Assembly (NCBI RefSeq): GCF_002846335.1
Contig: NZ_PJMQ01000001.1
Span: 1,922,001 to 1,986,000 of the forward strand
Direction: 5' to 3'
DNA from: Janthinobacterium sp. 61
GTDB taxonomy: Bacteria; Pseudomonadota; Gammaproteobacteria; Burkholderiales; Burkholderiaceae_D
DNA length: 64,000 bases
In this document: positions 1-64,000 of the stretch, in pieces
Layout of the letters: each line of letters begins with the position of its first letter
Numbering within the stretch: position 1 is the stretch's first letter
Notes under the pieces: model-generated
Seen by the model: only the letters and a program-made list of their open reading frames with translations
Told to the model about the DNA's origin: nothing
The model's database searches: none
Translations under genes and position numbers: made by a program

Positions 1-400
1 GTTGCGGCTGGGCAGGCTGGATAAAGTTGATGCGTATGCCACGCTTGGCCGCCCAGGCTAAGGTCACGGAGCTGCTGTACTCCGAGCGGCAACGGTTCTT
101 CCCGCACCAGCCGACGACGTGGCTTGATGCGCAGGTTCAGGTCCAGTTCGCGATAGATCCGATAGACGCGCCGTGCTTCCATGTAACCCCCTTCACGTTG
201 CGCAAATACAGGAAGCAGAGGCCAAAACTCCAGTTGCGCTGCTTGTTGCTCAGGCGTACCAGCCAGTCAGCCGCGCCAGCGTTTTCCGCGTCGAGCTTGG
301 CGCGATAGCGATAGCAGGTCTGGCAAATGCCAAACGTCTATTTGTAGAACGTGGAATGTCCACCCCGCATACGCCACTGCCGCGGCACATGGCGGGTTCG
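1..400 (-). pseudogene. IS3-family transposase (OrfB) remnant
   Basis: Read on the minus strand, this stretch encodes recognisable pieces of an IS3-family OrfB (DDE transposase). One piece contains RVYRIYRELDLNLRIKPRRR, the conserved block before the catalytic core. It is preceded by a block around QRNWSFGLCFLYLRNVKG. After a short gap a second frame gives WAAKRGIRINFIQPAQPQ, which in intact relatives lies more than 100 residues further on, inside the catalytic domain. The region between is missing, so this is an internally deleted, frame-disrupted copy that cannot make an active transposase. The left end is cut by the window. It may belong with the OrfA remnant near 7.5 kb, which has the same orientation. 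Confidence 0.75.
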
Positions 401-637
401 AATGCCTGAATGGTTATCATTTTATAACTCTCCTGTCGTGCCTGTTACCGGACAATAGGCCCGATATGGCCAGGAAAATAGCGCGGCGGCACAATGTGCC
501 ACATGTATTTGCAAAAACATTGATCTCGCGATGGCTGACTTGCAAATACCCGGATTTTTCATCGCGCGATGACCTTCGGGTAAGTATGATGTCAGCATGA
601 ACTGCCATGCTCAGGTGGTTATCAAGGAGAGCAAGCG

Positions 638-1000
638 ATGTTCTTAGCGCGCACATGCATGGTGCTGTCTGCCCTGGTTTTCAGCAATGCGGTCCATGCG
701 GATGTCCACTGCACGGATCCGATTGCCGACTGGAAACCTCGCGAGCAATTGCAGCGGCAAGCCGAACAGCGCGGCTGGACGGTCCAGCGCATCAAGATCG
801 ATGATGGCTGCTACGAGCTCAGAGCCATTGATCGCAACGGCAATAAAATCAAGGCCAAATACTCCCCGGCGTCGCTGCGCATGCGCAGCCTGGCGGTGGA
901 CTTCGGCAGTGACGGAGACGCCGCCGACTACCTTGCCCCCGTGCCGCAGGGGCCAGTCAGGCGGCGTACAGGCCCAACATCCCATGGGGAAAAGCAATGA
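638..1000 (+). CDS. small secreted PepSY-like protein
   Basis: This 120-residue protein starts with a signal peptide (hydrophobic stretch, cleavage likely after NAVHA near residue 21), so the mature protein should be periplasmic. The block around residues 50-85, with YELRAIDRNGNKIKAKYSP, resembles PepSY-type small periplasmic domains. A good ribosome binding site (AAGGAG) precedes the ATG. The stop overlaps the start of the DUF2271 gene (ATGA), so the two are translationally coupled. The neighbours (DUF2271 protein, membrane flavoreductase, ApbE) point to a role in an extracytosolic redox system. That role is inferred from context. The C-terminal 25 residues are low complexity. Confidence 0.8.
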   Translation: MFLARTCMVLSALVFSNAVHADVHCTDPIADWKPREQLQRQAEQRGWTVQRIKIDDGCYELRAIDRNGNKIKAKYSPASLRMRSLAVDFGSDGDAADYLAPVPQGPVRRRTGPTSHGEKQ

Positions 1001-1467
1001 AAAACATGACAGTCTGCGCCTGCCTTGCAGGTGCATTGGCGCTGCCCGGTCTCGTCCAGGCACGCCCGGTCACACTCACCGCGCAACTGAAGAACTACGC
1101 CGGCAACGGCGCCTACCTGGCGGTGTATGTCACGGATGCCGCCGGCAAGTACAAGAAAACGTTGTGGATAGCTGGAAAGAAGACGAAGTATTACAAGCAC
1201 CTGAGCGACTGGGCACGCGGCAGCGGCCTGAAGGCGAGCGAATTTGACGGGGTCAGCGGAGCGAGTGTCGGCAGCGGCAAGACCCTCAAGGTGACGGTCG
1301 AACTGGCCGACACCCTGATTGATGCAGGCTACGAGATCCGGGTCGACAGCGCGGCAGAGGACGGGCGCGATAATCCGGCCGACGTGCGCACGCCACTGAG
1401 CAAACAGGGTGCCGGCAAACCCGTCGGTGGACGCGGCTACGTCAAGTCCTTCATTTACGACATGTAG
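997..1467 (+). CDS. DUF2271 periplasmic protein, possible flavinylation target
   Basis: This 156-residue protein has a signal peptide (cleavage near LVQA-RP, about residue 22) and the DUF2271 fold through the rest, with the typical LTAQLKNYAGNGAYLAVYVT start and a C-terminal KSFIYDM. DUF2271 proteins are known neighbours of ApbE and PepSY proteins. The sequence DGVSGAS (residues 84-90) matches the D-x-x-S/T-G-A-S/T motif at which ApbE attaches FMN in proteins such as NqrC; here the acceptor would be Ser90. It lies between the PepSY-like gene (4-base overlap) and the flavoreductase. FMN carriage is inferred from the motif and from the ApbE gene nearby. Confidence 0.85.
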   Translation: MKNMTVCACLAGALALPGLVQARPVTLTAQLKNYAGNGAYLAVYVTDAAGKYKKTLWIAGKKTKYYKHLSDWARGSGLKASEFDGVSGASVGSGKTLKVTVELADTLIDAGYEIRVDSAAEDGRDNPADVRTPLSKQGAGKPVGGRGYVKSFIYDM

Positions 1468-1479
1468 CCACTGCCCCGC

Positions 1480-3699
1480 ATGTTGCGACAGATACATTCG
1501 CTCGCTGGCCTGATCAGCGCACTGCTGGTCATCCTTATCGGCTTGACGGGCGCCGTGCTGTCGATCAACCCCGCGCTCGAGCGGCTGGCGACCAGCGTGC
1601 CGGCGGGCGTCAGCGTTGCCGAACTCGCGGGCCGGGTGGCGCGCCACTATCCGGGAGCCGAGCAGATCCAGCGCACGGCCTCCGGAACCATCATCGTCTA
1701 CTACAGCGCCGGCGACGTCTCGGGCGTGGACCGGGTCGACCCGTCCAGCGGCAAGGCGATCGCGCCCTATGCGCCGCCGGCGTACGCGCGCTGGTTCAAG
1801 GAGTTGCACAGGTCACTATTGCTCGACACGCCCGGCAGCGCCGCAGTCGGCATCACCGCCCTGCTGATGCTGTTGGTATCAGTCTCCGGGCTACTCCTGC
1901 TGGTCAAGCGGGTGGGCGGTTGGCGCCAGCTGGCACGTCCACCGCATGGCAATCGCAGCCAGCGCTGGCACGCCGCGGTTGCCCGTTTTGCTGTTGCCGG
2001 CCTGCTGTTGTCCGCCTTGACCGGCAGCTATATGTCGGCGGCGACCTTCACCCTCATTGCCGATGGCAGCCAGGACGAACCCGATATCCCCGCCACCACG
2101 TCCGGCGGCTCGCCGCTGCCCGCTGCCCGCTTGCCAGCCTTGCTGGCAACCAGGCTGGTCGATCTGCGCGAGCTTTCCTTTCCGCTTGCCGGTGACAGCA
2201 GCGCCGTCTATACCTTGCGCACCCGGCAAGGCGACGCCTATGTCGACCAGTCCAGCGGCGCGCTGCTTGCATTCCGCGCGCACAGCAATGTCCGGGAAGC
2301 CTTTGAACTGATCTACCAGTTGCATACGGGCGAAGGCCTGTGGTGGCTGGGTCTGGCGCTCGGCCTGAGTGCGCTCGGCGCGCCCTGGCTGGCGGTGACG
2401 GGCATCGCCGTATGGTGGCAGCGGCAGCGGGCCAAACCGCGCATCGCCAACAACTCGGCTCCGGCTTCGGCCGACAGCGTGATCCTGGTGGGGAGCGAAA
2501 ACAACAGTACCTGGGGCTTTGCTCGCGCGCTGCACGATGCCTTGCGACAGGCCGGACAACGCGTGCACACGGCGCCGATGAACCAGTTCTCATCGCGCCA
2601 CAACGCCGCGCGCCAGTTGTTCATCCTGACGGCGACGTATGGCGATGGCGACGCCCCCGCCAGCGCCACGCACTTTCTGACCAATTTGGCCGGTATTGCC
2701 CCCAACCAGGCGGCAAGTTACGCTGTACTCGGTTTCGGCGACCGCCAGTTCCCCACGTTCTGCCAGTTTGCACAGGAGGTCGACGCGGCGATGGCGGCGC
2801 GCGGATGGCGCCGCTTGCTGGAACTGGCCCTGATCGACCGCCAGTCGCCGCAGGAATTCGCGCGCTGGGGGAGCCAGGTCGGCGCGCTGCTGGGCCACGA
2901 GCTCGTACTCGACTATGCGCCGGCACATCCGCACACGCATGCGCTGCAGTTACGCGAGCGCATCGCCTACGGCGAGGAGGAGCACGATCCCACAGTGGTG
3001 CTGCGCTTCATAGCCGCCCCGCCGCCGGCCAGCGCCGGTTGGATGAAAAGCCGGCTTGCCTCCCACCGACTGCCCCGCTTCGAGGCCGGCGACCTGGCTG
3101 GTGTCATGGCGCCCGGCAGTTCCATGCCGCGCTTTTATTCGCTGGCGAGCGGATCGGGTGACGGCGTACTGGAAATTTGCGTGCGCAAGCAGCCCGGGGG
3201 CGTGTGTTCGAGCTACCTGCACAACTTGCTGCCGGGGGACCGCATCGCGGCCTTTATCCAGCCCAATCCGCAATTTCGTCCGGCTCTGGGCAAGGCGCCT
3301 GTCATCCTGATCGGTGCCGGTACCGGGATCGGGCCGCTTGCCGGTTTTATACGCAACAATACCGGCAAGCATCCGATGTATTTGTATTGGGGTGGGCGCC
3401 ATCCCGCTTCCGATTTTCTGTATGAGCCCGAACTGCGCAACTATCTGGCCGACCGCAGGCTGACGCAGCTGCACACGGCCTTCTCCAGGGTCGAGAACGG
3501 CGTCCGCGTGCAGTCCCGGCTGATAGACGACGCTGACAATATGCGCCGCCTGATTGCCGACAATGGCCAGGTACTCGTCTGCGGCAGCCGCGCCATGGCT
3601 GCCAGCGTGAGGCAGGCCCTGGACCAGATACTCGCACCGCTCAAGCTGGATGTGTCGGCGCTGCGGGAAAAAGGAAGGTATCGTGAAGACGTCTTCTGA
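1480..3699 (+). CDS. PepSY-TM / flavodoxin / FAD-NAD(P)H reductase fusion
   Basis: This 739-residue inner-membrane flavoreductase begins with a PepSY-associated transmembrane domain: helices near residues 7-28, 125-147, 167-188 and 285-310 with a periplasmic PepSY segment after the first. A flavodoxin-like FMN domain follows (about 330-470, starting VILVGSENNSTWGFA), then a CysJ-like ferredoxin-reductase module (about 480-739) with RFYSLASGS for FAD and GAGTGIGPLAG for NAD(P)H. It should carry electrons from cytosolic NAD(P)H across the membrane to an outside acceptor. The adjacent DUF2271 and ApbE genes suggest a flavinylated acceptor, possibly in iron reduction. The start has no strong Shine-Dalgarno sequence and sits 12 bases after the previous stop. 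Confidence 0.85.
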   Translation: MLRQIHSLAGLISALLVILIGLTGAVLSINPALERLATSVPAGVSVAELAGRVARHYPGAEQIQRTASGTIIVYYSAGDVSGVDRVDPSSGKAIAPYAPPAYARWFKELHRSLLLDTPGSAAVGITALLMLLVSVSGLLLLVKRVGGWRQLARPPHGNRSQRWHAAVARFAVAGLLLSALTGSYMSAATFTLIADGSQDEPDIPATTSGGSPLPAARLPALLATRLVDLRELSFPLAGDSSAVYTLRTRQGDAYVDQSSGALLAFRAHSNVREAFELIYQLHTGEGLWWLGLALGLSALGAPWLAVTGIAVWWQRQRAKPRIANNSAPASADSVILVGSENNSTWGFARALHDALRQAGQRVHTAPMNQFSSRHNAARQLFILTATYGDGDAPASATHFLTNLAGIAPNQAASYAVLGFGDRQFPTFCQFAQEVDAAMAARGWRRLLELALIDRQSPQEFARWGSQVGALLGHELVLDYAPAHPHTHALQLRERIAYGEEEHDPTVVLRFIAAPPPASAGWMKSRLASHRLPRFEAGDLAGVMAPGSSMPRFYSLASGSGDGVLEICVRKQPGGVCSSYLHNLLPGDRIAAFIQPNPQFRPALGKAPVILIGAGTGIGPLAGFIRNNTGKHPMYLYWGGRHPASDFLYEPELRNYLADRRLTQLHTAFSRVENGVRVQSRLIDDADNMRRLIADNGQVLVCGSRAMAASVRQALDQILAPLKLDVSALREKGRYREDVF

Positions 3700-4639
3700 A
3701 CAGGCGCTGCGGCGCTACAGCCTGAATGGCGAGACCATGGGCGGCCGCTATACGGCCATATTCTATGCGGCCGCACAACCGGACCTGGCCGCCATCGCCG
3801 CCAGCCTGTACGCCGCCGTCGACAGGGTCGACCGGCAGATGTCGACCTGGAACACCGCCTCGGATCTGTGCCGCATGAACGCGGCGCCGGAAAACACCTG
3901 GCTTCCTGTGCCGCGGGAGCTTGCGCAGGTGCTCGCTGCGGGGCTGCTGGTCAGCCGCGAATCGGGCGGCGCCTTCGACATGGCGGTTGGCCAGCTGGTG
4001 GAGGACTGGGGATTCGGTCCGTCGCAATGCGTGCCATCGCCGCAGATCGCGGCCCAGCATGGCAAAACGTACTGCCCGGCCACGGAGGCCTTGGACGTGG
4101 ATCTGGCGGCTCTGCAGGTGCGCAAGCGCGCGCCGCTGACGCTCGACCTGTCGGGCATCGCCAAGGGTTTTGGCGTCGACCAGCTGGCGCATTGCCTCGA
4201 TGGCTGGTCCATCGCCAGCTACCTGGTCGGTATCGATGGAGAAATGCGCGCGCGCTCGACCAGACCCGATGGCGAGGCATGGACCGTGGCGATAGAAAAG
4301 CCGATACCTGGCATCCGTGAAATCGGTGGCGTGATGGAACTGCACGACATGGCCATTGCCACCTCGGGCGACTATCGCCGCTGGGTCGACATCGACGGAA
4401 CCCGCCATGCGCACACCATGCATCCGGCCTTGCATCAACCGGTAGCGAACCGTCTCGCGGCCGTTACCGCACTGGCCCCCAGCTGTATGCTAGCCGATGC
4501 CTGGGCCACGGCGTTCATGGTCCTGGGCGAGGTAGACGGTGTCGCGCTGGCCAGGAAACGGAGCATGGACGTGCTGTTCGTCCTGCGTCACGGCGCCTTG
4601 CTCGAGGAAATTCTGATCATTGACGGGAAGATTGTCTGA
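3683..4639 (+). CDS. apbE: ApbE-type FAD:protein FMN transferase
   Basis: ApbE moves FMN from FAD onto a Ser or Thr of extracytosolic redox proteins. Family blocks are visible in order: GETMGGRY near the N-terminus, MSTWNTASDLCRMN, LDLSGIAKGFGVDQLA, YLVGIDGEMRA, ATSGDYRRW, and the C-terminal ADAWATAFMVLG that carries metal-binding residues. The chosen GTG start at 3683 overlaps the end of the flavoreductase gene and has AAGGAAGG five bases upstream; an in-frame ATG at 3650 would add 11 residues with a poorer site. No signal peptide or lipobox is seen, unlike many ApbE proteins, so the compartment is uncertain. It is the last gene of the four-gene flavin cluster. Confidence 0.9.
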   Translation: MKTSSEQALRRYSLNGETMGGRYTAIFYAAAQPDLAAIAASLYAAVDRVDRQMSTWNTASDLCRMNAAPENTWLPVPRELAQVLAAGLLVSRESGGAFDMAVGQLVEDWGFGPSQCVPSPQIAAQHGKTYCPATEALDVDLAALQVRKRAPLTLDLSGIAKGFGVDQLAHCLDGWSIASYLVGIDGEMRARSTRPDGEAWTVAIEKPIPGIREIGGVMELHDMAIATSGDYRRWVDIDGTRHAHTMHPALHQPVANRLAAVTALAPSCMLADAWATAFMVLGEVDGVALARKRSMDVLFVLRHGALLEEILIIDGKIV

Positions 4640-4655
4640 TCTGCATTGCCGTGCA

Positions 4656-7202
<2,547 letters not shown>

Positions 7203-7441
7203 GGCATCGAACCTTTCCCTGCGTGGCAGATCGTAGTGCTTAATCGTGCCAGAGATGCGTGTGGATTGAGGCTTGAGCGTAGCACAATTGCAACGCCAAA
7301 GCGCCACAAGTTCATGCTCTGCAGCCATATGGCCGCCAGGCCAGGTCAAAGGGTATCCCGGACGCTGCTCTCCTGCCAGGTGACCTCGTCAGCTTGCTTC
7401 GAGCATGCTCAACATTTCCAGTATCAGGGTAAGGTGTTGCG

Positions 7442-7497
7442 GCAGCAGCAGCAGCAGCAGCAGCAGTAGCAGCAGTAGCAGTAGCAGTAGCAGCAGG
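7442..7497. repeat. GCA/GTA trinucleotide repeat
   Basis: About 18 tandem GCA units are interrupted by GTA variants, the latter mostly in the right half. The tract lies between the ATPase gene and an IS3 OrfA remnant. Read on the minus strand it would encode a Cys/Tyr or Ala-rich stretch fused to that remnant. Slippage-prone arrays of this kind are unusual in this otherwise ordinary chromosome. Confidence 0.95.
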
Positions 7498-7665
7498 CAA
7501 TGCGAGCGAACCCACATCCGGATTCGGCTTTTTTCAAGATGTCGCGCTCCTTGGTAACGCGCTTCAATTCTGCCTTCAGTCGCCGCATCTCGTCAGACTG
7601 GGCGTCCTGAGCTTGGCGCTCGGCTTCGGGCACGTCCTGCGCTTTGTCCACGCATACATGCTGTG
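7498..7665 (-). pseudogene. IS3-family OrfA remnant
   Basis: The minus strand encodes DEMRRLKAELKRVTKERDI followed by LKKA, the leucine-zipper/HTH end of IS3-family OrfA. The reading frame runs into the trinucleotide repeat instead of the normal OrfA end, and no helix-turn-helix N-terminus is present. Upstream it abuts the integrase remnant. It is a fossil with no intact product. Confidence 0.7.
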
Positions 7666-8072
7666 GATATTGGCTGCCGCCTCGGCGCGCCAGTCGCGGA
7701 ACGAAGAACGGGAACCATGTACGGTAATGTCGTCAAACTGCATGCAGCGCAAGACTGCCGTCAAACTCATGTCCGACAACTGAGCGCTACGCTTGCGACC
7801 TGAAAAGATGACGTCCCCTTGACGCGGACTGCGCGCAGCAGCGCAAGCGCCTCACCAGACAGCGGCACGCGATGCTCCTTGCCGGCCTTCATCCGCTGCG
7901 CTGGAATCGCCCACAGCGCCGCCTCCAAGTCAATCTCCCGCCACCGCGCCCGCCCCCTGACCTCTCCTGAGCGGGCGGCCGTCAGAATCGCAACGCCAGC
8001 GCAGCGTTCCTCTCGTTGTCCTGCATCGTCCACATTGATCCAAGACTGTTTCCCGTACTTTTCCCGTACCAA
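7666..8072 (-). pseudogene. decayed P4-type tyrosine integrase
   Basis: Two frames on the minus strand together give the C-terminal half of a P4/CP4-57-type integrase. The first contains ILTAARSGEVRGRARWREID with the catalytic box-I arginine (ARSGE), then MKAGKEHRVPLS. After a frame change near 7780 the second gives DDITVHGSRSSFRDWRAEA, with the box-II His-x-x-Arg. The N-terminal half and the terminal Tyr region are missing. It reads in the same direction as the tRNA-Val at the far end of the island. If the island is removed it would sit just downstream of that tRNA, where P4-type integrases normally lie, so it looks like the remains of an older island at the same site. Confidence 0.75.
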
Positions 8073-8077
8073 ACAAA

Positions 8078-8108
8078 AAAGGCCTACACTGGATCAGTGT
8101 AAGCCTTT
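8078..8108 (-). terminator. likely original tRNA-Val terminator
   Basis: A 14-bp stem with one mismatch (arms 8078-8091 and 8095-8108, loop GAT) is followed on the minus strand by a T-rich run. Before the island integrated, this hairpin would have lain about 20 bases after the 3' end of the tRNA-Val gene, so it is probably that gene's own terminator, now displaced by the island. Confidence 0.65.
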
Positions 8109-8124
8109 GATATAAAACGAATTC

Positions 8125-8172
8125 TTGGTGGGAAGTGCAAGTTTCGAACTTGCGACCCCTGCAGTGTGAATG
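8125..8172. repeat. left attachment repeat (att)
   Basis: These 48 bases are identical to 56682-56729, the 3' part of the tRNA-Val gene from the CCA end through the T arm to the anticodon stem. Identity stops abruptly on both sides. This copy lacks the 5' part of the tRNA, so it is the duplicated end made by site-specific integration and marks the left end of the element. Confidence 0.93.
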
Positions 8173-8236
8173 AGGGGGTCCAATTCGTCGACTTCATAGG
8201 GGAAACATGCGCTTAGCGCGGGCGAATAATATCATT

Positions 8237-8258
8237 TTGGTGGAATGTTTGTCGAATT
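8237..8258. repeat. end-proximal repeat, possible integrase arm site (left)
   Basis: TTGGTGGAAT followed by GTTTGTCGAATT (sharing the T) recurs at 56573-56595 in the same orientation with one inserted base. Each copy lies 65-90 bases inside an attachment repeat. The position fits arm-type binding sites of a tyrosine integrase, but only the two copies support this. Confidence 0.45.
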
Positions 8259-8379
8259 TGTCTGTGCGACGCACGAACATGTTTGCATTCGCCACTAAGC
8301 GGCTGCGGACGGCGCATTGACGGGCGGGGCTAAAGCAATCATAAATTGAGCTATACTTACTGGACATTTAGGAGGAGCT

Positions 8380-8601
8380 ATGAAGCAGCGTGAAAAAATT
8401 TCGGTGATGCGGTTTGCCCAGGCAGACCGAGGAGAGGCGCGCGGCCCGTCGAAGCGATCTGCAACTTCCTCGGTGAAGAGTTTCGTGCTTAGTTCGCAGC
8501 AGCAGGCGCTTTACGGCAAAATCACTGAGGAGAACGGTTTCTCCATGGACGCCGAATTGGAGCGTTTGCAACGGGCAAAGCCAATCAAAACGTCTTGCTA
8601 G
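8380..8601 (+). CDS. putative antitoxin of YafO-like toxin
   Basis: This 73-residue basic protein has no domain I recognise. It has a very strong ribosome binding site (GGAGGAG, four bases before ATG) and lies just upstream of a YafO-like toxin gene, the usual place for an antitoxin. The C-terminal half (LSSQQQALYGKITEENGFSM) could form a toxin-binding helix. It does not look like the Phd/YefM-type YafN antitoxin, so it may be a different antitoxin family. Function is inferred only from position and size. Confidence 0.55.
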   Translation: MKQREKISVMRFAQADRGEARGPSKRSATSSVKSFVLSSQQQALYGKITEENGFSMDAELERLQRAKPIKTSC

Positions 8602-8624
8602 CTAAGGGGATTTGCTTGGGCAAA

Positions 8625-9146
8625 ATGCTTATCCGATTCACTCCACAGTTAGAGCAGTCGCTTACCCCCGCAGACAGAGCCCAGTTTCTTTCCGACTTCA
8701 AAGAGTGGAGAGGGATGCCGAACAACGCGAAGCAAACGGCCGTGTTCGGCAGAAACGTCCTGAATAATGGCTCGATATATCTCAGGCATGTCCACATGGT
8801 GCCATTCACTCCCGGCCCTCCGCCCGTTATCGCCACGGTGGCTGTCCCGGCCGCGTCCGGCCCTGCTGTGTCTGTGGTGACCTCACCCGCCCCCTCGCCA
8901 GCAATGCTTGCGCTTCAAAAGTGGCGTGATGTTTATAACCATAATCAACAGCACAGCGCGAACCAAGATCAAACAAGCAATCGCTACTTGTTCTACGCGA
9001 TGGACAAAAACCATGGATTTTTGCTGATCGCAATGATCAACATCGGGGCGCATAGCATTTGGGATTCGAAATACGCACCAGTGCTGAGCAACTGGGAGAG
9101 CATAGCTAGCGATTTTGTAAATCTTGGCACCATACCTGATGCGTAA
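8625..9146 (+). CDS. YafO-like ribosome-dependent mRNA interferase toxin
   Basis: The product (173 residues from the ATG at 8625; an in-frame TTG at 8595 is possible) resembles YafO of E. coli, a toxin that cuts mRNA in a ribosome-dependent way. Shared features are LTPADRAQFLSDFKEW, then FGRNVLNNGSIYLRHVHMVPF, then YLFYAMDKNHGFLLIAMINI. Relative to YafO there is a Pro/Ala/Val-rich insertion of roughly 40 residues (about 65-105) between the second and third blocks. It follows the small putative antitoxin gene at 8380-8601 and sits near the left end of the element, where it could stabilise it. Confidence 0.65.
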   Translation: MLIRFTPQLEQSLTPADRAQFLSDFKEWRGMPNNAKQTAVFGRNVLNNGSIYLRHVHMVPFTPGPPPVIATVAVPAASGPAVSVVTSPAPSPAMLALQKWRDVYNHNQQHSANQDQTSNRYLFYAMDKNHGFLLIAMINIGAHSIWDSKYAPVLSNWESIASDFVNLGTIPDA

Positions 9147-9489
9147 TTTCCCGGATGAAACTGCCCTTATGCCATTGATAATGCAGCAATACCTACGTGC
9201 AACTTTTACTAGCTAATTTCATATAGTATGACTGCGGTGTATAAGCTTGGAATGCGCATCATCAGTCCCCCTATGGTCCCCTTCTGTATCACGCCAACAG
9301 TTTCACGCCAAGGTGTTCAACAAAAGTAATGGCACTGCTCTGTTTAAGAGTTGGCGCTCCAAATGCGGCAGGCATGAGGTGTTTAGGACGTTTTCCGATC
9401 TCCTAGGATTCTTGTTGCCACCCCAAATAAACCTTGAGCGCCTCACATCACCATGCCAGCTCCGGCCCTTCAAACATATCAAAAAAAAT

Positions 9490-10035
9490 ATGCCAAAGAA
9501 CGGATACCCTCCTCTGCTTTTCAACATCTTGGAAGGAATGTATTACAACCCTCACATTGAAAATCCGGACAAGGCGAAGACCAAGCAGCTGTGGCAAGAG
9601 CTCATGCGGCAGATGATAGACGCGCCTCCTCTGAAGCCTGAGGATTCAAAGACCTTTCACCTCAGGTGGACAGAGAGCGCTCACAAAATGCGCGAGCTAG
9701 TGGCCGATGACTATTTGCTTCTGGACATGCTGAGAATTTGGTTGCCAGCTTACTCTGGACAGGACCACATCCTGTATCGAGGCGAAAGCATCGAGCGTTG
9801 GGAGGATGGCTCTGTCGGGAGTGGCTGGACACCAAAACTTGAAACGGCGCAAATGTTTGCCGGGGGTCTAAACAACGTAGGAAAGGGCGGTGTCGTGCTC
9901 AGCACGGCGGCCCCGCACGCATCAATCATCGCGGGGCCCTCCTCGCACAGCATCTATCTTCAAGAGTTCGAACACACGGTCGATCGACGCAAGCTCAACC
10001 TCGTGTCGGCGGTTGAGTTTTTCCGAACAGGCTGA
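9490..10035 (+). CDS. ADP-ribosyltransferase-like protein
   Basis: The 181-residue product from the ATG at 9490 has the three-step pattern of ADP-ribosyltransferase folds: LYRGES (about residues 94-99, Arg), GSGWTPKLETAQMFAGG (about 110-126, the S/T-W-type strand and following helix), and LQEFEHTVDRRKL (about 157-169, the Glu region). The frame is open upstream to 9247, but that part looks non-coding, with a Ser/Pro/Arg-rich composition and no clear start signal. Such proteins act as toxins or phage-response effectors in other contexts; here the activity is unproven. It converges on the ankyrin gene with an 8-base gap. Confidence 0.5.
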   Translation: MPKNGYPPLLFNILEGMYYNPHIENPDKAKTKQLWQELMRQMIDAPPLKPEDSKTFHLRWTESAHKMRELVADDYLLLDMLRIWLPAYSGQDHILYRGESIERWEDGSVGSGWTPKLETAQMFAGGLNNVGKGGVVLSTAAPHASIIAGPSSHSIYLQEFEHTVDRRKLNLVSAVEFFRTG

Positions 10036-10043
10036 GCTCGCAA

Positions 10044-10751
10044 CTATTCTGACAATTCAGAAATAAGCTGCTCGCGCAGTGGATGTGGATGTTCTTTCTG
10101 CTGGCCTTGTAGCAAGAGCCACGCGGAAGCTCCATCCTCGGCCTCCAGTTCTAGGTCTGCCCCAGCATCGAAGAGCAAGTAAAACGTTCTGTCGATGTCT
10201 TCGTTCCATGTCGCGTTACCGCATAGAGTAGTCATCGGCGTGTCGCCCGTCGCAGATTGAATGTTGACGTTTGCGCCGTTTTCAATGAGGTGATGCACAG
10301 CCCTTGGATGCGCTCCCCTGCCCCATTTCAAATTGCACATGGCATGGAGCGCAGAAATGCCGCTATCCTGTGTTTGACCATTCACGTCGAAGCCGCCCCA
10401 CATCAGCGCGCGCAGGCAAGCAATCTCACCGTGCAGGCCCTCGAAGTCCATCTTATTCAGCGCGGCCCATGCGATCAATGGCAAATGCTTCGGGAGGCCC
10501 ATCTCCATGCACACGAACGCGGCGATCATGTAGTTGTCCATCATGTCAGTCTGGACTTGGCTCACAAGGATCTCAGGATCGCTCATGTAATTGAGATAGG
10601 TGCGACGGAAGTCGCTGCCGATGTCGTGCGCACTCATAGCCGCTCTCGCTTGCTCGCACACAGCAGCGAAACCGACTTTAGACTGGTCTCCTTGCAAGTC
10701 CTCGGTGATCAAAGCTAACTTGAATGATTTATCGTCATTGATGCTGAACAT
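10044..10751 (-). CDS. ankyrin-repeat protein
   Basis: This 235-residue protein has a helical N-terminal part (about 1-115) and an ankyrin array after that: ALMWGGFDVNGQTQDSGISA, then HHLIENGANVNIQSATGDTP, then LLFDAGADLELEAEDGASA. Ankyrin repeats mediate protein-protein contacts. It has no signal peptide, so it should be cytosolic. It converges on the ADP-ribosyltransferase-like gene, so it might regulate or bind that product, but nothing in the sequence shows this directly. Confidence 0.75.
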   Translation of the reverse strand: MFSINDDKSFKLALITEDLQGDQSKVGFAAVCEQARAAMSAHDIGSDFRRTYLNYMSDPEILVSQVQTDMMDNYMIAAFVCMEMGLPKHLPLIAWAALNKMDFEGLHGEIACLRALMWGGFDVNGQTQDSGISALHAMCNLKWGRGAHPRAVHHLIENGANVNIQSATGDTPMTTLCGNATWNEDIDRTFYLLFDAGADLELEAEDGASAWLLLQGQQKEHPHPLREQLISELSE

Positions 10752-11092
10752 CGTGCCCCCTATAAGTTCTAGCTAGCGCAAACCTCGTCCTGTCGTGTGC
10801 GAATGCGAGCCATCGCGCACCGTGGCATCCAACTCAGCTCCTCTGCTTTGTAGAAAGCTTTGGACGACGCAACTGCGGCCCGCCCGCCAAATTCGTGGAT
10901 AGTCAGGCGCTCGGATACGCCCGTAAGCCGGCCCGTTAGGATGCCCGCGCAGATGTCCATGGGGCGGCCGTCCGGTTGGCTCGAAAACGGCCAAGTTCCA
11001 TAGGCGTCGCGTTGGCCAGCCAAGATTGAAAACCCATAATAGCTATTGTTGTCGCCCTACCAGGCGCGAAGTCAGACCAAATCATCCAAACA
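10752..11092. other. gene-poor stretch with a doubtful small ORF
   Basis: The minus strand holds an 84-codon frame at 10769-11023 (MAGQRDAYGTWPF...). It has no recognisable domain and no strong ribosome binding site, and it could be a fragment of an eroded gene. I see no hairpin or repeat here. Confidence 0.3.
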
Positions 11093-11962
11093 TTAGTCGG
11101 TGGAATACCATGATTGATAGCGCCCAGAAGTAATGGCGGCCCCGTCCTTTTTTTCAATTTGGTTGCAATGCACGCAGAGCAATTGCAAATTGCTGACGTC
11201 ATTTAGTCCGAACTGCGCGAGAGAAACAATGTGATCATAGTTTTCCACATTCTCGATATTCGCCAAACCAGATAAATCACTGTCGCACAAGACGCAGCGC
11301 CCACGGTCTCGATAGAAAACGGCGCGTTGCGCCCACTTTGGCGGCCTTACTCGAAGCAGAGTTCCGCGAGGAGAAAGCAATGTATGATCCAAATCCTCCG
11401 CATCCTCGATGGTAGCGCCACTCAGAATACTCGACATGTAATCATTGAAATTTAATAACAATTTCCGATTTTGAAACAACACATGGAAGACCTCCCCAAC
11501 CGTTTGATCCATAAGCTTTTCATATGACTCAGACAACCATATCTCATTCATGAAATCATATACATCATCGTCATCGGCATCAAGGTATGACTTGCCCAAA
11601 TCGGCCAAATGATCCGCAAAGCTCTGATAATCAATACCGTGATGATCAAAGGCATTTTCAATTGGAAGCTTGTAAACATAAGAATCACCAAATTTCATGA
11701 CTATCTTTCTGCCTAAATCCGTCATGCTATGGCAAGAGGGCAACTCCACCTCTTCCGCCTGTTCGGAGTGAACATCCCGGACAACAAATTCAATGAACTG
11801 ATGGAATACGGAATATTTTTTGTAGGGAGCAAGCCATCCAGCCCATTGCCCATCGCAATGAAATGCCTCCAAAGCCACGATATTCTCAAACCTGTTCTTT
11901 AATATTCCATCAACGATAGAACATAAATAATAGGTGTCGTAAAATTTTGCCTCAATATGCAT
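11093..11962 (-). CDS. HNH endonuclease with uncharacterised N-terminal domain
   Basis: The C-terminal 75 residues form an HNH nuclease with structural zinc cysteines: C223/C226 (RCVLCDSD), the catalytic D243-H244 (NYDHIVSL), N254 region (FGLNDVSN) and C263/C266-N267 (LCVHCNQ). The first 200 residues have no domain I recognise and may sense a target or bind a partner. HNH proteins of this build act as nicking or double-strand nucleases. It is AT-richer than its neighbours and is followed on the same strand, further upstream, by another HNH-type gene, which suggests a shared defence role. Confidence 0.75.
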   Translation of the reverse strand: MHIEAKFYDTYYLCSIVDGILKNRFENIVALEAFHCDGQWAGWLAPYKKYSVFHQFIEFVVRDVHSEQAEEVELPSCHSMTDLGRKIVMKFGDSYVYKLPIENAFDHHGIDYQSFADHLADLGKSYLDADDDDVYDFMNEIWLSESYEKLMDQTVGEVFHVLFQNRKLLLNFNDYMSSILSGATIEDAEDLDHTLLSPRGTLLRVRPPKWAQRAVFYRDRGRCVLCDSDLSGLANIENVENYDHIVSLAQFGLNDVSNLQLLCVHCNQIEKKDGAAITSGRYQSWYSTD

Positions 11963-12048
11963 GCTATGGATCTGCTTAAACTAGACGTTGAATTCAGTCA
12001 TTCGCGCCCTGCGTTTGACCCAAGATAAAAACACTATGATAGAAATCC

Positions 12049-12759
12049 CTACGCCCACACAACACGACACGCGAGATATTCGCTGAGCACAATATGCACG
12101 TAATTACCGTCAGTCTGCCCGGCAAGATACCGGTATCGCCCATCTTGAACCTCTATCCAGCCGTCTGCGACCCTCGCTCCGGATGGTAAAGCTCTCATGA
12201 ATGCCCTCGATCCCAACTCGGGCCAGACAGCCATCACACCAAGCTCAGGACTCTCGAAAAACGCCTGTTGGGCCTCATCCATAAGGGCAAACGGGACGAT
12301 TTCGAACACGTCCGGCTCTCCAAACTCCTGGATGCTGAGTTCGTAATCAAGATGCCCCCGCGCGAGCTTCAAGACCACATTTCGAACCCGATCCATCTCA
12401 ACACTCCAAGTCTTATCTCCAAGTAAGTCCAAGGACATCGACGATTGAATCTGCGCGGCAAGCTGTGGAACCTGCAGGAGAATACGCCGGATATTGTCGC
12501 GCCGGACTAAAGCAGGATCTGCCGATCCACATATCACGCATTCCACTAGGCATGCCAAATATCGTTCGTCACTTGAAAACGACTGATTACATTGTTCACA
12601 TGCTGCCACGACTGGGAGGTTCAATGGAAAGGGTTCGTCGAGCAAAACTTTTGACGGACAATGATCCCGGGTATCAGGCTTGGCTCCGCAAAAAATGCAC
12701 ATTCCGGTCATACGCGCATCAACAAAAAGCTTCTTCGGATCATTCACCAGTGAGCCCAA
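12049..12759 (-). CDS. HNH-like zinc-finger protein
   Basis: This 236-residue protein has an HNH-like zinc core at its N-terminus: C21/C24 (MCIFCGAKPD), D32-H33 (TRDHCPSK) and C54/C57-N58 (ACEQCNQS). The other 160 residues are not recognised. The layout (CxxC, DH, CxxCN) is that of HNH nucleases found next to restriction and phage-defence genes. A start further in, at MTGMCIFCG, is also possible. It is divergent from the sigma-factor gene at 13106, with an operator-like palindrome between them. Confidence 0.6.
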   Translation of the reverse strand: MGSLVNDPKKLFVDARMTGMCIFCGAKPDTRDHCPSKVLLDEPFPLNLPVVAACEQCNQSFSSDERYLACLVECVICGSADPALVRRDNIRRILLQVPQLAAQIQSSMSLDLLGDKTWSVEMDRVRNVVLKLARGHLDYELSIQEFGEPDVFEIVPFALMDEAQQAFFESPELGVMAVWPELGSRAFMRALPSGARVADGWIEVQDGRYRYLAGQTDGNYVHIVLSEYLACRVVWA

Positions 12760-12861
12760 TCAAAGAAAAATCTCACGAAAAGTGTCATTTAGATAACATC
12801 GAACAGTCTCCACTTTATCAATAACAAGGATTCTGCCGAGCCCCCTGCATTTATCGCACTT

Positions 12862-12877
12862 TTTTACAATTGTAAAA
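12862..12877. promoter_or_regulatory. perfect 16-bp palindrome, possible operator
   Basis: TTTTACAATTGTAAAA is a perfect palindrome in the AT-rich 340-base space between the divergent HNH-like gene (ends its 5' side at 12759) and the ankyrin-sigma gene (13106). Its size and place fit a dimeric repressor site controlling one or both genes. The rest of the intergenic space shows no other feature I can support. Confidence 0.5.
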
Positions 12878-13105
12878 TAAGCTTATTGAAAAATGAACAT
12901 GAAGCGTGCTGTCTCTAGCCATCTGCTGTAGAATTTACCCAAATACAAGAAATTTGTTTATAACACAATTTGGCAGCGAAAACATGCCCAGCGGAACGTC
13001 GAAAATATCAAATAAACAATGCAACATGACAGCGACAAAGTGTCTAAAAAGTTTCATTTTTGAGCGCAGTCACTTCGCGGCAGAGGCCCGGACGCAAACG
13101 TGCGG

Positions 13106-15682
13106 ATGATCGACACGAATATTGCCGACATGCGTCCTCTCAATCGTTTCCTAAAAATGGCAGTCGTGGCAGGAGTCGAGAGCGCGGTTCGAATTCACAT
13201 CGATCGAGGCGACGATCTCAATGCGCGAGATGGAAATGGACTCACGCCCCTGATGCTGTCGGCGGCCAGAAACAAATTTACTATATGTAAACTCCTGCTC
13301 GACGCAGGAGCGAACAAAGGTTTACTAGCCCCGTCAGGAAAAACAGCGCATGCCATCGCCGTTGACGCAGGAGCGCACGAAGCGGCTTCGATATTGATGC
13401 CTGTGATTTTTCCGATCGATACATCTGACGGATCGCTCCCTAACGTGGCTCCGTCTCCAAGAGAAGCTTGCTCCTCCCCAGGCAATCCAGCCGTAGAGCC
13501 GCCCCTAACCTTCGGCGCCACGAACAGAGCTGAGGATATCGCTCTACTCAATATCCAAATCGACATAAAAGAGGACGAGCTGGAAACAGGGCTCGAATTT
13601 GACTTGTCCGGCTGGGAGCCGGAGGAGGACATGCCCCCTCCCGCGGTCGATCCGTCTGTGGCCCAAGCAGCAAGCACGCTCCAAGAGTCCATTTCAAAGC
13701 ACGAGCCAATAGATTCATCGGAAGATTGGGAGGACATTGATCTATACCTGCCGGAGCGCTCGATGCCGTTGGCTCGCACTGGCGACGCCGAAACCCGCGA
13801 ACTGCTGCGCGCATTGCTGCTTCGAGCTTCTCGAGAGGGCAGCGTTCCTCGTGCGTCGCTCGAAGCCTTGTCGCTAAACGATGACCAATCGGAAAACCCC
13901 GAAGCTGAGGCTCTGCTAACCATGGTTATCAACGATCTTGGTGCCGAAGTTGATGAGCGACTCGAATACGTCAGTTCAAACGAGAATTTCGAGGTCTTCG
14001 TCAAGCCCGAGGAAAATCCGGATGAGGAAGAAATAGTTGCGGATACGTTAGCATTTATTGACAACGTGGCTAGTCGCTACTCAGAACCTCTCCGCATCTA
14101 CCAAAAGGAATTCCAGCGAGAGAGGCTAATTTCGGCCGACGAAGAGGTCGAGCTAGGCAAAGCCATGGAAGTCGAACTTGAACGAGCGCTTGACGTCTTG
14201 GCAACTTGGCCTCGCGGGATTAGCCTTGCGCTGGCCGCCGGGGGCATGATCAAGTCCAAGCAAAAACCTCTAACTTGGCTATCGCGTGGACCGACCGAAG
14301 CGCAACCAGATCTTGAATCAGAGCCTGATAGCGAAAGCGATGCCGAGATGGCTGGCATAGATCAGTCTGATGAAGAAGTCGAATCCGATGAAGACTCGCA
14401 ATTCGACGTCAGCCTCCCACTTGGGGATTTCGCGTCAGAATTCTCAGATGCGGTGGACAGACTTGCCAGCCTTCCGATAGTTCCAGCTCAGCGCGGAGCT
14501 CAATGGCAGGCCGTCCGCGACACGCTATCGTCCCTCCGATTGAACCGCCGCTTTCTCTTGGAGCTGGCTGACGCTGAACCCAATGGTAATCCAGGCTCTG
14601 CGGCATTCGAATATAACAACGCTATGAAGGCTTACCAAGCCGCCCGAGAGCGGATGGCGGCCGCAAATTTAAAGCTCGTTTTCCATCTCGCAAAAAAGTA
14701 TCTCTATAGTGGCGAACCCTTGGACGACTTGGCGCAAGAGGGAAACATCGGCCTGTTGAAAGCCATTGAACGCTACGATTGGCGCCGAGGATTCAAATTT
14801 TCCACTTATGCTACCTGGTGGATACGCCAGCAAATTGGGCGCCATGTCGCCGACAAAGGCAGAACAATTCGCGTTCCTGTCCATGTTTATGAGAAGACTC
14901 AACGTCTCACTCGCGAAACCCTTGCGCTTGAATCCGAGATTGGACGAGAGCCTGATCTGAATGAAGTCGCGACCCGCATGGAAATGTCTGCCCGGAAAGT
15001 ATCAGCGCTTCTAAGCATAGCTCCTGAACCGCTACCAATACATGATCTACCTATTGATGAAATGATTGCCGTCGATGCACAGTCGGATTTCGTTTCGCCT
15101 GACCCTTTTGACATCGCGCTCAAATCCGACGTGCACAAAACAATTGGCAGAGTTCTGGCCACGCTCAAGCCGAGGGAAGAGCAAATTATTCGGCTACGCT
15201 ACGGGATCGGGGTCGGCGACTCATTGACGCTAGATGACATTGGCCAGCGATACGAGGTCACAAGAGAACGCATTCGCCAGATCGAAGCCAAAGCAATCCG
15301 AAAGTTGATGCAACCTAGCCGCATCGATGCTTTATCGAGCGCATTCTTTGGATATCCATTTCCCAAAGAGGAGGTTGCTCAAGACGCTCCTTCCCAGCCT
15401 AGCGAGGCCGCGCACTCACAAGAAGCCAATCAGATACATTCAGATGCCTCTGCCATACATTCGCCTGCGATCGCCACCTCGCCTGCAAAGGCGTCAAGCA
15501 TAGATAGACTAATAGAGCAGGCCACGGGCTTAGGTATTTCTATTGTCGATGAGCGTATAGGAACAACAGGAAAAATATGGATCAATTTTATTGATATACC
15601 TGACGACCGCTATCGAAAATTGACCCGCAAACTAATGGCTTTAGGATTCGAGTTCATGCTAGGGAAAGGCTATTGGAAATGA
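13106..15682 (+). CDS. ankyrin-repeat / sigma-70 family fusion
   Basis: This 858-residue protein starts with ankyrin repeats (about residues 10-95: GDDLNARDGNGLTPLMLSAA, LLLDAGANKGL). A long acidic linker follows. It ends as an RpoD-like sigma factor: region 1.2 (LRIYQKEFQRERLISADEE, about 330-360), region 2 with LAQEGNIGLLKAIERYDWRR and FSTYATWWIRQQIGRHVADK (about 520-590), region 3, and region 4 with TLDDIGQRYEVTRERIRQIE (about 707-727). A further 110-residue tail is unrecognised. It should direct RNA polymerase to specific promoters. It heads the MORC/Z1 cassette and overlaps the next gene by four bases (ATGA). GTG at 13100 is an alternative start. Confidence 0.88.
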   Translation: MIDTNIADMRPLNRFLKMAVVAGVESAVRIHIDRGDDLNARDGNGLTPLMLSAARNKFTICKLLLDAGANKGLLAPSGKTAHAIAVDAGAHEAASILMPVIFPIDTSDGSLPNVAPSPREACSSPGNPAVEPPLTFGATNRAEDIALLNIQIDIKEDELETGLEFDLSGWEPEEDMPPPAVDPSVAQAASTLQESISKHEPIDSSEDWEDIDLYLPERSMPLARTGDAETRELLRALLLRASREGSVPRASLEALSLNDDQSENPEAEALLTMVINDLGAEVDERLEYVSSNENFEVFVKPEENPDEEEIVADTLAFIDNVASRYSEPLRIYQKEFQRERLISADEEVELGKAMEVELERALDVLATWPRGISLALAAGGMIKSKQKPLTWLSRGPTEAQPDLESEPDSESDAEMAGIDQSDEEVESDEDSQFDVSLPLGDFASEFSDAVDRLASLPIVPAQRGAQWQAVRDTLSSLRLNRRFLLELADAEPNGNPGSAAFEYNNAMKAYQAARERMAAANLKLVFHLAKKYLYSGEPLDDLAQEGNIGLLKAIERYDWRRGFKFSTYATWWIRQQIGRHVADKGRTIRVPVHVYEKTQRLTRETLALESEIGREPDLNEVATRMEMSARKVSALLSIAPEPLPIHDLPIDEMIAVDAQSDFVSPDPFDIALKSDVHKTIGRVLATLKPREEQIIRLRYGIGVGDSLTLDDIGQRYEVTRERIRQIEAKAIRKLMQPSRIDALSSAFFGYPFPKEEVAQDAPSQPSEAAHSQEANQIHSDASAIHSPAIATSPAKASSIDRLIEQATGLGISIVDERIGTTGKIWINFIDIPDDRYRKLTRKLMALGFEFMLGKGYWK

Positions 15683-17166
15683 GTTCAAAAACACGAAGCG
15701 CGCCCCCACGCGCGATGGCAATGCTCGAATCTTTACGCGGATTAGGATACTCGACAGCAGCGGCTTTGGCCGACATCATCGACAACAGCATTTCTGCCGA
15801 TGCAGAAGAAGTCCGCATTGACTTCACATGGGACGGGCCGAGTAGCCGCGTTACCATTCTCGACGATGGTCGTGGCATGGATGACGCCGAACTCGAAAGC
15901 GCGATGCGCCTTGGCGACAAAAACCCACTCGATGCTCGCTCCGCCCACGACCTCGGACGTTTTGGCATGGGCCTTAAAACATCGTCGTTATCACAATGTC
16001 GTAGACTAACTGTGGCTACAGTCAAAGGAGGCGTCACAAGTTGCCTACGCTGGGACCTAGACGAGCTCGCCGCGAATCCAGAGGGAGGCTGGCTTCTTTT
16101 CGAAGGCTCAGCCCACGGATCGAAACCCTTCCTCGCGGGCTTGAAAGGAAATAAGACCGGCACACTGATCCTATGGGAAACAATGGACCGTGTGGTCACT
16201 TCCGGCTACACATCAGACGACTTTCACGATCTCATTGACAACGTCGAGTCTCATCTGGCGATGGTCTTTCATCGGCTAATGCAGGGCCCTCGGCCAAAGC
16301 TTAAACTTTTTTTGAATGGACGTCTCGTCTCGCCTTGGGACCCGTTCATGTTAGGACATCCAGCAAAGCCATGGACATCGCCGACCACAAACCATACCAC
16401 CAGCTACGGAATCGTGTCGGTGCAATGCCACGTGTTGCCGCACCGTGACAAGCTAACCGCTGCCGAATTCGAATCTAACGCCGGTCCCGGCGGTTGGACA
16501 GCGCAGCAAGGCTTCTACGTCTACCGAAACGAGCGGCTCTTGGTTGCGGGTGGATGGTTAGGGCTTGGCAATTCCCGCGCATGGAACAGGGAAGAAGCCC
16601 ATCGACTAGCGCGAATACGCCTAGATATTCCTAACACAGCCGATGCTGACTGGAAAATCGATGTTCGAAAATCGACAGCCCGTCCGCCTGTATCGCTTCG
16701 CCCTTGGCTTATGCTCTTGGCCGAAAATACCCGCGAGCGGGCCCGGCGCGTATTCGCCTATCGTGGCACGCCAGCGCCCGCGAAAGGCAATATTCCCATT
16801 GAGCAGGCTTGGCGTGTAGAGCGCGTCAAAGCGGGCATGCGGTATAGGATAGAAGAGACTCACCCCTCCGTTGCTGCCGTCCTGGAAAGTGCCGGAACGC
16901 TCGCTCCTTTGATCAAGTCAATGCTTCGGGTAATCGAAGAGACTGTTCCCGTGCAGCGCATCTGGCTGGACACTGCTGAAAACAAAGAGACACCACGAAC
17001 AAGCTTCGAAGGTGAGCCCAATTCGGCCGTAATCGAGGTCGCCGGAGTGCTCTTCAATGATCTGATCGAGCGCAAGGGCCTTAGCGTAGAAGACGCGCGC
17101 AGGTCTATGGCGCGCACAGAACCATTCCAAAAATATCCTGCGCTCGTCGCAAAACTAGGGAGTTAG
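15679..17166 (+). CDS. MORC/MutL-type GHKL ATPase
   Basis: This 495-residue protein has an N-terminal GHKL (Bergerat) ATPase: N box ALADIIDNSISADA (about 27-40), G1 box DDGRGMDD (about 61-68) and G2 box GRFGMGLKTSSLSQC (about 95-109). It resembles the MutL/MORC-like ATPases that comparative genomics (Iyer, Abhiman and Aravind 2008) linked to restriction-modification operons. These ATPases clamp or remodel DNA on ATP binding. The ATG at 15679 overlaps the sigma-gene stop and has AGGGAAAGG nine bases upstream; a TTG two codons earlier is less likely. The Z1 helicase gene follows after two bases. Confidence 0.88.
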   Translation: MSSKTRSAPPRAMAMLESLRGLGYSTAAALADIIDNSISADAEEVRIDFTWDGPSSRVTILDDGRGMDDAELESAMRLGDKNPLDARSAHDLGRFGMGLKTSSLSQCRRLTVATVKGGVTSCLRWDLDELAANPEGGWLLFEGSAHGSKPFLAGLKGNKTGTLILWETMDRVVTSGYTSDDFHDLIDNVESHLAMVFHRLMQGPRPKLKLFLNGRLVSPWDPFMLGHPAKPWTSPTTNHTTSYGIVSVQCHVLPHRDKLTAAEFESNAGPGGWTAQQGFYVYRNERLLVAGGWLGLGNSRAWNREEAHRLARIRLDIPNTADADWKIDVRKSTARPPVSLRPWLMLLAENTRERARRVFAYRGTPAPAKGNIPIEQAWRVERVKAGMRYRIEETHPSVAAVLESAGTLAPLIKSMLRVIEETVPVQRIWLDTAENKETPRTSFEGEPNSAVIEVAGVLFNDLIERKGLSVEDARRSMARTEPFQKYPALVAKLGS

Positions 17167-17168
17167 AA

Positions 17169-20081
17169 ATGATTGCAGCAGAAGAGGCCGTCGCGCAAAC
17201 ACAGCTACTCGAAGATGTCATCGCCACCGCGCAGCGACTAGTGAAGGCAGAGAAGGATTCGTCGAAGATTACCCCCTCCTACATCGCTGCCAAGGTGAAG
17301 TTGGCAGCGGCGATGTTCGCTACCGATCCACCTATCCCTTTGGACGAAGCCAAAGTAGTTGCCACTCTAATCCAACGGTTCAGTCATCGGATGGGCAAGG
17401 CAACTACCCTCGTCGACATCGCGGGGCACTTCGATTGGTTGAATGCCGCCCGCAAGAAAGAATGGCATTACTGGCGACGCTACCGCGACTATCAGGAGTC
17501 CAAATTGTCAGACGTGGTCGTCGATGGACTAGACGAAGCGACTGATGACATTCTCGGGCTTCTCGAAGATCCTCTGCGAACCGATTCCTGGGATCGACGG
17601 GGGCTCGTCGTGGGGCATGTGCAATCAGGGAAGACCAGCAACTACACGGGCTTGATCAATAAGGCTGCAGACGCCGGCTACAAGATCATCATTGTGCTGG
17701 CAGGCATGCACAACAACCTGCGCTCACAGACCCAGATGCGTCTCGAGGAAGGCTTCCTGGGATACGAAACAACGGCAGACCGCGACGCTGGCGCGGCCAT
17801 CGGCGTGGCTGCGTATGGCGAGGACCTGAAAACAAACTCAGCGACGACCAGGGCAGAAAATGGCGATTTCAGCAAAGCCATCGCGAAACATTTTAATGGT
17901 ATTTCCCCTGAAGAGCGACCTTGGATCTTCGTGGTTAAGAAACAAAAAACTGTGCTGACAGAGCTCCTTAAATGGATTCAAGCACGTGTAGCCGATTCAC
18001 CAAGCTCAATGCCCAATTGGAAATTGGTCACCAAGCTGCCGCTTCTGATGATCGACGACGAAGCTGACAACGCCTCGGTGGATACAGGCGAACAGGCTTT
18101 CAACGATGATGGGACCCCCGACGAGGAACATCAGCCAAAAACAATCAACAGCCTCATCCGTCAACTTCTCCACTCCTTCACGCGAAAGGCGTATGTGGGA
18201 TACACGGCCACGCCATTCGCAAACATCTACATTCATCATAAAGGCGCCACCGCAAAGGAAGGTCCTGACCTCTTTCCAAAAGCTTTCATCATCAACCTAG
18301 CCGCCCCATCGAACTACGTTGGCCCCGCCCGCATGTTTGGCAAACTGACCAAGGACGGCCGCGTGGGGGCTCTGCCGTTGGCACGCAGCATCTTGGACCA
18401 CTATGATCCCGATTCCGACTCGGGATGGATGCCGCCCAAACACAAGAAGACACACCTCCCGCTCCATAAGGGCCAAGAGACGATACCGCTGTCGCTGCGC
18501 AACGCTATCCACTCCTTCGTGCTTATATGCGCGGCGCGAGAATTGCGCGGCCAAGGGATCGAACACAGCTCTATGCTGATTCACGTCACTCGATATGTAG
18601 CCGTCCAAGACCATGTGCGTGAGCAAGTAGAGGAAACAGTGCGCCGCATGCGCCAGAAGATCACCCGTGGCAGCGACGCTAATGAACTGCTTGCACAAAT
18701 GCGCAAGCTCTGGGACGAGGACTTCATCCCCACACGAGATATGGTCGCGGAGCTCTCGCCCTCTGAGGAGCGCCCTCCTGAACTACCCTCATGGGATGAT
18801 GTGGTAGCGAAGCTGCCAGATGTGCTCGGCGATATTGCCGTTCGCTCCATCAATGGAACGGCCAAGGACGCATTGGACTACGCCACACCCGGTGCAGCTC
18901 TAAAAGTCATCGCCGTCGGCGGGGACAAACTTGCTCGCGGCCTGACCCTTGAAGGCCTCTGCATAAGCTATTTCGTTCGCACGACCAAGATGTATGACAC
19001 CCTTATGCAGATGGGACGTTGGTTCGGCTACCGCCCTGGTTATTTGGACCTCTGCCGACTCTACACATCCCCAGACTTGGTGAAATGGTTCGGCCATATC
19101 GCCGATGCATCCGAAGAACTCCGCGAAGAATTTGATTTCATGGCGAAGGCGAATCTCACACCGGAGCAATACGGCCTCAAAGTCATGTCGCACGAGAGTC
19201 TCACGGTCACGTCGCCCATGAAGATGCGCAACGCGCAGACACTGTCTCTGACTTACAGCGGCACGAGGCCTCAAACCATCCTGTTTCATCGGGATGCCAA
19301 TATCCAGAAGGCAAATCTTGCCGCGACAGATGCGCTGATCTCCTCCCTTGGTATGAACTTCGTGCCCGGGCCGAAATACTCACGTGACGGCCAAGCCGAT
19401 TCGTGGCAAGGAGCTCGCCTATGGAGAGACGTGGACGCCTTGAATGTGCTCGCATTCTTAGGTGCCTATGCTACCCATCCAAATGCAACGAGCGCCAAGG
19501 CGGGAGTGCTGACGGATTTCATCACAAAAATGATAGCCATCGGCAAGTTGAAGCAATGGAGTGTCGCCCTTGTTACCGGCGGCGAAGGGGCTGGTGAAAA
19601 GCACGTCTTCCCTGGCGACTTTGAAGTCGACTCCTTCCAAACACGCTGGACCGAAGATCCTGATACGCCAGGCGCCAAAGACCCGACCATGTTTGCGATC
19701 GGCGTTCTCACCGATCCAAAGGACGAGGGCATAGATCTCAATGATGATGCATGGCGAGATGCACTCGCGCGCACTCGCGCTGCATGGAAGCCAGAGCCAG
19801 CCCGAGGCCGCATTACGTTGCCGATCACTCCTAGCGGCAAAGGGATTCGCGAATCGCGAGACCGGCTTGGTGGCGATGCTGATCGCGGTCTGCTACTGCT
19901 CTATACGCTTGCCCCATACTACAAAGGCAAAGAAAAACTCCCTGAAAACCTCATTGTGCCTGGCTGGGACAAACCCATCATGGCTTTCGCCATCGCGTTC
20001 CCTGCAAGCGAAAACGGAATCCGGGTGGAATACGAAGTGAACCTTCTCTATTGGACACAGCAATATGGCCCGACCGAGTAA
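17169..20081 (+). CDS. Z1-domain superfamily II helicase-like protein
   Basis: This 970-residue protein has a P-loop ATPase core: Walker A GHVQSGKTSN (about 150-159), motif II LLMIDDEADNAS (about 291-302) and motif III GYTATPFAN (about 344-352). The Z1 domain follows (about 580-640: GGDKLARGLTLEGL, QMGRWFGYR). Z1 proteins occur with MORC ATPases, AIPR proteins and methyltransferases in restriction-like operons and are thought to translocate on or remodel DNA. It starts two bases after the MORC stop and overlaps the PD-(D/E)XK gene by 17 bases, so the cassette is probably one transcript. Confidence 0.9.
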   Translation: MIAAEEAVAQTQLLEDVIATAQRLVKAEKDSSKITPSYIAAKVKLAAAMFATDPPIPLDEAKVVATLIQRFSHRMGKATTLVDIAGHFDWLNAARKKEWHYWRRYRDYQESKLSDVVVDGLDEATDDILGLLEDPLRTDSWDRRGLVVGHVQSGKTSNYTGLINKAADAGYKIIIVLAGMHNNLRSQTQMRLEEGFLGYETTADRDAGAAIGVAAYGEDLKTNSATTRAENGDFSKAIAKHFNGISPEERPWIFVVKKQKTVLTELLKWIQARVADSPSSMPNWKLVTKLPLLMIDDEADNASVDTGEQAFNDDGTPDEEHQPKTINSLIRQLLHSFTRKAYVGYTATPFANIYIHHKGATAKEGPDLFPKAFIINLAAPSNYVGPARMFGKLTKDGRVGALPLARSILDHYDPDSDSGWMPPKHKKTHLPLHKGQETIPLSLRNAIHSFVLICAARELRGQGIEHSSMLIHVTRYVAVQDHVREQVEETVRRMRQKITRGSDANELLAQMRKLWDEDFIPTRDMVAELSPSEERPPELPSWDDVVAKLPDVLGDIAVRSINGTAKDALDYATPGAALKVIAVGGDKLARGLTLEGLCISYFVRTTKMYDTLMQMGRWFGYRPGYLDLCRLYTSPDLVKWFGHIADASEELREEFDFMAKANLTPEQYGLKVMSHESLTVTSPMKMRNAQTLSLTYSGTRPQTILFHRDANIQKANLAATDALISSLGMNFVPGPKYSRDGQADSWQGARLWRDVDALNVLAFLGAYATHPNATSAKAGVLTDFITKMIAIGKLKQWSVALVTGGEGAGEKHVFPGDFEVDSFQTRWTEDPDTPGAKDPTMFAIGVLTDPKDEGIDLNDDAWRDALARTRAAWKPEPARGRITLPITPSGKGIRESRDRLGGDADRGLLLLYTLAPYYKGKEKLPENLIVPGWDKPIMAFAIAFPASENGIRVEYEVNLLYWTQQYGPTE

Positions 20082-21075
20082 CGAATTTCTCATGGCATGG
20101 ACGTCGCTTACTGGCGCCGACATTGAGCCAGGATGGCAGGCCATCTCCCTGCCTTCGGCAGGGCCACTTCAAGTGCGCGCCGGCCGCCGCTCGCCTGACA
20201 ACACTGAGGCGGTGTTGGTAGGCTTCCCCACCGTGCGGCTCGCCGCAGCCGACAAACTCCCCGAAGGCCAGGGCTTCTCGGTCGAGCGGGCCGACCCAGA
20301 AGGCAGCGGCAAGCTTTGGCTTGCCTTGACACGAAAGTCTGCGGGTAGCGCGGAGCTCTTCGCGGCCATGGCGTGCGATGTAGTCGGAGCTCTAGATGAC
20401 GCTGTGATGGCCGGTGCCGACGAAAATAAACTCCTGCGAGTCTTCACAGGGCGCGTAGGGGCTTGGCAGGAATTCATGCGCAAAGGAACGCAAGTTCTCA
20501 GTCCTGAATCCGAGATCGGCTTAATTGGGGAGCTCACGCTACTACGCGCCATCGTCAACGCTGGCATCCCTTCGGCGCTAGCCATTGAATCATGGGTTGG
20601 CCCACTCGACGGAATACAGGACTTCGAGTTGGGCACTGGCGCGCTGGAGGTCAAAACCACACTGTCAACGGCAGGCTTCACAGCCAAGATCGGCTCGCTC
20701 GAGCAACTGGACGATTCGACGCGGCAACCTCTCTTTGTGGCCGGCGCTCGGCTCCGGCAAACCGAGAGCGGCCAGAACCTGCCGGAGATAGTCGATGCTA
20801 TGCGGTTGACAATACGGGGCGATGCCGAGGCGGAGCGGCTCTTTACTGAGCGCCTGCTCGCTGCTGGCTACATCGACGCACACGCTGAGCGCTATCCACG
20901 GCGATTTGAGCAAGCAGAAACGCGCATTATCGAAGTAACGAGCGACTTCCCACGCCTAACCTTGGGATATGTGCCTGCGGGTATCATGAAGGCTATGTAT
21001 GAAATTGACCTCGAGAAGGTGCCTGGCGAAAACGTTGGCACAGAGGGAGCATTAAGAAAATTGGGAGCAATTTAA
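20065..21075 (+). CDS. PD-(D/E)XK-motif protein (DUF4420 type)
   Basis: This 336-residue protein matches the PD-(D/E)XK motif family found with Z1 and MORC genes. The likely nuclease core is in the middle: a conserved Glu helix (SEIGLIGELTLL, about 152-163), then DGIQDFELGTGALEVKTTLS (about 182-201) with Asp, Glu and E-V-K as candidate metal ligands and catalytic lysine. It would be the DNA-cutting part of the cassette. It overlaps the Z1 gene by 17 bases and ends two bases before the AIPR gene. Confidence 0.85.
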   Translation: MARPSNEFLMAWTSLTGADIEPGWQAISLPSAGPLQVRAGRRSPDNTEAVLVGFPTVRLAAADKLPEGQGFSVERADPEGSGKLWLALTRKSAGSAELFAAMACDVVGALDDAVMAGADENKLLRVFTGRVGAWQEFMRKGTQVLSPESEIGLIGELTLLRAIVNAGIPSALAIESWVGPLDGIQDFELGTGALEVKTTLSTAGFTAKIGSLEQLDDSTRQPLFVAGARLRQTESGQNLPEIVDAMRLTIRGDAEAERLFTERLLAAGYIDAHAERYPRRFEQAETRIIEVTSDFPRLTLGYVPAGIMKAMYEIDLEKVPGENVGTEGALRKLGAI

Positions 21076-21077
21076 GT

Positions 21078-22853
21078 ATGAATTTGACTGAATTCCTGTG
21101 CGAGACGCAGGCCACCGTCCGCTCACAAATGCGTGACGGCGCGTTATACGAAGAATTGGTATTCGCGGGTATCGTAATGGACCACATGTCGGAAATAGGC
21201 ATGACGTTCGAACCTGTCGAATGCCATTTTGAAGGCAAAGTGGGCAATGCGAATTTAAGGCTCAGCGGCTATTCCGTGTCGGAAGATAGCGACCAACTCG
21301 ACCTGTTCGTCAGCCTATACGCCAACGTCGATATCCCCACGCCGATCCCGGATTCCGAGACGAAGACCGCTGTCGAGCAGTGTCTGCGTTTTCTGACACT
21401 ATGCGCCGAAGGCAAGTTGGCTCCGAAACTTGATCCTTCAAGCGACGTGCGTTCGCTGGCGGAGACACTGCACGGCATCTACAACGACTTGGAGCAAATC
21501 CGCGTATACGTCATCACCGACAAGGTCGCCAAATCCAAAAGCTTCAAGACGCGCGACATAGGCGGCAAGGCCGTGCGTCTCGAAGTCATGGACATCGAAC
21601 GGCTTCATCGCCATTGGTCCGAGGGAAAACCTCGCGACGAGCTGGTCGTGGATTTCAACGAGGTCTCCGGCGGGCCTCTTCCCTGCGTCTTCGTGCCTGG
21701 TGAAAACGATGACTACGACTACGCGCTTACAGCCGTCCCCGGAGAGGCTCTCCGACTGCTCTATGAGAAGTTCGGCGCTCGGTTACTTGAAGCCAACGTC
21801 CGCTCATTCCTTAGCGTCAAAGGAAAAGGAGTCAATGCCGGCATTCAAACCACTTTGCGTTCAGCGCCTGAGCGGTTCATGGCATATAACAATGGCATCG
21901 TAATCGTGGCCGATGAAATGCGCTTGGGCAAAAATGGCGACGGCGCGACGGGAATAGCGTGGCTTAAAGGACTTCAGATCGTCAACGGTGGCCAAACGAC
22001 TGCCTCGCTCTATTTCACCAAGAAAAAATATCCCGACACCGATTTGAGCCATGTCAGAGTTCCGGCCAAGATTATAGTGATGAAGACCCAGGACTCAACC
22101 AAAGAGGAGGCGCTGGTCTCAGATATATCGCGCTTCGCCAACAGTCAGAATGCAGTCAAGCAGTCGGATCTCTCGGCGAACAAGCCCTTCCACGTCGAAA
22201 TCGAAAAGCTCTCTCGTTCGGTATACTGCCCGGACGGTGTCGGCCAGTGGTTCTACGAGCGCGCGGCTGGTAGCTATAACACCCTGCTAACCCGCGAAGG
22301 CACAACACCAGCAAAACTAAAAGCGCTAAAGGATGCGATTCCGACGGCGCGGCGCATCACCAAAACCGATTTGGCAAAATACATCACTGCGTGGGACCGC
22401 AAACCGGATGTCGTTAGTCTAGGGTCTCAAAAGAACTTCGACCGCTTCATGGCTGCCCTCACTTCCTCCGATGGCCAAGAGGTGCCTGTGCCAACAGTTC
22501 CAGAGTTCAAGGCCATGATCGCAAAAGCCAAAATTTACCGAGACTCCCAAAAACTTTTGCGCCCAATGTTTCAAGCATTTCAGGCCAACGTTACTGCGTA
22601 TACGGTCTCACTGCTATCGGAAAAACTTGGGTCCCGCATTGATCTCGACCGTATTTGGGCAAAGCAAGCAGTTTCCTCTGAGCTTCTTTCGCAGATTGCA
22701 GTTTGGGCCAAGGAAGTCAACGATGTGCTACATTCCTCCGCCGGTGGTCGCATGGTTTCTGAATGGGCCAAGCGGCCAGAATGCAAAGAAGCAGTGATGA
22801 GCGCCAGCTACTCGATAGCCGCTTCCAACATACCAGAGGTCAAGGTGGGGTAG
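21078..22853 (+). CDS. AIPR-family protein
   Basis: This 591-residue protein belongs to the AIPR (abortive infection phage resistance) family. The diagnostic block is LQIVNGGQTTASLYF (about 299-313), preceded by ERFMAYNNGIVIVAD and followed by SRFANSQNAVKQSDL. AIPR proteins are large, uncharacterised members of phage-resistance and restriction loci and are proposed to act on nucleic acid. It is fifth in the cassette, two bases after the PD-(D/E)XK gene. Confidence 0.88.
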   Translation: MNLTEFLCETQATVRSQMRDGALYEELVFAGIVMDHMSEIGMTFEPVECHFEGKVGNANLRLSGYSVSEDSDQLDLFVSLYANVDIPTPIPDSETKTAVEQCLRFLTLCAEGKLAPKLDPSSDVRSLAETLHGIYNDLEQIRVYVITDKVAKSKSFKTRDIGGKAVRLEVMDIERLHRHWSEGKPRDELVVDFNEVSGGPLPCVFVPGENDDYDYALTAVPGEALRLLYEKFGARLLEANVRSFLSVKGKGVNAGIQTTLRSAPERFMAYNNGIVIVADEMRLGKNGDGATGIAWLKGLQIVNGGQTTASLYFTKKKYPDTDLSHVRVPAKIIVMKTQDSTKEEALVSDISRFANSQNAVKQSDLSANKPFHVEIEKLSRSVYCPDGVGQWFYERAAGSYNTLLTREGTTPAKLKALKDAIPTARRITKTDLAKYITAWDRKPDVVSLGSQKNFDRFMAALTSSDGQEVPVPTVPEFKAMIAKAKIYRDSQKLLRPMFQAFQANVTAYTVSLLSEKLGSRIDLDRIWAKQAVSSELLSQIAVWAKEVNDVLHSSAGGRMVSEWAKRPECKEAVMSASYSIAASNIPEVKVG

Positions 22854-22894
22854 GATATCCATGACGGAGGCAATCGACATTGGGGGATCGGCGC

Positions 22895-23344
22895 ATGGCT
22901 GACATCGTGCCACCATCGGTCAGAAGTCGAATGATGTCCGGCATCAAGGGTAAGAACTCTCAGCCCGAGATGCTGGTCAGGCGTATGTTATTTGCCGCTG
23001 GATTCAGATTTCGGCTGCACCGACGCGACTTGCCAGGCACGCCCGACATTGTCATGCCAAGCCGAAAGATCGCCATATTTGTGCATGGCTGCTTTTGGCA
23101 CGCTCACAAGGAATGCAAGTATTTTAAAATTCCGGCTACGCGGCCTGACTTCTGGGTTGAGAAACTGCAAGCCAATGTCGATCGAGACCAACGAGCCTTT
23201 GATGCGCTAACAGCCATGGGTTGGCGGGTTTTGTGTGTTTGGGAATGTGCCACTCGCGATCGAGAGACAGTCAAAACATTGTCCGACAGAATCACAGCGT
23301 GGATCAACCAAGACACCCCGTGCGGGGAAATTGGTCGAGGGTGA
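22895..23344 (+). CDS. vsr: very short patch repair (Vsr) endonuclease
   Basis: Vsr nicks next to T:G mismatches that arise when 5-methylcytosine deaminates. This 149-residue protein has the family layout: MMSGIKGKNSQPEMLVRRML, then LPGTPDIVMPSRKIAIFVHG with the catalytic Asp near residue 51, CFWHAH with zinc and active-site residues, and RVLCVWECA. The ATG at 22895 gives the usual family length; a TTG at 22880 is possible. A 13-codon reading frame (22861-22902) overlaps its start and may couple translation. Pairing with a C5-cytosine methyltransferase that converges on it fits its normal role, but Vsr-like nucleases in MORC/Z1 loci may also act in restriction. Confidence 0.92.
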   Translation: MADIVPPSVRSRMMSGIKGKNSQPEMLVRRMLFAAGFRFRLHRRDLPGTPDIVMPSRKIAIFVHGCFWHAHKECKYFKIPATRPDFWVEKLQANVDRDQRAFDALTAMGWRVLCVWECATRDRETVKTLSDRITAWINQDTPCGEIGRG

Positions 23345-23379
23345 GTAAGCCACCGAATCGTTTTTCTTATGTCAATGGC

Positions 23380-24948
23380 TTACTCTTCACGGGAAGCTAA
23401 GAATTTATAGATAACCTTTGCTATTTTTCGCGCCAATAAAGGAGGGACCGCATTTCCGATCTGTCCATACTGCTCTGTCCTGTTTCCTTCAAAGAAGTAA
23501 TTATCCGGGAATGTTTGCAATCTTGCCGCCTCACGAACCGTGAGGCTTCGGCATTGGGCAGGATCAGGATGTATGTAGTAATGGCCATCCTTTTTGATGT
23601 GGGCCACAACTGTAGATGAAGGCGCACCGCCAAGCTGGACCCTAAATCGATCTGCAAAAGGAATGCTCTCCTTTTCGGCATTCATATGGTCAGGCATAAG
23701 TTTGGGTGGGAAGTCATACAGTGTAGGCGCATAACCTCTTTCTTTTGCGAAACAAGCCGCAAATAGATAGCGATGCAAATCCGAGCGCATATGGCTACGC
23801 GTTTCGTGTTGTAGCACTCCACCTAGCCGGCTATCGAGATACCAAGAGCGCAATTCTTTGGGCATTTCTACACCAGGAGTCACTACCATAGGGATGAACG
23901 TTCCTCCCGAGGATGGTAATTTCTCTGCGGCCTCGACTGCGTTCTTCATCCGCGTTTCAATCTGGGTTCGTAAAGGCAAGCGCCACAAATTCAAACTCAA
24001 TGGAGCTACTTTCATGACCCCGAGCCACGTCTTGTGCGAATCCGGTTCTTTGGAGATTCGACTACGCAGTGGCGGCAGACCCGACAATGCGGCATTTACG
24101 CTCGGCCTTGGAAAGGTTTTTCGCAGCAGGAATCGTCGTGGATTCCTCATAAGTTCTGGTGTAGCCTCAACAACATCGGACCTGATGCCAAACAGAATCA
24201 CACGGTGGCGGCTTTGTGGGATGCCATAATCGTCCGATTCAATTACGTAATCCCGCGGCTTCAGTTCATTGCCATCCACAACCAAAGAGCGAATCTGATA
24301 GCTGAGACCATTTTTGGGCGCGGACAAGTCGGCCAAAATGCGTTCAAAAATCTTGGACTCGCCATGCTTGGAACTAAGCATCCCCTTGACGTTTTCCATG
24401 ACAAAGACCGATGGCTCAAATTCCTGAATGATCCGAAGATACTCTGTATATAGAAAATGCCTCTTATCGCTCTCAAACGCTTCCGGGTCCTTCCCCCTAA
24501 GGCGCGAGCGTCCAGCCATCGAGTAAGCTTGGCATGGCGGCCCGCCGATCAACACCCAATTTCTCTTGCCGCCTATACCTTCTTTTATCCAAGCATCAAT
24601 AGTTTCATGGGGTGTCGCGCCTAACTCTGCACAGCGAGCCTCTTTCGAGGCCTCTTCCGCAGCGTCTTTAATCTCCGGGTGGCTCAAAAATTCTTCGCGA
24701 GTCATGCCCCCACGGACATACTCGTAATAGCTAGCAGGCGCATTGCCTTTGGGAAATTTCCGGAACAAAGCCCTCAGCATCAAAGTTCGATGGGCAACCG
24801 GGTCTTTTTCGATGGAAACCTTAACGCCGAATCTTGGAAACCCATTTTCGTCCACAATGGAAGAAAAACCCTCACAAAGGCCACCCGGACCGGCAAACAA
24901 GTCGATAACGGGAATTTTGCTACGCTGTGCCATCAATTTTTTCTTCAT
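23380..24948 (-). CDS. DNA (cytosine-5) methyltransferase
   Basis: This 522-residue C5-methyltransferase transfers methyl groups from S-adenosylmethionine to cytosine. Visible motifs are I (DLFAGPGGLCEGF), IV (GGPPCQAYSMAGR), VI (VFVMENVKGM), VIII (HRVILFGIRSD), and IX/X (TVREAARLQTFPDNYF, GQIGNAVPPLLA). The length is greater than a minimal enzyme because of insertions between motifs I and IV and in the target-recognition region. The ATG at 24948 (MKKKLMAQ) is chosen over a start 27 codons upstream in a Trp/Arg/Gly-rich stretch. It faces the Vsr gene with a 35-base gap. It probably protects host DNA for the cassette; the target site cannot be read from sequence. Confidence 0.93.
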   Translation of the reverse strand: MKKKLMAQRSKIPVIDLFAGPGGLCEGFSSIVDENGFPRFGVKVSIEKDPVAHRTLMLRALFRKFPKGNAPASYYEYVRGGMTREEFLSHPEIKDAAEEASKEARCAELGATPHETIDAWIKEGIGGKRNWVLIGGPPCQAYSMAGRSRLRGKDPEAFESDKRHFLYTEYLRIIQEFEPSVFVMENVKGMLSSKHGESKIFERILADLSAPKNGLSYQIRSLVVDGNELKPRDYVIESDDYGIPQSRHRVILFGIRSDVVEATPELMRNPRRFLLRKTFPRPSVNAALSGLPPLRSRISKEPDSHKTWLGVMKVAPLSLNLWRLPLRTQIETRMKNAVEAAEKLPSSGGTFIPMVVTPGVEMPKELRSWYLDSRLGGVLQHETRSHMRSDLHRYLFAACFAKERGYAPTLYDFPPKLMPDHMNAEKESIPFADRFRVQLGGAPSSTVVAHIKKDGHYYIHPDPAQCRSLTVREAARLQTFPDNYFFEGNRTEQYGQIGNAVPPLLARKIAKVIYKFLASREE

Positions 24949-25191
24949 ATCATTATTCCAGGGATCACTCAGACCCCCGATAGAACGGCGAATACCACAA
25001 CCGCTACGCCACCACTCAAAACTTTTCAAAACCCATCATTTTATCTCATATCAATCACAACGTCGCGAACGATGTGAAGGCCAAAACATCGATGATGTCT
25101 CCAGAAACATAACCAATATGCAAAAGTAAAAAAGGTAGCCTTTGTTCACCTTAAGTTATTAGATGTATCATTTTTTGTCGTATTCGGCGCC

Positions 25192-25461
25192 CTATTTCTT
25201 ATGGCTCTCTATGGTAGTCATCTGCCTCTCCAAACCAAGCATGTATTCCGCCATCAAGTCAGCGTCCTTCACCGCTGACTTGATGGCCATCGGGTCAGCG
25301 CTCACAGCCTTGATCCAGTGCTGGAAGCAGGCCGCGAGGTTATCAATTTGACGTTGGGACATTGGCACACCTATCTCGGCACTGCGTCGCCGCGGGCCGG
25401 GCCAACTACGTGTGACTGTCGGGGGACATTGAATGAAACCGCAGAAAAAATTCATACTCAC
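25192..25461 (-). pseudogene. ArdC C-terminal remnant
   Basis: The last 55 or so codons match the C-terminus of the intact ArdC gene at 33355-34494 closely: GVPMSQRQIDNLAACFQHWI here against GVPMSQSHIDNHAAYLQHWI, and ADLMAEYMLGLERQM against AELMAEYMLGLEKQM. The first 33 codons do not match ArdC. The metallopeptidase motif is missing, so no antirestriction function remains. Together with the intact copy it brackets the 25-34 kb cargo, all in the same orientation. Confidence 0.8.
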
Positions 25462-25591
25462 AAGAATTCTTAGCGCATAGATATTTTCATGAGAGCAACA
25501 TTAGTAGGTTAAAATCATTCTTTTCGCTTGGCGAATCGTGTCCCGATTTTTAAGAGCGCCTATTGTGATTCGTGCAACCCTGAAGGAAGAC

Positions 25592-27166
25592 ATGGCTCCG
25601 TCCAACATGCAGCTCAAGCAACAACGACTCGACGCGTTGTTCGAAGAATGCCAACAGCACGTCTTCTCCCAGATTATCGGCCCATTCGGGCTATCGCCGG
25701 CCATGTTCGCCGACAAGGCCGGCGGCAATGTCACCACGGTCCAGAATTTCGAGAAAGGCATCGTCGCCACAGAAAGCGACAAGGCCTTGCACGACTCACT
25801 CACAGAGGCGTATGACCGGAGCAAGTATGAGCTGTCCCAAAAAGAATGGGCCGTAAAGCGTGATGAGCGGATCGCGCGTGGCGTGGATGAATACACCAAT
25901 GAAGCGCTTTCGGCCAAACCAGAACTCGACCATTTCATCCCGATAAAAGAGGTAGCAACGAACGCCAAAATGCATCTGGCCCTCGGGGAAGTCAAAGACG
26001 GCAAGGTCTCGGTCGAGAAGATCAAGGCGCTGGTTAATGACGACGTGAATTTGGCGGTCACGGACATATCCATCAATCGTTCCAAGAAGGACCACGACGC
26101 GAAAGAATGGAGCGAGAAGGTGTCGACAGCGGACGCGGAAAAAAGCAACGCCGAGCGCTTCGCGATCGACCCCGACGCAGTGGCTAAGAAGCACGCCGAA
26201 TCCAAAGAGAAATTCGACGGTGAGACAAACTCCGCCATGTTCAAAAAACAGGGTGGCGAGCTTCTCAAAACTGGGGGCAAGCAAGCTCTGGCCATGGGCC
26301 TGAGGCAATCTCTAGGCATCCTGCTAACGGAGCTAGTCAACGGGCTGTTCAACGAATTCAAAATCATGATTAAGGAAGGCTTCGCGCTCGCGGAGAATAT
26401 GTTAGCGGACATCGGAGAGCGGCTTGGACGAGTCGCTCGCTCAGTAACGAAGAAGCTGCCAGACGCATTCAGTGCGCTCTTCGAAGGCGGCGCCAGCGGC
26501 TTCATGAGCAATCTGTTGACCTTTGTGATCAACTCCTTCGTAAGCACGGGCGAAAAGCTGGTTCGGGTGATACGCGACGGCCTGCTGGGTCTTTTCAAGG
26601 CCTTCAAGCTGATCGCTTTTCCTCCCAGGCACATAAGCCATAGCGATGCTGCCCAACAAGGTTTGAAGATCTTGACGACTGTCGTCATCACGTCCTTGGG
26701 CGTCATGATCGAACAAAGTGCAATCACTTTCATGGCCACGATACCATTCCTTAAGCCCTTGGCCGACATTGTCGCGCCGGTGCTGGTCGGGATCATGGTG
26801 GGCCTGCTTTCAGCCGTGGTGGCATATCAGATCGACCGGCTGTTCGACGCGTGCACCAATGCTGGCGACGAGCGCCGCCTCGATGAGTTAATTGAGGACT
26901 CGCAGCGCGTGGAAGCGTTTGCCACCGCAATGGAGGAACAGATCGGCTTCTCGCTAGCGAACCTCAACAACTACGCGACATCCATCGAGCTTTACAAGGA
27001 TATCGGAGCGTCCTTCGGATCCGCAAGCAACGACGCTAATCTCATGCGGCTGAGCTTGGAAGCGAGCAATGCGGAGATGGCGCTCCAAATCGAAAGCACG
27101 ACGGCGACGGTGGCTTACATCGAATCCTCGCAGCTCGAAATCGAACGCTTCTTGAAACATATGTGA
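25592..27166 (+). CDS. unrecognised HNH-like protein with membrane helices
   Basis: I do not recognise this 524-residue family. Residues about 112-170 look like an HNH-type nuclease core without zinc cysteines: LDHFIPIKEV, then VNDDVNLAVTDISINRSKKD. The middle is helical and amphipathic. Two hydrophobic helices follow at about 360-380 and 388-408 (LKILTTVVITSLGVMIEQSA, IVAPVLVGIMVGLLSAVVAY). The ATG at 25592 is chosen because GAAGGAAG lies just upstream; a GTG at 25538 is also open. The next gene, 51 bases on, encodes a coiled-coil protein with a C-terminal helix, so the two may form a membrane-bound defence or toxin complex. That is inference. Confidence 0.6.
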   Translation: MAPSNMQLKQQRLDALFEECQQHVFSQIIGPFGLSPAMFADKAGGNVTTVQNFEKGIVATESDKALHDSLTEAYDRSKYELSQKEWAVKRDERIARGVDEYTNEALSAKPELDHFIPIKEVATNAKMHLALGEVKDGKVSVEKIKALVNDDVNLAVTDISINRSKKDHDAKEWSEKVSTADAEKSNAERFAIDPDAVAKKHAESKEKFDGETNSAMFKKQGGELLKTGGKQALAMGLRQSLGILLTELVNGLFNEFKIMIKEGFALAENMLADIGERLGRVARSVTKKLPDAFSALFEGGASGFMSNLLTFVINSFVSTGEKLVRVIRDGLLGLFKAFKLIAFPPRHISHSDAAQQGLKILTTVVITSLGVMIEQSAITFMATIPFLKPLADIVAPVLVGIMVGLLSAVVAYQIDRLFDACTNAGDERRLDELIEDSQRVEAFATAMEEQIGFSLANLNNYATSIELYKDIGASFGSASNDANLMRLSLEASNAEMALQIESTTATVAYIESSQLEIERFLKHM

Positions 27167-27217
27167 TTCGATCTACCTAGTCACCAAATCACTGAAACGC
27201 CTCAGAAAAAATCTCCA

Positions 27218-28207
27218 ATGCAAACATCATCCGCTCCATCCACGCCACCGTCCGACAGTGCCTATGAATCTACTACTCCTAGGACTGACCTCGCTCTGAG
27301 CGAAATGCAAATCGTCGAAGCGTTTTCGAATGTCACGGTGCCAGAGGATATTTTAAGGAACAGCAACGTTCCGCAAATGGTCGAGGACATGAGGTCCACG
27401 AAAAAGCGTTTGGAAACCTCGGAGGAGAGGTTGAGCCAACTCCGCAGAGAGAAAAACGACGGCAATTTCATCTCGAACATATGGAATGACCGAAGCGATC
27501 AGATCGACGACGCCAAGGACAACGTGAACAATGAGTTCCGAAAGCTCGGCGTGCTCTCCTCAAATCTCCTGATACTTAATACGGCCATGGCCAAGATCAT
27601 GAATGGTCAGCAAAAGGCATTGCAAGGTCAACAGATTGCGCTAGACCACCAAGCCAGCGACATCAAGAAGCAGAACAGCAACATCAAAGAACACCAAGAG
27701 CTTCATGCGAACACGCTACGCGAATTTAGCAAAGTGGTCGACTCATTGAAAGAAACCAAAAGTCTGACGCAGGCTCAAGCGATCGACCTTATTAAATGCG
27801 CGCAAAAGCTGGCTGAATCCGAGAAGGCTATGATTAAATCCCATGAGCTCCTCATAGACAAAGTCGAGGAGCGGCTGCGACTTATGTCTGGCGACTGGAC
27901 AGAAATTATAGCCAACCGGCTTGCTCAATTCGACCAAGTCCATATGGCTATCGAAATGCGCGTAGCGGAGCGTTTGGCCATGAGCGAAACCACCGCACGA
28001 GATAAGTTTGTAGAAGCGGAGGCTTTGCAGCATAAACTCGATGTGAAACTCGAAATGATGGCCGAGCGCGAAGCCGGACTTTCACGAGCTCTCGAAACGC
28101 AGCGTAAAGGCATCCGCACGCATCAGATTATCCTCGCACTGGAAGGCGTGGCAATTGTCGCGTTTTTTATTTGGATGGCTATTGGCCAGCGCATTCTTCC
28201 GTCATAA
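27218..28207 (+). CDS. coiled-coil protein with C-terminal membrane anchor
   Basis: The family of this 329-residue protein is not recognised. Residues about 60-300 are rich in Glu, Lys, Gln and Leu with heptad-like spacing (QGQQIALDHQASDIKKQNSN), so a long coiled coil is likely. The last 20 residues before the end are a single hydrophobic helix (LALEGVAIVAFFIWMAIG), which would anchor it in the inner membrane by its tail. It follows the HNH-like membrane protein by 51 bases on the same strand, which suggests a two-gene operon and a joint complex. Confidence 0.65.
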   Translation: MQTSSAPSTPPSDSAYESTTPRTDLALSEMQIVEAFSNVTVPEDILRNSNVPQMVEDMRSTKKRLETSEERLSQLRREKNDGNFISNIWNDRSDQIDDAKDNVNNEFRKLGVLSSNLLILNTAMAKIMNGQQKALQGQQIALDHQASDIKKQNSNIKEHQELHANTLREFSKVVDSLKETKSLTQAQAIDLIKCAQKLAESEKAMIKSHELLIDKVEERLRLMSGDWTEIIANRLAQFDQVHMAIEMRVAERLAMSETTARDKFVEAEALQHKLDVKLEMMAEREAGLSRALETQRKGIRTHQIILALEGVAIVAFFIWMAIGQRILPS

Positions 28208-28692
28208 CCGGGGCTAAGGGGTCTCAATAAGGTTAACAACACAAATACATCGGCTCTGTTCAGGTTAAGAGTGGATAGTGAAAGTGCAGAAGGCATGATA
28301 GATTTGGGGAGTTAATAAGGATGATCATGACAAAAATGGCTTGGCGCCATACGTCGGAACGATAAGCCGGCTGATAATGCCCGCCGTCGTGATCGCCGGC
28401 GTCAACGCCTACACGCTTCGGCCAGGATCGCCATGCGGGCGAACCCATGCCAAGCGAGGCGAGCGCACCGCTGTGGTAGTGGCGCTGCGGCGACTGCTCG
28501 TAGAGGTAGCCGATCCCAGGCCTTTTGCCGCATAAGCATCCAAACACTAGACGCAGGGATGGCATGGACAAGGACGGCTCAGCGGAGTTCTTCGAAAACA
28601 ACATCGCTGGAAGTTGGTTCGGCCTCGCGGCGTCAATTTTCGTGAGGCACCCACAAGTCAAATGACAAATGCCGTGATAGACGCCGCGCCCC
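28208..28692. other. gap with possible eroded gene
   Basis: No gene can be supported here. The minus strand has an open frame from 28808 to 28260 with a stretch around GSPAWRSWPKRVGVDAGDHD that reads like coding sequence but matches nothing I know. Its upstream part overlaps the Shedu gene in another frame. The GC-rich block 28340-28560 may be a leftover of another gene. Confidence 0.3.
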
Positions 28693-29856
28693 TTAGACGC
28701 TGTGGTTGACGATGTAACTGGCCCGTTCGTAGAGCTCGTCGAATGTGATGATCTCGGGCCATACCGTGTTGCGGCGATAGAGCTCAAACGACCGGTATTG
28801 GTCTGCATTGACCCCGTGCTCGCCCATGAATTCGCTCAGGCTACCTATCACCAAAAACGAGCGTGGCTGGAAGCTGAAAGCCTCTTCGCCCGTCGGCGCG
28901 CCATGCTCATCCTTGCCGACAAATTTGTTTCCAATCTGCTCGACGGCCCCTTGGACTGTTCCCTGCACTTGAGCGACCGCCCCGACAAGCTCTGCCGAGG
29001 GTGCCCAGCATCCAACGCGATACGGTTTGTTGGACAACAGTTTGGTGGTGTGGATTTTTATCTCTACAAAGCAGAGGCTTGATATCAACCCGCGCGTCTT
29101 CATCAACGCATCCACTCTCTTTCCATGCGAGGCGACCGAGTGGCCTTGGACGACGCTTTCAAGCTTCTTGTCGTCGAGCGACGATAGGAACAAGTAGCCA
29201 AGGCCATATCCGAAGAACCACGTGTTCTTCTCAAAGAACCTTTGCCAAAGAGCCTCTCCATTGCATCCCTTGAACTCCTCGGCATGCACGAAATATTCAG
29301 GCTCATTGAGCAGACGCGCATACGCCGCTAGCTGCTCTTTGCGGTAGGCGATGGCGACAATATCTTCCTTGGTTATTTTGGTGCGGAGAACTTCGGCGAG
29401 TATATCTGGATTGTCTGTAAGCAGTTTGGTCGCTTGGCGCTCGGAAAGAATGAATCGACGAAGCTCGTCATCGGTGATGTTGACCCCGTGGTCATGATGG
29501 AAAATGTATTCTTGGATGTGCTTAGCGAACTCCAAGAATTTGGTGATCTCGTCGCCGATCAGGGCGAAGTTTGACTTGTGCGGAGAGCCAGTCGCTTCGG
29601 TGTAGGATTGGAGATTGAGCACGCTAACGGTGCGAGAGTCCTCGAAGAACGTCGCTTTGACTATCCGCTTCCCGCCCTCCTTCTGCCGAAGGAGTATCTC
29701 TTTTTTTACCGTAGCAAAGATCAACTCGTTGCTAGAGGCGTCGAAAGCCTTCGATGCGATGCGAACCTTGCGCTCCTTGTCGCTAAAGCCTTGCAGGGCT
29801 CGACTCATGTAAGTTTTGTCGGAGCGCTTGTTGATGTCGTAGTCTGAGTCGTCCAT
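28693..29856 (-). CDS. sduA: Shedu-type defence nuclease (SduA, DUF4263)
   Basis: The C-terminal half of this 387-residue protein is the DUF4263 domain that defines Shedu, a single-gene antiphage system with a PD-(D/E)XK nuclease. The likely active site is KRVDALMKTRG (Asp249) and LCFVEIKIHTTKLL (Glu265, Lys267), followed by AVAQVQGTV, FQPRSFLVIGS and ELYRRNTVWPEIITFDELYE, all typical of the domain. The first 190 residues would be the regulatory part that keeps the nuclease inactive until infection. It stands alone with its own promoter region and sits beside Abi-C and OLD genes in a defence block. Confidence 0.88.
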   Translation of the reverse strand: MDDSDYDINKRSDKTYMSRALQGFSDKERKVRIASKAFDASSNELIFATVKKEILLRQKEGGKRIVKATFFEDSRTVSVLNLQSYTEATGSPHKSNFALIGDEITKFLEFAKHIQEYIFHHDHGVNITDDELRRFILSERQATKLLTDNPDILAEVLRTKITKEDIVAIAYRKEQLAAYARLLNEPEYFVHAEEFKGCNGEALWQRFFEKNTWFFGYGLGYLFLSSLDDKKLESVVQGHSVASHGKRVDALMKTRGLISSLCFVEIKIHTTKLLSNKPYRVGCWAPSAELVGAVAQVQGTVQGAVEQIGNKFVGKDEHGAPTGEEAFSFQPRSFLVIGSLSEFMGEHGVNADQYRSFELYRRNTVWPEIITFDELYERASYIVNHSV

Positions 29857-29962
29857 CGTTTCTCTCCGCGCGTCGATTCGCCACCACTAGATAGGATGGC
29901 GGCGATGACGCCACTGTGGGTGGCGGCCGGGCTAGGACCTATTATTCGTCGGCGGTCATTGG

Positions 29963-30790
29963 CTAGCGCTTTTCAAGCATGGCCAACATGTAGGCCGAAA
30001 CCGTTCCGACGACTTCTATGCTGGCCTTTGCCTCGTGTTTGGACAGGCTTGCTGGATCTGGCCGGCCATGGCCCGTTCCCTGTTTGTTCCGCAAGCGGTT
30101 CACCGCGCAAGCCGATTGGAACATGGCGCGCTCAAGTCCGCGAACAGACTCTTCGCCAGGCTGGGCGGGCAATTCGGGGACGGCCATCCCCAATGCCATG
30201 AATGCCATGCCCAACAGCATTTGGAAGTTTGCGCCGGTGGCGGGATAGTTTCCATTGATCGTTTGCAGAACGTGCGCGGCGGTCGCCTCCATCAAATCCT
30301 TGCCGGTCCCCGCGACTAAAGCCGCGTCCTCCGCGCCTCGCTGCGCGCGCGCAGCATACGCCTTCAATGCCGCCGTCATCTCTGCGCCTTTAAGCGCGCT
30401 GAGAACCTTGGGGGCGACGGTGCCATCCGAAGACAGCACGAAGCCCTCAACCTCGAAGGCGGCGGCGAGATTCGCGATGGCCTCTTTGCCGACATAATTT
30501 GGCGATGCCTCTCGGAAACCGCCGCACGAGCGCACTTTTGAGATTAACGCTTCAATCAGCTTGGCGCCGGCGGCCTCGTCCTCGGCCAGCGCGTGCGTCA
30601 AAATTGTGCGGACCCTCTTGGCCTTGCCCACGGGTCCTTGGCGCGCCGGATCTGCGTGCAACAGTCTGGCGCTGCCGACGTAGAACTCGATGTCGGAGTG
30701 GGTGGGTTCGCGATAGACGCCTCCGCTCTTGGAGTCGTCGATCAGCTTCGATACAGACCCAATGATGGCGTCGTTGATTGGCAATGACAT
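29963..30790 (-). CDS. abortive-infection (Abi-C/HEPN) family protein
   Basis: The C-terminal part of this 275-residue protein matches the abortive-infection C-terminal family, a HEPN-type fold. It holds NRLRNKQGTGHGRPDP (about 231-246), in which R234 and H241 give the R-x(4-6)-H pattern of HEPN ribonucleases. The N-terminal 150 residues are helical and not recognised. The predicted role is RNA cleavage and growth arrest on phage infection. It is divergent from the OLD gene across a 220-base AT-rich promoter region and is codirectional with the Shedu gene. Confidence 0.75.
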   Translation of the reverse strand: MSLPINDAIIGSVSKLIDDSKSGGVYREPTHSDIEFYVGSARLLHADPARQGPVGKAKRVRTILTHALAEDEAAGAKLIEALISKVRSCGGFREASPNYVGKEAIANLAAAFEVEGFVLSSDGTVAPKVLSALKGAEMTAALKAYAARAQRGAEDAALVAGTGKDLMEATAAHVLQTINGNYPATGANFQMLLGMAFMALGMAVPELPAQPGEESVRGLERAMFQSACAVNRLRNKQGTGHGRPDPASLSKHEAKASIEVVGTVSAYMLAMLEKR

Positions 30791-31013
30791 GTATTTACTT
30801 GGATGTTGCCAAGCCCACTGTTGTTGATCAATATATATTTATAAATAATAGTAGTTTATAGTCGTGTATTCATGCAACTACTGTTGAAGAGCGTCATGTA
30901 GTTGCCGAAATCCAAGTGAGCTAGAGTTTCAGGGGGATGCGCCATGCGCCATCGGCCGCCCTTGGTAACTTTTTTGGCCGACAACCCGTCGACAATTTGA
31001 GAAGGAACCGCAG

Positions 31014-32969
31014 ATGAAATTGATTCGCGCGCGCGTGCAAAATTATCGATCCGTTGAAGACAGTGAAGAGTTTGAAATCGGGGACTTGACCTGTTTGGTA
31101 GGCAAGAACGAAGCGGGAAAGACGACGCTTCTCAACGCGTTGCGAGGTATCAAGCCCGCCCAGCCGTTTATCTATGACAAGGTGACGGATTATCCGCGTC
31201 GATTCTCAGCGCGATTCGATGAGCGCCATCCTGATGGAAAATCGGAGGTGGTGGAAACGTTGTGGCTTCTCGATCGCACCGATTTGGATGTTGTTGAGCA
31301 GCGTTTCGGCCCGAAAGCGCTGAGTGGGAACACTTTCACAGTCAAATTTGGATTTGGATACGAGCGACGAACTTGGACCTTGGAAGTCAACGCCGCCAAG
31401 TGCCTGTCGCATCTCATCAAACATCATGCCCTTGATGACACGGAGCGGGCGGTGCTTCTCGATGCGAAAGATGCGCGCCAAGCGGAAGAGGTCTTATCCA
31501 ATTTGCCTGACCGAACTGCCGCGCAAGAAGAACTGTTTCAAGACATCAGAAGCTGTCGCGATCTGAACTTCACTTTGGCTGTCTACGATTTGCTTGGACC
31601 GAGGATGCCGAAATTTTTCTTCACGTCGCATTTCGAACGGATGTCTGGCGAGATATCAATAGAGCAGTTGCAGCTTGATCGCCAGGCAGGAGAGCTGAAG
31701 CCTGGCGATCAGATTTTCTTAGACTTTCTCGCCTATGCGGGGACGACGCCCGAAGAGCTCGCGGCGGCGGACAAGCGGGAAGCGTTAAAGGCCCAATGTG
31801 AGGCCGCAGGCAACGATATCACCGAAGAAATATTTCAGTTTTGGAGTCAGAACAACGCGCTGGAGGTGGTGATTGATTTTGATGCCGGCAGACCCGGTGA
31901 TAAACCTCCATTCAACGCAGGCACTGTGGCGCAGGTGCGGATCAAAAACACCCATCACAAAGCGACGCTGCCGTTATCCGAGCGCAGCTCTGGCTTCGTT
32001 TGGTTCTTCTCCTTTTTGGCGCAATTCAAGCAACTCAAAAAGACCAACCCCAACGCCATCATATTGCTTGATGAACCTGGTCTGACGCTTCATGGCAAAG
32101 CCCAAGGGGATCTGCTGCGCTACATCGTCGAACGGCTTCTTCCCGAACACCAGGTCATTTTTACCACCCATTCGCCGTTCATGGTTCCAATAGGCCGGTT
32201 GGCCGATGTTCGGATTGTCGAGGACGTTGTCGAGGGCGACGGCCCGAGGCCTTTGGTGAAGGGAACCAAAGTGCGGTCGGATGTGCTCGAGGTCACAGGC
32301 GACACGCTTTTCCCACTCCAAGGCGCCTTGGGATACGAGGTGAGCCAGACGTTGTTCATCGCCCCAAACACTTGGCTTGTCGAAGGACCTTCGGACATCA
32401 TCTATTTGCAGGTTCTTTCCCAAGCGTTGAAGAAGCGCAACCGCGAAGGCATAAGCGAGAAGTGGGTGGTGTGCCCAACCGGCGGGATCGACAAAATCGC
32501 GCCATTCATTCGCCTCTTCGGTGGAAACAAAATAAACGTCGCCGTGCTGTCCGACATTGGCAAGGGCGAAGTGGGCAAGATCGACAAGCTCAAAAAGTCG
32601 GACATCATGAAGGCCGGGCAGTTCTTCACCATCGCGGATTTCCTCGACCAAGCAGAGGCTGACATCGAAGATATTTTCGCCACGGAGCTTTTTGTCGACT
32701 TGCTGAATCAAGCATACAAGCCTCCACACACGCATACCGTGACATTTGAGTCGCTTGCCGCCGCAGACGAAACGACGCCGCGCTCAGTCAAAAAAGCGGA
32801 AGCGCTGTTCAAACTCATGCCGGAAGGCGTTCCTGAGTTCGACCATTTCAGTCCCGCGCGTTGGTTGCTCCAAAATCCCAACGTGTTGGATGGCGACTCA
32901 GCGCAGGTTTTGACTACGCTAGCGCGCGCCGAAAAGATCTTTTCGACATACAACCAGATGCTTAATTAG
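31014..32969 (+). CDS. OLD-family ATPase/TOPRIM nuclease
   Basis: This 651-residue class 1 OLD protein combines an SMC/ABC-type ATPase with a TOPRIM nuclease. Visible motifs are Walker A GKNEAGKTT (about 31-39), the signature LPLSERSSGFVWF (about 320-332), Walker B IILLDEPG (about 350-357), the following H motif FTTHSPFMVP, and TOPRIM motifs LVEGPSDIIYL (about 455-465) and VLSDIGKGE (about 512-520). OLD nucleases act in phage defence alone or with partners such as a UvrD helicase (Gabija). No GajB-like partner is present, so this is a stand-alone OLD. An ATG at 31014 with GAAGGA upstream is the start. Confidence 0.88.
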   Translation: MKLIRARVQNYRSVEDSEEFEIGDLTCLVGKNEAGKTTLLNALRGIKPAQPFIYDKVTDYPRRFSARFDERHPDGKSEVVETLWLLDRTDLDVVEQRFGPKALSGNTFTVKFGFGYERRTWTLEVNAAKCLSHLIKHHALDDTERAVLLDAKDARQAEEVLSNLPDRTAAQEELFQDIRSCRDLNFTLAVYDLLGPRMPKFFFTSHFERMSGEISIEQLQLDRQAGELKPGDQIFLDFLAYAGTTPEELAAADKREALKAQCEAAGNDITEEIFQFWSQNNALEVVIDFDAGRPGDKPPFNAGTVAQVRIKNTHHKATLPLSERSSGFVWFFSFLAQFKQLKKTNPNAIILLDEPGLTLHGKAQGDLLRYIVERLLPEHQVIFTTHSPFMVPIGRLADVRIVEDVVEGDGPRPLVKGTKVRSDVLEVTGDTLFPLQGALGYEVSQTLFIAPNTWLVEGPSDIIYLQVLSQALKKRNREGISEKWVVCPTGGIDKIAPFIRLFGGNKINVAVLSDIGKGEVGKIDKLKKSDIMKAGQFFTIADFLDQAEADIEDIFATELFVDLLNQAYKPPHTHTVTFESLAAADETTPRSVKKAEALFKLMPEGVPEFDHFSPARWLLQNPNVLDGDSAQVLTTLARAEKIFSTYNQMLN

Positions 32970-33354
32970 AGTGCCAGAGCCAGTCGATAGAGTCGCGAGG
33001 TGGAGCAAAGCGGCGCCTTGCATATATTGACAAGCGTGATTGACGGCGCATCGCTGCGCCTAAACTGGCTAGTGGTTTGATACTGTGGCGAGAATGCTAT
33101 CGTTGTAATGTTTCGAATCTAGCAGAACCGTTGAACCTAAAGGCAAAAATGCAGCTTTGGACATGCGGGTGCTGGGCTCAAGAGGACGTGCCACAAAGTG
33201 TATTACTTTTAGCCTCGGCAAAAGGCTTTAAAAATTGCATGAGTGATCACAGATACAGAGGCAACATCTGATAGCACGCTCGTCACAGCCAGCTTAACAG
33301 TCGTTAGCATTTCAGTTCTTATCAAATGAGGGGCCTGAAAGCAAGGCACAGCCG
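32970..33354. other. intergenic region without supported gene
   Basis: The 385 bases between OLD and ardC hold only a 64-codon frame (33077-33271) with no recognisable domain. I see no strong hairpin or repeat. This could be the junction between the defence cargo and the mobility backbone. Confidence 0.4.
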
Positions 33355-34494
33355 CTAACAATTGCGATCATATTCCACGATCCATTCCTTGTGCACCTCC
33401 ATGGAGATCATTTGTTTTTCCAACCCGAGCATGTATTCCGCCATTAGCTCGGCATCCTTGGCTGCTGAGAAGATAGTCATCGGGTCAGTGCTCACAGCCT
33501 TGATCCAGTGCTGAAGGTAGGCCGCGTGGTTGTCGATGTGGCTTTGAGACATTGGCACGCCTGTCTCGGCCGCCAGGATCGCCGAGCAGATCTCCGCCCT
33601 CAGCTCTTCCACGGCATATGCCTCGTCGCCCCAACGCTTGGCGATCGCCTCCTGCCGGTCCAGCCGCTTCTTGTGCAACGTGCTGTGCGCCCCCTCGTGA
33701 AGGGCCGTCGCATAGTAGTCATAGACGCTATGGAATGACTTTTTGGCCGGCAGACGTATTTCATCCAGGGCCGGCACGTAGCATGCATCGGTGCCACCAT
33801 GAACGACGAGTAAGCCCGTCTTTTCTTTGAGAGCCTGGATCACCGCCTCCGCCCGGGCAACAGGATCGAACAGCTTTTCAGATGGGGCTTCAAGAGGTGG
33901 CACGCCATTCATTTGCTGAGCATTGAAGACGACGTATCGGCGAAGCGCGAAAGCCTTGCGCTCGGTCTCAGCTGTCTGCGCATTCCGCCCGCCTGAAGGT
34001 CCGCCTCCCGCGTCACCCCCTCCCCCACCCCTTCTACTTCCACTTCCGGCATTTGTATTGGCATTAGATCGAACGCTGTCGGCAGGCTGCCGATTGCCAG
34101 CCGAAGAGCTTTGATGCGCATCCGGGCTCGCAGATTTCCCGACTTCAACCAACTTCACGATCGGGGTCCCTTTCTCACCACGCCTGACCTGCCAGCCATT
34201 TGCTTGCGCCTGCTGATAGGTCGCCCACCGAGGATCGGAGCGTCCCTCGGCATTAAGACAGCTCCCCAAAGCAAGCAGCAGCCTATTTATGCCTCGATAT
34301 CCATTGTTCGTGGCGAGATTCACTGGCCTGAGAGCTTGCGCCGCCCAAGGTCTTTGCCAGGGGGTATTCCCGCTCTTCATCGCTTCAATCAGTGTGAGAG
34401 CGATCTCAGATTTCACGTCTGCTTTATTTCCAACATTTTCGCCTGCAGAGCGAGCATGTCCGTTAGATTGCACAGCTGGGTTTTCGACACGCAT
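33355..34494 (-). CDS. ardC: ArdC-type antirestriction protein
   Basis: ArdC protects incoming plasmid DNA from host restriction during conjugation. This 379-residue copy has the N-terminal ssDNA-binding domain (about 25-115: TLIEAMKSGNTPWQRPW, NNGYRGINRLLL, QVRRGEKGTPIVK), a Ser/Gly/Asn-rich linker (about 120-175), and a zinc metallopeptidase domain with LHEGAHSTLHKKRLDR (HEGAH at 266-270) and a downstream Glu in VEELRAEICSA. The linker is longer than in typical ArdC. It is the last gene of a minus-strand run with the hypothetical at 34551 and TraD. A decayed C-terminal copy lies at 25192-25461. Confidence 0.9.
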   Translation of the reverse strand: MRVENPAVQSNGHARSAGENVGNKADVKSEIALTLIEAMKSGNTPWQRPWAAQALRPVNLATNNGYRGINRLLLALGSCLNAEGRSDPRWATYQQAQANGWQVRRGEKGTPIVKLVEVGKSASPDAHQSSSAGNRQPADSVRSNANTNAGSGSRRGGGGGDAGGGPSGGRNAQTAETERKAFALRRYVVFNAQQMNGVPPLEAPSEKLFDPVARAEAVIQALKEKTGLLVVHGGTDACYVPALDEIRLPAKKSFHSVYDYYATALHEGAHSTLHKKRLDRQEAIAKRWGDEAYAVEELRAEICSAILAAETGVPMSQSHIDNHAAYLQHWIKAVSTDPMTIFSAAKDAELMAEYMLGLEKQMISMEVHKEWIVEYDRNC

Positions 34495-34550
34495 GTCTCA
34501 CCTCTTATTTTTGCCACTATGAAGACCTGATCAGATCGTTCCTCCCTACA

Positions 34551-35138
34551 TTACAAAGACCTATTGGGGATCAATATCCTGATGCCCCCCTTCTGGTCCT
34601 GGGAAAACGCGCGCGGCGCTAGGCTTGCACCGCAAATTCTTTGATGAACTCGATCCATATGCGCCTGGTCCGTTAGCATTTTTCGGATCACATTTGCCAG
34701 TTCCCGCGACAAGCTGGCTCGCTCCACACAGCCACGTTCCTTTAACTTGCTGTGCAAGTAAAAGCAAAGTTCCAGCTTTACAAAAAGCATCCCCGCGTAT
34801 TTTTCCTTGTCAGCTTGCTGATCTTGAATGCAAATCTTTCGAAATTTAGTATTGAGCTCGTCAATGGGGGCTTCCTCTTCAATAGGGGCTTCAATAGGGG
34901 CTTCAATGGGTGCGCCAATACCTGCTCGGTCACTTGAAGACGCCAAATCCTGGTCGTTGCCCAAGTCCCCAACAAGGTCGACATCCAGATCAGCTAGGAC
35001 CTCGTCTTCGTTAGCAATGGCTTGAGTGGCTAACGAGGCACCTCGTGGGCTTTCGCGCACCTCCGCAAGGCACAGCCTATTGATGATGAAACCCGAGCAA
35101 TTGAAACCGTTTTCTCGTCTTGATTTCATTTTTTTCAT
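34551..35138 (-). CDS. hypothetical protein with API-E repeat
   Basis: The 195-residue product is not recognised. It has an acidic middle with a tandem repeat (APIEAPIEAPIEEEAP, about 77-92) and a helical C-terminus (LYFHS-like region, ERASLSRELANVIRKML). The ATG at 35138 is chosen because GGAGG lies five bases upstream; the frame is open 31 codons further. It lies between the coupling-protein gene and ardC on the same strand, so it is probably part of the transfer operon. Confidence 0.55.
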   Translation of the reverse strand: MKKMKSRRENGFNCSGFIINRLCLAEVRESPRGASLATQAIANEDEVLADLDVDLVGDLGNDQDLASSSDRAGIGAPIEAPIEAPIEEEAPIDELNTKFRKICIQDQQADKEKYAGMLFVKLELCFYLHSKLKERGCVERASLSRELANVIRKMLTDQAHMDRVHQRICGASLAPRAFSQDQKGGIRILIPNRSL

Positions 35139-35291
35139 CAAACCTCCCATACAGCATGTTTTCGACATCCAACACCTGGCTTCTTGCTCCGGCCCTGCCC
35201 TCCCACCGCCTTCGCCGCTGATGCTGGCCACGTCCCCGCACCATTCCTTGCGGCCCTTGCCGGCAGCATTAGATATGCTTCTTCCGTTCAG

Positions 35292-37790
35292 CTATGCACG
35301 GGACTGCTTTGGCGCGTGGTTATTCGCCGATTGCTTGCCAGGAAATTGGCAAGACTGCGACGAGCGGTCGCCAGTCTTTTTGGATGCCCTCTTTTTTTTA
35401 AGATCAAGAGCTTCATTCAGCATAGCTGATAGCTCCTCCACGCTCGGCAAGCCGTGCAAATCGCTGGGCAGCTCACTGCGCACCGGCTCAATTTTGGTCA
35501 ATGGCGCAAGTTCCGGGCGAAAATCTGTCCTCGATGCTGGCGAGTCAACGCTGGCTCCAAGTGGAACACGGGAAAAAGCGAACGAGCCAGACGAATCGGG
35601 ATAAAAAGTGTTTGGCTCAGTGTGCCCGGCTGGAATTAGAGCCGTGCTTGCTGCTGGCACTGCTGATGCAGGAGCTGCCACTGAGGTTGTGCTAGAGATT
35701 GGAGCTGCCTTTGCGGCTGGCGATATTGTTGCAACTGGGGTTGCTGCTGGGGTTGCTGCAGGAATTGGCGCTGCGGCTAGGGTTGATGCTGTGATCGAGG
35801 CTTCGGGTGACACAGAAGGGCTACCAATAAACCCTACCCCTCTGCTAATTTCTTTTGTCCAAGCGGCTGGCACGTGAGCCTCCCTGGCCTTTTTCATTTT
35901 GTAATGTGGCCAGAACAGCTCGTATGCCTGGCCGCCGGTAAAGAGCGCCAAGCGCACCCCTTTACCATCTGCGGTCGGGCCAAGACGCGAGCCCAGCTCC
36001 GATGGCTTGTAAATGGCGATCTCGTCGCGCGCGAACGAAAGTGTCGTCGAGCTGCCTGAGCCAGTCCCTCCGCTGCCACCGTAGGAAATATTTGAGCGCT
36101 CGACCTCTCGGGAGCCCAAGGCCTTGCACATTTGCTCCGCGGTGTCTCCTTGCATGAGCTGCCCGACCAGGACGGTGCCGGCCATCGACACCATCGCCTT
36201 CACCATGAGCGCGCCATGGATCTCCTCCAGCTGCGCCAAGTCTTGGCAGGCCAGGATGCAGCGCACGCCTCGCGAGCGGCCGACCTCCAAAAGCGGCCGG
36301 ATCGGAACCTTGCCCATCTGCGCCGACTCGTCCGCGATGATCCACAGCTTGCGGCTCTCGTCGTCATCCATCTCCACGCTGTTCACAATCGCAGAGACGG
36401 TGCCAATGATTCCCTCCAAATAGCCCTTGGTGAGCTCCGGATAGGCGCCATGCCCTTGAAGAATGATTTGCCGGCGCACGCCCCGGGAATGTTTCCCGCT
36501 ACTTCTACGGCCACCTTCCCGCTCAACTTCACCGGCTCCTTTCGAGCTACCTTTCCGACGGGCTTCCCCTTCAACTGCCTCCCCGCCCTTCCTTTTACCT
36601 TTCCGGCCCGCACCTCCCTCAACGGGCTCACCATCATCTATGGCGCCGCGACCTTCAATGGCCTCGCCAACATCATTGGCTGGTATCCCGCCATGCGCCC
36701 ATTCCACAAAGCTGACACGGCGATCCTCCGGTGTTTCGCCCCAAGCATCGGCCAGGTCAAAGATCGGCGCACAAAATGAAGACAAATTGATCAAAATGCC
36801 CTGCGTGGTGACGGATGCCCTCTCCACCGACCGCATTGCCTCTGGATGGCACGCCTCCATGATTTGCAGAATATTGGCCTGCGGGATGGACATCATCTCT
36901 GCCAGCTCGCGCCATCCCCACCCATTCCCTCGCGTCGTCTTCAAATAGATCATGAAGCCGACAACGATCTGCCGCGCCGCGTTGGACCACATCGGATCTT
37001 GGGCCTCCCTGATCATGGCTGCGGCAAAGCGCCGCATGTCCCCGATGTTCCGCATGTCCTTCGCGATGTCCCACGCCAGGGACCGGGCATCCCACGGCGC
37101 CATGATCTCGGGTTCGCCAAAGCCCTTTGTGAACTCTCCCTTCGGATCGAAAAGGAGCAGGCTCTCGCCCGCCTCGATCACCGCTTGGATCATCGGCTTG
37201 AGCGCCGTCGATTTGCCAGAGCCCACGCCTCCCACCACCAGGACGTGCCTAGTCCACATGTCAGCTGGATAAGGCACGTCCGGGGCAATCGGATGATCAG
37301 GCCGGCGCTTGACCCGGTCAGCGAGCATCAGATTCAGCGCCTCGACCGCTTGGGCGCCAACATGGCGCGCCGATCCTCTCAGCACAAGCAGGCCATTGCG
37401 CGGAGCGAGGTAGATTTTCGCCAGGAACACCGCGGGCAGGCACGCGACCCACAGCGCAAACATCAAGCGAGAAATCAAAGCAATTCTATCCCCCGCAGAC
37501 AGCGATTCCAGAAATTGGGCATAGCTGCGGGCAGCATCTGAAAATGCCCAGCTCCAAACGCCATGCAAGGCCGAGCGAATGAGGTAGCTGAAATGGAGCG
37601 AGATGGAGCCCGGAGGGTCATTCAGCCAGGGCAGCGCCCGCCAGGACAACATCAGCGCCAAAATCCCGAGAAAAACTCCAAGCGTGGCGCTGGCGCCGAT
37701 CCATCCCACCACATTCACCCGCCCCACTGATGGCGCGGCCGGGGCAGAAATGCCCCAGTCATATTCAGTCCGACCATTGTCGCTGTTCAT
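35292..37790 (-). CDS. traD: TraD-type conjugative coupling protein (T4CP)
   Basis: Coupling proteins bring relaxase-bound DNA to the secretion channel. This 832-residue protein has N-terminal membrane helices (about 28-50 and 103-127), a P-loop GGVGSGKST (about 187-195), FDPKGEFTKGF, and a Walker B region KLWIIADESAQMGKVP (about 471-486) with ACQDLAQLEEIHG. A Lys/Arg/Gly-rich insert (about 370-430) interrupts the ATPase domain, and the C-terminal 170 residues are Ala/Pro/Thr-rich low complexity. The ATG at 37790 follows GGGAGAGG; a TTG six codons upstream is possible. It pairs with the MobF relaxase at 46075. No mating-pore genes accompany it. Confidence 0.88.
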   Translation of the reverse strand: MNSDNGRTEYDWGISAPAAPSVGRVNVVGWIGASATLGVFLGILALMLSWRALPWLNDPPGSISLHFSYLIRSALHGVWSWAFSDAARSYAQFLESLSAGDRIALISRLMFALWVACLPAVFLAKIYLAPRNGLLVLRGSARHVGAQAVEALNLMLADRVKRRPDHPIAPDVPYPADMWTRHVLVVGGVGSGKSTALKPMIQAVIEAGESLLLFDPKGEFTKGFGEPEIMAPWDARSLAWDIAKDMRNIGDMRRFAAAMIREAQDPMWSNAARQIVVGFMIYLKTTRGNGWGWRELAEMMSIPQANILQIMEACHPEAMRSVERASVTTQGILINLSSFCAPIFDLADAWGETPEDRRVSFVEWAHGGIPANDVGEAIEGRGAIDDGEPVEGGAGRKGKRKGGEAVEGEARRKGSSKGAGEVEREGGRRSSGKHSRGVRRQIILQGHGAYPELTKGYLEGIIGTVSAIVNSVEMDDDESRKLWIIADESAQMGKVPIRPLLEVGRSRGVRCILACQDLAQLEEIHGALMVKAMVSMAGTVLVGQLMQGDTAEQMCKALGSREVERSNISYGGSGGTGSGSSTTLSFARDEIAIYKPSELGSRLGPTADGKGVRLALFTGGQAYELFWPHYKMKKAREAHVPAAWTKEISRGVGFIGSPSVSPEASITASTLAAAPIPAATPAATPVATISPAAKAAPISSTTSVAAPASAVPAASTALIPAGHTEPNTFYPDSSGSFAFSRVPLGASVDSPASRTDFRPELAPLTKIEPVRSELPSDLHGLPSVEELSAMLNEALDLKKKRASKKTGDRSSQSCQFPGKQSANNHAPKQSRA

Positions 37791-37844
37791 CGCCTCTCCC
37801 AATTCCAATCAGGGCACTGCGGAGGGAAATCAGCTTCGGACATT

Positions 37845-37876
37845 GGCGCCGGCCGTCTTGACGAGCGGCCAGCGCC
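37845..37876. other. hairpin between traD and sigma-like gene
   Basis: GGCGCCGGCCG (37845-37855) and CGGCCAGCGCC (37866-37876) form an 11-bp stem with one mismatch around a 10-base loop. It lies in the divergent space upstream of both traD and the sigma-like gene, where a regulatory site or a transfer-origin hairpin could be. Confidence 0.35.
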
Positions 37877-37964
37877 GCCGCTGATCAGACAAACAAATCC
37901 GGCTAGGCAGAAGACTCTTTCAAGTTGCAGTCGAAGGCAGGAAGACAATCACTCGGAGGAAGCA

Positions 37965-38537
37965 ATGACAGCAATGACTCAATATGGAACGGTAGAAGAA
38001 ACGATGCTCGCTTATACCAACATCAGCGCCCGCGAAAGGCAAATCTTGCAAGGAGTGGCCAGAAGATACATAAAGGGAACCCATTTCACCGAGCCCCTGG
38101 ATCTGATGCATGAGGCTCTATACCTGACCGTGGAGCAGCGCCGCCGCTGGCCCAAAAGCGTTAATTTTGAAATCTACCTGGTCATGACCATGCGCAGCAT
38201 TGCCGGCGCCGATCGCAACAAGCAGTTGACGCAGGCGGCATCGGGCATTCCAGTCGAGGACATTCTTGAGTGGTCTTTCCTGGGCGAGAACTTTCACATC
38301 TCCGCCGAAGAGACTGTCCTTCGCGCCGAGGAGCGCTTGGCCGATAGCATCTCCACAAAGACGATACTAGGCCAGCTCCGTGCCGGGGCCGACAGAGTCG
38401 CGGGGGACGTTCTTGCATGCCTTCTGTCGGACATGCCGGCTCGGGAAATCAGATCCTCGCTCGGCCTCACCGTTGGCGCATATGACGCGGCAAGAAAGCG
38501 GGTCTTGCGAAAGTTTAAAAAGTCGGAGAGACTCTGA
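37965..38537 (+). CDS. sigma-70-like regulator
   Basis: This 190-residue protein resembles small sigma-70 family factors or related helix-turn-helix regulators of mobile elements. The N-terminal helical part (about 20-85) recalls region 2 (QILQGVARRYIKGTHFTEPL, NFEIYLVMTMRSIAG), and the C-terminus (about 150-187: SDMPAREIRSSLGLTVGAYD, ARKRVLRKFKK) recalls a region 4 helix-turn-helix. A CGGAGG ribosome site sits just before the ATG. It is divergent from traD and may control transfer or excision genes. Confidence 0.65.
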   Translation: MTAMTQYGTVEETMLAYTNISARERQILQGVARRYIKGTHFTEPLDLMHEALYLTVEQRRRWPKSVNFEIYLVMTMRSIAGADRNKQLTQAASGIPVEDILEWSFLGENFHISAEETVLRAEERLADSISTKTILGQLRAGADRVAGDVLACLLSDMPAREIRSSLGLTVGAYDAARKRVLRKFKKSERL

Positions 38538-38623
38538 TCCGGCTGTGACGGCGGAAGCACTCTTCCTGCCGCTCATGCCACGCTGAGATCGCGGCGCATG
38601 GCGAAACGAAGAGGCTCTCTCCG

Positions 38624-39259
38624 ATGATTCGAAACACTAAGAAAAATGGCGCGGGGAAGCCCGCGCCCCGTTCAAACCCCAGCAAGGCCAAGCCCGCAAG
38701 CGCCGGGCTCTCGCCACTCGAGGCGTTCATCATTGCTAGTGGCGAATTCTCCGCCGATGACATTGCGTCAATGACGAGCGACGACACCTTGCCCCAAAAG
38801 GAAACATCTGCGGAAGCGCCGTTGGAGCCCTATGGTCAGTGGCTCAGCGCCAGAAAAAACCGTGATGACGAGCCCTTCCCAACTCAAATGCGCTCCTCGA
38901 TTCAGATCCCATCGACGACAGGCGCTGGCATGACCGCTGAGGAGAAGCACGTTGCGCGCATCGCCTCGGCAATTACACATGCAAAAAAACAAGTGCGCAT
39001 TAATGGCGACTCGATGCGCGACCTTGGAATCAAGGACGGCGACATGGTCGACGTCGAGCTCAATGCCGAGCCAAAGGATGGCGACATCGTGTGCGCGGAT
39101 GTAATAGGCATTGGCAGGATTATTAGAACACTAAGAATCATAGACGGCGCTCATATCTTGACCGCAGCGAATCCGGCAGTTGAGGCCATTCCGATCATCG
39201 ACAGATCGCACATGCGCATCTTGGGCATCGTGATCACTCTTTCCAGCAGCATTCATTGA
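38624..39259 (+). CDS. S24 (LexA/UmuD-like) family protein
   Basis: The C-terminal 120 residues of this 211-residue protein carry an S24 peptidase-like fold: VRINGDSMRDLGIKDGDMVD with the catalytic Ser in GDSM, then GDIVCADVIGIGRIIRTLRI. Where LexA and UmuD have the catalytic Lys (tVKRl), this protein reads IIRTL, so Arg replaces Lys and self-cleavage may be lost. The first 95 residues are low complexity, without a clear helix-turn-helix. It could be a repressor fragment, a UmuD-like accessory protein or a decoy. It ends before a strong bidirectional terminator. Confidence 0.75.
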   Translation: MIRNTKKNGAGKPAPRSNPSKAKPASAGLSPLEAFIIASGEFSADDIASMTSDDTLPQKETSAEAPLEPYGQWLSARKNRDDEPFPTQMRSSIQIPSTTGAGMTAEEKHVARIASAITHAKKQVRINGDSMRDLGIKDGDMVDVELNAEPKDGDIVCADVIGIGRIIRTLRIIDGAHILTAANPAVEAIPIIDRSHMRILGIVITLSSSIH

Positions 39260-39270
39260 TTTCATGCGTA

Positions 39271-39323
39271 AATGGCCTGGCGCTTGGGAGACCGTCATCT
39301 CCCAAGCGCCAGGCCATTTTTTA
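39271..39323. terminator. strong bidirectional terminator
   Basis: A perfect 21-bp stem (arms 39271-39291 and 39298-39318) with a six-base loop is followed by T residues on the plus strand and flanked by A residues on the other side. It separates the converging S24 gene (ends 39259) and AlpA-like gene (ends 39331) and should stop transcription from both. Confidence 0.9.
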
Positions 39324-39330
39324 GCAAAAG

Positions 39331-39840
39331 TCATCGCCTCGGCCGAAAAACCCTAGAGCGTGGACTGCTATCAGCCAGCCCCATCGTAGCCAAGGCATCA
39401 TCAACAATCGAGGTTGCCCGCGCCCGCGCCATGGCCTCCTCTTTCATCTTGCGAACGTGGGCGGTCTCTTCCTGCTCGTTTTTCTCGAGCGCCTCGGTCT
39501 CGGCAGCCTCCAGTGCCGAAAGGCAATCGCGCGCACAATACCACTCGACCAGGTCGTCTATGCAGACCATGGGGGTGAAATTGAAGATCTGATAGGGAAT
39601 GAAAAATTGCCTATTGCGAATTAGTCTCCAAATAGTAGAGGGTGAAATGCCGAGGATGCGGGCCAGCTTGGTGACATTGATGAACGCCGATTCCACCTGA
39701 TAGTCGTTGATGATCATAAGCTTCACGCGCATGCGCTCAGCTTCCGCAATGTCCGCAAGAGACGGGTTGTCGGCGGAGTCATCTTTTGAGCAGTCACATT
39801 GCCCGACGCAATTGCATTGTTTTCCATAAAAGCAGCTCAT
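39331..39840 (-). CDS. AlpA/MerR-like DNA-binding regulator
   Basis: This 169-residue protein has a helix-turn-helix of the AlpA/excisionase type at about residues 52-88 (INVTKLARILGISPSTIWRL, then IRNRQFFIP). The N-terminus holds a Cys-rich cluster (CFYGKQCNCVGQCDC) that could bind metal. The C-terminal 70 residues are Ala/Glu/Arg-rich and helical. AlpA-like proteins regulate integrase or excision in islands. The function here is inferred. Confidence 0.7.
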   Translation of the reverse strand: MSCFYGKQCNCVGQCDCSKDDSADNPSLADIAEAERMRVKLMIINDYQVESAFINVTKLARILGISPSTIWRLIRNRQFFIPYQIFNFTPMVCIDDLVEWYCARDCLSALEAAETEALEKNEQEETAHVRKMKEEAMARARATSIVDDALATMGLADSSPRSRVFRPRR

Positions 39841-40195
39841 CTTTTCTCCGTTGAGTGAATGGCCGTGGCCGGTTGGCTGCGGCAGCCAATAGCACTGCTC
39901 AGAGTTAGCGAGCTCAGACTCTTCGCCGACAGAAGGTAGCTCTGCGACCTTCTGTCGGGGTCCACCACATTGCTGTTGGCAAACATGCCATCGACACCGT
40001 TGGGTTAGATCGACTCTTACATCCTTCGTTCAGTATGAATCTCCCACAACCACTTGATGGCGGTTGGTTATCAGAGCATCCTGTTTGTTGAAAACTTACA
40101 ATTTGACGGCACATCCAACTTAATTCATACAAGTGTTGCGTTGTGCAGCCGGTGATGTATAGTTCGTGTATAGTCATTTTCAAAGTGAGTTTTAA
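39841..40195. other. intergenic region with hairpin 39926-39958
   Basis: The 355-base space between the AlpA-like gene and the TIGR04255 gene contains a perfect 12-bp hairpin (CCGACAGAAGGT at 39926-39937, complement at 39947-39958, nine-base loop). Its right part is AT-rich and has promoter-like TATAGT elements near 40150-40175 for the gene starting at 40196. No coding sequence is supported. Confidence 0.5.
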
Positions 40196-41008
40196 GTGAT
40201 TGATCGGACAGGCGTTCTGCCAAACCAACCGCTCTTTTATGTCTTGGCGTCGTTGCGCTTTCAACGGTGGCTCTCGCTACCGCATAAGATTGCCGAACTT
40301 CAAGACGCACTGCGCGAGCGGTTTCCCTTAATTAACCAGATCCATTATGGAGACCGTTCGCAAGAGTCCTCCACGCGCATGCCATCGTCCGAGCCGGCAG
40401 CTTGGGCGTTTCACACCGCTGACAGGAGCATGGGCTGCCAGATCATGCACGAGCAAATCGTGGTCCATACAACGCGCTATACACGGTTCACTGAATTTGC
40501 GGAAACGTTTCGATTTGTCTTGGAAGCAATCCAACCGCATATGAAACATTTCGACGTTGGCGCCATAGGCATCCGATATTTGGATCGGATCGCGCCCCGC
40601 CAAGGAGAAAATCTATCCGATTATCTGCCTGCCGAATACCTACCCAAACCTCTTCAAACTGCCGAATTTAGCGTGGAAAGCGGCCTATCGCAAACTGTCT
40701 ACCGGACGAAAACAGGGATGCTGCAAGCTCGATTCTGGGCTGGCCGACAGTATGTGTCGGTCCCAGACGACTTGGTGCCCTTGTTTGTGCTGACACAAGA
40801 GTTCGGTCCTGCGGGGCCGGCGCTTCCTCCTTTAGAGATGGGGCATGGCGTGTTGGATTCGGATTCAATCTGGACAAGTTTGATTCCCGTGAGGATCGAC
40901 GTGGACGAGGCGGTCGCAAAACTCAGTGCCCTGCACTCGCATTCCAATGAATTTTTCCGGACCGTTTGTGCGGAAAAAGCCTTCGCTGTATGGAGAGGAG
41001 AAGCGTAA
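40196..41008 (+). CDS. TIGR04255-family protein
   Basis: This 270-residue protein resembles the TIGR04255 family, whose members are small cytosolic proteins of unknown role often found in accessory regions. The start has the NQPLFYVLASLRFQRW strand, and the central IGIRYLDRIAP (about 123-133) is typical. The start codon is GTG without a strong ribosome site. Its stop overlaps the next gene's start (TAATG), and that gene overlaps the third, so the three form one tightly coupled operon. Confidence 0.65.
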   Translation: MIDRTGVLPNQPLFYVLASLRFQRWLSLPHKIAELQDALRERFPLINQIHYGDRSQESSTRMPSSEPAAWAFHTADRSMGCQIMHEQIVVHTTRYTRFTEFAETFRFVLEAIQPHMKHFDVGAIGIRYLDRIAPRQGENLSDYLPAEYLPKPLQTAEFSVESGLSQTVYRTKTGMLQARFWAGRQYVSVPDDLVPLFVLTQEFGPAGPALPPLEMGHGVLDSDSIWTSLIPVRIDVDEAVAKLSALHSHSNEFFRTVCAEKAFAVWRGEA

Positions 41009-41730
41009 TGTCATTAGCTGTCATGGAATATGAGGGCTCTCGCTCATTGCGGGCCTTGAATCGCTCGCTGACGACGTCCGGCGTCGGAGCAATGGCAGAA
41101 TCAGGGTCACGCCCGGTGCTCGACTTTTACTCAACATCCCCATCAATCGCTCGCGGCTACCAGCTTGTGATCGTGGAAGAAACAACGTCCGCAGCACTGG
41201 CTACTGACGTCGAACATTCTGGATGGGTTATCGGAATATTCGACGAGCTTTCAAGATTTGTTTGCACGGCACAATCAAGCTCGAAAAAAACGACTTTTGA
41301 ACAAGCCTCCAAAATCGATGATGCAATCAACACCGTCAGCGACATCGCTTGGTTGCGCACAAACCTTGAGATCAGCATGAGCGAAATCGCCTCGTTATTT
41401 GGAGTTACTCGCAAGGCGGTCTACGATTGGACGAATGGAGCAAGAGCGACAAACGCCAGCTACATTGCTTCGGTAAAAACGATGATCGAGCAAGAGCTTC
41501 GAGCCGAATTGCGTCCCTACCTTAGGCAATTTTGGAATTTTGACGAGGCCGGAGGCGAGGCTCTGGTAGATATTTTGAAGTCGGGTGACGTGAGGCGGCT
41601 CGCGACCGCTCGTGGTGTGTTGAGCACGCTGTCTGGCCCCATTGGCAATTACGTTGCAAAGATTCGGTCAAGTCTCGACGAGACCGCGGTTTCCCACCTC
41701 CACAACCATGATGAATATAGATACCTCTGA
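41008..41730 (+). CDS. helix-turn-helix protein of TIGR04255 operon
   Basis: The clearest feature of this 240-residue protein is a helix-turn-helix at about 123-145 (MSEIASLFGVTRKAVYDWTN), like phage or Xre-type regulators. The parts before and after are not recognised. The ATG shares its first base with the preceding stop, and the downstream ATG lies inside its own end. It probably regulates the operon or binds DNA as part of a three-protein system. Confidence 0.65.
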   Translation: MSLAVMEYEGSRSLRALNRSLTTSGVGAMAESGSRPVLDFYSTSPSIARGYQLVIVEETTSAALATDVEHSGWVIGIFDELSRFVCTAQSSSKKTTFEQASKIDDAINTVSDIAWLRTNLEISMSEIASLFGVTRKAVYDWTNGARATNASYIASVKTMIEQELRAELRPYLRQFWNFDEAGGEALVDILKSGDVRRLATARGVLSTLSGPIGNYVAKIRSSLDETAVSHLHNHDEYRYL

Positions 41731-42589
41731 TGCCATTGTAAGCAAAATCAAAAACGCGGAATGGTGGCAAGGCTCAGTAGTTGAAGACGGAACGCTCCGC
41801 TCGGTCGAGCCCAACCTTCCCGAAGGTTTTGCTTATTGGATCATGGCAAGCCAAACATGCAATCTTTACAATAATGATTTTCAAAAAATAAGTAAGGTCG
41901 AGTGGATCGCCGCCAACGTCGTGAAACAAAGCACGACCGCGTGCCGAGGCGGGCGCAATCCTCGATTGCTGGAGACCAAAGCGTCTAGCTCCGAAGGAGA
42001 GACATGGTTGATATGCGACACGCAGGAACGCCACTGGGGTCGACGCGAAAACTTAGCTCTGTTAGCACCGTGCATGGCGCTTAAAAACATCCCAGCATTG
42101 GGTCAGTCCGAGCAACATAAAGACAACTTCTCCGCGTGGCTCGCACGAGGCTATACACGATTAGAGCTGTCCGATGAGTTGAACACAGCCCTCACTAAAG
42201 GGAAATTCATGTCGGCCATCGACAAATTGCTTACAGCTCACGAGGCGGATATTTTCGGGATTTTCATCAAGGTCTCAGATAATAACAAGAACTCACCAGA
42301 GCATGTTAAGCCGCCATGTGACATGGATTTACGAGTCGTGGTGTCAAAAGAAGCAACATTAAAGGATGTGAGAACTAAACTCGCAGAACTTTTTTCAACG
42401 GCAAACATTAAGGTGGAAAAGGGTGAAGCTAAGACGTCACGAGAAAAAATTCTGGCGGAAGATTTTTCTATCATCTTGGACCAGCAAGCACTACCTGCTC
42501 TTCGCTGGGACGCGACATTGATTGAGCAGCATTTGCGATTTAATTTCAGAGATTATCTGTCGGGGCCCGAAGAAGATGCCATGGAATAA
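41711..42589 (+). CDS. unrecognised third protein of TIGR04255 operon
   Basis: I do not recognise this 292-residue protein. It begins with an acidic, Trp-containing segment (AEWWQGSVVEDGTL) and has a block ASQTCNLYNNDFQKIS and a basic C-terminal half. ATG at 41708 or 41711 both lie inside the preceding gene, so translation should be coupled. A good terminator follows at 42612. The overlap of all three genes suggests that the products work together, possibly in defence or element maintenance. Confidence 0.6.
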   Translation: MNIDTSDAIVSKIKNAEWWQGSVVEDGTLRSVEPNLPEGFAYWIMASQTCNLYNNDFQKISKVEWIAANVVKQSTTACRGGRNPRLLETKASSSEGETWLICDTQERHWGRRENLALLAPCMALKNIPALGQSEQHKDNFSAWLARGYTRLELSDELNTALTKGKFMSAIDKLLTAHEADIFGIFIKVSDNNKNSPEHVKPPCDMDLRVVVSKEATLKDVRTKLAELFSTANIKVEKGEAKTSREKILAEDFSIILDQQALPALRWDATLIEQHLRFNFRDYLSGPEEDAME

Positions 42590-42611
42590 ATAAGAAAAAA
42601 TAGAAAGCTAT

Positions 42612-42641
42612 AAAAAAGCCGGTTTCCAACCGGCTTTTTTT
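42612..42641 (+). terminator. rho-independent terminator
   Basis: A-rich flank, then GCCGGTT, a TCC loop and AACCGGC, then a run of seven T residues. It ends the TIGR04255 operon. The A-run on the other side would let it work in both directions. Confidence 0.92.
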
Positions 42642-42857
42642 ATGGCTTTCCGCTGTGCGATCTTCAACGAATTTTGGCAGCGTAGAGTAAATATGCCAAG
42701 CACATCGCTAGCAGCCACGGGCTGTCCAAATCAAGTCAGCATGCACTAATTGTGTTGAACACATATAACATTTGGAGAAGGCGAAAAATAGGCCTTAGCC
42801 GTGGCCAGATGGCTTCGGCGGCATTAGGACGGCAAACGAACAGGGGTTTCTGTCGCC

Positions 42858-44066
42858 ATGCAGACAGGCAACGGCTCGGCACCGCCTGTCCAATACGAGA
42901 CACTGAGCGGAAGATCCACTCGCGGCCCGGCAAGCTTTAAAGGCTCAGTTGCCCTTGCTTGCGCAAGACACGGCGGGGAACATCTGGCCAACGGCGCTTT
43001 CCGCTTCAGAAAGCTGACGAGGCCAATCAACCGACGCGACGAAAACATGCTCAACCACTACGGAAAAGATGGCGCTCCATTGGACGCCTTGGCGCCAGAA
43101 GACGACTGGGACCTTCCTCAGCCGCCTCGGCAGCCGCCAAGACGCGAAGACCTACCTCCCCCGCCGATCAAGCACGAGCAGTCGCCAGCATCAGGGGAAT
43201 TTGCGCGATCCGTGATTGAAAATGTGCCATCGCGCCTGCCAAGCCAAAGAGGCCTCGACCGATGTCCCGCATTCATGGTTAGAAGCGCCCTTTTCCGGGC
43301 TGGCAGGATCGTCTTAGGGGTAAGCCACGATGGCCCTGTAAAGGGACAAGGAAGCTATGATTTGACGCTGTCGGGGGAACGGCTGTATATGCGGGACAAA
43401 CAGGTGTGGCAAGCGGTGATCAGCATCGTCAAACGAGCGCCTCGTCACGATGTTCCTATACGGATTGAGTTGGCGGCGATCGCAACAGTGATGGGTTCAT
43501 CCGACCACTGCGGCGGAGCCTTGAGACGAATCTGGCAAAGCGTGGAAAGATTGTCGCGCGCAGCCATTCAGGTGAAGCTTAGCGACGGTCAAGTCCACGA
43601 GGGCAAACTGCTCTCGGCCGCATATCGTCAAGAAAAGAAGTATTTCGTTGAGCTGGACATGCAATGGATGGCCGCGGCCATGTGCTTGGATTATCAATTC
43701 AAAATAGACTGCAAGCGCCGCAACGGGCTGACCACCTCGCTAGCTCAGTGGCTTCATGATTTTTTGTCGACTCACAAAAGCTCTCCGGGCCTCTCGGTCG
43801 GCTACATGCGTGAACTGTGCGGCTTCGATGGACAAAATAGGAAATTTCCAGCGGCGATTCGCACCGCCCTGAGCGAGCTGAAAATCTCCGCAGCTGCGCT
43901 TGTCGCAGACTTTGAGATTATCAAAAACGGCAGATCCAGCGACGCTTGGACTGTAGTCATTGTGCGCGGCCCAGAACAGCCATCATTCTCCGGTCCGTCA
44001 TCGCCCAAAGCCTTCGACGTGATGGAAAGCCTATGTATTCCAAAGTGTCGCAGGGTCGCGCTTTGA
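42858..44066 (+). CDS. trfA: TrfA-like plasmid replication initiator
   Basis: The C-terminal two thirds of this 402-residue protein match TrfA-type initiators (QGSYDLTLSGERLYMRDKQV, AIATVMGSSDHCGGALRRIW, and the end region TTSLAQWLHDFLSTHKSSPG). TrfA binds iterons at oriV and recruits the host replisome. The N-terminal 120 residues are Pro-rich and variable. An internal ATG at 43047 could give a shorter form of 339 residues, reminiscent of the two TrfA forms of IncP plasmids. Iteron-like repeats follow directly downstream (44114-44272). Confidence 0.82.
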   Translation: MQTGNGSAPPVQYETLSGRSTRGPASFKGSVALACARHGGEHLANGAFRFRKLTRPINRRDENMLNHYGKDGAPLDALAPEDDWDLPQPPRQPPRREDLPPPPIKHEQSPASGEFARSVIENVPSRLPSQRGLDRCPAFMVRSALFRAGRIVLGVSHDGPVKGQGSYDLTLSGERLYMRDKQVWQAVISIVKRAPRHDVPIRIELAAIATVMGSSDHCGGALRRIWQSVERLSRAAIQVKLSDGQVHEGKLLSAAYRQEKKYFVELDMQWMAAAMCLDYQFKIDCKRRNGLTTSLAQWLHDFLSTHKSSPGLSVGYMRELCGFDGQNRKFPAAIRTALSELKISAAALVADFEIIKNGRSSDAWTVVIVRGPEQPSFSGPSSPKAFDVMESLCIPKCRRVAL

Positions 44067-44113
44067 ATGTCCGACCTGGCTTGCCGGAATCTGCTCATCG
44101 ACAAGCCAGGCTG

Positions 44114-44272
44114 TCGGGTTTAACGGAGCAGATGACTTTGCGAATGCTCGCCATCTCGGGTGTAACTGGGAGGTTTCTCGGGTTTAAGGGGGAAGTTCAG
44201 CCAGACAGCTCGGGTTTAACCGGGAAGATGCTCGGGTTTAACCAGGAAGTTCCTCGGGTTTAACTGGGACGC
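44114..44272. repeat. iterons, probable oriV
   Basis: Six direct repeats of about TCGGGTTTAACTGGGAAG begin at 44114, 44156, 44178, 44210, 44232 and 44254. The last three and the second-third pair are exactly 22 bases apart, two helical turns. The first copy is the most degenerate. The placement right after a TrfA-like gene is what is expected of an iteron origin of vegetative replication. Confidence 0.88.
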
Positions 44273-44848
44273 ACGGCCCACATCTATAGATGTTAATAAA
44301 TATAAAAATAGAAGACCGTCGACTGCGGCCTTGCCTTGGGCAAGCCGCGTCTAGCCTATATACCCAGTTCCAAGCTTCCGCAGCGCCATCGCCGCGAATT
44401 TATTGGAATCCAAACCCCGCGCGATCAACGAAAACCGACGCTCGACCAGATCTAAGGATGTGTCGATAAATACCGCTTGTCCGAAACTTTTCCGCTGCAG
44501 CGGACTGCAGCGGAAAAAACATTTGCTCTAAATACTCCAAAAAATGTGCAATACAAGACGTTTTGGTGCTCAAAAGGCCATATTTTGTTGCAACGGAACG
44601 TATTTTTCTGTCTTTCTAGCAGGAATTTGGTGCCAGCGGCAGTAACTTTTCCGACCATACATAAAAAAATGGTGCGTCCGTAAACTCTTGCAAACCTTAG
44701 TTGTTTACGGGATCGGTTCCGTGTGGGCTGCTGCGCTGCAAATGTGCTGCAGAAACACTGTTCTAAGCTCCGACGAGCGGGTGGCTGAAAAGCCCTTTCG
44801 TCGGTAATGAATAAACCCACTTTTCAAAGCCGAACCAAGGAGAAAAAT
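44273..44848. other. AT-rich intergenic region beside the origin
   Basis: No gene is supported in these 576 bases. They hold a perfect 12-bp palindrome (CATCTATAGATG, 44281-44292), an AT-rich run after it as expected of a melting region next to iterons, and a perfect 13-bp hairpin (44488-44500 with 44505-44517, CGGA loop) followed by A residues. A transfer origin could lie here or closer to the relaxase gene, but I cannot identify a nick site. Confidence 0.6.
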
Positions 44849-45955
44849 ATGGCTACCATCATAGAAAGAACACGCAAAAACAAACCAAGCACTTGGCAAA
44901 CAACAGTTAGAATCAAGGGGCAACTGCCCGTAACACGAACTTTTACTAACTGGGATGACGCCGATAAGTTCGCGCAACGCATTGAACTCGAGCTTAGAAA
45001 ACTTGCGCTTGTAGAAGCCAAGAAAAAGGAGCGCCTTAAGCCAAAACAGGCAGGGGTTGAAAGCTTGCTTGATGAACGCTTGGACGAAATTTTGCAAAAA
45101 TACTCCGTCAGCGGCGACTCGACTGAACGACAAAGGAAAAATCTACCGACGATCATAAAATTTGTCCGCCTTGTGCGCAGTGCTGAAAGTGTCGGCTGCA
45201 ATTCTCTGCGCCAAATCACATCCTCTTGGAACAAAAAATACGTCGAACGTATGCGTAGGGAAAAAACAAGACGGAAAACAATTTTCTCCTATGAGACAAT
45301 TTCTGTTCACTTGCAAATTATGGCGATTGCCTGCAAGTGGAGGGCCGAATGTTTAGATATGCCCGCTCCTGAACTCAACTTTTCAAGAAGGCACTTCCCC
45401 AAGCATTGGGAGAACAAACGGTCTCGACGCCTATCTGCCGACGAGCAAACACGCCTAGAAGCGACCATTGCCAGCCACCAGGCCCCATCAAAAGATCAAT
45501 GGCTCCTCCTAATGCGATTAGCTTTGGAGACAGGTGCTCGCCTTCAAGAGCTGGTTCTTGCGGATTGGGCAGAATTTGCACTGCCTAGGAAGTTGTGGAC
45601 CATACCTGCAGCCAAAACCAAGTGTAATAAGGAGCGCGCTGTTCCACTTTCCTCCTTGGCATTGGACTATATGAGGGAACTGCAGAGCGATGCACTTGAT
45701 GGCAATACCCGTGTATTCCACCGGCTAGGCCAACCTCTTAGCGTCTCCGCGGGGTTCCACAAGTTCGTGAAAAAGACGGGGCTGATTGATTTTAGGTTCC
45801 ATGACCTTCGCCACGAAGCGATCAGTCGGATGGTGCTCTACAAGCGAAGGCTGTCGGTCTTTGAAATCATGGCGATTGTTGGCCATAGCGACCTGTCCAT
45901 GCTGGTCCGATACGCAAATCTTAGGGGCGATGAGCTGGCCGAACGGATGGACTAA
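44849..45955 (+). CDS. second tyrosine recombinase
   Basis: This 368-residue phage-integrase-family enzyme has all catalytic residues: Arg in LETGARLQELVLADW (about 231), His-x-x-Arg in FHDLRHEAISRM (about 318-321), and VGHSDLSMLVRYANL with His about 346 and Tyr about 355. The ATG at 44849 has AAGGAG seven bases upstream. It lies between the replication origin and the relaxase gene, away from the attachment site, so it may resolve plasmid multimers, act on a second site, or be a relic of the plasmid form. Confidence 0.88.
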   Translation: MATIIERTRKNKPSTWQTTVRIKGQLPVTRTFTNWDDADKFAQRIELELRKLALVEAKKKERLKPKQAGVESLLDERLDEILQKYSVSGDSTERQRKNLPTIIKFVRLVRSAESVGCNSLRQITSSWNKKYVERMRREKTRRKTIFSYETISVHLQIMAIACKWRAECLDMPAPELNFSRRHFPKHWENKRSRRLSADEQTRLEATIASHQAPSKDQWLLLMRLALETGARLQELVLADWAEFALPRKLWTIPAAKTKCNKERAVPLSSLALDYMRELQSDALDGNTRVFHRLGQPLSVSAGFHKFVKKTGLIDFRFHDLRHEAISRMVLYKRRLSVFEIMAIVGHSDLSMLVRYANLRGDELAERMD

Positions 45956-46074
45956 TGCTCGGCTTGGGGTGGCTTCCGAGCCGCCCTTTGTTTTCTCCCC
46001 TTTCTGGGAAAGGGACATTTGATATCAGAGGCGCCAGAAACAAGCGAGCTTGCCCCTCAGAAAGGAGGCGTCAT

Positions 46075-49000
46075 TTGCTTTCAATCACGAAGATAAATTC
46101 CTCAACGAATCAAGTTAAGAAGGGGCATGGCTCCAAGAGATACCTTCATTATCTCGGAGGCCCGACAGACACGACCCGACAACGAGGCGACTTCGACGAT
46201 TATGCTCGGGGCCGGGATGAGGATTTGGGGCCTCCGCCATTCTGGGCCGGCGGCGGAGTGCCACTGCTTGGCCTCGCCGGCTTGGCGGAGCGCGAGCACG
46301 TCGAGCGCCTGGCCAAAGGATTCCATCCGATTACAGGAGAGGCATTGGTCAAGGGAGCCGGCGAAGACCACGTGATGGGCCTGGATATGACCTTCTCCGC
46401 CGTCAAGGATGTCTCCGCGATCTTTGCCGGGGCAGACAAGGAGACGCGAGACGCGCTCATCGCATGCCTGCAGGACTCTGCAAAAAGCGCTCTTGCCTAT
46501 GTGGAGAACAACTCGATCACTAGGCACGGCAAAGCAGGCAGAATAAAGCAGCAGGCGGGCGCCACGATCTCAGCCTGCTATACGCATTTCAGCAGCCGTG
46601 CCGGCGAACCCCAGTTGCATATCCATGGCTTCTTCTTCAACTTGGCCAAGCGCAAAAACAGCAAGGAATGGAGCGCCCTGGAACACCGCGCCCAGTTTGA
46701 GGCGAAGATTGCCACCGGCATTCTCTTTCGCGTCGAGCTCGCGAGCCGGCTGCGAGGCCTTGGCTTCGAAGTGGAGCCAGCAGGCCCCTACTTTACAATT
46801 CGCGGAATCGACCAGGCACAACGGGATGCCTTGTCGACGCGCTCCAAGCAAATTGCAGAATATGTGCGCGAATGCGGCATGCTTGAAGTGGATGGTGCCG
46901 TCGCGCGGGAAATTGCGGCCCTCAACACCCGCTCCGCCAAGTCCGAGCCCTCGCTGCCGGATCTTCTTAAAAACTTCAAGGAAATGGCCGCAAAGCTGGG
47001 CTTGACGCCTGAAACCGTCACATCAATGCGAACCGGCCACGACAAGCCTGCGCAGCCTGACATTGAAACACCTTTTGAAATTGATCGCGATGCAGTCTTG
47101 GCCGAGCTTTTGGAGAGCCAATCGTGCGCGACCGCCCAAGACGCCCTCACCCTCATCTGCGAAAAGGCCATGGGCCACTGGAACGCGGAGGAATGCCTGG
47201 CGGAGCTCGAAAAGTTCCTGGCTCACTCCAATGTCGTTCAGCTGGGCCGCACTGAGCATCTCACAGAGATCTTCACTTCGAAGGCCACCCTAGATCTTGA
47301 AGCCTCGATCAGCGCCTCGGTGGAGCGGCTCTCCCTGGATCGAGCGCACCAAGTCGCCCGCTCCGTCGTCGGCCGTGAGTTCGACCGCCTGGAACAGGAG
47401 CTCAAAGCCAAGCTGGGAGTCGGCGTCTCCCTGGAGCAACAGCGCGCCGCGGCCCTGCACATCGCCTGCGACACCGGCAGGCATGCCTTCGTGGAAGGCT
47501 GGGCGGGCACGGGTAAGACGACGCTCTTGAAAGCCTTGGGCGTGGCATATGCGGCCGCAGGGTTCAACGTCTCGGGCTGCTGCCAGTCGGCTGCGGCAAG
47601 CTTGAACTTGGCGAGAGAGGCGGACATCCCTTCGCGCACGATCGCCAGCCTGCTCCTGTCGCTTCAGAAGGGCAGAATGAAACTCGATTCCAAAAGCATC
47701 TTGATCCTCGACGAGGCTGGCATGGTCGGCTCCCGCGAGTTTGGCCTCCTGCAAGCGGAGGCCATCAAGGCCGGCGCGAAGCTGATTTCGGTCGGCGACG
47801 CAAAGCAGCTGCAGCCCATCGACGCGGGCGGGATCTTTCGGGCGCTTGCCATCCGCCACGGCAAGGCCGAGATTTCCAACATCCAGCGACAGCGAACCGA
47901 CTTCTCGCCCCTGCTCAAATGGCTCGAAGAGCGCGGGAGTCTGTCGAAGATTCAAATCCAAACCTTGCGCGAGGCGCCGGAGGAGGCGCGGCTGGAGGCG
48001 CTCGAATCGATTTGCTCGGGCGACGCCAAGCTGGCGCGGGCCTTTGAAAAATGGAGGGGCCGCTACGATTTCGAATGGATGCGCAAGGCCGTGAAGCTCT
48101 TCGCCACCGGCGAGGCACGCGCCGGCCTGGAGATGCTTGACGAGCGCGGACGACTCAAGCTGGTCTCGGGGCACTCCGCCACCGTTGCCCAGTTGGTCGA
48201 GGCGTGGGACCAAGACAAGGCCGCATTGCCGCAGAAGGCGATCATCGCCGGCACGCGCGCCGAGGTCGCGGAGCTCAATGCCAAGGCGCGGGCCGCTCTT
48301 GTCGAAAGAGGCATCGTTCGCGATGCGGATGGAATTGAGGCCGAGATCATCCACCGCGACGACACTACCGACATCAAGCGCTTCGCGCCTGGTGATCGCA
48401 TCGTCTTTACAAAAAATGACAGGTCGCTGGGCATCTCAAATGGCGTGGCGGCCAGCATTGCGGCAATTGAGCCCGCCGCGGCCGGCGTCATGCTCGTGGT
48501 GGAGCTCGACGAGCCAAACGAGCGCCAGGAAAAGATTGTTCGCATACCCGCGTCGTTTGGGCGCTTTGACCATGCCTTTTGTCTGACGAATCACAAGAGC
48601 CAAGGGCGCACATTCGAATCGGCCTATGTCCTGGTGAATCCACGCATGGCGGATCGCGAATGGAGCTATGTTGCCGCCAGCCGCTCCCGCTTCGCCACCA
48701 CCCTTTTCGCAAACCTTGGCGCCTTGGGAGCTGGCGACCCCGAGTCCCATCAACAGCAGGACGGAGCGCCAAGCGAACGAAGCAAGGCGATGGATGTCTT
48801 GGCCTTTGGCATGAGGCGCAGCCGCGCTAAGGGGACCACGCTCGATTATGAGTCGCCAAAGGCGCCAGTGAGCGCATCTTCCCCAAGCTGGACAACATCG
48901 TTCCGAAATCTCATTTCGAGGGCAATTCGGCGAATGCGTTCGGGCTATCGGCCTTTCGGCCCCACTGCCAACGGCATCGCCAATCCCAATATCATGGCCA

Positions 49001-49191
49001 ATGTCGGCGCCATCTCCCCAGCGCCATGCTCTATCCGCTTCTCTCCATTATCCACCTGGCTTCCCTCTTCCCCCATAGGTTTAGCTGTGCACTCCACCTC
49101 TGGCCCTCGGGACTCGGCCCATGGGCAGGTTCCATATAAAAGGCCACCGGCCATCCTGCTTGGAGAGCCCGAGTTAGGTCTGGTTCGCTAG
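46075..49191 (+). CDS. MobF-family conjugative relaxase (TraI/TrwC-like)
   Basis: MobF relaxases nick and unwind DNA at oriT. This 1038-residue protein starts at a TTG (46075) with AAAGGAGG six bases upstream, giving the classic LSITKI N-terminus; the frame is open 40 codons upstream, which would overlap the recombinase end. The N-terminal relaxase has GSKRYLHYLGG and the metal-binding QLHIHGFFF (about 179-187). The helicase has Walker A EGWAGTGKTTLL (about 474-485), LILDEAGMVG (about 541-550), and the late motif FCLTNHKSQGRTFESAYV. The last 100 residues are low complexity. It partners with the TraD-type protein at 35292. Confidence 0.9.
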   Translation: MLSITKINSSTNQVKKGHGSKRYLHYLGGPTDTTRQRGDFDDYARGRDEDLGPPPFWAGGGVPLLGLAGLAEREHVERLAKGFHPITGEALVKGAGEDHVMGLDMTFSAVKDVSAIFAGADKETRDALIACLQDSAKSALAYVENNSITRHGKAGRIKQQAGATISACYTHFSSRAGEPQLHIHGFFFNLAKRKNSKEWSALEHRAQFEAKIATGILFRVELASRLRGLGFEVEPAGPYFTIRGIDQAQRDALSTRSKQIAEYVRECGMLEVDGAVAREIAALNTRSAKSEPSLPDLLKNFKEMAAKLGLTPETVTSMRTGHDKPAQPDIETPFEIDRDAVLAELLESQSCATAQDALTLICEKAMGHWNAEECLAELEKFLAHSNVVQLGRTEHLTEIFTSKATLDLEASISASVERLSLDRAHQVARSVVGREFDRLEQELKAKLGVGVSLEQQRAAALHIACDTGRHAFVEGWAGTGKTTLLKALGVAYAAAGFNVSGCCQSAAASLNLAREADIPSRTIASLLLSLQKGRMKLDSKSILILDEAGMVGSREFGLLQAEAIKAGAKLISVGDAKQLQPIDAGGIFRALAIRHGKAEISNIQRQRTDFSPLLKWLEERGSLSKIQIQTLREAPEEARLEALESICSGDAKLARAFEKWRGRYDFEWMRKAVKLFATGEARAGLEMLDERGRLKLVSGHSATVAQLVEAWDQDKAALPQKAIIAGTRAEVAELNAKARAALVERGIVRDADGIEAEIIHRDDTTDIKRFAPGDRIVFTKNDRSLGISNGVAASIAAIEPAAAGVMLVVELDEPNERQEKIVRIPASFGRFDHAFCLTNHKSQGRTFESAYVLVNPRMADREWSYVAASRSRFATTLFANLGALGAGDPESHQQQDGAPSERSKAMDVLAFGMRRSRAKGTTLDYESPKAPVSASSPSWTTSFRNLISRAIRRMRSGYRPFGPTANGIANPNIMANVGAISPAPCSIRFSPLSTWLPSSPIGLAVHSTSGPRDSAHGQVPYKRPPAILLGEPELGLVR

Positions 49192-49269
49192 AGATTTTTC
49201 AGTTCGGAGAACGGGTGAGATGAATGCTAGGAGCGCTGCTATGAGTGGTGTAAATGACAGGGTGATGCG

Positions 49270-50070
49270 TTGAACGAGAGAAATGTGACAAATCATGTGG
49301 AGCATATGAACGATATGAAAATGCCTATGGACGCAGCCAAGCAGCCCAGCAAGCCCAACCTATGGGAAAGCCGAGGCGTCTATCTACAACTCAATCCAAA
49401 ACGAAAATCGCGGCTTCGTGAAATTGCCCGCTCAAGGGGAGTCGAGGAATCCCCGCTCAAAGCGCTGGCCGCATACATTGACGAGGCGCAGGACGGCCCG
49501 GACGTGTCATTGAAGGCCACGGAGTTCGACACTGCCGGCGACATTGACGATCTGCGCTCGTTGCTTTGCGGCCGCATCGACAGGCTGGAACAATCCATAG
49601 GGCAGATTCATCACTTGGTAAAAGAAAGCGCCAGCAGCAATCCTGGCATGGAGCCTGCCCTGGCTGCGCCAATGAAAGAAGATATCCTGTCATATGAGAC
49701 CCCATCACTTCTCGCGTGGCTCGACTCGCCCATGGCGGAAGGTGGCCTAGAAGTGTATAGCTTGGCGTTGCTGCAAGCCTACTGGATTGCCACCAGGGCA
49801 GACGGTAGCGCCCTAGGCAAGATCGCCTTGGAGCTAAGTGTTGAGGCCTTGCATGTGGATGGATGCGCTGTAGACGACGGCGCTGAGATGCGAGTGATTC
49901 TGGAAAATATGGACCCGCAATGCGCGCTAGCCGCTGGCATAGCGCAGGCCCCGTTCGATCCCATTACTCTTGTTTGCAAAAAAAATGCCCAAGGCGGATG
50001 GCATATCGGCACCCTCCAGAGAAACGATGCCACTGGGCGCGGCGAGCAGCTCGCTTGGCATGGCCAATAG
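49270..50070 (+). CDS. hypothetical protein downstream of relaxase
   Basis: I do not recognise this 266-residue protein. Residues about 38-75 (YLQLNPKRKSRLREIARSRG) look like a basic DNA-binding or relaxosome-type segment. The second half (about 130-266) is acidic and may form a compact domain. The start is uncertain: TTG at 49270, or ATG at 49306 after GTGGAG. It follows the relaxase by 78 bases on the same strand and may belong to the mobilization genes. Confidence 0.6.
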   Translation: MNERNVTNHVEHMNDMKMPMDAAKQPSKPNLWESRGVYLQLNPKRKSRLREIARSRGVEESPLKALAAYIDEAQDGPDVSLKATEFDTAGDIDDLRSLLCGRIDRLEQSIGQIHHLVKESASSNPGMEPALAAPMKEDILSYETPSLLAWLDSPMAEGGLEVYSLALLQAYWIATRADGSALGKIALELSVEALHVDGCAVDDGAEMRVILENMDPQCALAAGIAQAPFDPITLVCKKNAQGGWHIGTLQRNDATGRGEQLAWHGQ

Positions 50071-50103
50071 CATCATCGCACTGCTAGGCACTTTCAAATC
50101 CCA

Positions 50104-50460
50104 CTATTCGGCATCAAGCGCGACCTGAAGCGAGTCAATATTCATGCTCTCGTCAAATGCCACCGACCAAACAGCCACATTGCGCATATCGTCTGGCGAG
50201 GTGTCCACATAGCGCTCCACCGCCGAGATGCCCGCGGACCAGACCGCAGGAGGACAACGATGCTCCTTCAAGATAGCATCCACGCGCGGGCGTTGAGCAG
50301 CCGCAAGGATCAAATGGCCATTTTGAATTATCAGGCGTTCTCCGGTCAAATCATCAATCATGCGATCCCCTTCATAGCCCCAGCTCAGAAACGGGGCGAC
50401 ATATGACTTAGAGAGTGCTGGGAGGTCCATCTCAGCGCTCATAGCAAAAGCATATACCAA
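50104..50460 (-). CDS. hypothetical protein
   Basis: This 118-residue acidic protein is not recognised. The sequence is well ordered, with no signal peptide or membrane helix (LPALSKSYVAPFLSWGYEGD, RLIIQNGHLILAAAQRPRVD). It converges on the preceding hypothetical gene. An internal ATG at MSAEMD could be the true start. Confidence 0.5.
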   Translation of the reverse strand: MVYAFAMSAEMDLPALSKSYVAPFLSWGYEGDRMIDDLTGERLIIQNGHLILAAAQRPRVDAILKEHRCPPAVWSAGISAVERYVDTSPDDMRNVAVWSVAFDESMNIDSLQVALDAE

Positions 50461-50526
50461 CGGTGCGTCAGGTGTATAAAAAAATGGGCTTCCGAATCGC
50501 CTCGGACGCCCGTTTCCCTATGAAAG

Positions 50527-51339
50527 TTAGAATGTCGCGTTTGTAAGGTTCACGAACCAGAGCCGCGCATCCCCATCAATGGCTCCCTGATATCCCATTT
50601 TGACGAATAGGGAGGAAAAAAGGTAATCCCCATTGGAATAAAATGTAGCGTCTTCGCCTGTTGACCGCGGCAAAAGTTGCGCCGGAATTCGTGGCCCTGC
50701 TGTTCGGAGTTGCCGGGAAGAATACATTGAAGGAGACATAAGTCCGCGATAAGCGTTCATGGCGCCAATGGACAAATATCGGTCATCTGGCTTGATATCC
50801 ACGCTGCAAATCACAACACCCTCAATTTTTTGCGATTTCTTCTCAGAGGTCCATATCATCGCAGTGAATTTGATGCACTCCAACGGACGCGCCTCCTTCG
50901 CTAATTGCGAATATCTGGTGCTGGAATGCTCGCTTGACGCTAGTGTTTCAGAATAGTCATCAACATGGATACTCACGCGTGGCCAGTAATTCCCATAGCT
51001 CTCCAACGGGTAGCGCTCAAACAGCTTGTAAAGCGGAGTGCTCTCGATCGACTTCCCTACCCAGCGAGGATCTTTCGGGCGAGGACCGTCAATGATAATT
51101 CTTGACCCACTGATTACCTTGGGAGTGCCTTCACCGGCAGCGATAGTGGGGGCTGCTGGCCGGCTAGTTGGGTTAGTGGCAGTTGCCGAAGTCGGCACAG
51201 TCCCATTAAGCATGGCGCCCACCGTGTTGATGGCCTGCTGAAGCTGGACATTCGAGCCGCCCTGCATTCCGGGGTTGGCGCATGCGGACAGCACAAATGG
51301 GACGAGCGCAATCAAAGGCGCGGATAAAATTTTACGCAT
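50527..51339 (-). CDS. putative lipoprotein
   Basis: The N-terminus of this 270-residue protein has a signal peptide with a lipobox (FVLSAC, Cys about 19), so it should be lipid-anchored in the envelope. After a Thr/Pro/Ala-rich linker the rest is not recognised. It follows the membrane-protein gene at 51448 on the same strand, and the two may be an envelope unit of the element. No relation to a known conjugation lipoprotein (such as TraV or VirB7) is evident. Confidence 0.7.
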   Translation of the reverse strand: MRKILSAPLIALVPFVLSACANPGMQGGSNVQLQQAINTVGAMLNGTVPTSATATNPTSRPAAPTIAAGEGTPKVISGSRIIIDGPRPKDPRWVGKSIESTPLYKLFERYPLESYGNYWPRVSIHVDDYSETLASSEHSSTRYSQLAKEARPLECIKFTAMIWTSEKKSQKIEGVVICSVDIKPDDRYLSIGAMNAYRGLMSPSMYSSRQLRTAGPRIPAQLLPRSTGEDATFYSNGDYLFSSLFVKMGYQGAIDGDARLWFVNLTNATF

Positions 51340-51447
51340 CAGTATTTCCTATAAGTTAATTAAAACAGATGAATGCTGTGGCCGCAGCAGCGGCAACGAT
51401 CACTGGGCGAGGCGTGTGCCTTGCCCAGCGTCCTAGTCCAGCGCCTG

Positions 51448-52734
51448 CTATCGAGCAAGGATCTCAATTCGATCGATCCAGGTTGTAATTTGCGCCTTCG
51501 GATAGCCAACCATGAGCTGGAAGCGGCGCTTGCGGAGCTGCGAGCGCTCAAACTCGTCATCCTTGACGACTATTCCCAGCGCAAAGGTGGGCGCGGCGCC
51601 GTCGGTTTTTGCGGGAATTTCATCCAAGCTCGCCGTCGCGCAAGCGTCTTTGAGTGACCCGATCCACACGTCGCCATTCAACTCAACTACAGCGCGGCCA
51701 CTCTTGTCGGCAGCAATGGTCCACGCTAGCGAGCCGTTGTCATACAGGGCATTTTCTAAAAATGCCTCGCCAAGACCTGCAAGCTCTTTAAGCTCGCTCA
51801 CGCGCGCCATGCTAATTTCGCGTTCAGCCTTCCATGCAGCGCGTGCGCTAAGCCTTACCGCAGCCAAGCTATCCTGATGCTCGGTGACATAGGCATCCGC
51901 TCTCGCGTGTCCCATTGAAAATATTCTTTTTTGAATCGGCATCCAGTAACGATTGAAGTCGCTCGCCAGCACCGGGCCGATCTCCTTGAAGGATGCGTCA
52001 AAGTCAGGCGTGGAATGCCATTTTCGTTCAAGGCGGGCAGAGCCTTCTCTGACAAGCTCGTCGCCTCGCCATTTCACACTGATAGGTGTTCCAACCACAA
52101 CCTCTTGAGAAAATGCAAAAAAGTAAATGCTAGTGCTATTTTCCTTGACGGCACAGGCCAGGTCTGACAACCGGAAAGCGCGATCAAAACGCGTCGAAAT
52201 ATCGTCTTTAATACCCAAGATAGTTACACCGACATTGTCGACATGGGATACCAACCTTGCCTCGTCGCGCTCGAAATTGATCATCAAATCGAACCGAGAA
52301 CAGGAATAGCCCCACTCCGCTCCGTTCACGTCGCCACTGGCGACGCCGGCCTTGTCTGCGTAGGTGGGCGGCGCGGCGGCGCGAACCGCAGCTTTTTGCC
52401 GGTTGAGGAATGCCAAATCCACGATCCAAAAAATAATCACCGCGGGAATGCCAAGCATCGGGTAGACCACCGACGCCATGATTGAGAGCACGAATTTGTG
52501 TTTGAATTTACTGAACCACACCGCTCTGGGATTCACACTTTCACCCCGCTTCAATGCCGCTTTGAGGGCGACGAGGCCGCGCCGGTAGTGTGCGACCAAT
52601 TGCCAAATCCAGAAAACAAACACCGCAGCTAACACCGCAGGTTTGGGCGTGGTCACTACCGCTACCACCGAACACAAAACTTTGATCGCGAAATATATGA
52701 TGCTAGCGAGCAAGCTTTTCGGGGAATTAGACAT
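51448..52734 (-). CDS. hypothetical membrane protein
   Basis: Hydrophobic helices lie at the N-terminus (about 7-27, 31-49) and about 78-107 of this 428-residue protein, followed by a large soluble domain (about 120-428) that I do not recognise. The start at MSNSPKS (52734) is chosen; the frame begins five codons earlier. The soluble part ends with a Lys/Arg-rich helix. It precedes the lipoprotein gene and might form with it an envelope complex, for instance in entry exclusion. This is inference. Confidence 0.6.
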   Translation of the reverse strand: MSNSPKSLLASIIYFAIKVLCSVVAVVTTPKPAVLAAVFVFWIWQLVAHYRRGLVALKAALKRGESVNPRAVWFSKFKHKFVLSIMASVVYPMLGIPAVIIFWIVDLAFLNRQKAAVRAAAPPTYADKAGVASGDVNGAEWGYSCSRFDLMINFERDEARLVSHVDNVGVTILGIKDDISTRFDRAFRLSDLACAVKENSTSIYFFAFSQEVVVGTPISVKWRGDELVREGSARLERKWHSTPDFDASFKEIGPVLASDFNRYWMPIQKRIFSMGHARADAYVTEHQDSLAAVRLSARAAWKAEREISMARVSELKELAGLGEAFLENALYDNGSLAWTIAADKSGRAVVELNGDVWIGSLKDACATASLDEIPAKTDGAAPTFALGIVVKDDEFERSQLRKRRFQLMVGYPKAQITTWIDRIEILAR

Positions 52735-52911
52735 TCTTACACCTTTCAATTTGTTGCCTGTTCAAACCTAGGGGTTCCGGGACATTGCATGAGAGAAAAA
52801 CATGCAGCGAACGAATAATAAACTATTTTAGTTGTGTTTCAACTTTTTAAGTCCTTCAAACAAATAAGCCTAGTAGCCACCATTCGGGTTGAACCATCAC
52901 AAGGACGCCCC

Positions 52912-53340
52912 ATGGAATCTCAACGACTCAAAAAAATTTCCCAAACAGTGGGCGCCGCCATCGCGAGCCACAGAGTCCGAGTCGGCCTCACGCAAGAGGA
53001 TGTTGCCGAGCGCTTGGGAATCGGCAACGAGGCCATCTCGCGACTTGAGCGCGGCATCGTCTTGCCATCGATCCCGCGCCTGTCAGAGCTCGCGGAGCTC
53101 TTTGATTGCAGAATGAATGAATTGCTGCTGACATCCAGCGATCGCAAAACCGACCAGGCCGCGGCCATTGAAGCCCATCTCAGCGGCCTTTCCCCAGAGG
53201 ACCGAGCATTCGTCGTCGATCAGGCGCGCGCCACTGCCGTCTACCTGCGGGAAAGGGCTAACAACTACTTTTGCTCAACCATTTCTTCCCCCGACACTCC
53301 CTCAACGGGACAACACAAGAAAAATACAAAAAAATCTTGA
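52912..53340 (+). CDS. XRE-family transcriptional regulator
   Basis: This 142-residue protein has a Cro/C1-type helix-turn-helix at about 13-68 (RVGLTQEDVAERLGIGNEAI, SRLERGIVLPSI). The C-terminal part is helical and may dimerise or respond to a signal. The ATG at 52912 follows AAGGA; an open frame upstream is AT-rich and probably leader. It is divergent from the membrane protein gene at 52734 and could control it or other element genes. Confidence 0.85.
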   Translation: MESQRLKKISQTVGAAIASHRVRVGLTQEDVAERLGIGNEAISRLERGIVLPSIPRLSELAELFDCRMNELLLTSSDRKTDQAAAIEAHLSGLSPEDRAFVVDQARATAVYLRERANNYFCSTISSPDTPSTGQHKKNTKKS

Positions 53341-53883
53341 AATAGAGAGCGCAAACTCCTGCGCCGGTGATTAAGCATTCCATTGCTCTCCGACAACCAG
53401 AAAAATAACGCAACGGCTGTCGAAAAGATTGAATCTATGCGACACCAGCAAACAGATTGGCAATATTGACGATATTGAAATTGAGGCTATTGAACTCAGA
53501 TCGGCCTCAGAGCGAGATGCCATCCCAAGCGAGGGACTGCTAAATGGGATGTCTGCGGAGCGCGAGGCGTGGCGCAAGAGGAGCCACGAATGCTCGCGAG
53601 TTGAATCCGGGGTAGATATAGGCGGACGTAAATGGCAAACCAGCGAACAAACGCGGCAACCCGCGCATGCGGAGTCACCGCTCGCGACCGAATGTTGGCG
53701 CGCGCCCTACATGCCATCAGATAGAACTATGTCGGCAGCAAGAAGAAGTGGAATTGGAAGTGAAAATGGAAGGGAATAAAGAAGGATGTGGCCTTTAACG
53801 CCTGTCAAAGCCCACGTTAAGAGCGATCAAAGCCCAGGCTGTCGAAACCCTCAGCAATAAAGGGCTTATGACAAGATGGGCAG
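53341..53883. other. gene-poor stretch
   Basis: This 543-base region has only a doubtful 116-codon plus-strand frame (53429-53779) with Arg/Ser/Glu-rich composition and no recognisable domain or ribosome site. I see no clear terminator, although the end of the AraC gene faces into it. Confidence 0.4.
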
Positions 53884-54798
53884 TTAAAGGCTGGGGCTTA
53901 GCGCTGGCAAAGTATTTTGGCTAAGGCGCATCAACTTGCGCATGAGACTAGGAGGCATTCCCGATGCGGTTTGAAATGCCCTGGTCATGTGGGCCAAATC
54001 AGAAAAACCTTCGTCAAAGGCAATCATCGTAAGGCTATCCAAGGATGAGAGGCGATGCGATGCGCGAACCAAACGCGACGCTTGCCTAAGCGCTTCGGCC
54101 GTTATACTTGACTCCCGCAACCGGCGCTCCAAAGTCCGCTGGTGACAACCCAGCTTGCGAGCAACACTTGCGATGGGAATGTGTCCCTCGCTTTCAAACA
54201 CCAGAGCCACTTCTCCGACAGCGGACGTCTCCACACCCAGAATCTTGGCAGTGGTGGTCAAGCTGCGCCTCTCTGCTCCGCTCGGCAACTGCGCATTGCG
54301 TCGTGTGGTCGCCATCATGGTCTCCACAATCGCCAAGGTGCCTTGGCGACAGCTATCAGGATCGTCGCCATGAGCCATGAGCGATCCATCTGCGCCATTG
54401 GCATTGGCATTGGCATTGGCATTGTGCGAACTGTTGCGCGAGCCGCTATTGAGCCGGCGCGCGTAGCCACTTGAGCCGAGGCTGGTTTGCACGCCGAGTT
54501 TCGCGGACTGGTTATAGGCGTTAAACGCGACAAGCACATCGGCTTCGCGCTGGAATGACGAGAGAAGCAGATAGCCAGGGTTGATGTCGGTGGCGAGGAA
54601 GTCGTTGACCATGCGCTCGACGACACCGGCCCCAGCTCCCTCAGCCGTTCTGGCACGGCCGGCTGCATGGTAGCGCTGATACGGCAGGTGGCCACTGATG
54701 GCGTGCGACACCGCGGAGACGAACCTGGACATCGGCGTCCAGCCAGCCTTACCCTCGAGTGCATTTACGACAACGTGATAGGCAAGCGAGTTCGGCAT
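53884..54798 (-). CDS. AraC-family transcriptional regulator
   Basis: The C-terminal 100 residues of this 304-residue protein form an AraC helix-turn-helix pair: GHIPIASVARKLGCHQRTLE, RRLRES, then MIAFDEGFSDLAHMTRAFQT and GMPPSLMRKL. The N-terminal domain (about 1-120) is of the arabinose-binding-like type found in OruR-type regulators. An Asn-Ala repeat from a CATTGG array lies near residue 130. The start at MPNSLAYHV is chosen; the frame is open for 59 codons more, in sequence that looks non-coding. It may respond to a small ligand and control excision or cargo. Confidence 0.78.
   Translation of the reverse strand: MPNSLAYHVVVNALEGKAGWTPMSRFVSAVSHAISGHLPYQRYHAAGRARTAEGAGAGVVERMVNDFLATDINPGYLLLSSFQREADVLVAFNAYNQSAKLGVQTSLGSSGYARRLNSGSRNSSHNANANANANGADGSLMAHGDDPDSCRQGTLAIVETMMATTRRNAQLPSGAERRSLTTTAKILGVETSAVGEVALVFESEGHIPIASVARKLGCHQRTLERRLRESSITAEALRQASRLVRASHRLSSLDSLTMIAFDEGFSDLAHMTRAFQTASGMPPSLMRKLMRLSQNTLPALSPSL
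54396..54424. repeat. CATTGG hexamer repeat in AraC gene
   Basis: Nearly five tandem CATTGG units encode alternating Ala-Asn in the AraC regulator. As the unit is six bases, slippage would change the length of the linker without breaking the frame. Confidence 0.85.
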
Positions 54799-55222
54799 TC
54801 CAGATTCCCAGTTTGTTATTTTGACGATGCTTCGGCAAGCGCTGGATCTATGCAAAGCGAACAACGGTTTCCCGTAAACGAAAATGGCCGCGAAGGTCGC
54901 AGCCATGGAATCATGCTTACAACGGGGAAATCCCCTGAGTGCCTCAATCGACAAACGCCAGTTACGAATTGCCATACTACAACACGGCTGGCGAAAAATG
55001 GCGTTTATATAAACATTATTATGTTCTATATCTTAAAAAATCAATAGCCAATGCCTCCATGCATGCGCATCAATAAGCGGCTACACAGCAGCCCATGAGC
55101 CATTCCTGCTCTTTTACGCCGACGCCAAGCATCTTGAATGTCGTGCTAGCTCTGACATCGCAGAATGCTTGGATAGATGGGCGCACTGGGCATCATCGAG
55201 GTGACGCCGTCGGCAAGCGATC
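54799..55222. other. intergenic region before integrase end
   Basis: These 424 bases separate the AraC-gene start and the integrase 3' end. The minus-strand AraC frame is open to 54975. The part 54990-55060 is AT-rich and promoter-like for the AraC gene. No terminator hairpin is clear and no other gene is supported. Confidence 0.4.
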
Positions 55223-56557
55223 CTATTTCTCTACGGAGCCCTTCTTCTCCGGCGCCATGTTCGCGTAACGCGCGGTCGTTTGCCCGTCCTTGTGCCCAAC
55301 GACTGATCGAAGCTCCTCCTCAGTTTGAATGAAGCCAGCGTCGATCATATTGCCTTGCCGGATGCGCTCGATGGTCCGCTTCTGCAAGTTCGCCACGCTG
55401 CGGGCGCCAATCATATCTGCAATGGCCACTGGCGAAGAGGTGATGTCTTTAAGCACTCTTGAAATGAAGGAGCGACGAGTGTCATGCATGTGAATGCCAT
55501 CAAGCTTCGCCCGCTCAAGCACTCGGCGGAATACGGTCTTGAAGCCCTCGATCTTGTAGTGAAAGACTCGCTCGTCCACTCGCGGAATAACCTTGAAGGC
55601 TGCCACCGCCTCCGGCAGCAAGATGACCAGGCGCTCCTCGTCAGCTTTCGTCTGATCCGCATCGAGATTGATGACGCCGCGCTCGATATCGATCTGGGAC
55701 CATAGAAGGCCAAGGATCTCGGCCCTTCTCATGCCCGTGGATATGGCGACGGCAAAAATGAGCGGCATTTCCTTGTTCCGGCATTTGCGCAGCTCCTTAA
55801 GCAGCGCTTCCTCTTCGTCCGGCGAGATGATCCGCCGTCGGCGCCGCTCGCCGCCCTTCACCTTGGCCTTGTCTGCTTCTGCAAAGGGATTATGGCCGTT
55901 GAGGCGCTTCCACGCTTTATTGTCCGTGAAGCGCAGCTTGTTGACGACGGCTTGCAGGGCATATATCTCGCGCTTGACCGTGCTCTTGGCCTTGCCCTGC
56001 CGCAATCTGACATCGATGTATTCGGTTGTCTCCTGCTCCGTCAGGTCGTCGATATAGAAATCTCCGATCTTTTGCTTGGCGAAGCCCTTGGCATGCTCCC
56101 TCAGGCCTGCAAGCGGCCCTGACGGGACGACAAAACCGCTTTTGATGTAGGAGATCTCGATGTTTCGGCAGCTTTCCAGGCGCGCTCTGGCGGCCTTTGC
56201 TGTTTGCTGGACCTTGTCTACACCGCAATCTATCAATGGGGTCACGTAGGCACGCAGATAGCTGTCGATGGCATGACCAAGCGTGCAGCGCCCTTCCATG
56301 ATGAATTCCGCGGCAAGGCGCTCGATCTCGGAAACCATCAGGCTCGCGCGGTCTCGCCCTTGGGCGATCAGAAGCCTGCCTTGCGGCGTCTTGGTGTCTG
56401 CCAAAAATATCTTGGCGCGCTCAAGCTCGTCTTGCCCGAATGAGCGGTCGACAACGAAGTCGCCACGCTCAACGCGCACTCTGTAACGTATGGATTTTGT
56501 TTTGTCGGCGTTTTTCCAGTCAATGACCCGGATGCCGCGAGGAATGGATGATGCCAT
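55223..56557 (-). CDS. int: tyrosine integrase of the element
   Basis: This 444-residue site-specific recombinase integrates the element into tRNA-Val. Catalytic residues are visible: Arg277 in STGMRRAEILGLLW, His358 and Arg361 in MHDTRRSFISRV, His422 in VVGHKDGQTTARYANM, and Tyr431. Between Arg361 and His422 there are 60 residues, about 35 more than in most relatives, with an extra helical segment (IGARSVANLQKRTIERIRQG). The gene lies 125 bases from the tRNA 3' end and is transcribed away from it, the usual placement next to attR. Confidence 0.92.
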   Translation of the reverse strand: MASSIPRGIRVIDWKNADKTKSIRYRVRVERGDFVVDRSFGQDELERAKIFLADTKTPQGRLLIAQGRDRASLMVSEIERLAAEFIMEGRCTLGHAIDSYLRAYVTPLIDCGVDKVQQTAKAARARLESCRNIEISYIKSGFVVPSGPLAGLREHAKGFAKQKIGDFYIDDLTEQETTEYIDVRLRQGKAKSTVKREIYALQAVVNKLRFTDNKAWKRLNGHNPFAEADKAKVKGGERRRRRIISPDEEEALLKELRKCRNKEMPLIFAVAISTGMRRAEILGLLWSQIDIERGVINLDADQTKADEERLVILLPEAVAAFKVIPRVDERVFHYKIEGFKTVFRRVLERAKLDGIHMHDTRRSFISRVLKDITSSPVAIADMIGARSVANLQKRTIERIRQGNMIDAGFIQTEEELRSVVGHKDGQTTARYANMAPEKKGSVEK

Positions 56558-56572
56558 GATTGGCCTTTGGCG

Positions 56573-56595
56573 TTGGTGGAATCGTTTGTCGAATT
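56573..56595. repeat. end-proximal repeat, possible integrase arm site (right)
   Basis: This is the second copy of the repeat at 8237-8258, with one extra C after TTGGTGGAAT. It sits between the integrase start and the attachment repeat, where arm-type sites or an integrase promoter element would lie. Confidence 0.45.
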
Positions 56596-56681
56596 CCCCT
56601 ATTTTTCACCATCAAGCCGGCATTTGCCGATGCCTTGAAACCTGCCGGCGAACGCCAAGACCTTGATTTCAAAGCTTAAAT

Positions 56682-56729
56682 TTGGTGGGAAGTGCAAGTT
56701 TCGAACTTGCGACCCCTGCAGTGTGAATG
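56682..56729. repeat. right attachment repeat (att) in tRNA-Val
   Basis: This copy is identical over 48 bases to 8125-8172 and covers the 3' part of the tRNA-Val gene. It marks the right end of the element and leaves the tRNA intact. Confidence 0.93.
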
Positions 56730-56757
56730 CAGTGCTCTACCCCTGAGCTAACCTCCC
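56683..56757 (-). tRNA. tRNA-Val (anticodon CAC)
   Basis: The minus strand folds as a tRNA: seven-base acceptor stem GGGAGGT pairing with ACTTCCC, D arm AGCTCAGGGGTAGAGC, anticodon stem CTGCA/TGCAG with loop TTCACAC (anticodon CAC, reading GUG, valine), T arm GCAAGTTCGAAACTTGC, and encoded CCA. Its 3' half is the integration site of the element. The likely original terminator now lies at 8078-8108, beyond the left end. Confidence 0.95.
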
Positions 56758-56839
56758 GAAGCGAGGCGAATTATCGCATAGGTGTTGCGGCATCTGCAAG
56801 GGCTGGCAACAGTAAATTTGCCACGCCCACGCTTTTTTC

Positions 56840-57556
56840 TCAGGTGGCGGCCGGGGGAGCCGTGACGGCGGTCCAGATGCACTGGCCTTTGGCTGCCTTG
56901 TCGAGGCCAGCGATGGTCGCTTCGTGGGCGGCAAGCTCGTCGGCCGTGGTGCTCTGGAAGATGACTTCGGCCAGGGGCACGATTTCCAGCACCCCGCCAT
57001 CGGCGGCTACTTCCACTTCTTCTTCCATGCTCAGGCTGTTCTGGCCGCGCGTCATGGCCAGGTAGACGTCGGCCAGCAATTCGGAGTCGAGCAGCGCGCC
57101 GTGCAGCTTGCGGTGGGCGTTCGACACGCCATAACGGTCGCACAGGGCATCGAGCGAGTTGCGCTTGCCTGGATGCATTTCCTTCGCCTGCACCAGGGTA
57201 TCGATCACGCCATGCACTTGCTCATGCACGGGCGGCAGGTTCAGGCGCTTGAATTCAGCGTTGAGGAAGCCGATATCGAACGGGGCATTGTGGATGATCA
57301 GCTCGGCGCCGGCAATAAACGCGCGGAATTCTTCCGCGATTTCCGCGAACTTCGGCTTGTCGCTGAGGAATTCCGTCGTCAATCCGTGGACGGCCAGCGC
57401 GCCCTCTTCCGAATCGCGCTCGGGATTGATGTAATGGTGGAAATTATTTCCCGTCAACATGCGGTTGTTCAGCTCGACCGCCCCGATCTCCAGGATGCGG
57501 TCGCCCGTGCGCGGGTTCAGGCCGGTGGTTTCAGTATCGAGAACAATTTGACGCAT
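56840..57556 (-). CDS. dnaQ: DNA polymerase III epsilon subunit (proofreading exonuclease)
   Basis: DnaQ removes misincorporated bases during replication. This 238-residue protein has the three DEDD exonuclease motifs: Exo I VLDTETTGLNPRTGDRILEI, Exo II IIHNAPFDIGFLNAEF and Exo III HGALLDSELLADVYLA, with the C-terminal tail that binds the alpha subunit. It follows rnhA on the same strand, with a terminator hairpin between them, so it has its own promoter. Confidence 0.97.
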   Translation of the reverse strand: MRQIVLDTETTGLNPRTGDRILEIGAVELNNRMLTGNNFHHYINPERDSEEGALAVHGLTTEFLSDKPKFAEIAEEFRAFIAGAELIIHNAPFDIGFLNAEFKRLNLPPVHEQVHGVIDTLVQAKEMHPGKRNSLDALCDRYGVSNAHRKLHGALLDSELLADVYLAMTRGQNSLSMEEEVEVAADGGVLEIVPLAEVIFQSTTADELAAHEATIAGLDKAAKGQCIWTAVTAPPAAT

Positions 57557-57583
57557 GGCAGATTCAGTCGTAAAAGCAAAAAG

Positions 57584-57617
57584 CGAAGGGCACAGTATAG
57601 CAAACCTGTGCCCTTCG
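57584..57617 (-). terminator. terminator after rnhA
   Basis: A perfect 12-bp stem (CGAAGGGCACAG at 57584-57595, complement at 57606-57617, ten-base loop) is followed on the minus strand by CTTTTTGCTTTT. It ends the methyltransferase-rnhA transcript before dnaQ. Confidence 0.8.
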
Positions 57618-57658
57618 ATTACGCCCTGCCCGCCGTTTCGCGACAGGAATTTTTAACA

Positions 57659-58108
57659 TCAGGCGCGCACGGTTTCCACGCCCAGATTAGCCAGTTCATC
57701 GGCCCGCTCATTGCCCGGATGTCCATTGTGGCCGCGTACCCAGCGCCATTCCACTTCATGGACGGCCTGGGCCGTATCGAGGGCCTGCCACAGGTCGACG
57801 TTCTTGACGGGCGCCTTGGCCGCCGTTTTCCAGCCGCGCGCCTTCCAGCCATGGATCCATTCGCTGATGCCCTTCTGGACATACTGGCTATCGGTATACA
57901 TCACCACTTGGCAGGGGCGTTTGAGCGCCGTCAATGCTTCGATCACGGCCTTCAATTCCATGCGGTTATTCGTCGTGTTCAGTTCCCCGCCGTAAATTTC
58001 TTTCTTGGCGCCATCGGCCACCATCAGCGCGCCCCAGCCACCCGTGCCTGGATTGCCCTTGCATGCGCCATCGGCGTAAATTTCTACCTTATCTTCAAAC
58101 TTAGCCAT
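57659..58108 (-). CDS. rnhA: ribonuclease HI
   Basis: This enzyme cuts RNA in RNA-DNA hybrids. The 149-residue length is normal. Active-site blocks are [20 protein letters not shown] (Asp), [12 protein letters not shown] (Glu), [14 protein letters not shown] (Asp) and [18 protein letters not shown] (Asp). Its start overlaps the end of the methyltransferase gene by eight bases, so they are coupled. Confidence 0.97.
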
Positions 58109-58877
58109 CTTGCTGTTCCCGCCTTTTATTCGTGACCGGTGCGCCTGCGGGCGCCGTCGCCGGTTTCTTGGTCCACGCCGGACCGATCAAACGCATCCCT
58201 TTGACGCGCTTGATCGCCTGCACTATATACACTGCGCCCAGATATGGCCACCAGCGCGCGCCCGCCTTGTCCATGAAGGCGTTGCGGCGCAGCCATTTTT
58301 CTGTCCTGCAGGCTGGTGCGTAGCAGCCGAAATGGCTTTGGCTGACGCCCATGTTCAGCAATTTTAACCAGTCTTTCATACGCGGCATAGAGATCAGCTC
58401 GCCCGCCTGCGGCAGGTAATGACGTCCCGTGACCCGTCCCAGGCCCTGGCGCATGCCCCACAGGCTGGCCGGATTGAAGCCGCAGACGATCACGCGCCCC
58501 TCGGGGATCAGCACGCGCTCGACCTCGCGCAAGACCTGATGTGGCTCGGCGGCAAATTCAAGCACGTGCGGCAAGACCACCAGGTCCAGGCTTTGCGAGT
58601 CGAATGGCAGCTCGTCGAAGGCCGATACCAGGGTCAGGCGCCTCTCCTGCGGCGGACGCGACGGCAGACGCGAATCGAGCAGCCATTTGTTCGGCATGCG
58701 GCTGGCAGCCAGCGCGTCGAGCTGGGGCAAGCCAATCTGCACCGCATTAAAACCGAAGATGTCGACAGTCAGGCTATCGAGGCATTGCTGCTCCCAGGCG
58801 CGCACGTAGAGACCGGCCGGCGTCTGTAGCCAGCCGTCAAGCGCTATAATGGATTTTTCGGATGCTGCACTGTCCAT
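58101..58877 (-). CDS. class I SAM-dependent methyltransferase
   Basis: This 258-residue protein has the methyltransferase core in its middle: [20 protein letters not shown], and [20 protein letters not shown] (motifs post-I to III). Motif I is weak, as in several relatives that sit between gloB and rnhA in Betaproteobacteria. The substrate is unknown. It is divergent from gloB with a 19-base space between starts. Confidence 0.85.
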
Positions 58878-58896
58878 TCAGTTTTCTCTTTTGCTC

Positions 58897-59706
58897 ATGA
58901 CACACTCCCCTGAACACGCTTTATCGGTACTTGCCGTGCCCGCCTTTGCCGACAACTACCTGTGGCTGATCCATGACGGCCGCCACGCCGCCGTGGTCGA
59001 CCCTGGCGATGCAATGGCCATCCTCGATGCGCTGCAGGCCCATCAGTTGACCTTGTCCGCCATTTTACTCACGCACCACCACGCCGACCACACGGGTGGC
59101 GTGCCTGAATTGTTGCAGCACTTCGCCGTGCCCGTCTTCGGTCCACGCAATGAGGCTATCACAGCCATCACGGAACCGCTTGCTGAAGGCGATGTCGCCT
59201 ATGTGGCCGAGCTGGGTTTGCAGATGACGGTCATCGACGTGCCCGGCCATACCAAGGGACATATCGCTTACGTGCGCCAGCGCGACGACCGCAGCGGCGC
59301 ACCATGGCTATTTTCCGGCGACACCCTGTTTGCCGGCGGCTGCGGTCGCCTGTTCGAGGGCACACCCGGCCAGATGGCCGACTCGCTGGGCAAGCTGGCC
59401 GCCCTGCCCGACGATACCGAGGTATTTTGCGCGCATGAGTACACCTTGTCCAATCTGCGCTTCGCCAACGCCGTCGAGCCGGGCAATGTGGCCTTGCAGG
59501 AACGCATCGCCATCGACACGGAAAAGCGCCAGCAGGGTTTGTCCACCGTGCCGTCGACCATTGCCATGGAAAAAGCCACCAACCCCTTCCTGCGCTACCG
59601 CGAGCCCGCGATTTTGACCAGCCTGAAGGTGGAAGGCAAGCTGGCCACCGACGCCTCGCCCGTGGAAGCGTTCGCCGCGCTACGTATGTGGAAAAACAAC
59701 TTTTAA
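58897..59706 (+). CDS. gloB: hydroxyacylglutathione hydrolase (glyoxalase II)
   Basis: GloB hydrolyses S-lactoylglutathione in methylglyoxal detoxification. This 269-residue protein has the metallo-beta-lactamase zinc motif [50 protein letters not shown] and [14 protein letters not shown], with the C-terminal HAGH region NPFLRYREP. The ATG at 58897 (MTHSPEHAL) is chosen over a start 16 codons upstream that would overlap the divergent gene. Confidence 0.96.
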
Positions 59707-59726
59707 GGTTCTGCTTCTAAAAAGAA

Positions 59727-59765
59727 AATCCCGGCGGCGCCATCAGGCATCGCCGGGATTTTTTT
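59727..59765 (+). terminator. terminator between gloB and aceB
   Basis: A 10-bp stem (AATCCCGGCG at 59727-59736 and CGCCGGGATT at 59751-59760) is followed by T residues on the plus strand. It ends gloB; the A-rich left flank lets it also serve aceB from the other side. Confidence 0.85.
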
Positions 59766-59785
59766 ATGCTTCTATTTGATCAGGA

Positions 59786-61384
59786 TCAGATTTCTTCGTA
59801 AAGAGGCAAGGTCAGGAATTCGGCGAACGATTCCGACGTCGACATTTCCTCGAAAATCTGGCCGGCGCGCACATAGGTTGGGCCGTCGCCGCCTGGCGCA
59901 TCGCGCTGCACCTTGGCCAGCTCTTCCGGAATCATGGCGCGCACCATTTCGGCCGTCACCTTGCGGCCATCTTCCAGCACGCCCTTGCTCGAACGAATCC
60001 ACTGCCACACTTGCGAGCGGCTGATCTCGGCCGTGGCCGCATCTTCCATCAGGTTGTGGATAGGCACGCAACCATTGCCGGCCAGCCAGCTGCCCAGGTA
60101 GTGGATGCCCACGTTGATGTTGTAGCGCAAACCCGCTTCCGTGATCGGCGCTTCCGGCTGGAAATTCAGCAAGTCAGACGCCTTGACGTCGATATCGGGA
60201 CGCTGCTTGTCGATCTGATTTGGCTTGTCGCCCAGCACTTTGGTGAACTCGCCCATGGCCAGCTCCACCAGACCCGGATGAGCAACCCAGCCGCCGTCAT
60301 AGCCGTCGGTGGCGTCGCGCGCCTTGTCGTTGCGCACGCCGCCCATGGCGATGTCGTTCTTTTCGGGATCGTTCTTGATCGGGATCAAGGCTGCCATGCC
60401 GCCAATCGCTGGCGCGCCGCGTTTGTGGCAGGTTTTCAGCAGCAGCAAGGCGTAGGCGCGCATGAATGGCGCCGTCATCGTGACCTTGGCGCGGTCTGCC
60501 AGGCAGAAATCCTTGTCCAGCTTGAATTTCTTGATGCACGAAAAGATGTAATCCCAGCGGCCCGCGTTCAGGCCCGAGCTGTGTTCTTTCAATTCGTACA
60601 GGATTTCATCCATTTCAAAGGCGGCCAGGATGGTTTCGATCAGCACGGTCGCCTTGATCGTGCCTTGTGGCAAGCCCAGCTCGTTTTGCGTCATGACAAA
60701 GATATCGTTCCACAGGCGCGCTTCCAGGTGCGATTCCATCTTCGGCAGGTAAAAGTATGGGCCGGCACCGCGCGCCAATTGCTCCTTGGCATTGTGGAAC
60801 ATGAACAGGGCAAAATCGAAGATGCCGCCGGAAATGCGCTTGCCGTCGACCAGCACGTGCTTTTCATCAAGGTGCCAGCCGCGCGGACGCACGACCAGGG
60901 TAGCGATCTTGTCGTTCAGCTTGTACGACTTGCCATTTTGCTCCAGCGAAATCGTCTTGCGCACGGCGTCGAACATATTGATCTGGCCCGTCAGCTGGTT
61001 ATCCCAGTTCGGCGTGTTCGAATCCTCGAAGTCCGTCATGTAGCTGTCGGCGCCGGAATTGAAGGCATTGATGACCATCTTGCGCTCGACGGGGCCGGTG
61101 ATTTCCACGCGGCGGCATTCGAGCGCCTTCGGAATCGGCGCGATCTTCCAGTCGCCGTCGCGGATGTGCGCGGTTTCTGGCAGGAAATCAGGACGCTCGC
61201 CCGCGTCGAGGCGCTTGGCGCGCTCCACGCGCACGGCCAGCAATTGCTGGCGGCGCGGCTCGAATTCACGCGTCAGCTTGGCCACCAGCGCCAGTGCCGC
61301 AGGCGTCAAAATCTGTTCGTAGCCGGGCTGGATTTCACCCGTGATTTGCATGCCTTCGGGAAGTGCGATCGTGTTCTGCGTCAT
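59786..61384 (-). CDS. aceB: malate synthase A
   Basis: This enzyme joins glyoxylate and acetyl-CoA to malate in the glyoxylate shunt. The 532-residue length is usual for the A isoform. Diagnostic blocks are [40 protein letters not shown], the acid/base region [20 protein letters not shown] and the C-terminal [20 protein letters not shown]. It is divergent from a LysR regulator gene that begins 216 bases away, which may control it. Confidence 0.97.
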
Positions 61385-61600
61385 GAAGTTCTCCGGTTTT
61401 TAATAAATGTAAGCAAAAGTAATCTGGTGATCCAAGTATAAGCTGAACGACTGTGCGGGCAAGCTGGACAGAGGTGCAAAGACACCCTGCCGGGCGGCGC
61501 GTTTATTCTATAGTATTGCACTATAAGGCATGGAAACGAGATTAAAAATCACTTCATCTATGCGTTTTTATCACAAGTGATGGCACCGCGGGAGCACGGC

Positions 61601-62512
61601 ATGGGACAGTTCAGACAAATATCAACGTTCGTGGAAGTCGTGGCCAAGGGCAGCCTGTCGGCGGCCGCGCGCGCGGAAGGGATAGCGCCGGCCATGATAG
61701 GCCGGCGCCTCGATGCGCTGGAGCAGCGTCTGGGTGTCAAATTACTCCAGCGCACGACGCGCAAGCTGGCGCTGACGAATGAAGGCGTTGCCTTCCTGGA
61801 AGATTGCCAGCGTATCCTGGGCGAACTGGAAGAGGCGGAAGCGGCCGTGGCCGAGCGCAGCGTGAAGGCCAGCGGCCATTTGCTCATTTCCGCACCGGCC
61901 GGCTTCGGACGCCAGCATGTGGCGCCACTGATCCCCTCGTTTGTCGCCGAACACCGCGACGTGACGGTGTCGCTGAACCTGAACGACCGCCTGGTCGACC
62001 TGATCGGCGAAGGCATCGACGTGGCCATCCGCATCGCCAGCCTGTCCGATTCCACTCTGGTGAGCACGAAACTGGCCGATAACCAGCGCGTGCTGGTCGG
62101 TTCGCCCGCCTATTTGAAACGGGCAGGCACGCCGCGCATCCCCGCCGACCTGGCGAAACATAATTGCCTGGCGATCAGCAGCGAAGGTAGCCAGCGGGGC
62201 TGGACCTTCCGCGAAAACGGCAAGAACGTCATTTTAAAGGTGGCGGGCAATATGGTGTGCAACGATGGCGAAGTGCTGCACGACTGGGCCCTGGCCGGCA
62301 AGGGGCTGGCGTGGCGCTCGATGTGGGAAGTGGGTGCCGAAATCGCCTCGGGCCAGCTGGTGACGGTGCTCGATCAGTTCGCCGCGCCGGGCAACGACAT
62401 CTACGCCGTGTTCGCCCAGCGCCGTCATTTGCCGCTGCGCATACGGGCGTTTGTGGATTTTTTGCGGCATAGCTATTCGCAAGCCGATTACTGGCGCGAA
62501 CGCGCTATCTGA
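61601..62512 (+). CDS. LysR-family transcriptional regulator
   Basis: This 303-residue protein has an N-terminal winged helix-turn-helix (about 2-60: ARAEGIAPAMIGRRLDALEQ, RLGVKLLQRTTRKLALTNEG) and a substrate-binding effector domain. The ATG at 61601 follows GGGAG; an open frame begins 24 bases earlier. It is divergent from aceB, the typical placement for a LysR regulator of its neighbour, but the effector is unknown. Confidence 0.92.
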   Translation: MGQFRQISTFVEVVAKGSLSAAARAEGIAPAMIGRRLDALEQRLGVKLLQRTTRKLALTNEGVAFLEDCQRILGELEEAEAAVAERSVKASGHLLISAPAGFGRQHVAPLIPSFVAEHRDVTVSLNLNDRLVDLIGEGIDVAIRIASLSDSTLVSTKLADNQRVLVGSPAYLKRAGTPRIPADLAKHNCLAISSEGSQRGWTFRENGKNVILKVAGNMVCNDGEVLHDWALAGKGLAWRSMWEVGAEIASGQLVTVLDQFAAPGNDIYAVFAQRRHLPLRIRAFVDFLRHSYSQADYWRERAI

Positions 62513-62816
62513 GGACGCCGGACCAACGCTGCTGCGCGTCTGCACAAGCCGCCTGCGATGCTCACCACCTCGGCGGCCCCGTACTGACGACGGTTGCGCT
62601 TCTCGGCCACCTCTGCCTTCCGCTTGCAATGGTGTTGTCCGGGTCGAGACGTCAATGGAGCAAATCGCAGCGGAGCAGCCTGGCCCCTGACGAAAAGTAC
62701 GCAAAAAAGAGCTGCGGAACCCATAAAACACACGCAAAACCCATGCTTCACGGAAATTTAGGCGAAAAAAAATCCTCGGAGACCGAGGATTTCTTTATTT
62801 CGTTTGATCCAGCGTA
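62513..62816. other. intergenic region with cspA terminator
   Basis: About 250 bases after the LysR gene hold no supported gene. At 62765-62792 a 10-bp stem (AAATCCTCGG with CCGAGGATTT, three-base loop) flanked on the left by an A-run acts on the minus strand as a terminator for the cold-shock gene. Confidence 0.75.
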
Positions 62817-63020
62817 TTAGATTGGCTGAATGTTCGAAGCTTGCTTGCCTTTAGGGCCAGCGGTCACTTCAAAAGAAACGCGTTGGTTCTCTTGCAGGGA
62901 CTTGAAGCCGTTCGACTGGATAGCCGAGAAGTGAGCGAACAGATCTTCGCCGCCTTCGTCAGGGGTAATAAAGCCGAAACCCTTCGAATCATTGAACCAT
63001 TTTACGATGCCAGTTGCCAT
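62817..63020 (-). CDS. cspA: cold-shock domain protein
   Basis: This 67-residue RNA chaperone binds single-stranded nucleic acid. It has the RNP1 motif [11 protein letters not shown]2 DLFAHFS and the family end [10 protein letters not shown]. Upstream on the minus strand is a 200-base AT-rich leader, as expected of cold-shock genes with long structured 5' untranslated regions. Confidence 0.96.
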
Positions 63021-63318
63021 TACAATTTCCTATTTCAGTTAAGTTGGGCTTGCGCCCGTTATATCGTTTGAAGCAAGAAAGAAATGACAGACTAACTGCA
63101 CTACTACCTCGAATCCAACGATGTCCAATTATACCAACAAAACCGAGAAAAACCATTCTTTCGCAAAATAAACTTGCGAACACTACTTTGATAGCCAAAT
63201 CCCAGTCTTGCGGCGCCCCGTACCAGCGGCTTGAAGACACTATATCCTAATCTGCGACGCCGATGCTTTGCGTTGCATCAAATGAATCATAGTAACCACA
63301 ATGCCTAGCTGTACTTAT

Positions 63319-63681
63319 TCACACGCTGAAATGGGTGGCGCCCGCGTCGCGTGCGGCCCAGTGCAACAAGGCCTCCACTTGCCCCCGCACGGAGGGCCAT
63401 TCCGCCACCGCCTGCGCCGGCGCATTGAGCATGGCGCGCACCTGCTGTTCGATGCGCCGGCATTCCTGGCCCAGCGCAGCGAAACCGAAGGTGGCGGCCG
63501 AGCCGGCAACCGCATGCAGCGCACGGTGCAGCTCCGTCAACGGTTCCAGGCGAGGGCCTTCGCTATCGCAGCGGCCGCTGGCCTGCGTGATCGCTTGCAT
63601 CAGGGCTGGCACGCCGGCCGCATACTTCTCGTTCAGGGCGCGCAAACGCGCGCGATAATCCGGGTCGATCAAGGTTGCCAT
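63319..63681 (-). CDS. Hpt-domain (histidine phosphotransfer) protein
   Basis: This 120-residue protein has a single Hpt domain with the phosphoacceptor His in ELHRALHAVAGSAATFGFAA (H-x3-G-S pattern). It would relay phosphate between histidine kinases and response regulators. The ATG at 63681 (MATLIDPDYRARL) is chosen because the upstream frame reads as non-coding. It lies 22 bases after upp on the same strand. Confidence 0.8.
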   Translation of the reverse strand: MATLIDPDYRARLRALNEKYAAGVPALMQAITQASGRCDSEGPRLEPLTELHRALHAVAGSAATFGFAALGQECRRIEQQVRAMLNAPAQAVAEWPSVRGQVEALLHWAARDAGATHFSV

Positions 63682-63703
63682 CGCAATACTCGCCTGAATG
63701 CGC

Positions 63704-64000
63704 TTACTTGGTGCCGAAGATGCGGTCGCCGGCATCGCCCAGGCCCGGCACGATGTAGGCGTGATCATCCAGGTGCGAATCAAGCGAGGCGCAGAACATC
63801 TTGACGTTCGGATGCGCGTTCTGGAACACGGTCACGCCTTCCGGTGCGGCCACCAGCGCCAGGAAGATGATCTGCTCGTCCGTCACGCCCCGCTTCTTCA
63901 GCACGTCAACGGCGTACACGGCCGAATTGCCGGTCGCCACCATCGGGTCGCACAGAATGAAGGTGCGCTCGTTCAGGTCCGGCAGGCGCACCAGGTATTC
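63704..64000 (-). CDS. upp: uracil phosphoribosyltransferase (3' part)
   Basis: The window holds only the C-terminal 98 codons; the start lies beyond the right edge. The PRPP-binding loop [19 protein letters not shown] and the end [18 protein letters not shown] identify Upp, which makes UMP from uracil and PRPP in pyrimidine salvage. It is complete at its 3' end. Confidence 0.95.

Follow-up and report, generated by a model that had tools for sequence, protein, structure and literature searches.

The locus analyzed here is, by its genes, a divergent copy of the known MZA cluster that carries its own sigma subunit, and it bears on the puzzle of why an anti-phage system should contain a housekeeping-type sigma factor. 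The anti-phage system mzaABCDE was reportedly described by Gao and colleagues in 2020, and no mechanism of MZA was found in the literature searched. Within the window, a 64,000-nucleotide stretch of Janthinobacterium sp. 61 DNA, genes 1 to 5 (13106-22853) were matched to MzaA-E by PADLOC and NCBIfam, an identity that is near certain (Table 1).

Table 1. Features of the MZA locus (positions in the window)
Feature	Position	Strand	Evidence
-10-like element CTGTAGAATTTA (consensus CTGTAGAATTTG), TAGAAT box 12929-12934	12926..12937	+	Conservation across mzaA upstream stretches
Leader ORF, 41 codons, TGA overlapping mzaA ATG (ATGA)	12984..13109	+	ORF test versus shuffles
mzaA: ankyrin repeats, sigma-70 regions 1.2, 2, 3, and 4, C-terminal tail	13106..15682	+	Pfam; NCBIfam 502 bits; PADLOC MzaA 2e-72
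MzaA ankyrin region (residues 14-105; ORF, 860 aa)	13139..13414	+	Pfam Ank_2 4e-9 at residues 20-100
Sigma regions 2-4 of MzaA (residues 515-740)	14642..15319	+	Pfam, alignment
C-terminal tail module common to MzaA and ZorC (residues 796-860)	15485..15679	+	ZorC model PDLC00613, hhalign
mzaB, MORC-type GHKL ATPase	15673..17166	+	PADLOC MzaB 3e-195; NCBIfam 765 bits
mzaD, PD-(D/E)XK protein (DUF4420)	20065..21075	+	Pfam 1e-72; NCBIfam 368.5 bits
mzaE, AIPR protein	21078..22853	+	Pfam AIPR 3e-94; NCBIfam 939 bits
Vsr mismatch endonuclease	22880..23344	+	Pfam 1e-28; TIGR00632 151 bits, over cut-off
C5-cytosine DNA methyltransferase, facing the mza genes (24948, alternative start)	23380..25029	-	Pfam DNA_methylase 7e-46; best PADLOC model DrmMII 1e-95

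Identity of the locus and known relatives

All five proteins scored under the NCBI equivalog cut-offs (bits versus cut-off: MzaA, 502/800, 3e-150; MzaB, 765/850; MzaC, 1146/1500; MzaD, 368.5/420; MzaE, 939/1050), so the locus is a divergent MZA member and, by the NCBI rule, no equivalog. The NCBIfam models are named for an anti-phage system, and protection against phage by this locus is predicted from its genes. MzaB also had weak PDB matches to MORC2 and MORC4 (2e-4 to 9e-4). The initial annotation had described a sigma-led MORC/Z1/PD-(D/E)XK/AIPR/Vsr/C5-methyltransferase cassette, which the PADLOC, NCBIfam, and Pfam matches confirmed. It had also singled out the ankyrin-sigma gene coupled to the ATPase as the unusual part. 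When the sigma-MORC adjacency was followed across genomes, an ankyrin-sigma gene preceded the MORC gene in 72/80 relatives, with a 10-nt mzaA/mzaB overlap in 34/72 loci. Since E. coli MzaA likewise has ankyrin repeats, this gene is not new and is already the MzaA of the known system.

The two E. coli MZA loci compared (L147 and L148) match the window in the five genes and their arrangement, with an ankyrin-sigma MzaA coupled to MORC, and their MzaB falls inside the same sigma-bearing clade as that of the window. Identity between window and E. coli proteins was 57% for MzaB, 49% for MzaC, 35% for MzaD, 55% for MzaE, and 41% for the sigma core of MzaA. Unlike the E. coli loci, the window adds Vsr and a facing C5-methyltransferase (MTase), and its MzaA has a C terminus about 110 residues longer that is absent from E. 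coli MzaA. MORC-AIPR-Vsr-methyltransferase groupings are indeed, as initially stated, known from earlier work: prokaryotic MORC restriction-modification neighborhoods with cytosine methylases, VSR-superfamily nucleases, and AIPR, as in the window, are described by Iyer, Abhiman and Aravind (2008; PMC2292703), but the main text of that paper contains no occurrence of a sigma factor. A type II MZA relative recognized from gene embeddings (Nat Commun 2022; PMC9523054) has, by that account, about 20% identity to MzaBCDE and an AIPR and MORC-like context as here; mzaA is present in a few of those systems.

Promoter contacts of MzaA

Pfam matches in MzaA were to Ank_2 (4e-9), Sigma70_r2 (1e-21), and r4 (7e-17). 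MzaA positions were given sigma-70 residue numbers and contact roles, which we take to be equivalent. The counterparts of W434, R436, Q437, R451, R584, E585, R586, R588, and Q589 were invariant in 71/71 MzaA proteins; those of W433, T429, and D403 were kept in 70/71, H455 in 69/71, Y430 in 61/71, and E458 in 58/71. A search of the same 71 proteins for changed -35 or -10 recognition residues found R584, E585, R588, Q437, and W434 unchanged, while T440, a -10 contact, varied (T in 28, S in 18, and G in 16; G in the window). Because the promoter and core contacts checked are retained except for T440, MzaA of the window should be able to read ordinary promoters. The initial proposal that the cassette brings its own promoter specificity is not supported by these residues, which are like those of RpoD, and the original interpretation is supported in part.

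Constraint on the sigma regions was uneven. Rough estimates of omega (dS, 0.8-2.1) were 0.019 for region 2 and 0.045 for region 4, comparable to those for MzaB (0.048) and MzaE (0.027), and 0.25 for region 3, 0.56 for the tail linker, and 0.10 for the ankyrin part; omega exceeded 1 in no MzaA domain. Conservation in 29 RpoD proteins was 92.9, 74.8, and 86.3% for regions 2, 3, and 4, and that in MzaA, where MzaB was at least 80%, was 78.4, 38.1, and 60.4%. A fast change of region 3 specific to MzaA was rejected, since the RpoD set has its lowest conservation in that region as well.

We infer tentatively, with somewhat less than even confidence, that MzaA would link RNA polymerase at ordinary promoters with a restriction-like complex of MzaBCDE, with the MTase and Vsr taking care of self-marking. 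The A/B overlap, the contact residues kept in 71/71 proteins, and the low omega of regions 2 and 4 argue for such coupling. The variation at T440, the incomplete retention of Y430 and E458, and the existence of loci without MzaA or without the MTase and Vsr (see below) weigh against it.

A conserved box and a leader ORF precede mzaA

Shared promoter elements upstream of homologous cassettes, which the initial annotation had suggested looking for, were represented by a -10-like box: TGTAGAAT was found exactly in 15/66 mzaA upstream stretches, versus 0.16 expected from shuffles. Allowing at most one mismatch, there were 15 matches in 80 loci plus the window, 13 of them preceding mzaA, and the congener L173 has TGTAAAAT within a conserved block upstream of mzaA. 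No conserved -35 was found in a box profile anchored on 23 loci. Genome-wide, 8 sites with at most one mismatch (one at mzaA) were found versus 4 in the reversed control, and from these counts a genome regulon of the box is not argued. Sigma-70 promoter prediction over 12000-28300 was uninformative (10 found versus 10.1 expected).

Between the box and mzaA lies a short ORF. An ORF of 30 to 50 codons ending at the mzaA start was present in 16/17 loci versus 3.0 in shuffles (maximum 9 in 1,000 rounds), and one started by ATG was present in 11/17 versus 1.3 (maximum 6); the test covered 17 of the 23 anchored loci. By eye, the sequence of L173 has a leader ORF of 42 codons with the same overlap. 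The leader peptide is poorly conserved, and a protein function is therefore not claimed for it. RNA structure in the leader was rejected (mean z, -0.16 over 17 loci), and 8000-32000 contained no Rfam families. The leader ORF and the box were without annotation in the database records seen.

The conserved box would suit autoregulation as well as recruitment. MzaA could be a sigma factor whose sole function is transcription of the mza genes from the TAGAAT box, so that a stimulus perceived by its ankyrin part or tail would increase MzaB-E; the leader ORF would add translational control. Conservation of the box at mzaA far above that of the flanks, its rarity elsewhere in the genome, and the leader ORF are consistent with this. 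However, the -35 contacts and nearly all -10 contacts of MzaA are those of RpoD, so the same box should be readable by RpoD. The exact box is found in a minority of loci and is accompanied by no conserved -35, sigma-less loci manage without MzaA, and the 10-nt overlap that couples mzaA to mzaB points to a partner made in stoichiometric amounts. We consider autoregulation alone a possible but rather doubtful account.

MzaA is fast changing and apparently exchanged between loci

The median end branch was 0.29 for MzaA versus 0.052 for both MzaB and MzaC, and MzaA is 69% identical to its congener counterpart, versus 88-95% for MzaB-E. In AU tests of groups chosen after identities were seen, opposite groupings were rejected for MzaA (p 1.4e-61) and MzaC (p 9.6e-46); MzaB rejected the MzaA grouping at p 0.019 only, and MzaC was compatible with the MzaB grouping (p 0.136). 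The faster change relative to MzaB and MzaC, together with the tree conflict with MzaC, indicates that MzaA is an exchanged module, swapped between loci. On a tree of 103 MORC proteins, the sigma label required two changes (one gain and one loss). The sigma-bearing clade (88 rows; SH-aLRT, 98) includes the E. coli system and the window MORC, in a quick tree that came with a program warning about long branches joining at that clade; sigma was kept in 80/86 of its labelled rows. An older MORC system linked to methylation probably acquired the sigma in a single event.

Rapid change and exchange could also mirror changing phage proteins if MzaA were a guard or decoy that mimics sigma-70 and is bound by phage anti-sigma or RNA polymerase takeover proteins, freeing a MzaB-E effector. 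The branch lengths, the congener identities, and the omega values of the tail linker and region 3 point this way. A pure decoy would have no use for the main DNA-contact residues, which are nevertheless invariant, and omega is above 1 in no domain; we regard this reading as unlikely.

Ankyrin region and C-terminal tail

The ankyrin region, present in 66/71 aligned MzaA proteins by column occupancy, is conserved, consistent with its low omega. The matched MzaA models of PADLOC and NCBIfam end at residue 746, and the tail lies beyond. ZorC model PDLC00613 was matched by 19/23 MzaA tails at E ≤ 0.1 (window tail, 2e-7), and hhalign of MzaA tails against ZorC tails gave a probability of 98.3 (E, 2.3e-14). 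These profiles indicate homology between the C-terminal tails of MzaA and ZorC of type I Zorya, to which structure adds no support: the last 110 residues, modelled with AlphaFold (mean pLDDT, 72.8; blocks of the folded part, 81-92), matched no PDB structure at E ≤ 0.001. Against PDB sequences, the best match of MzaA tails was no lower than 0.036. ZorC had no match to MzaA outside the tail, and neither ZorA nor ZorB was among the PADLOC matches listed for the 20 window proteins scanned. One ZorC (L111) carries the tail module twice in tandem.

Vsr and methyltransferase partners

A C5-MTase occurs together with Vsr at the window, as in type II restriction-modification of the Dcm-Vsr kind. This Vsr is the sole Pfam Vsr match in a search of the host genome, and MzaD and Vsr are the nuclease candidates by Pfam. 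Among 52 full-context relatives, 47 had Vsr, 42 had the MTase, 40 had both, and 3 had neither; for the 48 sigma-bearing loci, the counts were 43, 38, and 36 (both). In a second sample of 15 sigma-less sister loci, 14 had a C5-MTase (in three of them, identity to the query was only 25-28%) and 12 had Vsr. Together with 6 Pseudomonas loci without MzaA, these show that loci can retain B-E-type genes and MTase/Vsr in the absence of MzaA. Conversely, the two E. coli loci lack Vsr and MTase and retain mzaA; with the 3/52 relatives lacking both, this indicates that a local MTase for self-marking is dispensable at some loci. Where Vsr was missing at the locus, it was found elsewhere in 3/5 genomes versus 5/14 control genomes, a comparison of few genomes.

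That the MTase, Vsr, and MzaB-E form a plain m5C-guided restriction system with MzaA as an incidental passenger regulator seems most improbable. In favor of it, MTase and Vsr are frequent at loci lacking the sigma, the sigma label requires only two changes on the MORC tree, and MORC loci with methylases and VSR are described (Iyer et al. 2008; PMC2292703). Against it, sigma is kept in nearly all labelled rows of its clade with regions 2 and 4 strongly constrained, and the E. coli loci without MTase and Vsr still have mzaA.

Implications

Coupling of MzaBCDE to RNA polymerase through MzaA remains our preferred reading. In a bolder form, which we think quite unlikely, MzaA would be a targeting device that recruits the restriction-like complex to RNA polymerase on promoters, and the attack on foreign DNA would coincide in place and time with the onset of its transcription; the exchanged, fast-changing parts and the ZorC-like tail would read a signal common to unrelated defense systems, and the leader ORF would tie expression to ongoing translation. 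The puzzle of the sigma subunit is narrowed: MzaA retains its principal contacts with promoters and polymerase, is likely to have been gained once, appears to be exchanged between loci, and has a tail module in common with Zorya. With its unannotated leader gene, its swapped, fast-changing sigma, and its ZorC-like tail, the locus would make the role of the sigma subunit in MZA testable.

Relationship to E. coli MZA and genomic surroundings

The locus is a divergent variant of MZA, a known antiphage system (mzaABCDE). A distant search with mzaE matched 56 of 5426 E. coli genomes; the best 10 of these matches each spanned more than 45% of the query and were all annotated mzaE, and mzaABCDE were present as annotated genes in the two E. 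coli regions examined. Since E. coli MzaA also bears ankyrin repeats, the coupling of a sigma-ankyrin protein to a MORC ATPase belongs to the known system; the initial annotation had singled it out as the unusual part. In contrast with the window locus, the two E. coli loci have neither Vsr nor a methyltransferase (MTase), and E. coli MzaA lacks the C-terminal tail of its counterpart. A literature search judged on titles and abstract openings turned up no mechanism for MZA (related literature: PMC9523054, PMC2292703, PMC11890865, PMC12839542, PMC12629846, and PMC8565338).

The locus lies in a defence island, with further defence genes 3′ of the cassette (25538-32969). Of 40 genomes in the genus, 4 encode a MzaB relative (the present genome is among them, and one of the four relatives is just 37% identical); the locus is therefore accessory. 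Megablast against phage records gave no match. The HNH gene and second gene ahead of mzaA recurred, among 80 relatives, only in Ideonella (L035; 60% and 64% identity). Two Massilia loci (L090, 17043-19841; L093, 11688-14348) carry a second, longer AIPR-like ORF immediately 3′ of mzaE (932 and 886 aa; 33% identity).

Features around the mza cassette (window positions)
Feature	Position	Strand	Remark
Divergent HNH gene	11093-11962	-	
Second gene between HNH gene and mzaA	12049-12759	-	
-10-like box	12926		5′ of mzaA
Leader ORF, 41 codons	12984-13109		Downstream of box; TGA overlaps mzaA ATG
PDC-M40B/C	25538-28207		
Shedu SduA	28693-29856		
Abi_C protein	29963-30790		
AAA/OLD-type protein	31014-32969		

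MzaA shares a C-terminal module with ZorC

The tail comprises the last ~65 residues of MzaA and was present in 38 of 71 MzaA proteins by column occupancy. It matches the C-terminal end of ZorC, a Zorya protein: 19 of 23 tails submitted hit the ZorC model PDLC00613 at E ≤ 0.1, and profile comparison of 20 MzaA with 6 ZorC tails gave a probability of 98.3 (E = 2.3e-14). Across the order, 6 of 300 genomes contained the tail, in four MzaA proteins (this genome's among them), one ZorC, and the end of one REase_MTES_1575 ORF. In a phylum sample, 7 of 398 genomes matched (two MzaA and five ZorC), and PADLOC named all five of the latter ZorC (1e-157 or better).

One of these five ZorC proteins has the module in two tandem copies (L111, 1-1959, and L107). 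A third architecture is seen in L103 (2-757): the module ends an ORF that carries a REase_MTES_1575 domain and is truncated by the contig end. This ORF is weakly similar to PDC-S37 and to Hhe, whose end its own end resembles.

Exchange and constraint in MzaA

Where MzaB was at least 80% identical, mean MzaA identity was 78% in sigma region 2, 64% in the ankyrin repeats, 60% in region 4, 38% in region 3, and 34% in the nonconserved region. Between the window and a congener (L173), MzaA was 69% identical and MzaB to MzaE were 88-95% identical. In trees of 21 loci, with groupings picked after the identities had been seen, the window MzaA joined L027, L032, and L033 (support, 97). In AU tests, MzaA rejected the MzaB-tree grouping (P = 1.4e-61). 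The MzaA grouping was in turn rejected by MzaC (P = 9.6e-46) and, less strongly, by MzaB (P = 0.019); the MzaB grouping was not rejected by MzaC (P = 0.136). Relative to the rest of its operon, MzaA has been exchanged.

The initial annotation had proposed that the cassette brings its own promoter specificity. Contact residues were surveyed in 71 MzaA proteins (the window and 70 loci), mapped through this genome's own RpoD and numbered as in E. coli sigma-70. Of the residues responsible for -10 melting and recognition in E. coli sigma-70, W434, Q437, R436, and R451 were kept in 71/71, W433 and T429 in 70/71, and Y430 in 61/71. The -35 contacts R584, E585, and R588 were invariant (71/71); of the residues that contact the extended -10, H455 was kept in 69/71 and E458 in 58/71, with D in 9. 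Core-binding residues were likewise largely retained (Q406, 71/71; D403, 70/71; E407 and N409, 68/71). T440 was variable, with G in the window. Omega between the window and L173, a rough measure at dS of 0.8-2.1, was as low in MzaA regions 2 (0.019) and 4 (0.045) as in MzaB (0.048) and MzaE (0.027); elsewhere in MzaA it was 0.26 (linker), 0.25 (region 3), 0.10 (ankyrin), 0.56 (tail linker), and 0.27 (tail). Judged from its sequence, MzaA looks like a working sigma factor for ordinary promoters, with no private code, and apart from T440 the largely kept contacts do not support the proposed specificity.

A -10-like box and a leader ORF precede mzaA

A search for shared promoter elements upstream of homologous cassettes, as the initial annotation had suggested, gave a -10-like box: TGTAGAAT occurred exactly in 15 of 66 stretches 5′ of mzaA versus 0.16 expected, the motif having been chosen from the very stretches in which it was counted. 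Twenty-three anchored loci, eight of them hand-placed on box variants, gave the consensus CTGTA(G)AATTTG, and their profile contained no conserved -35. A longer box, allowing at most one mismatch, had 15 matches in 80 loci plus the window, 13 of them 5′ of mzaA. In Variovorax (L036, 7462-7493), the box lies on both strands, as the two halves of a perfect inverted repeat that is possibly an operator.

An ORF of 30-50 codons ending at the mzaA start was present in 16 of 17 loci (3.0 in shuffles; maximum, 9) and began with ATG in 11 (1.3; maximum, 6); these 17 come from the 23 anchored loci, and four of the six left out have a short leader or none. Congener L173 has TGTAAAAT inside a conserved block 5′ of mzaA and a 42-codon leader which, judged by eye, overlaps mzaA as in the window. 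No outstanding RNA structure was found in the leader region.

Proposed role of MzaA

The reading we prefer has as its closest rival autoregulation, in which MzaA would act through the TAGAAT box; next comes MzaA as a decoy for phage anti-sigma proteins. In the best-supported reading, MzaB to MzaE would form a restriction-like complex, the MTase would mark self, and Vsr would repair the mutagenic by-product of the MTase, while MzaA would link the complex to RNA polymerase at ordinary promoters.
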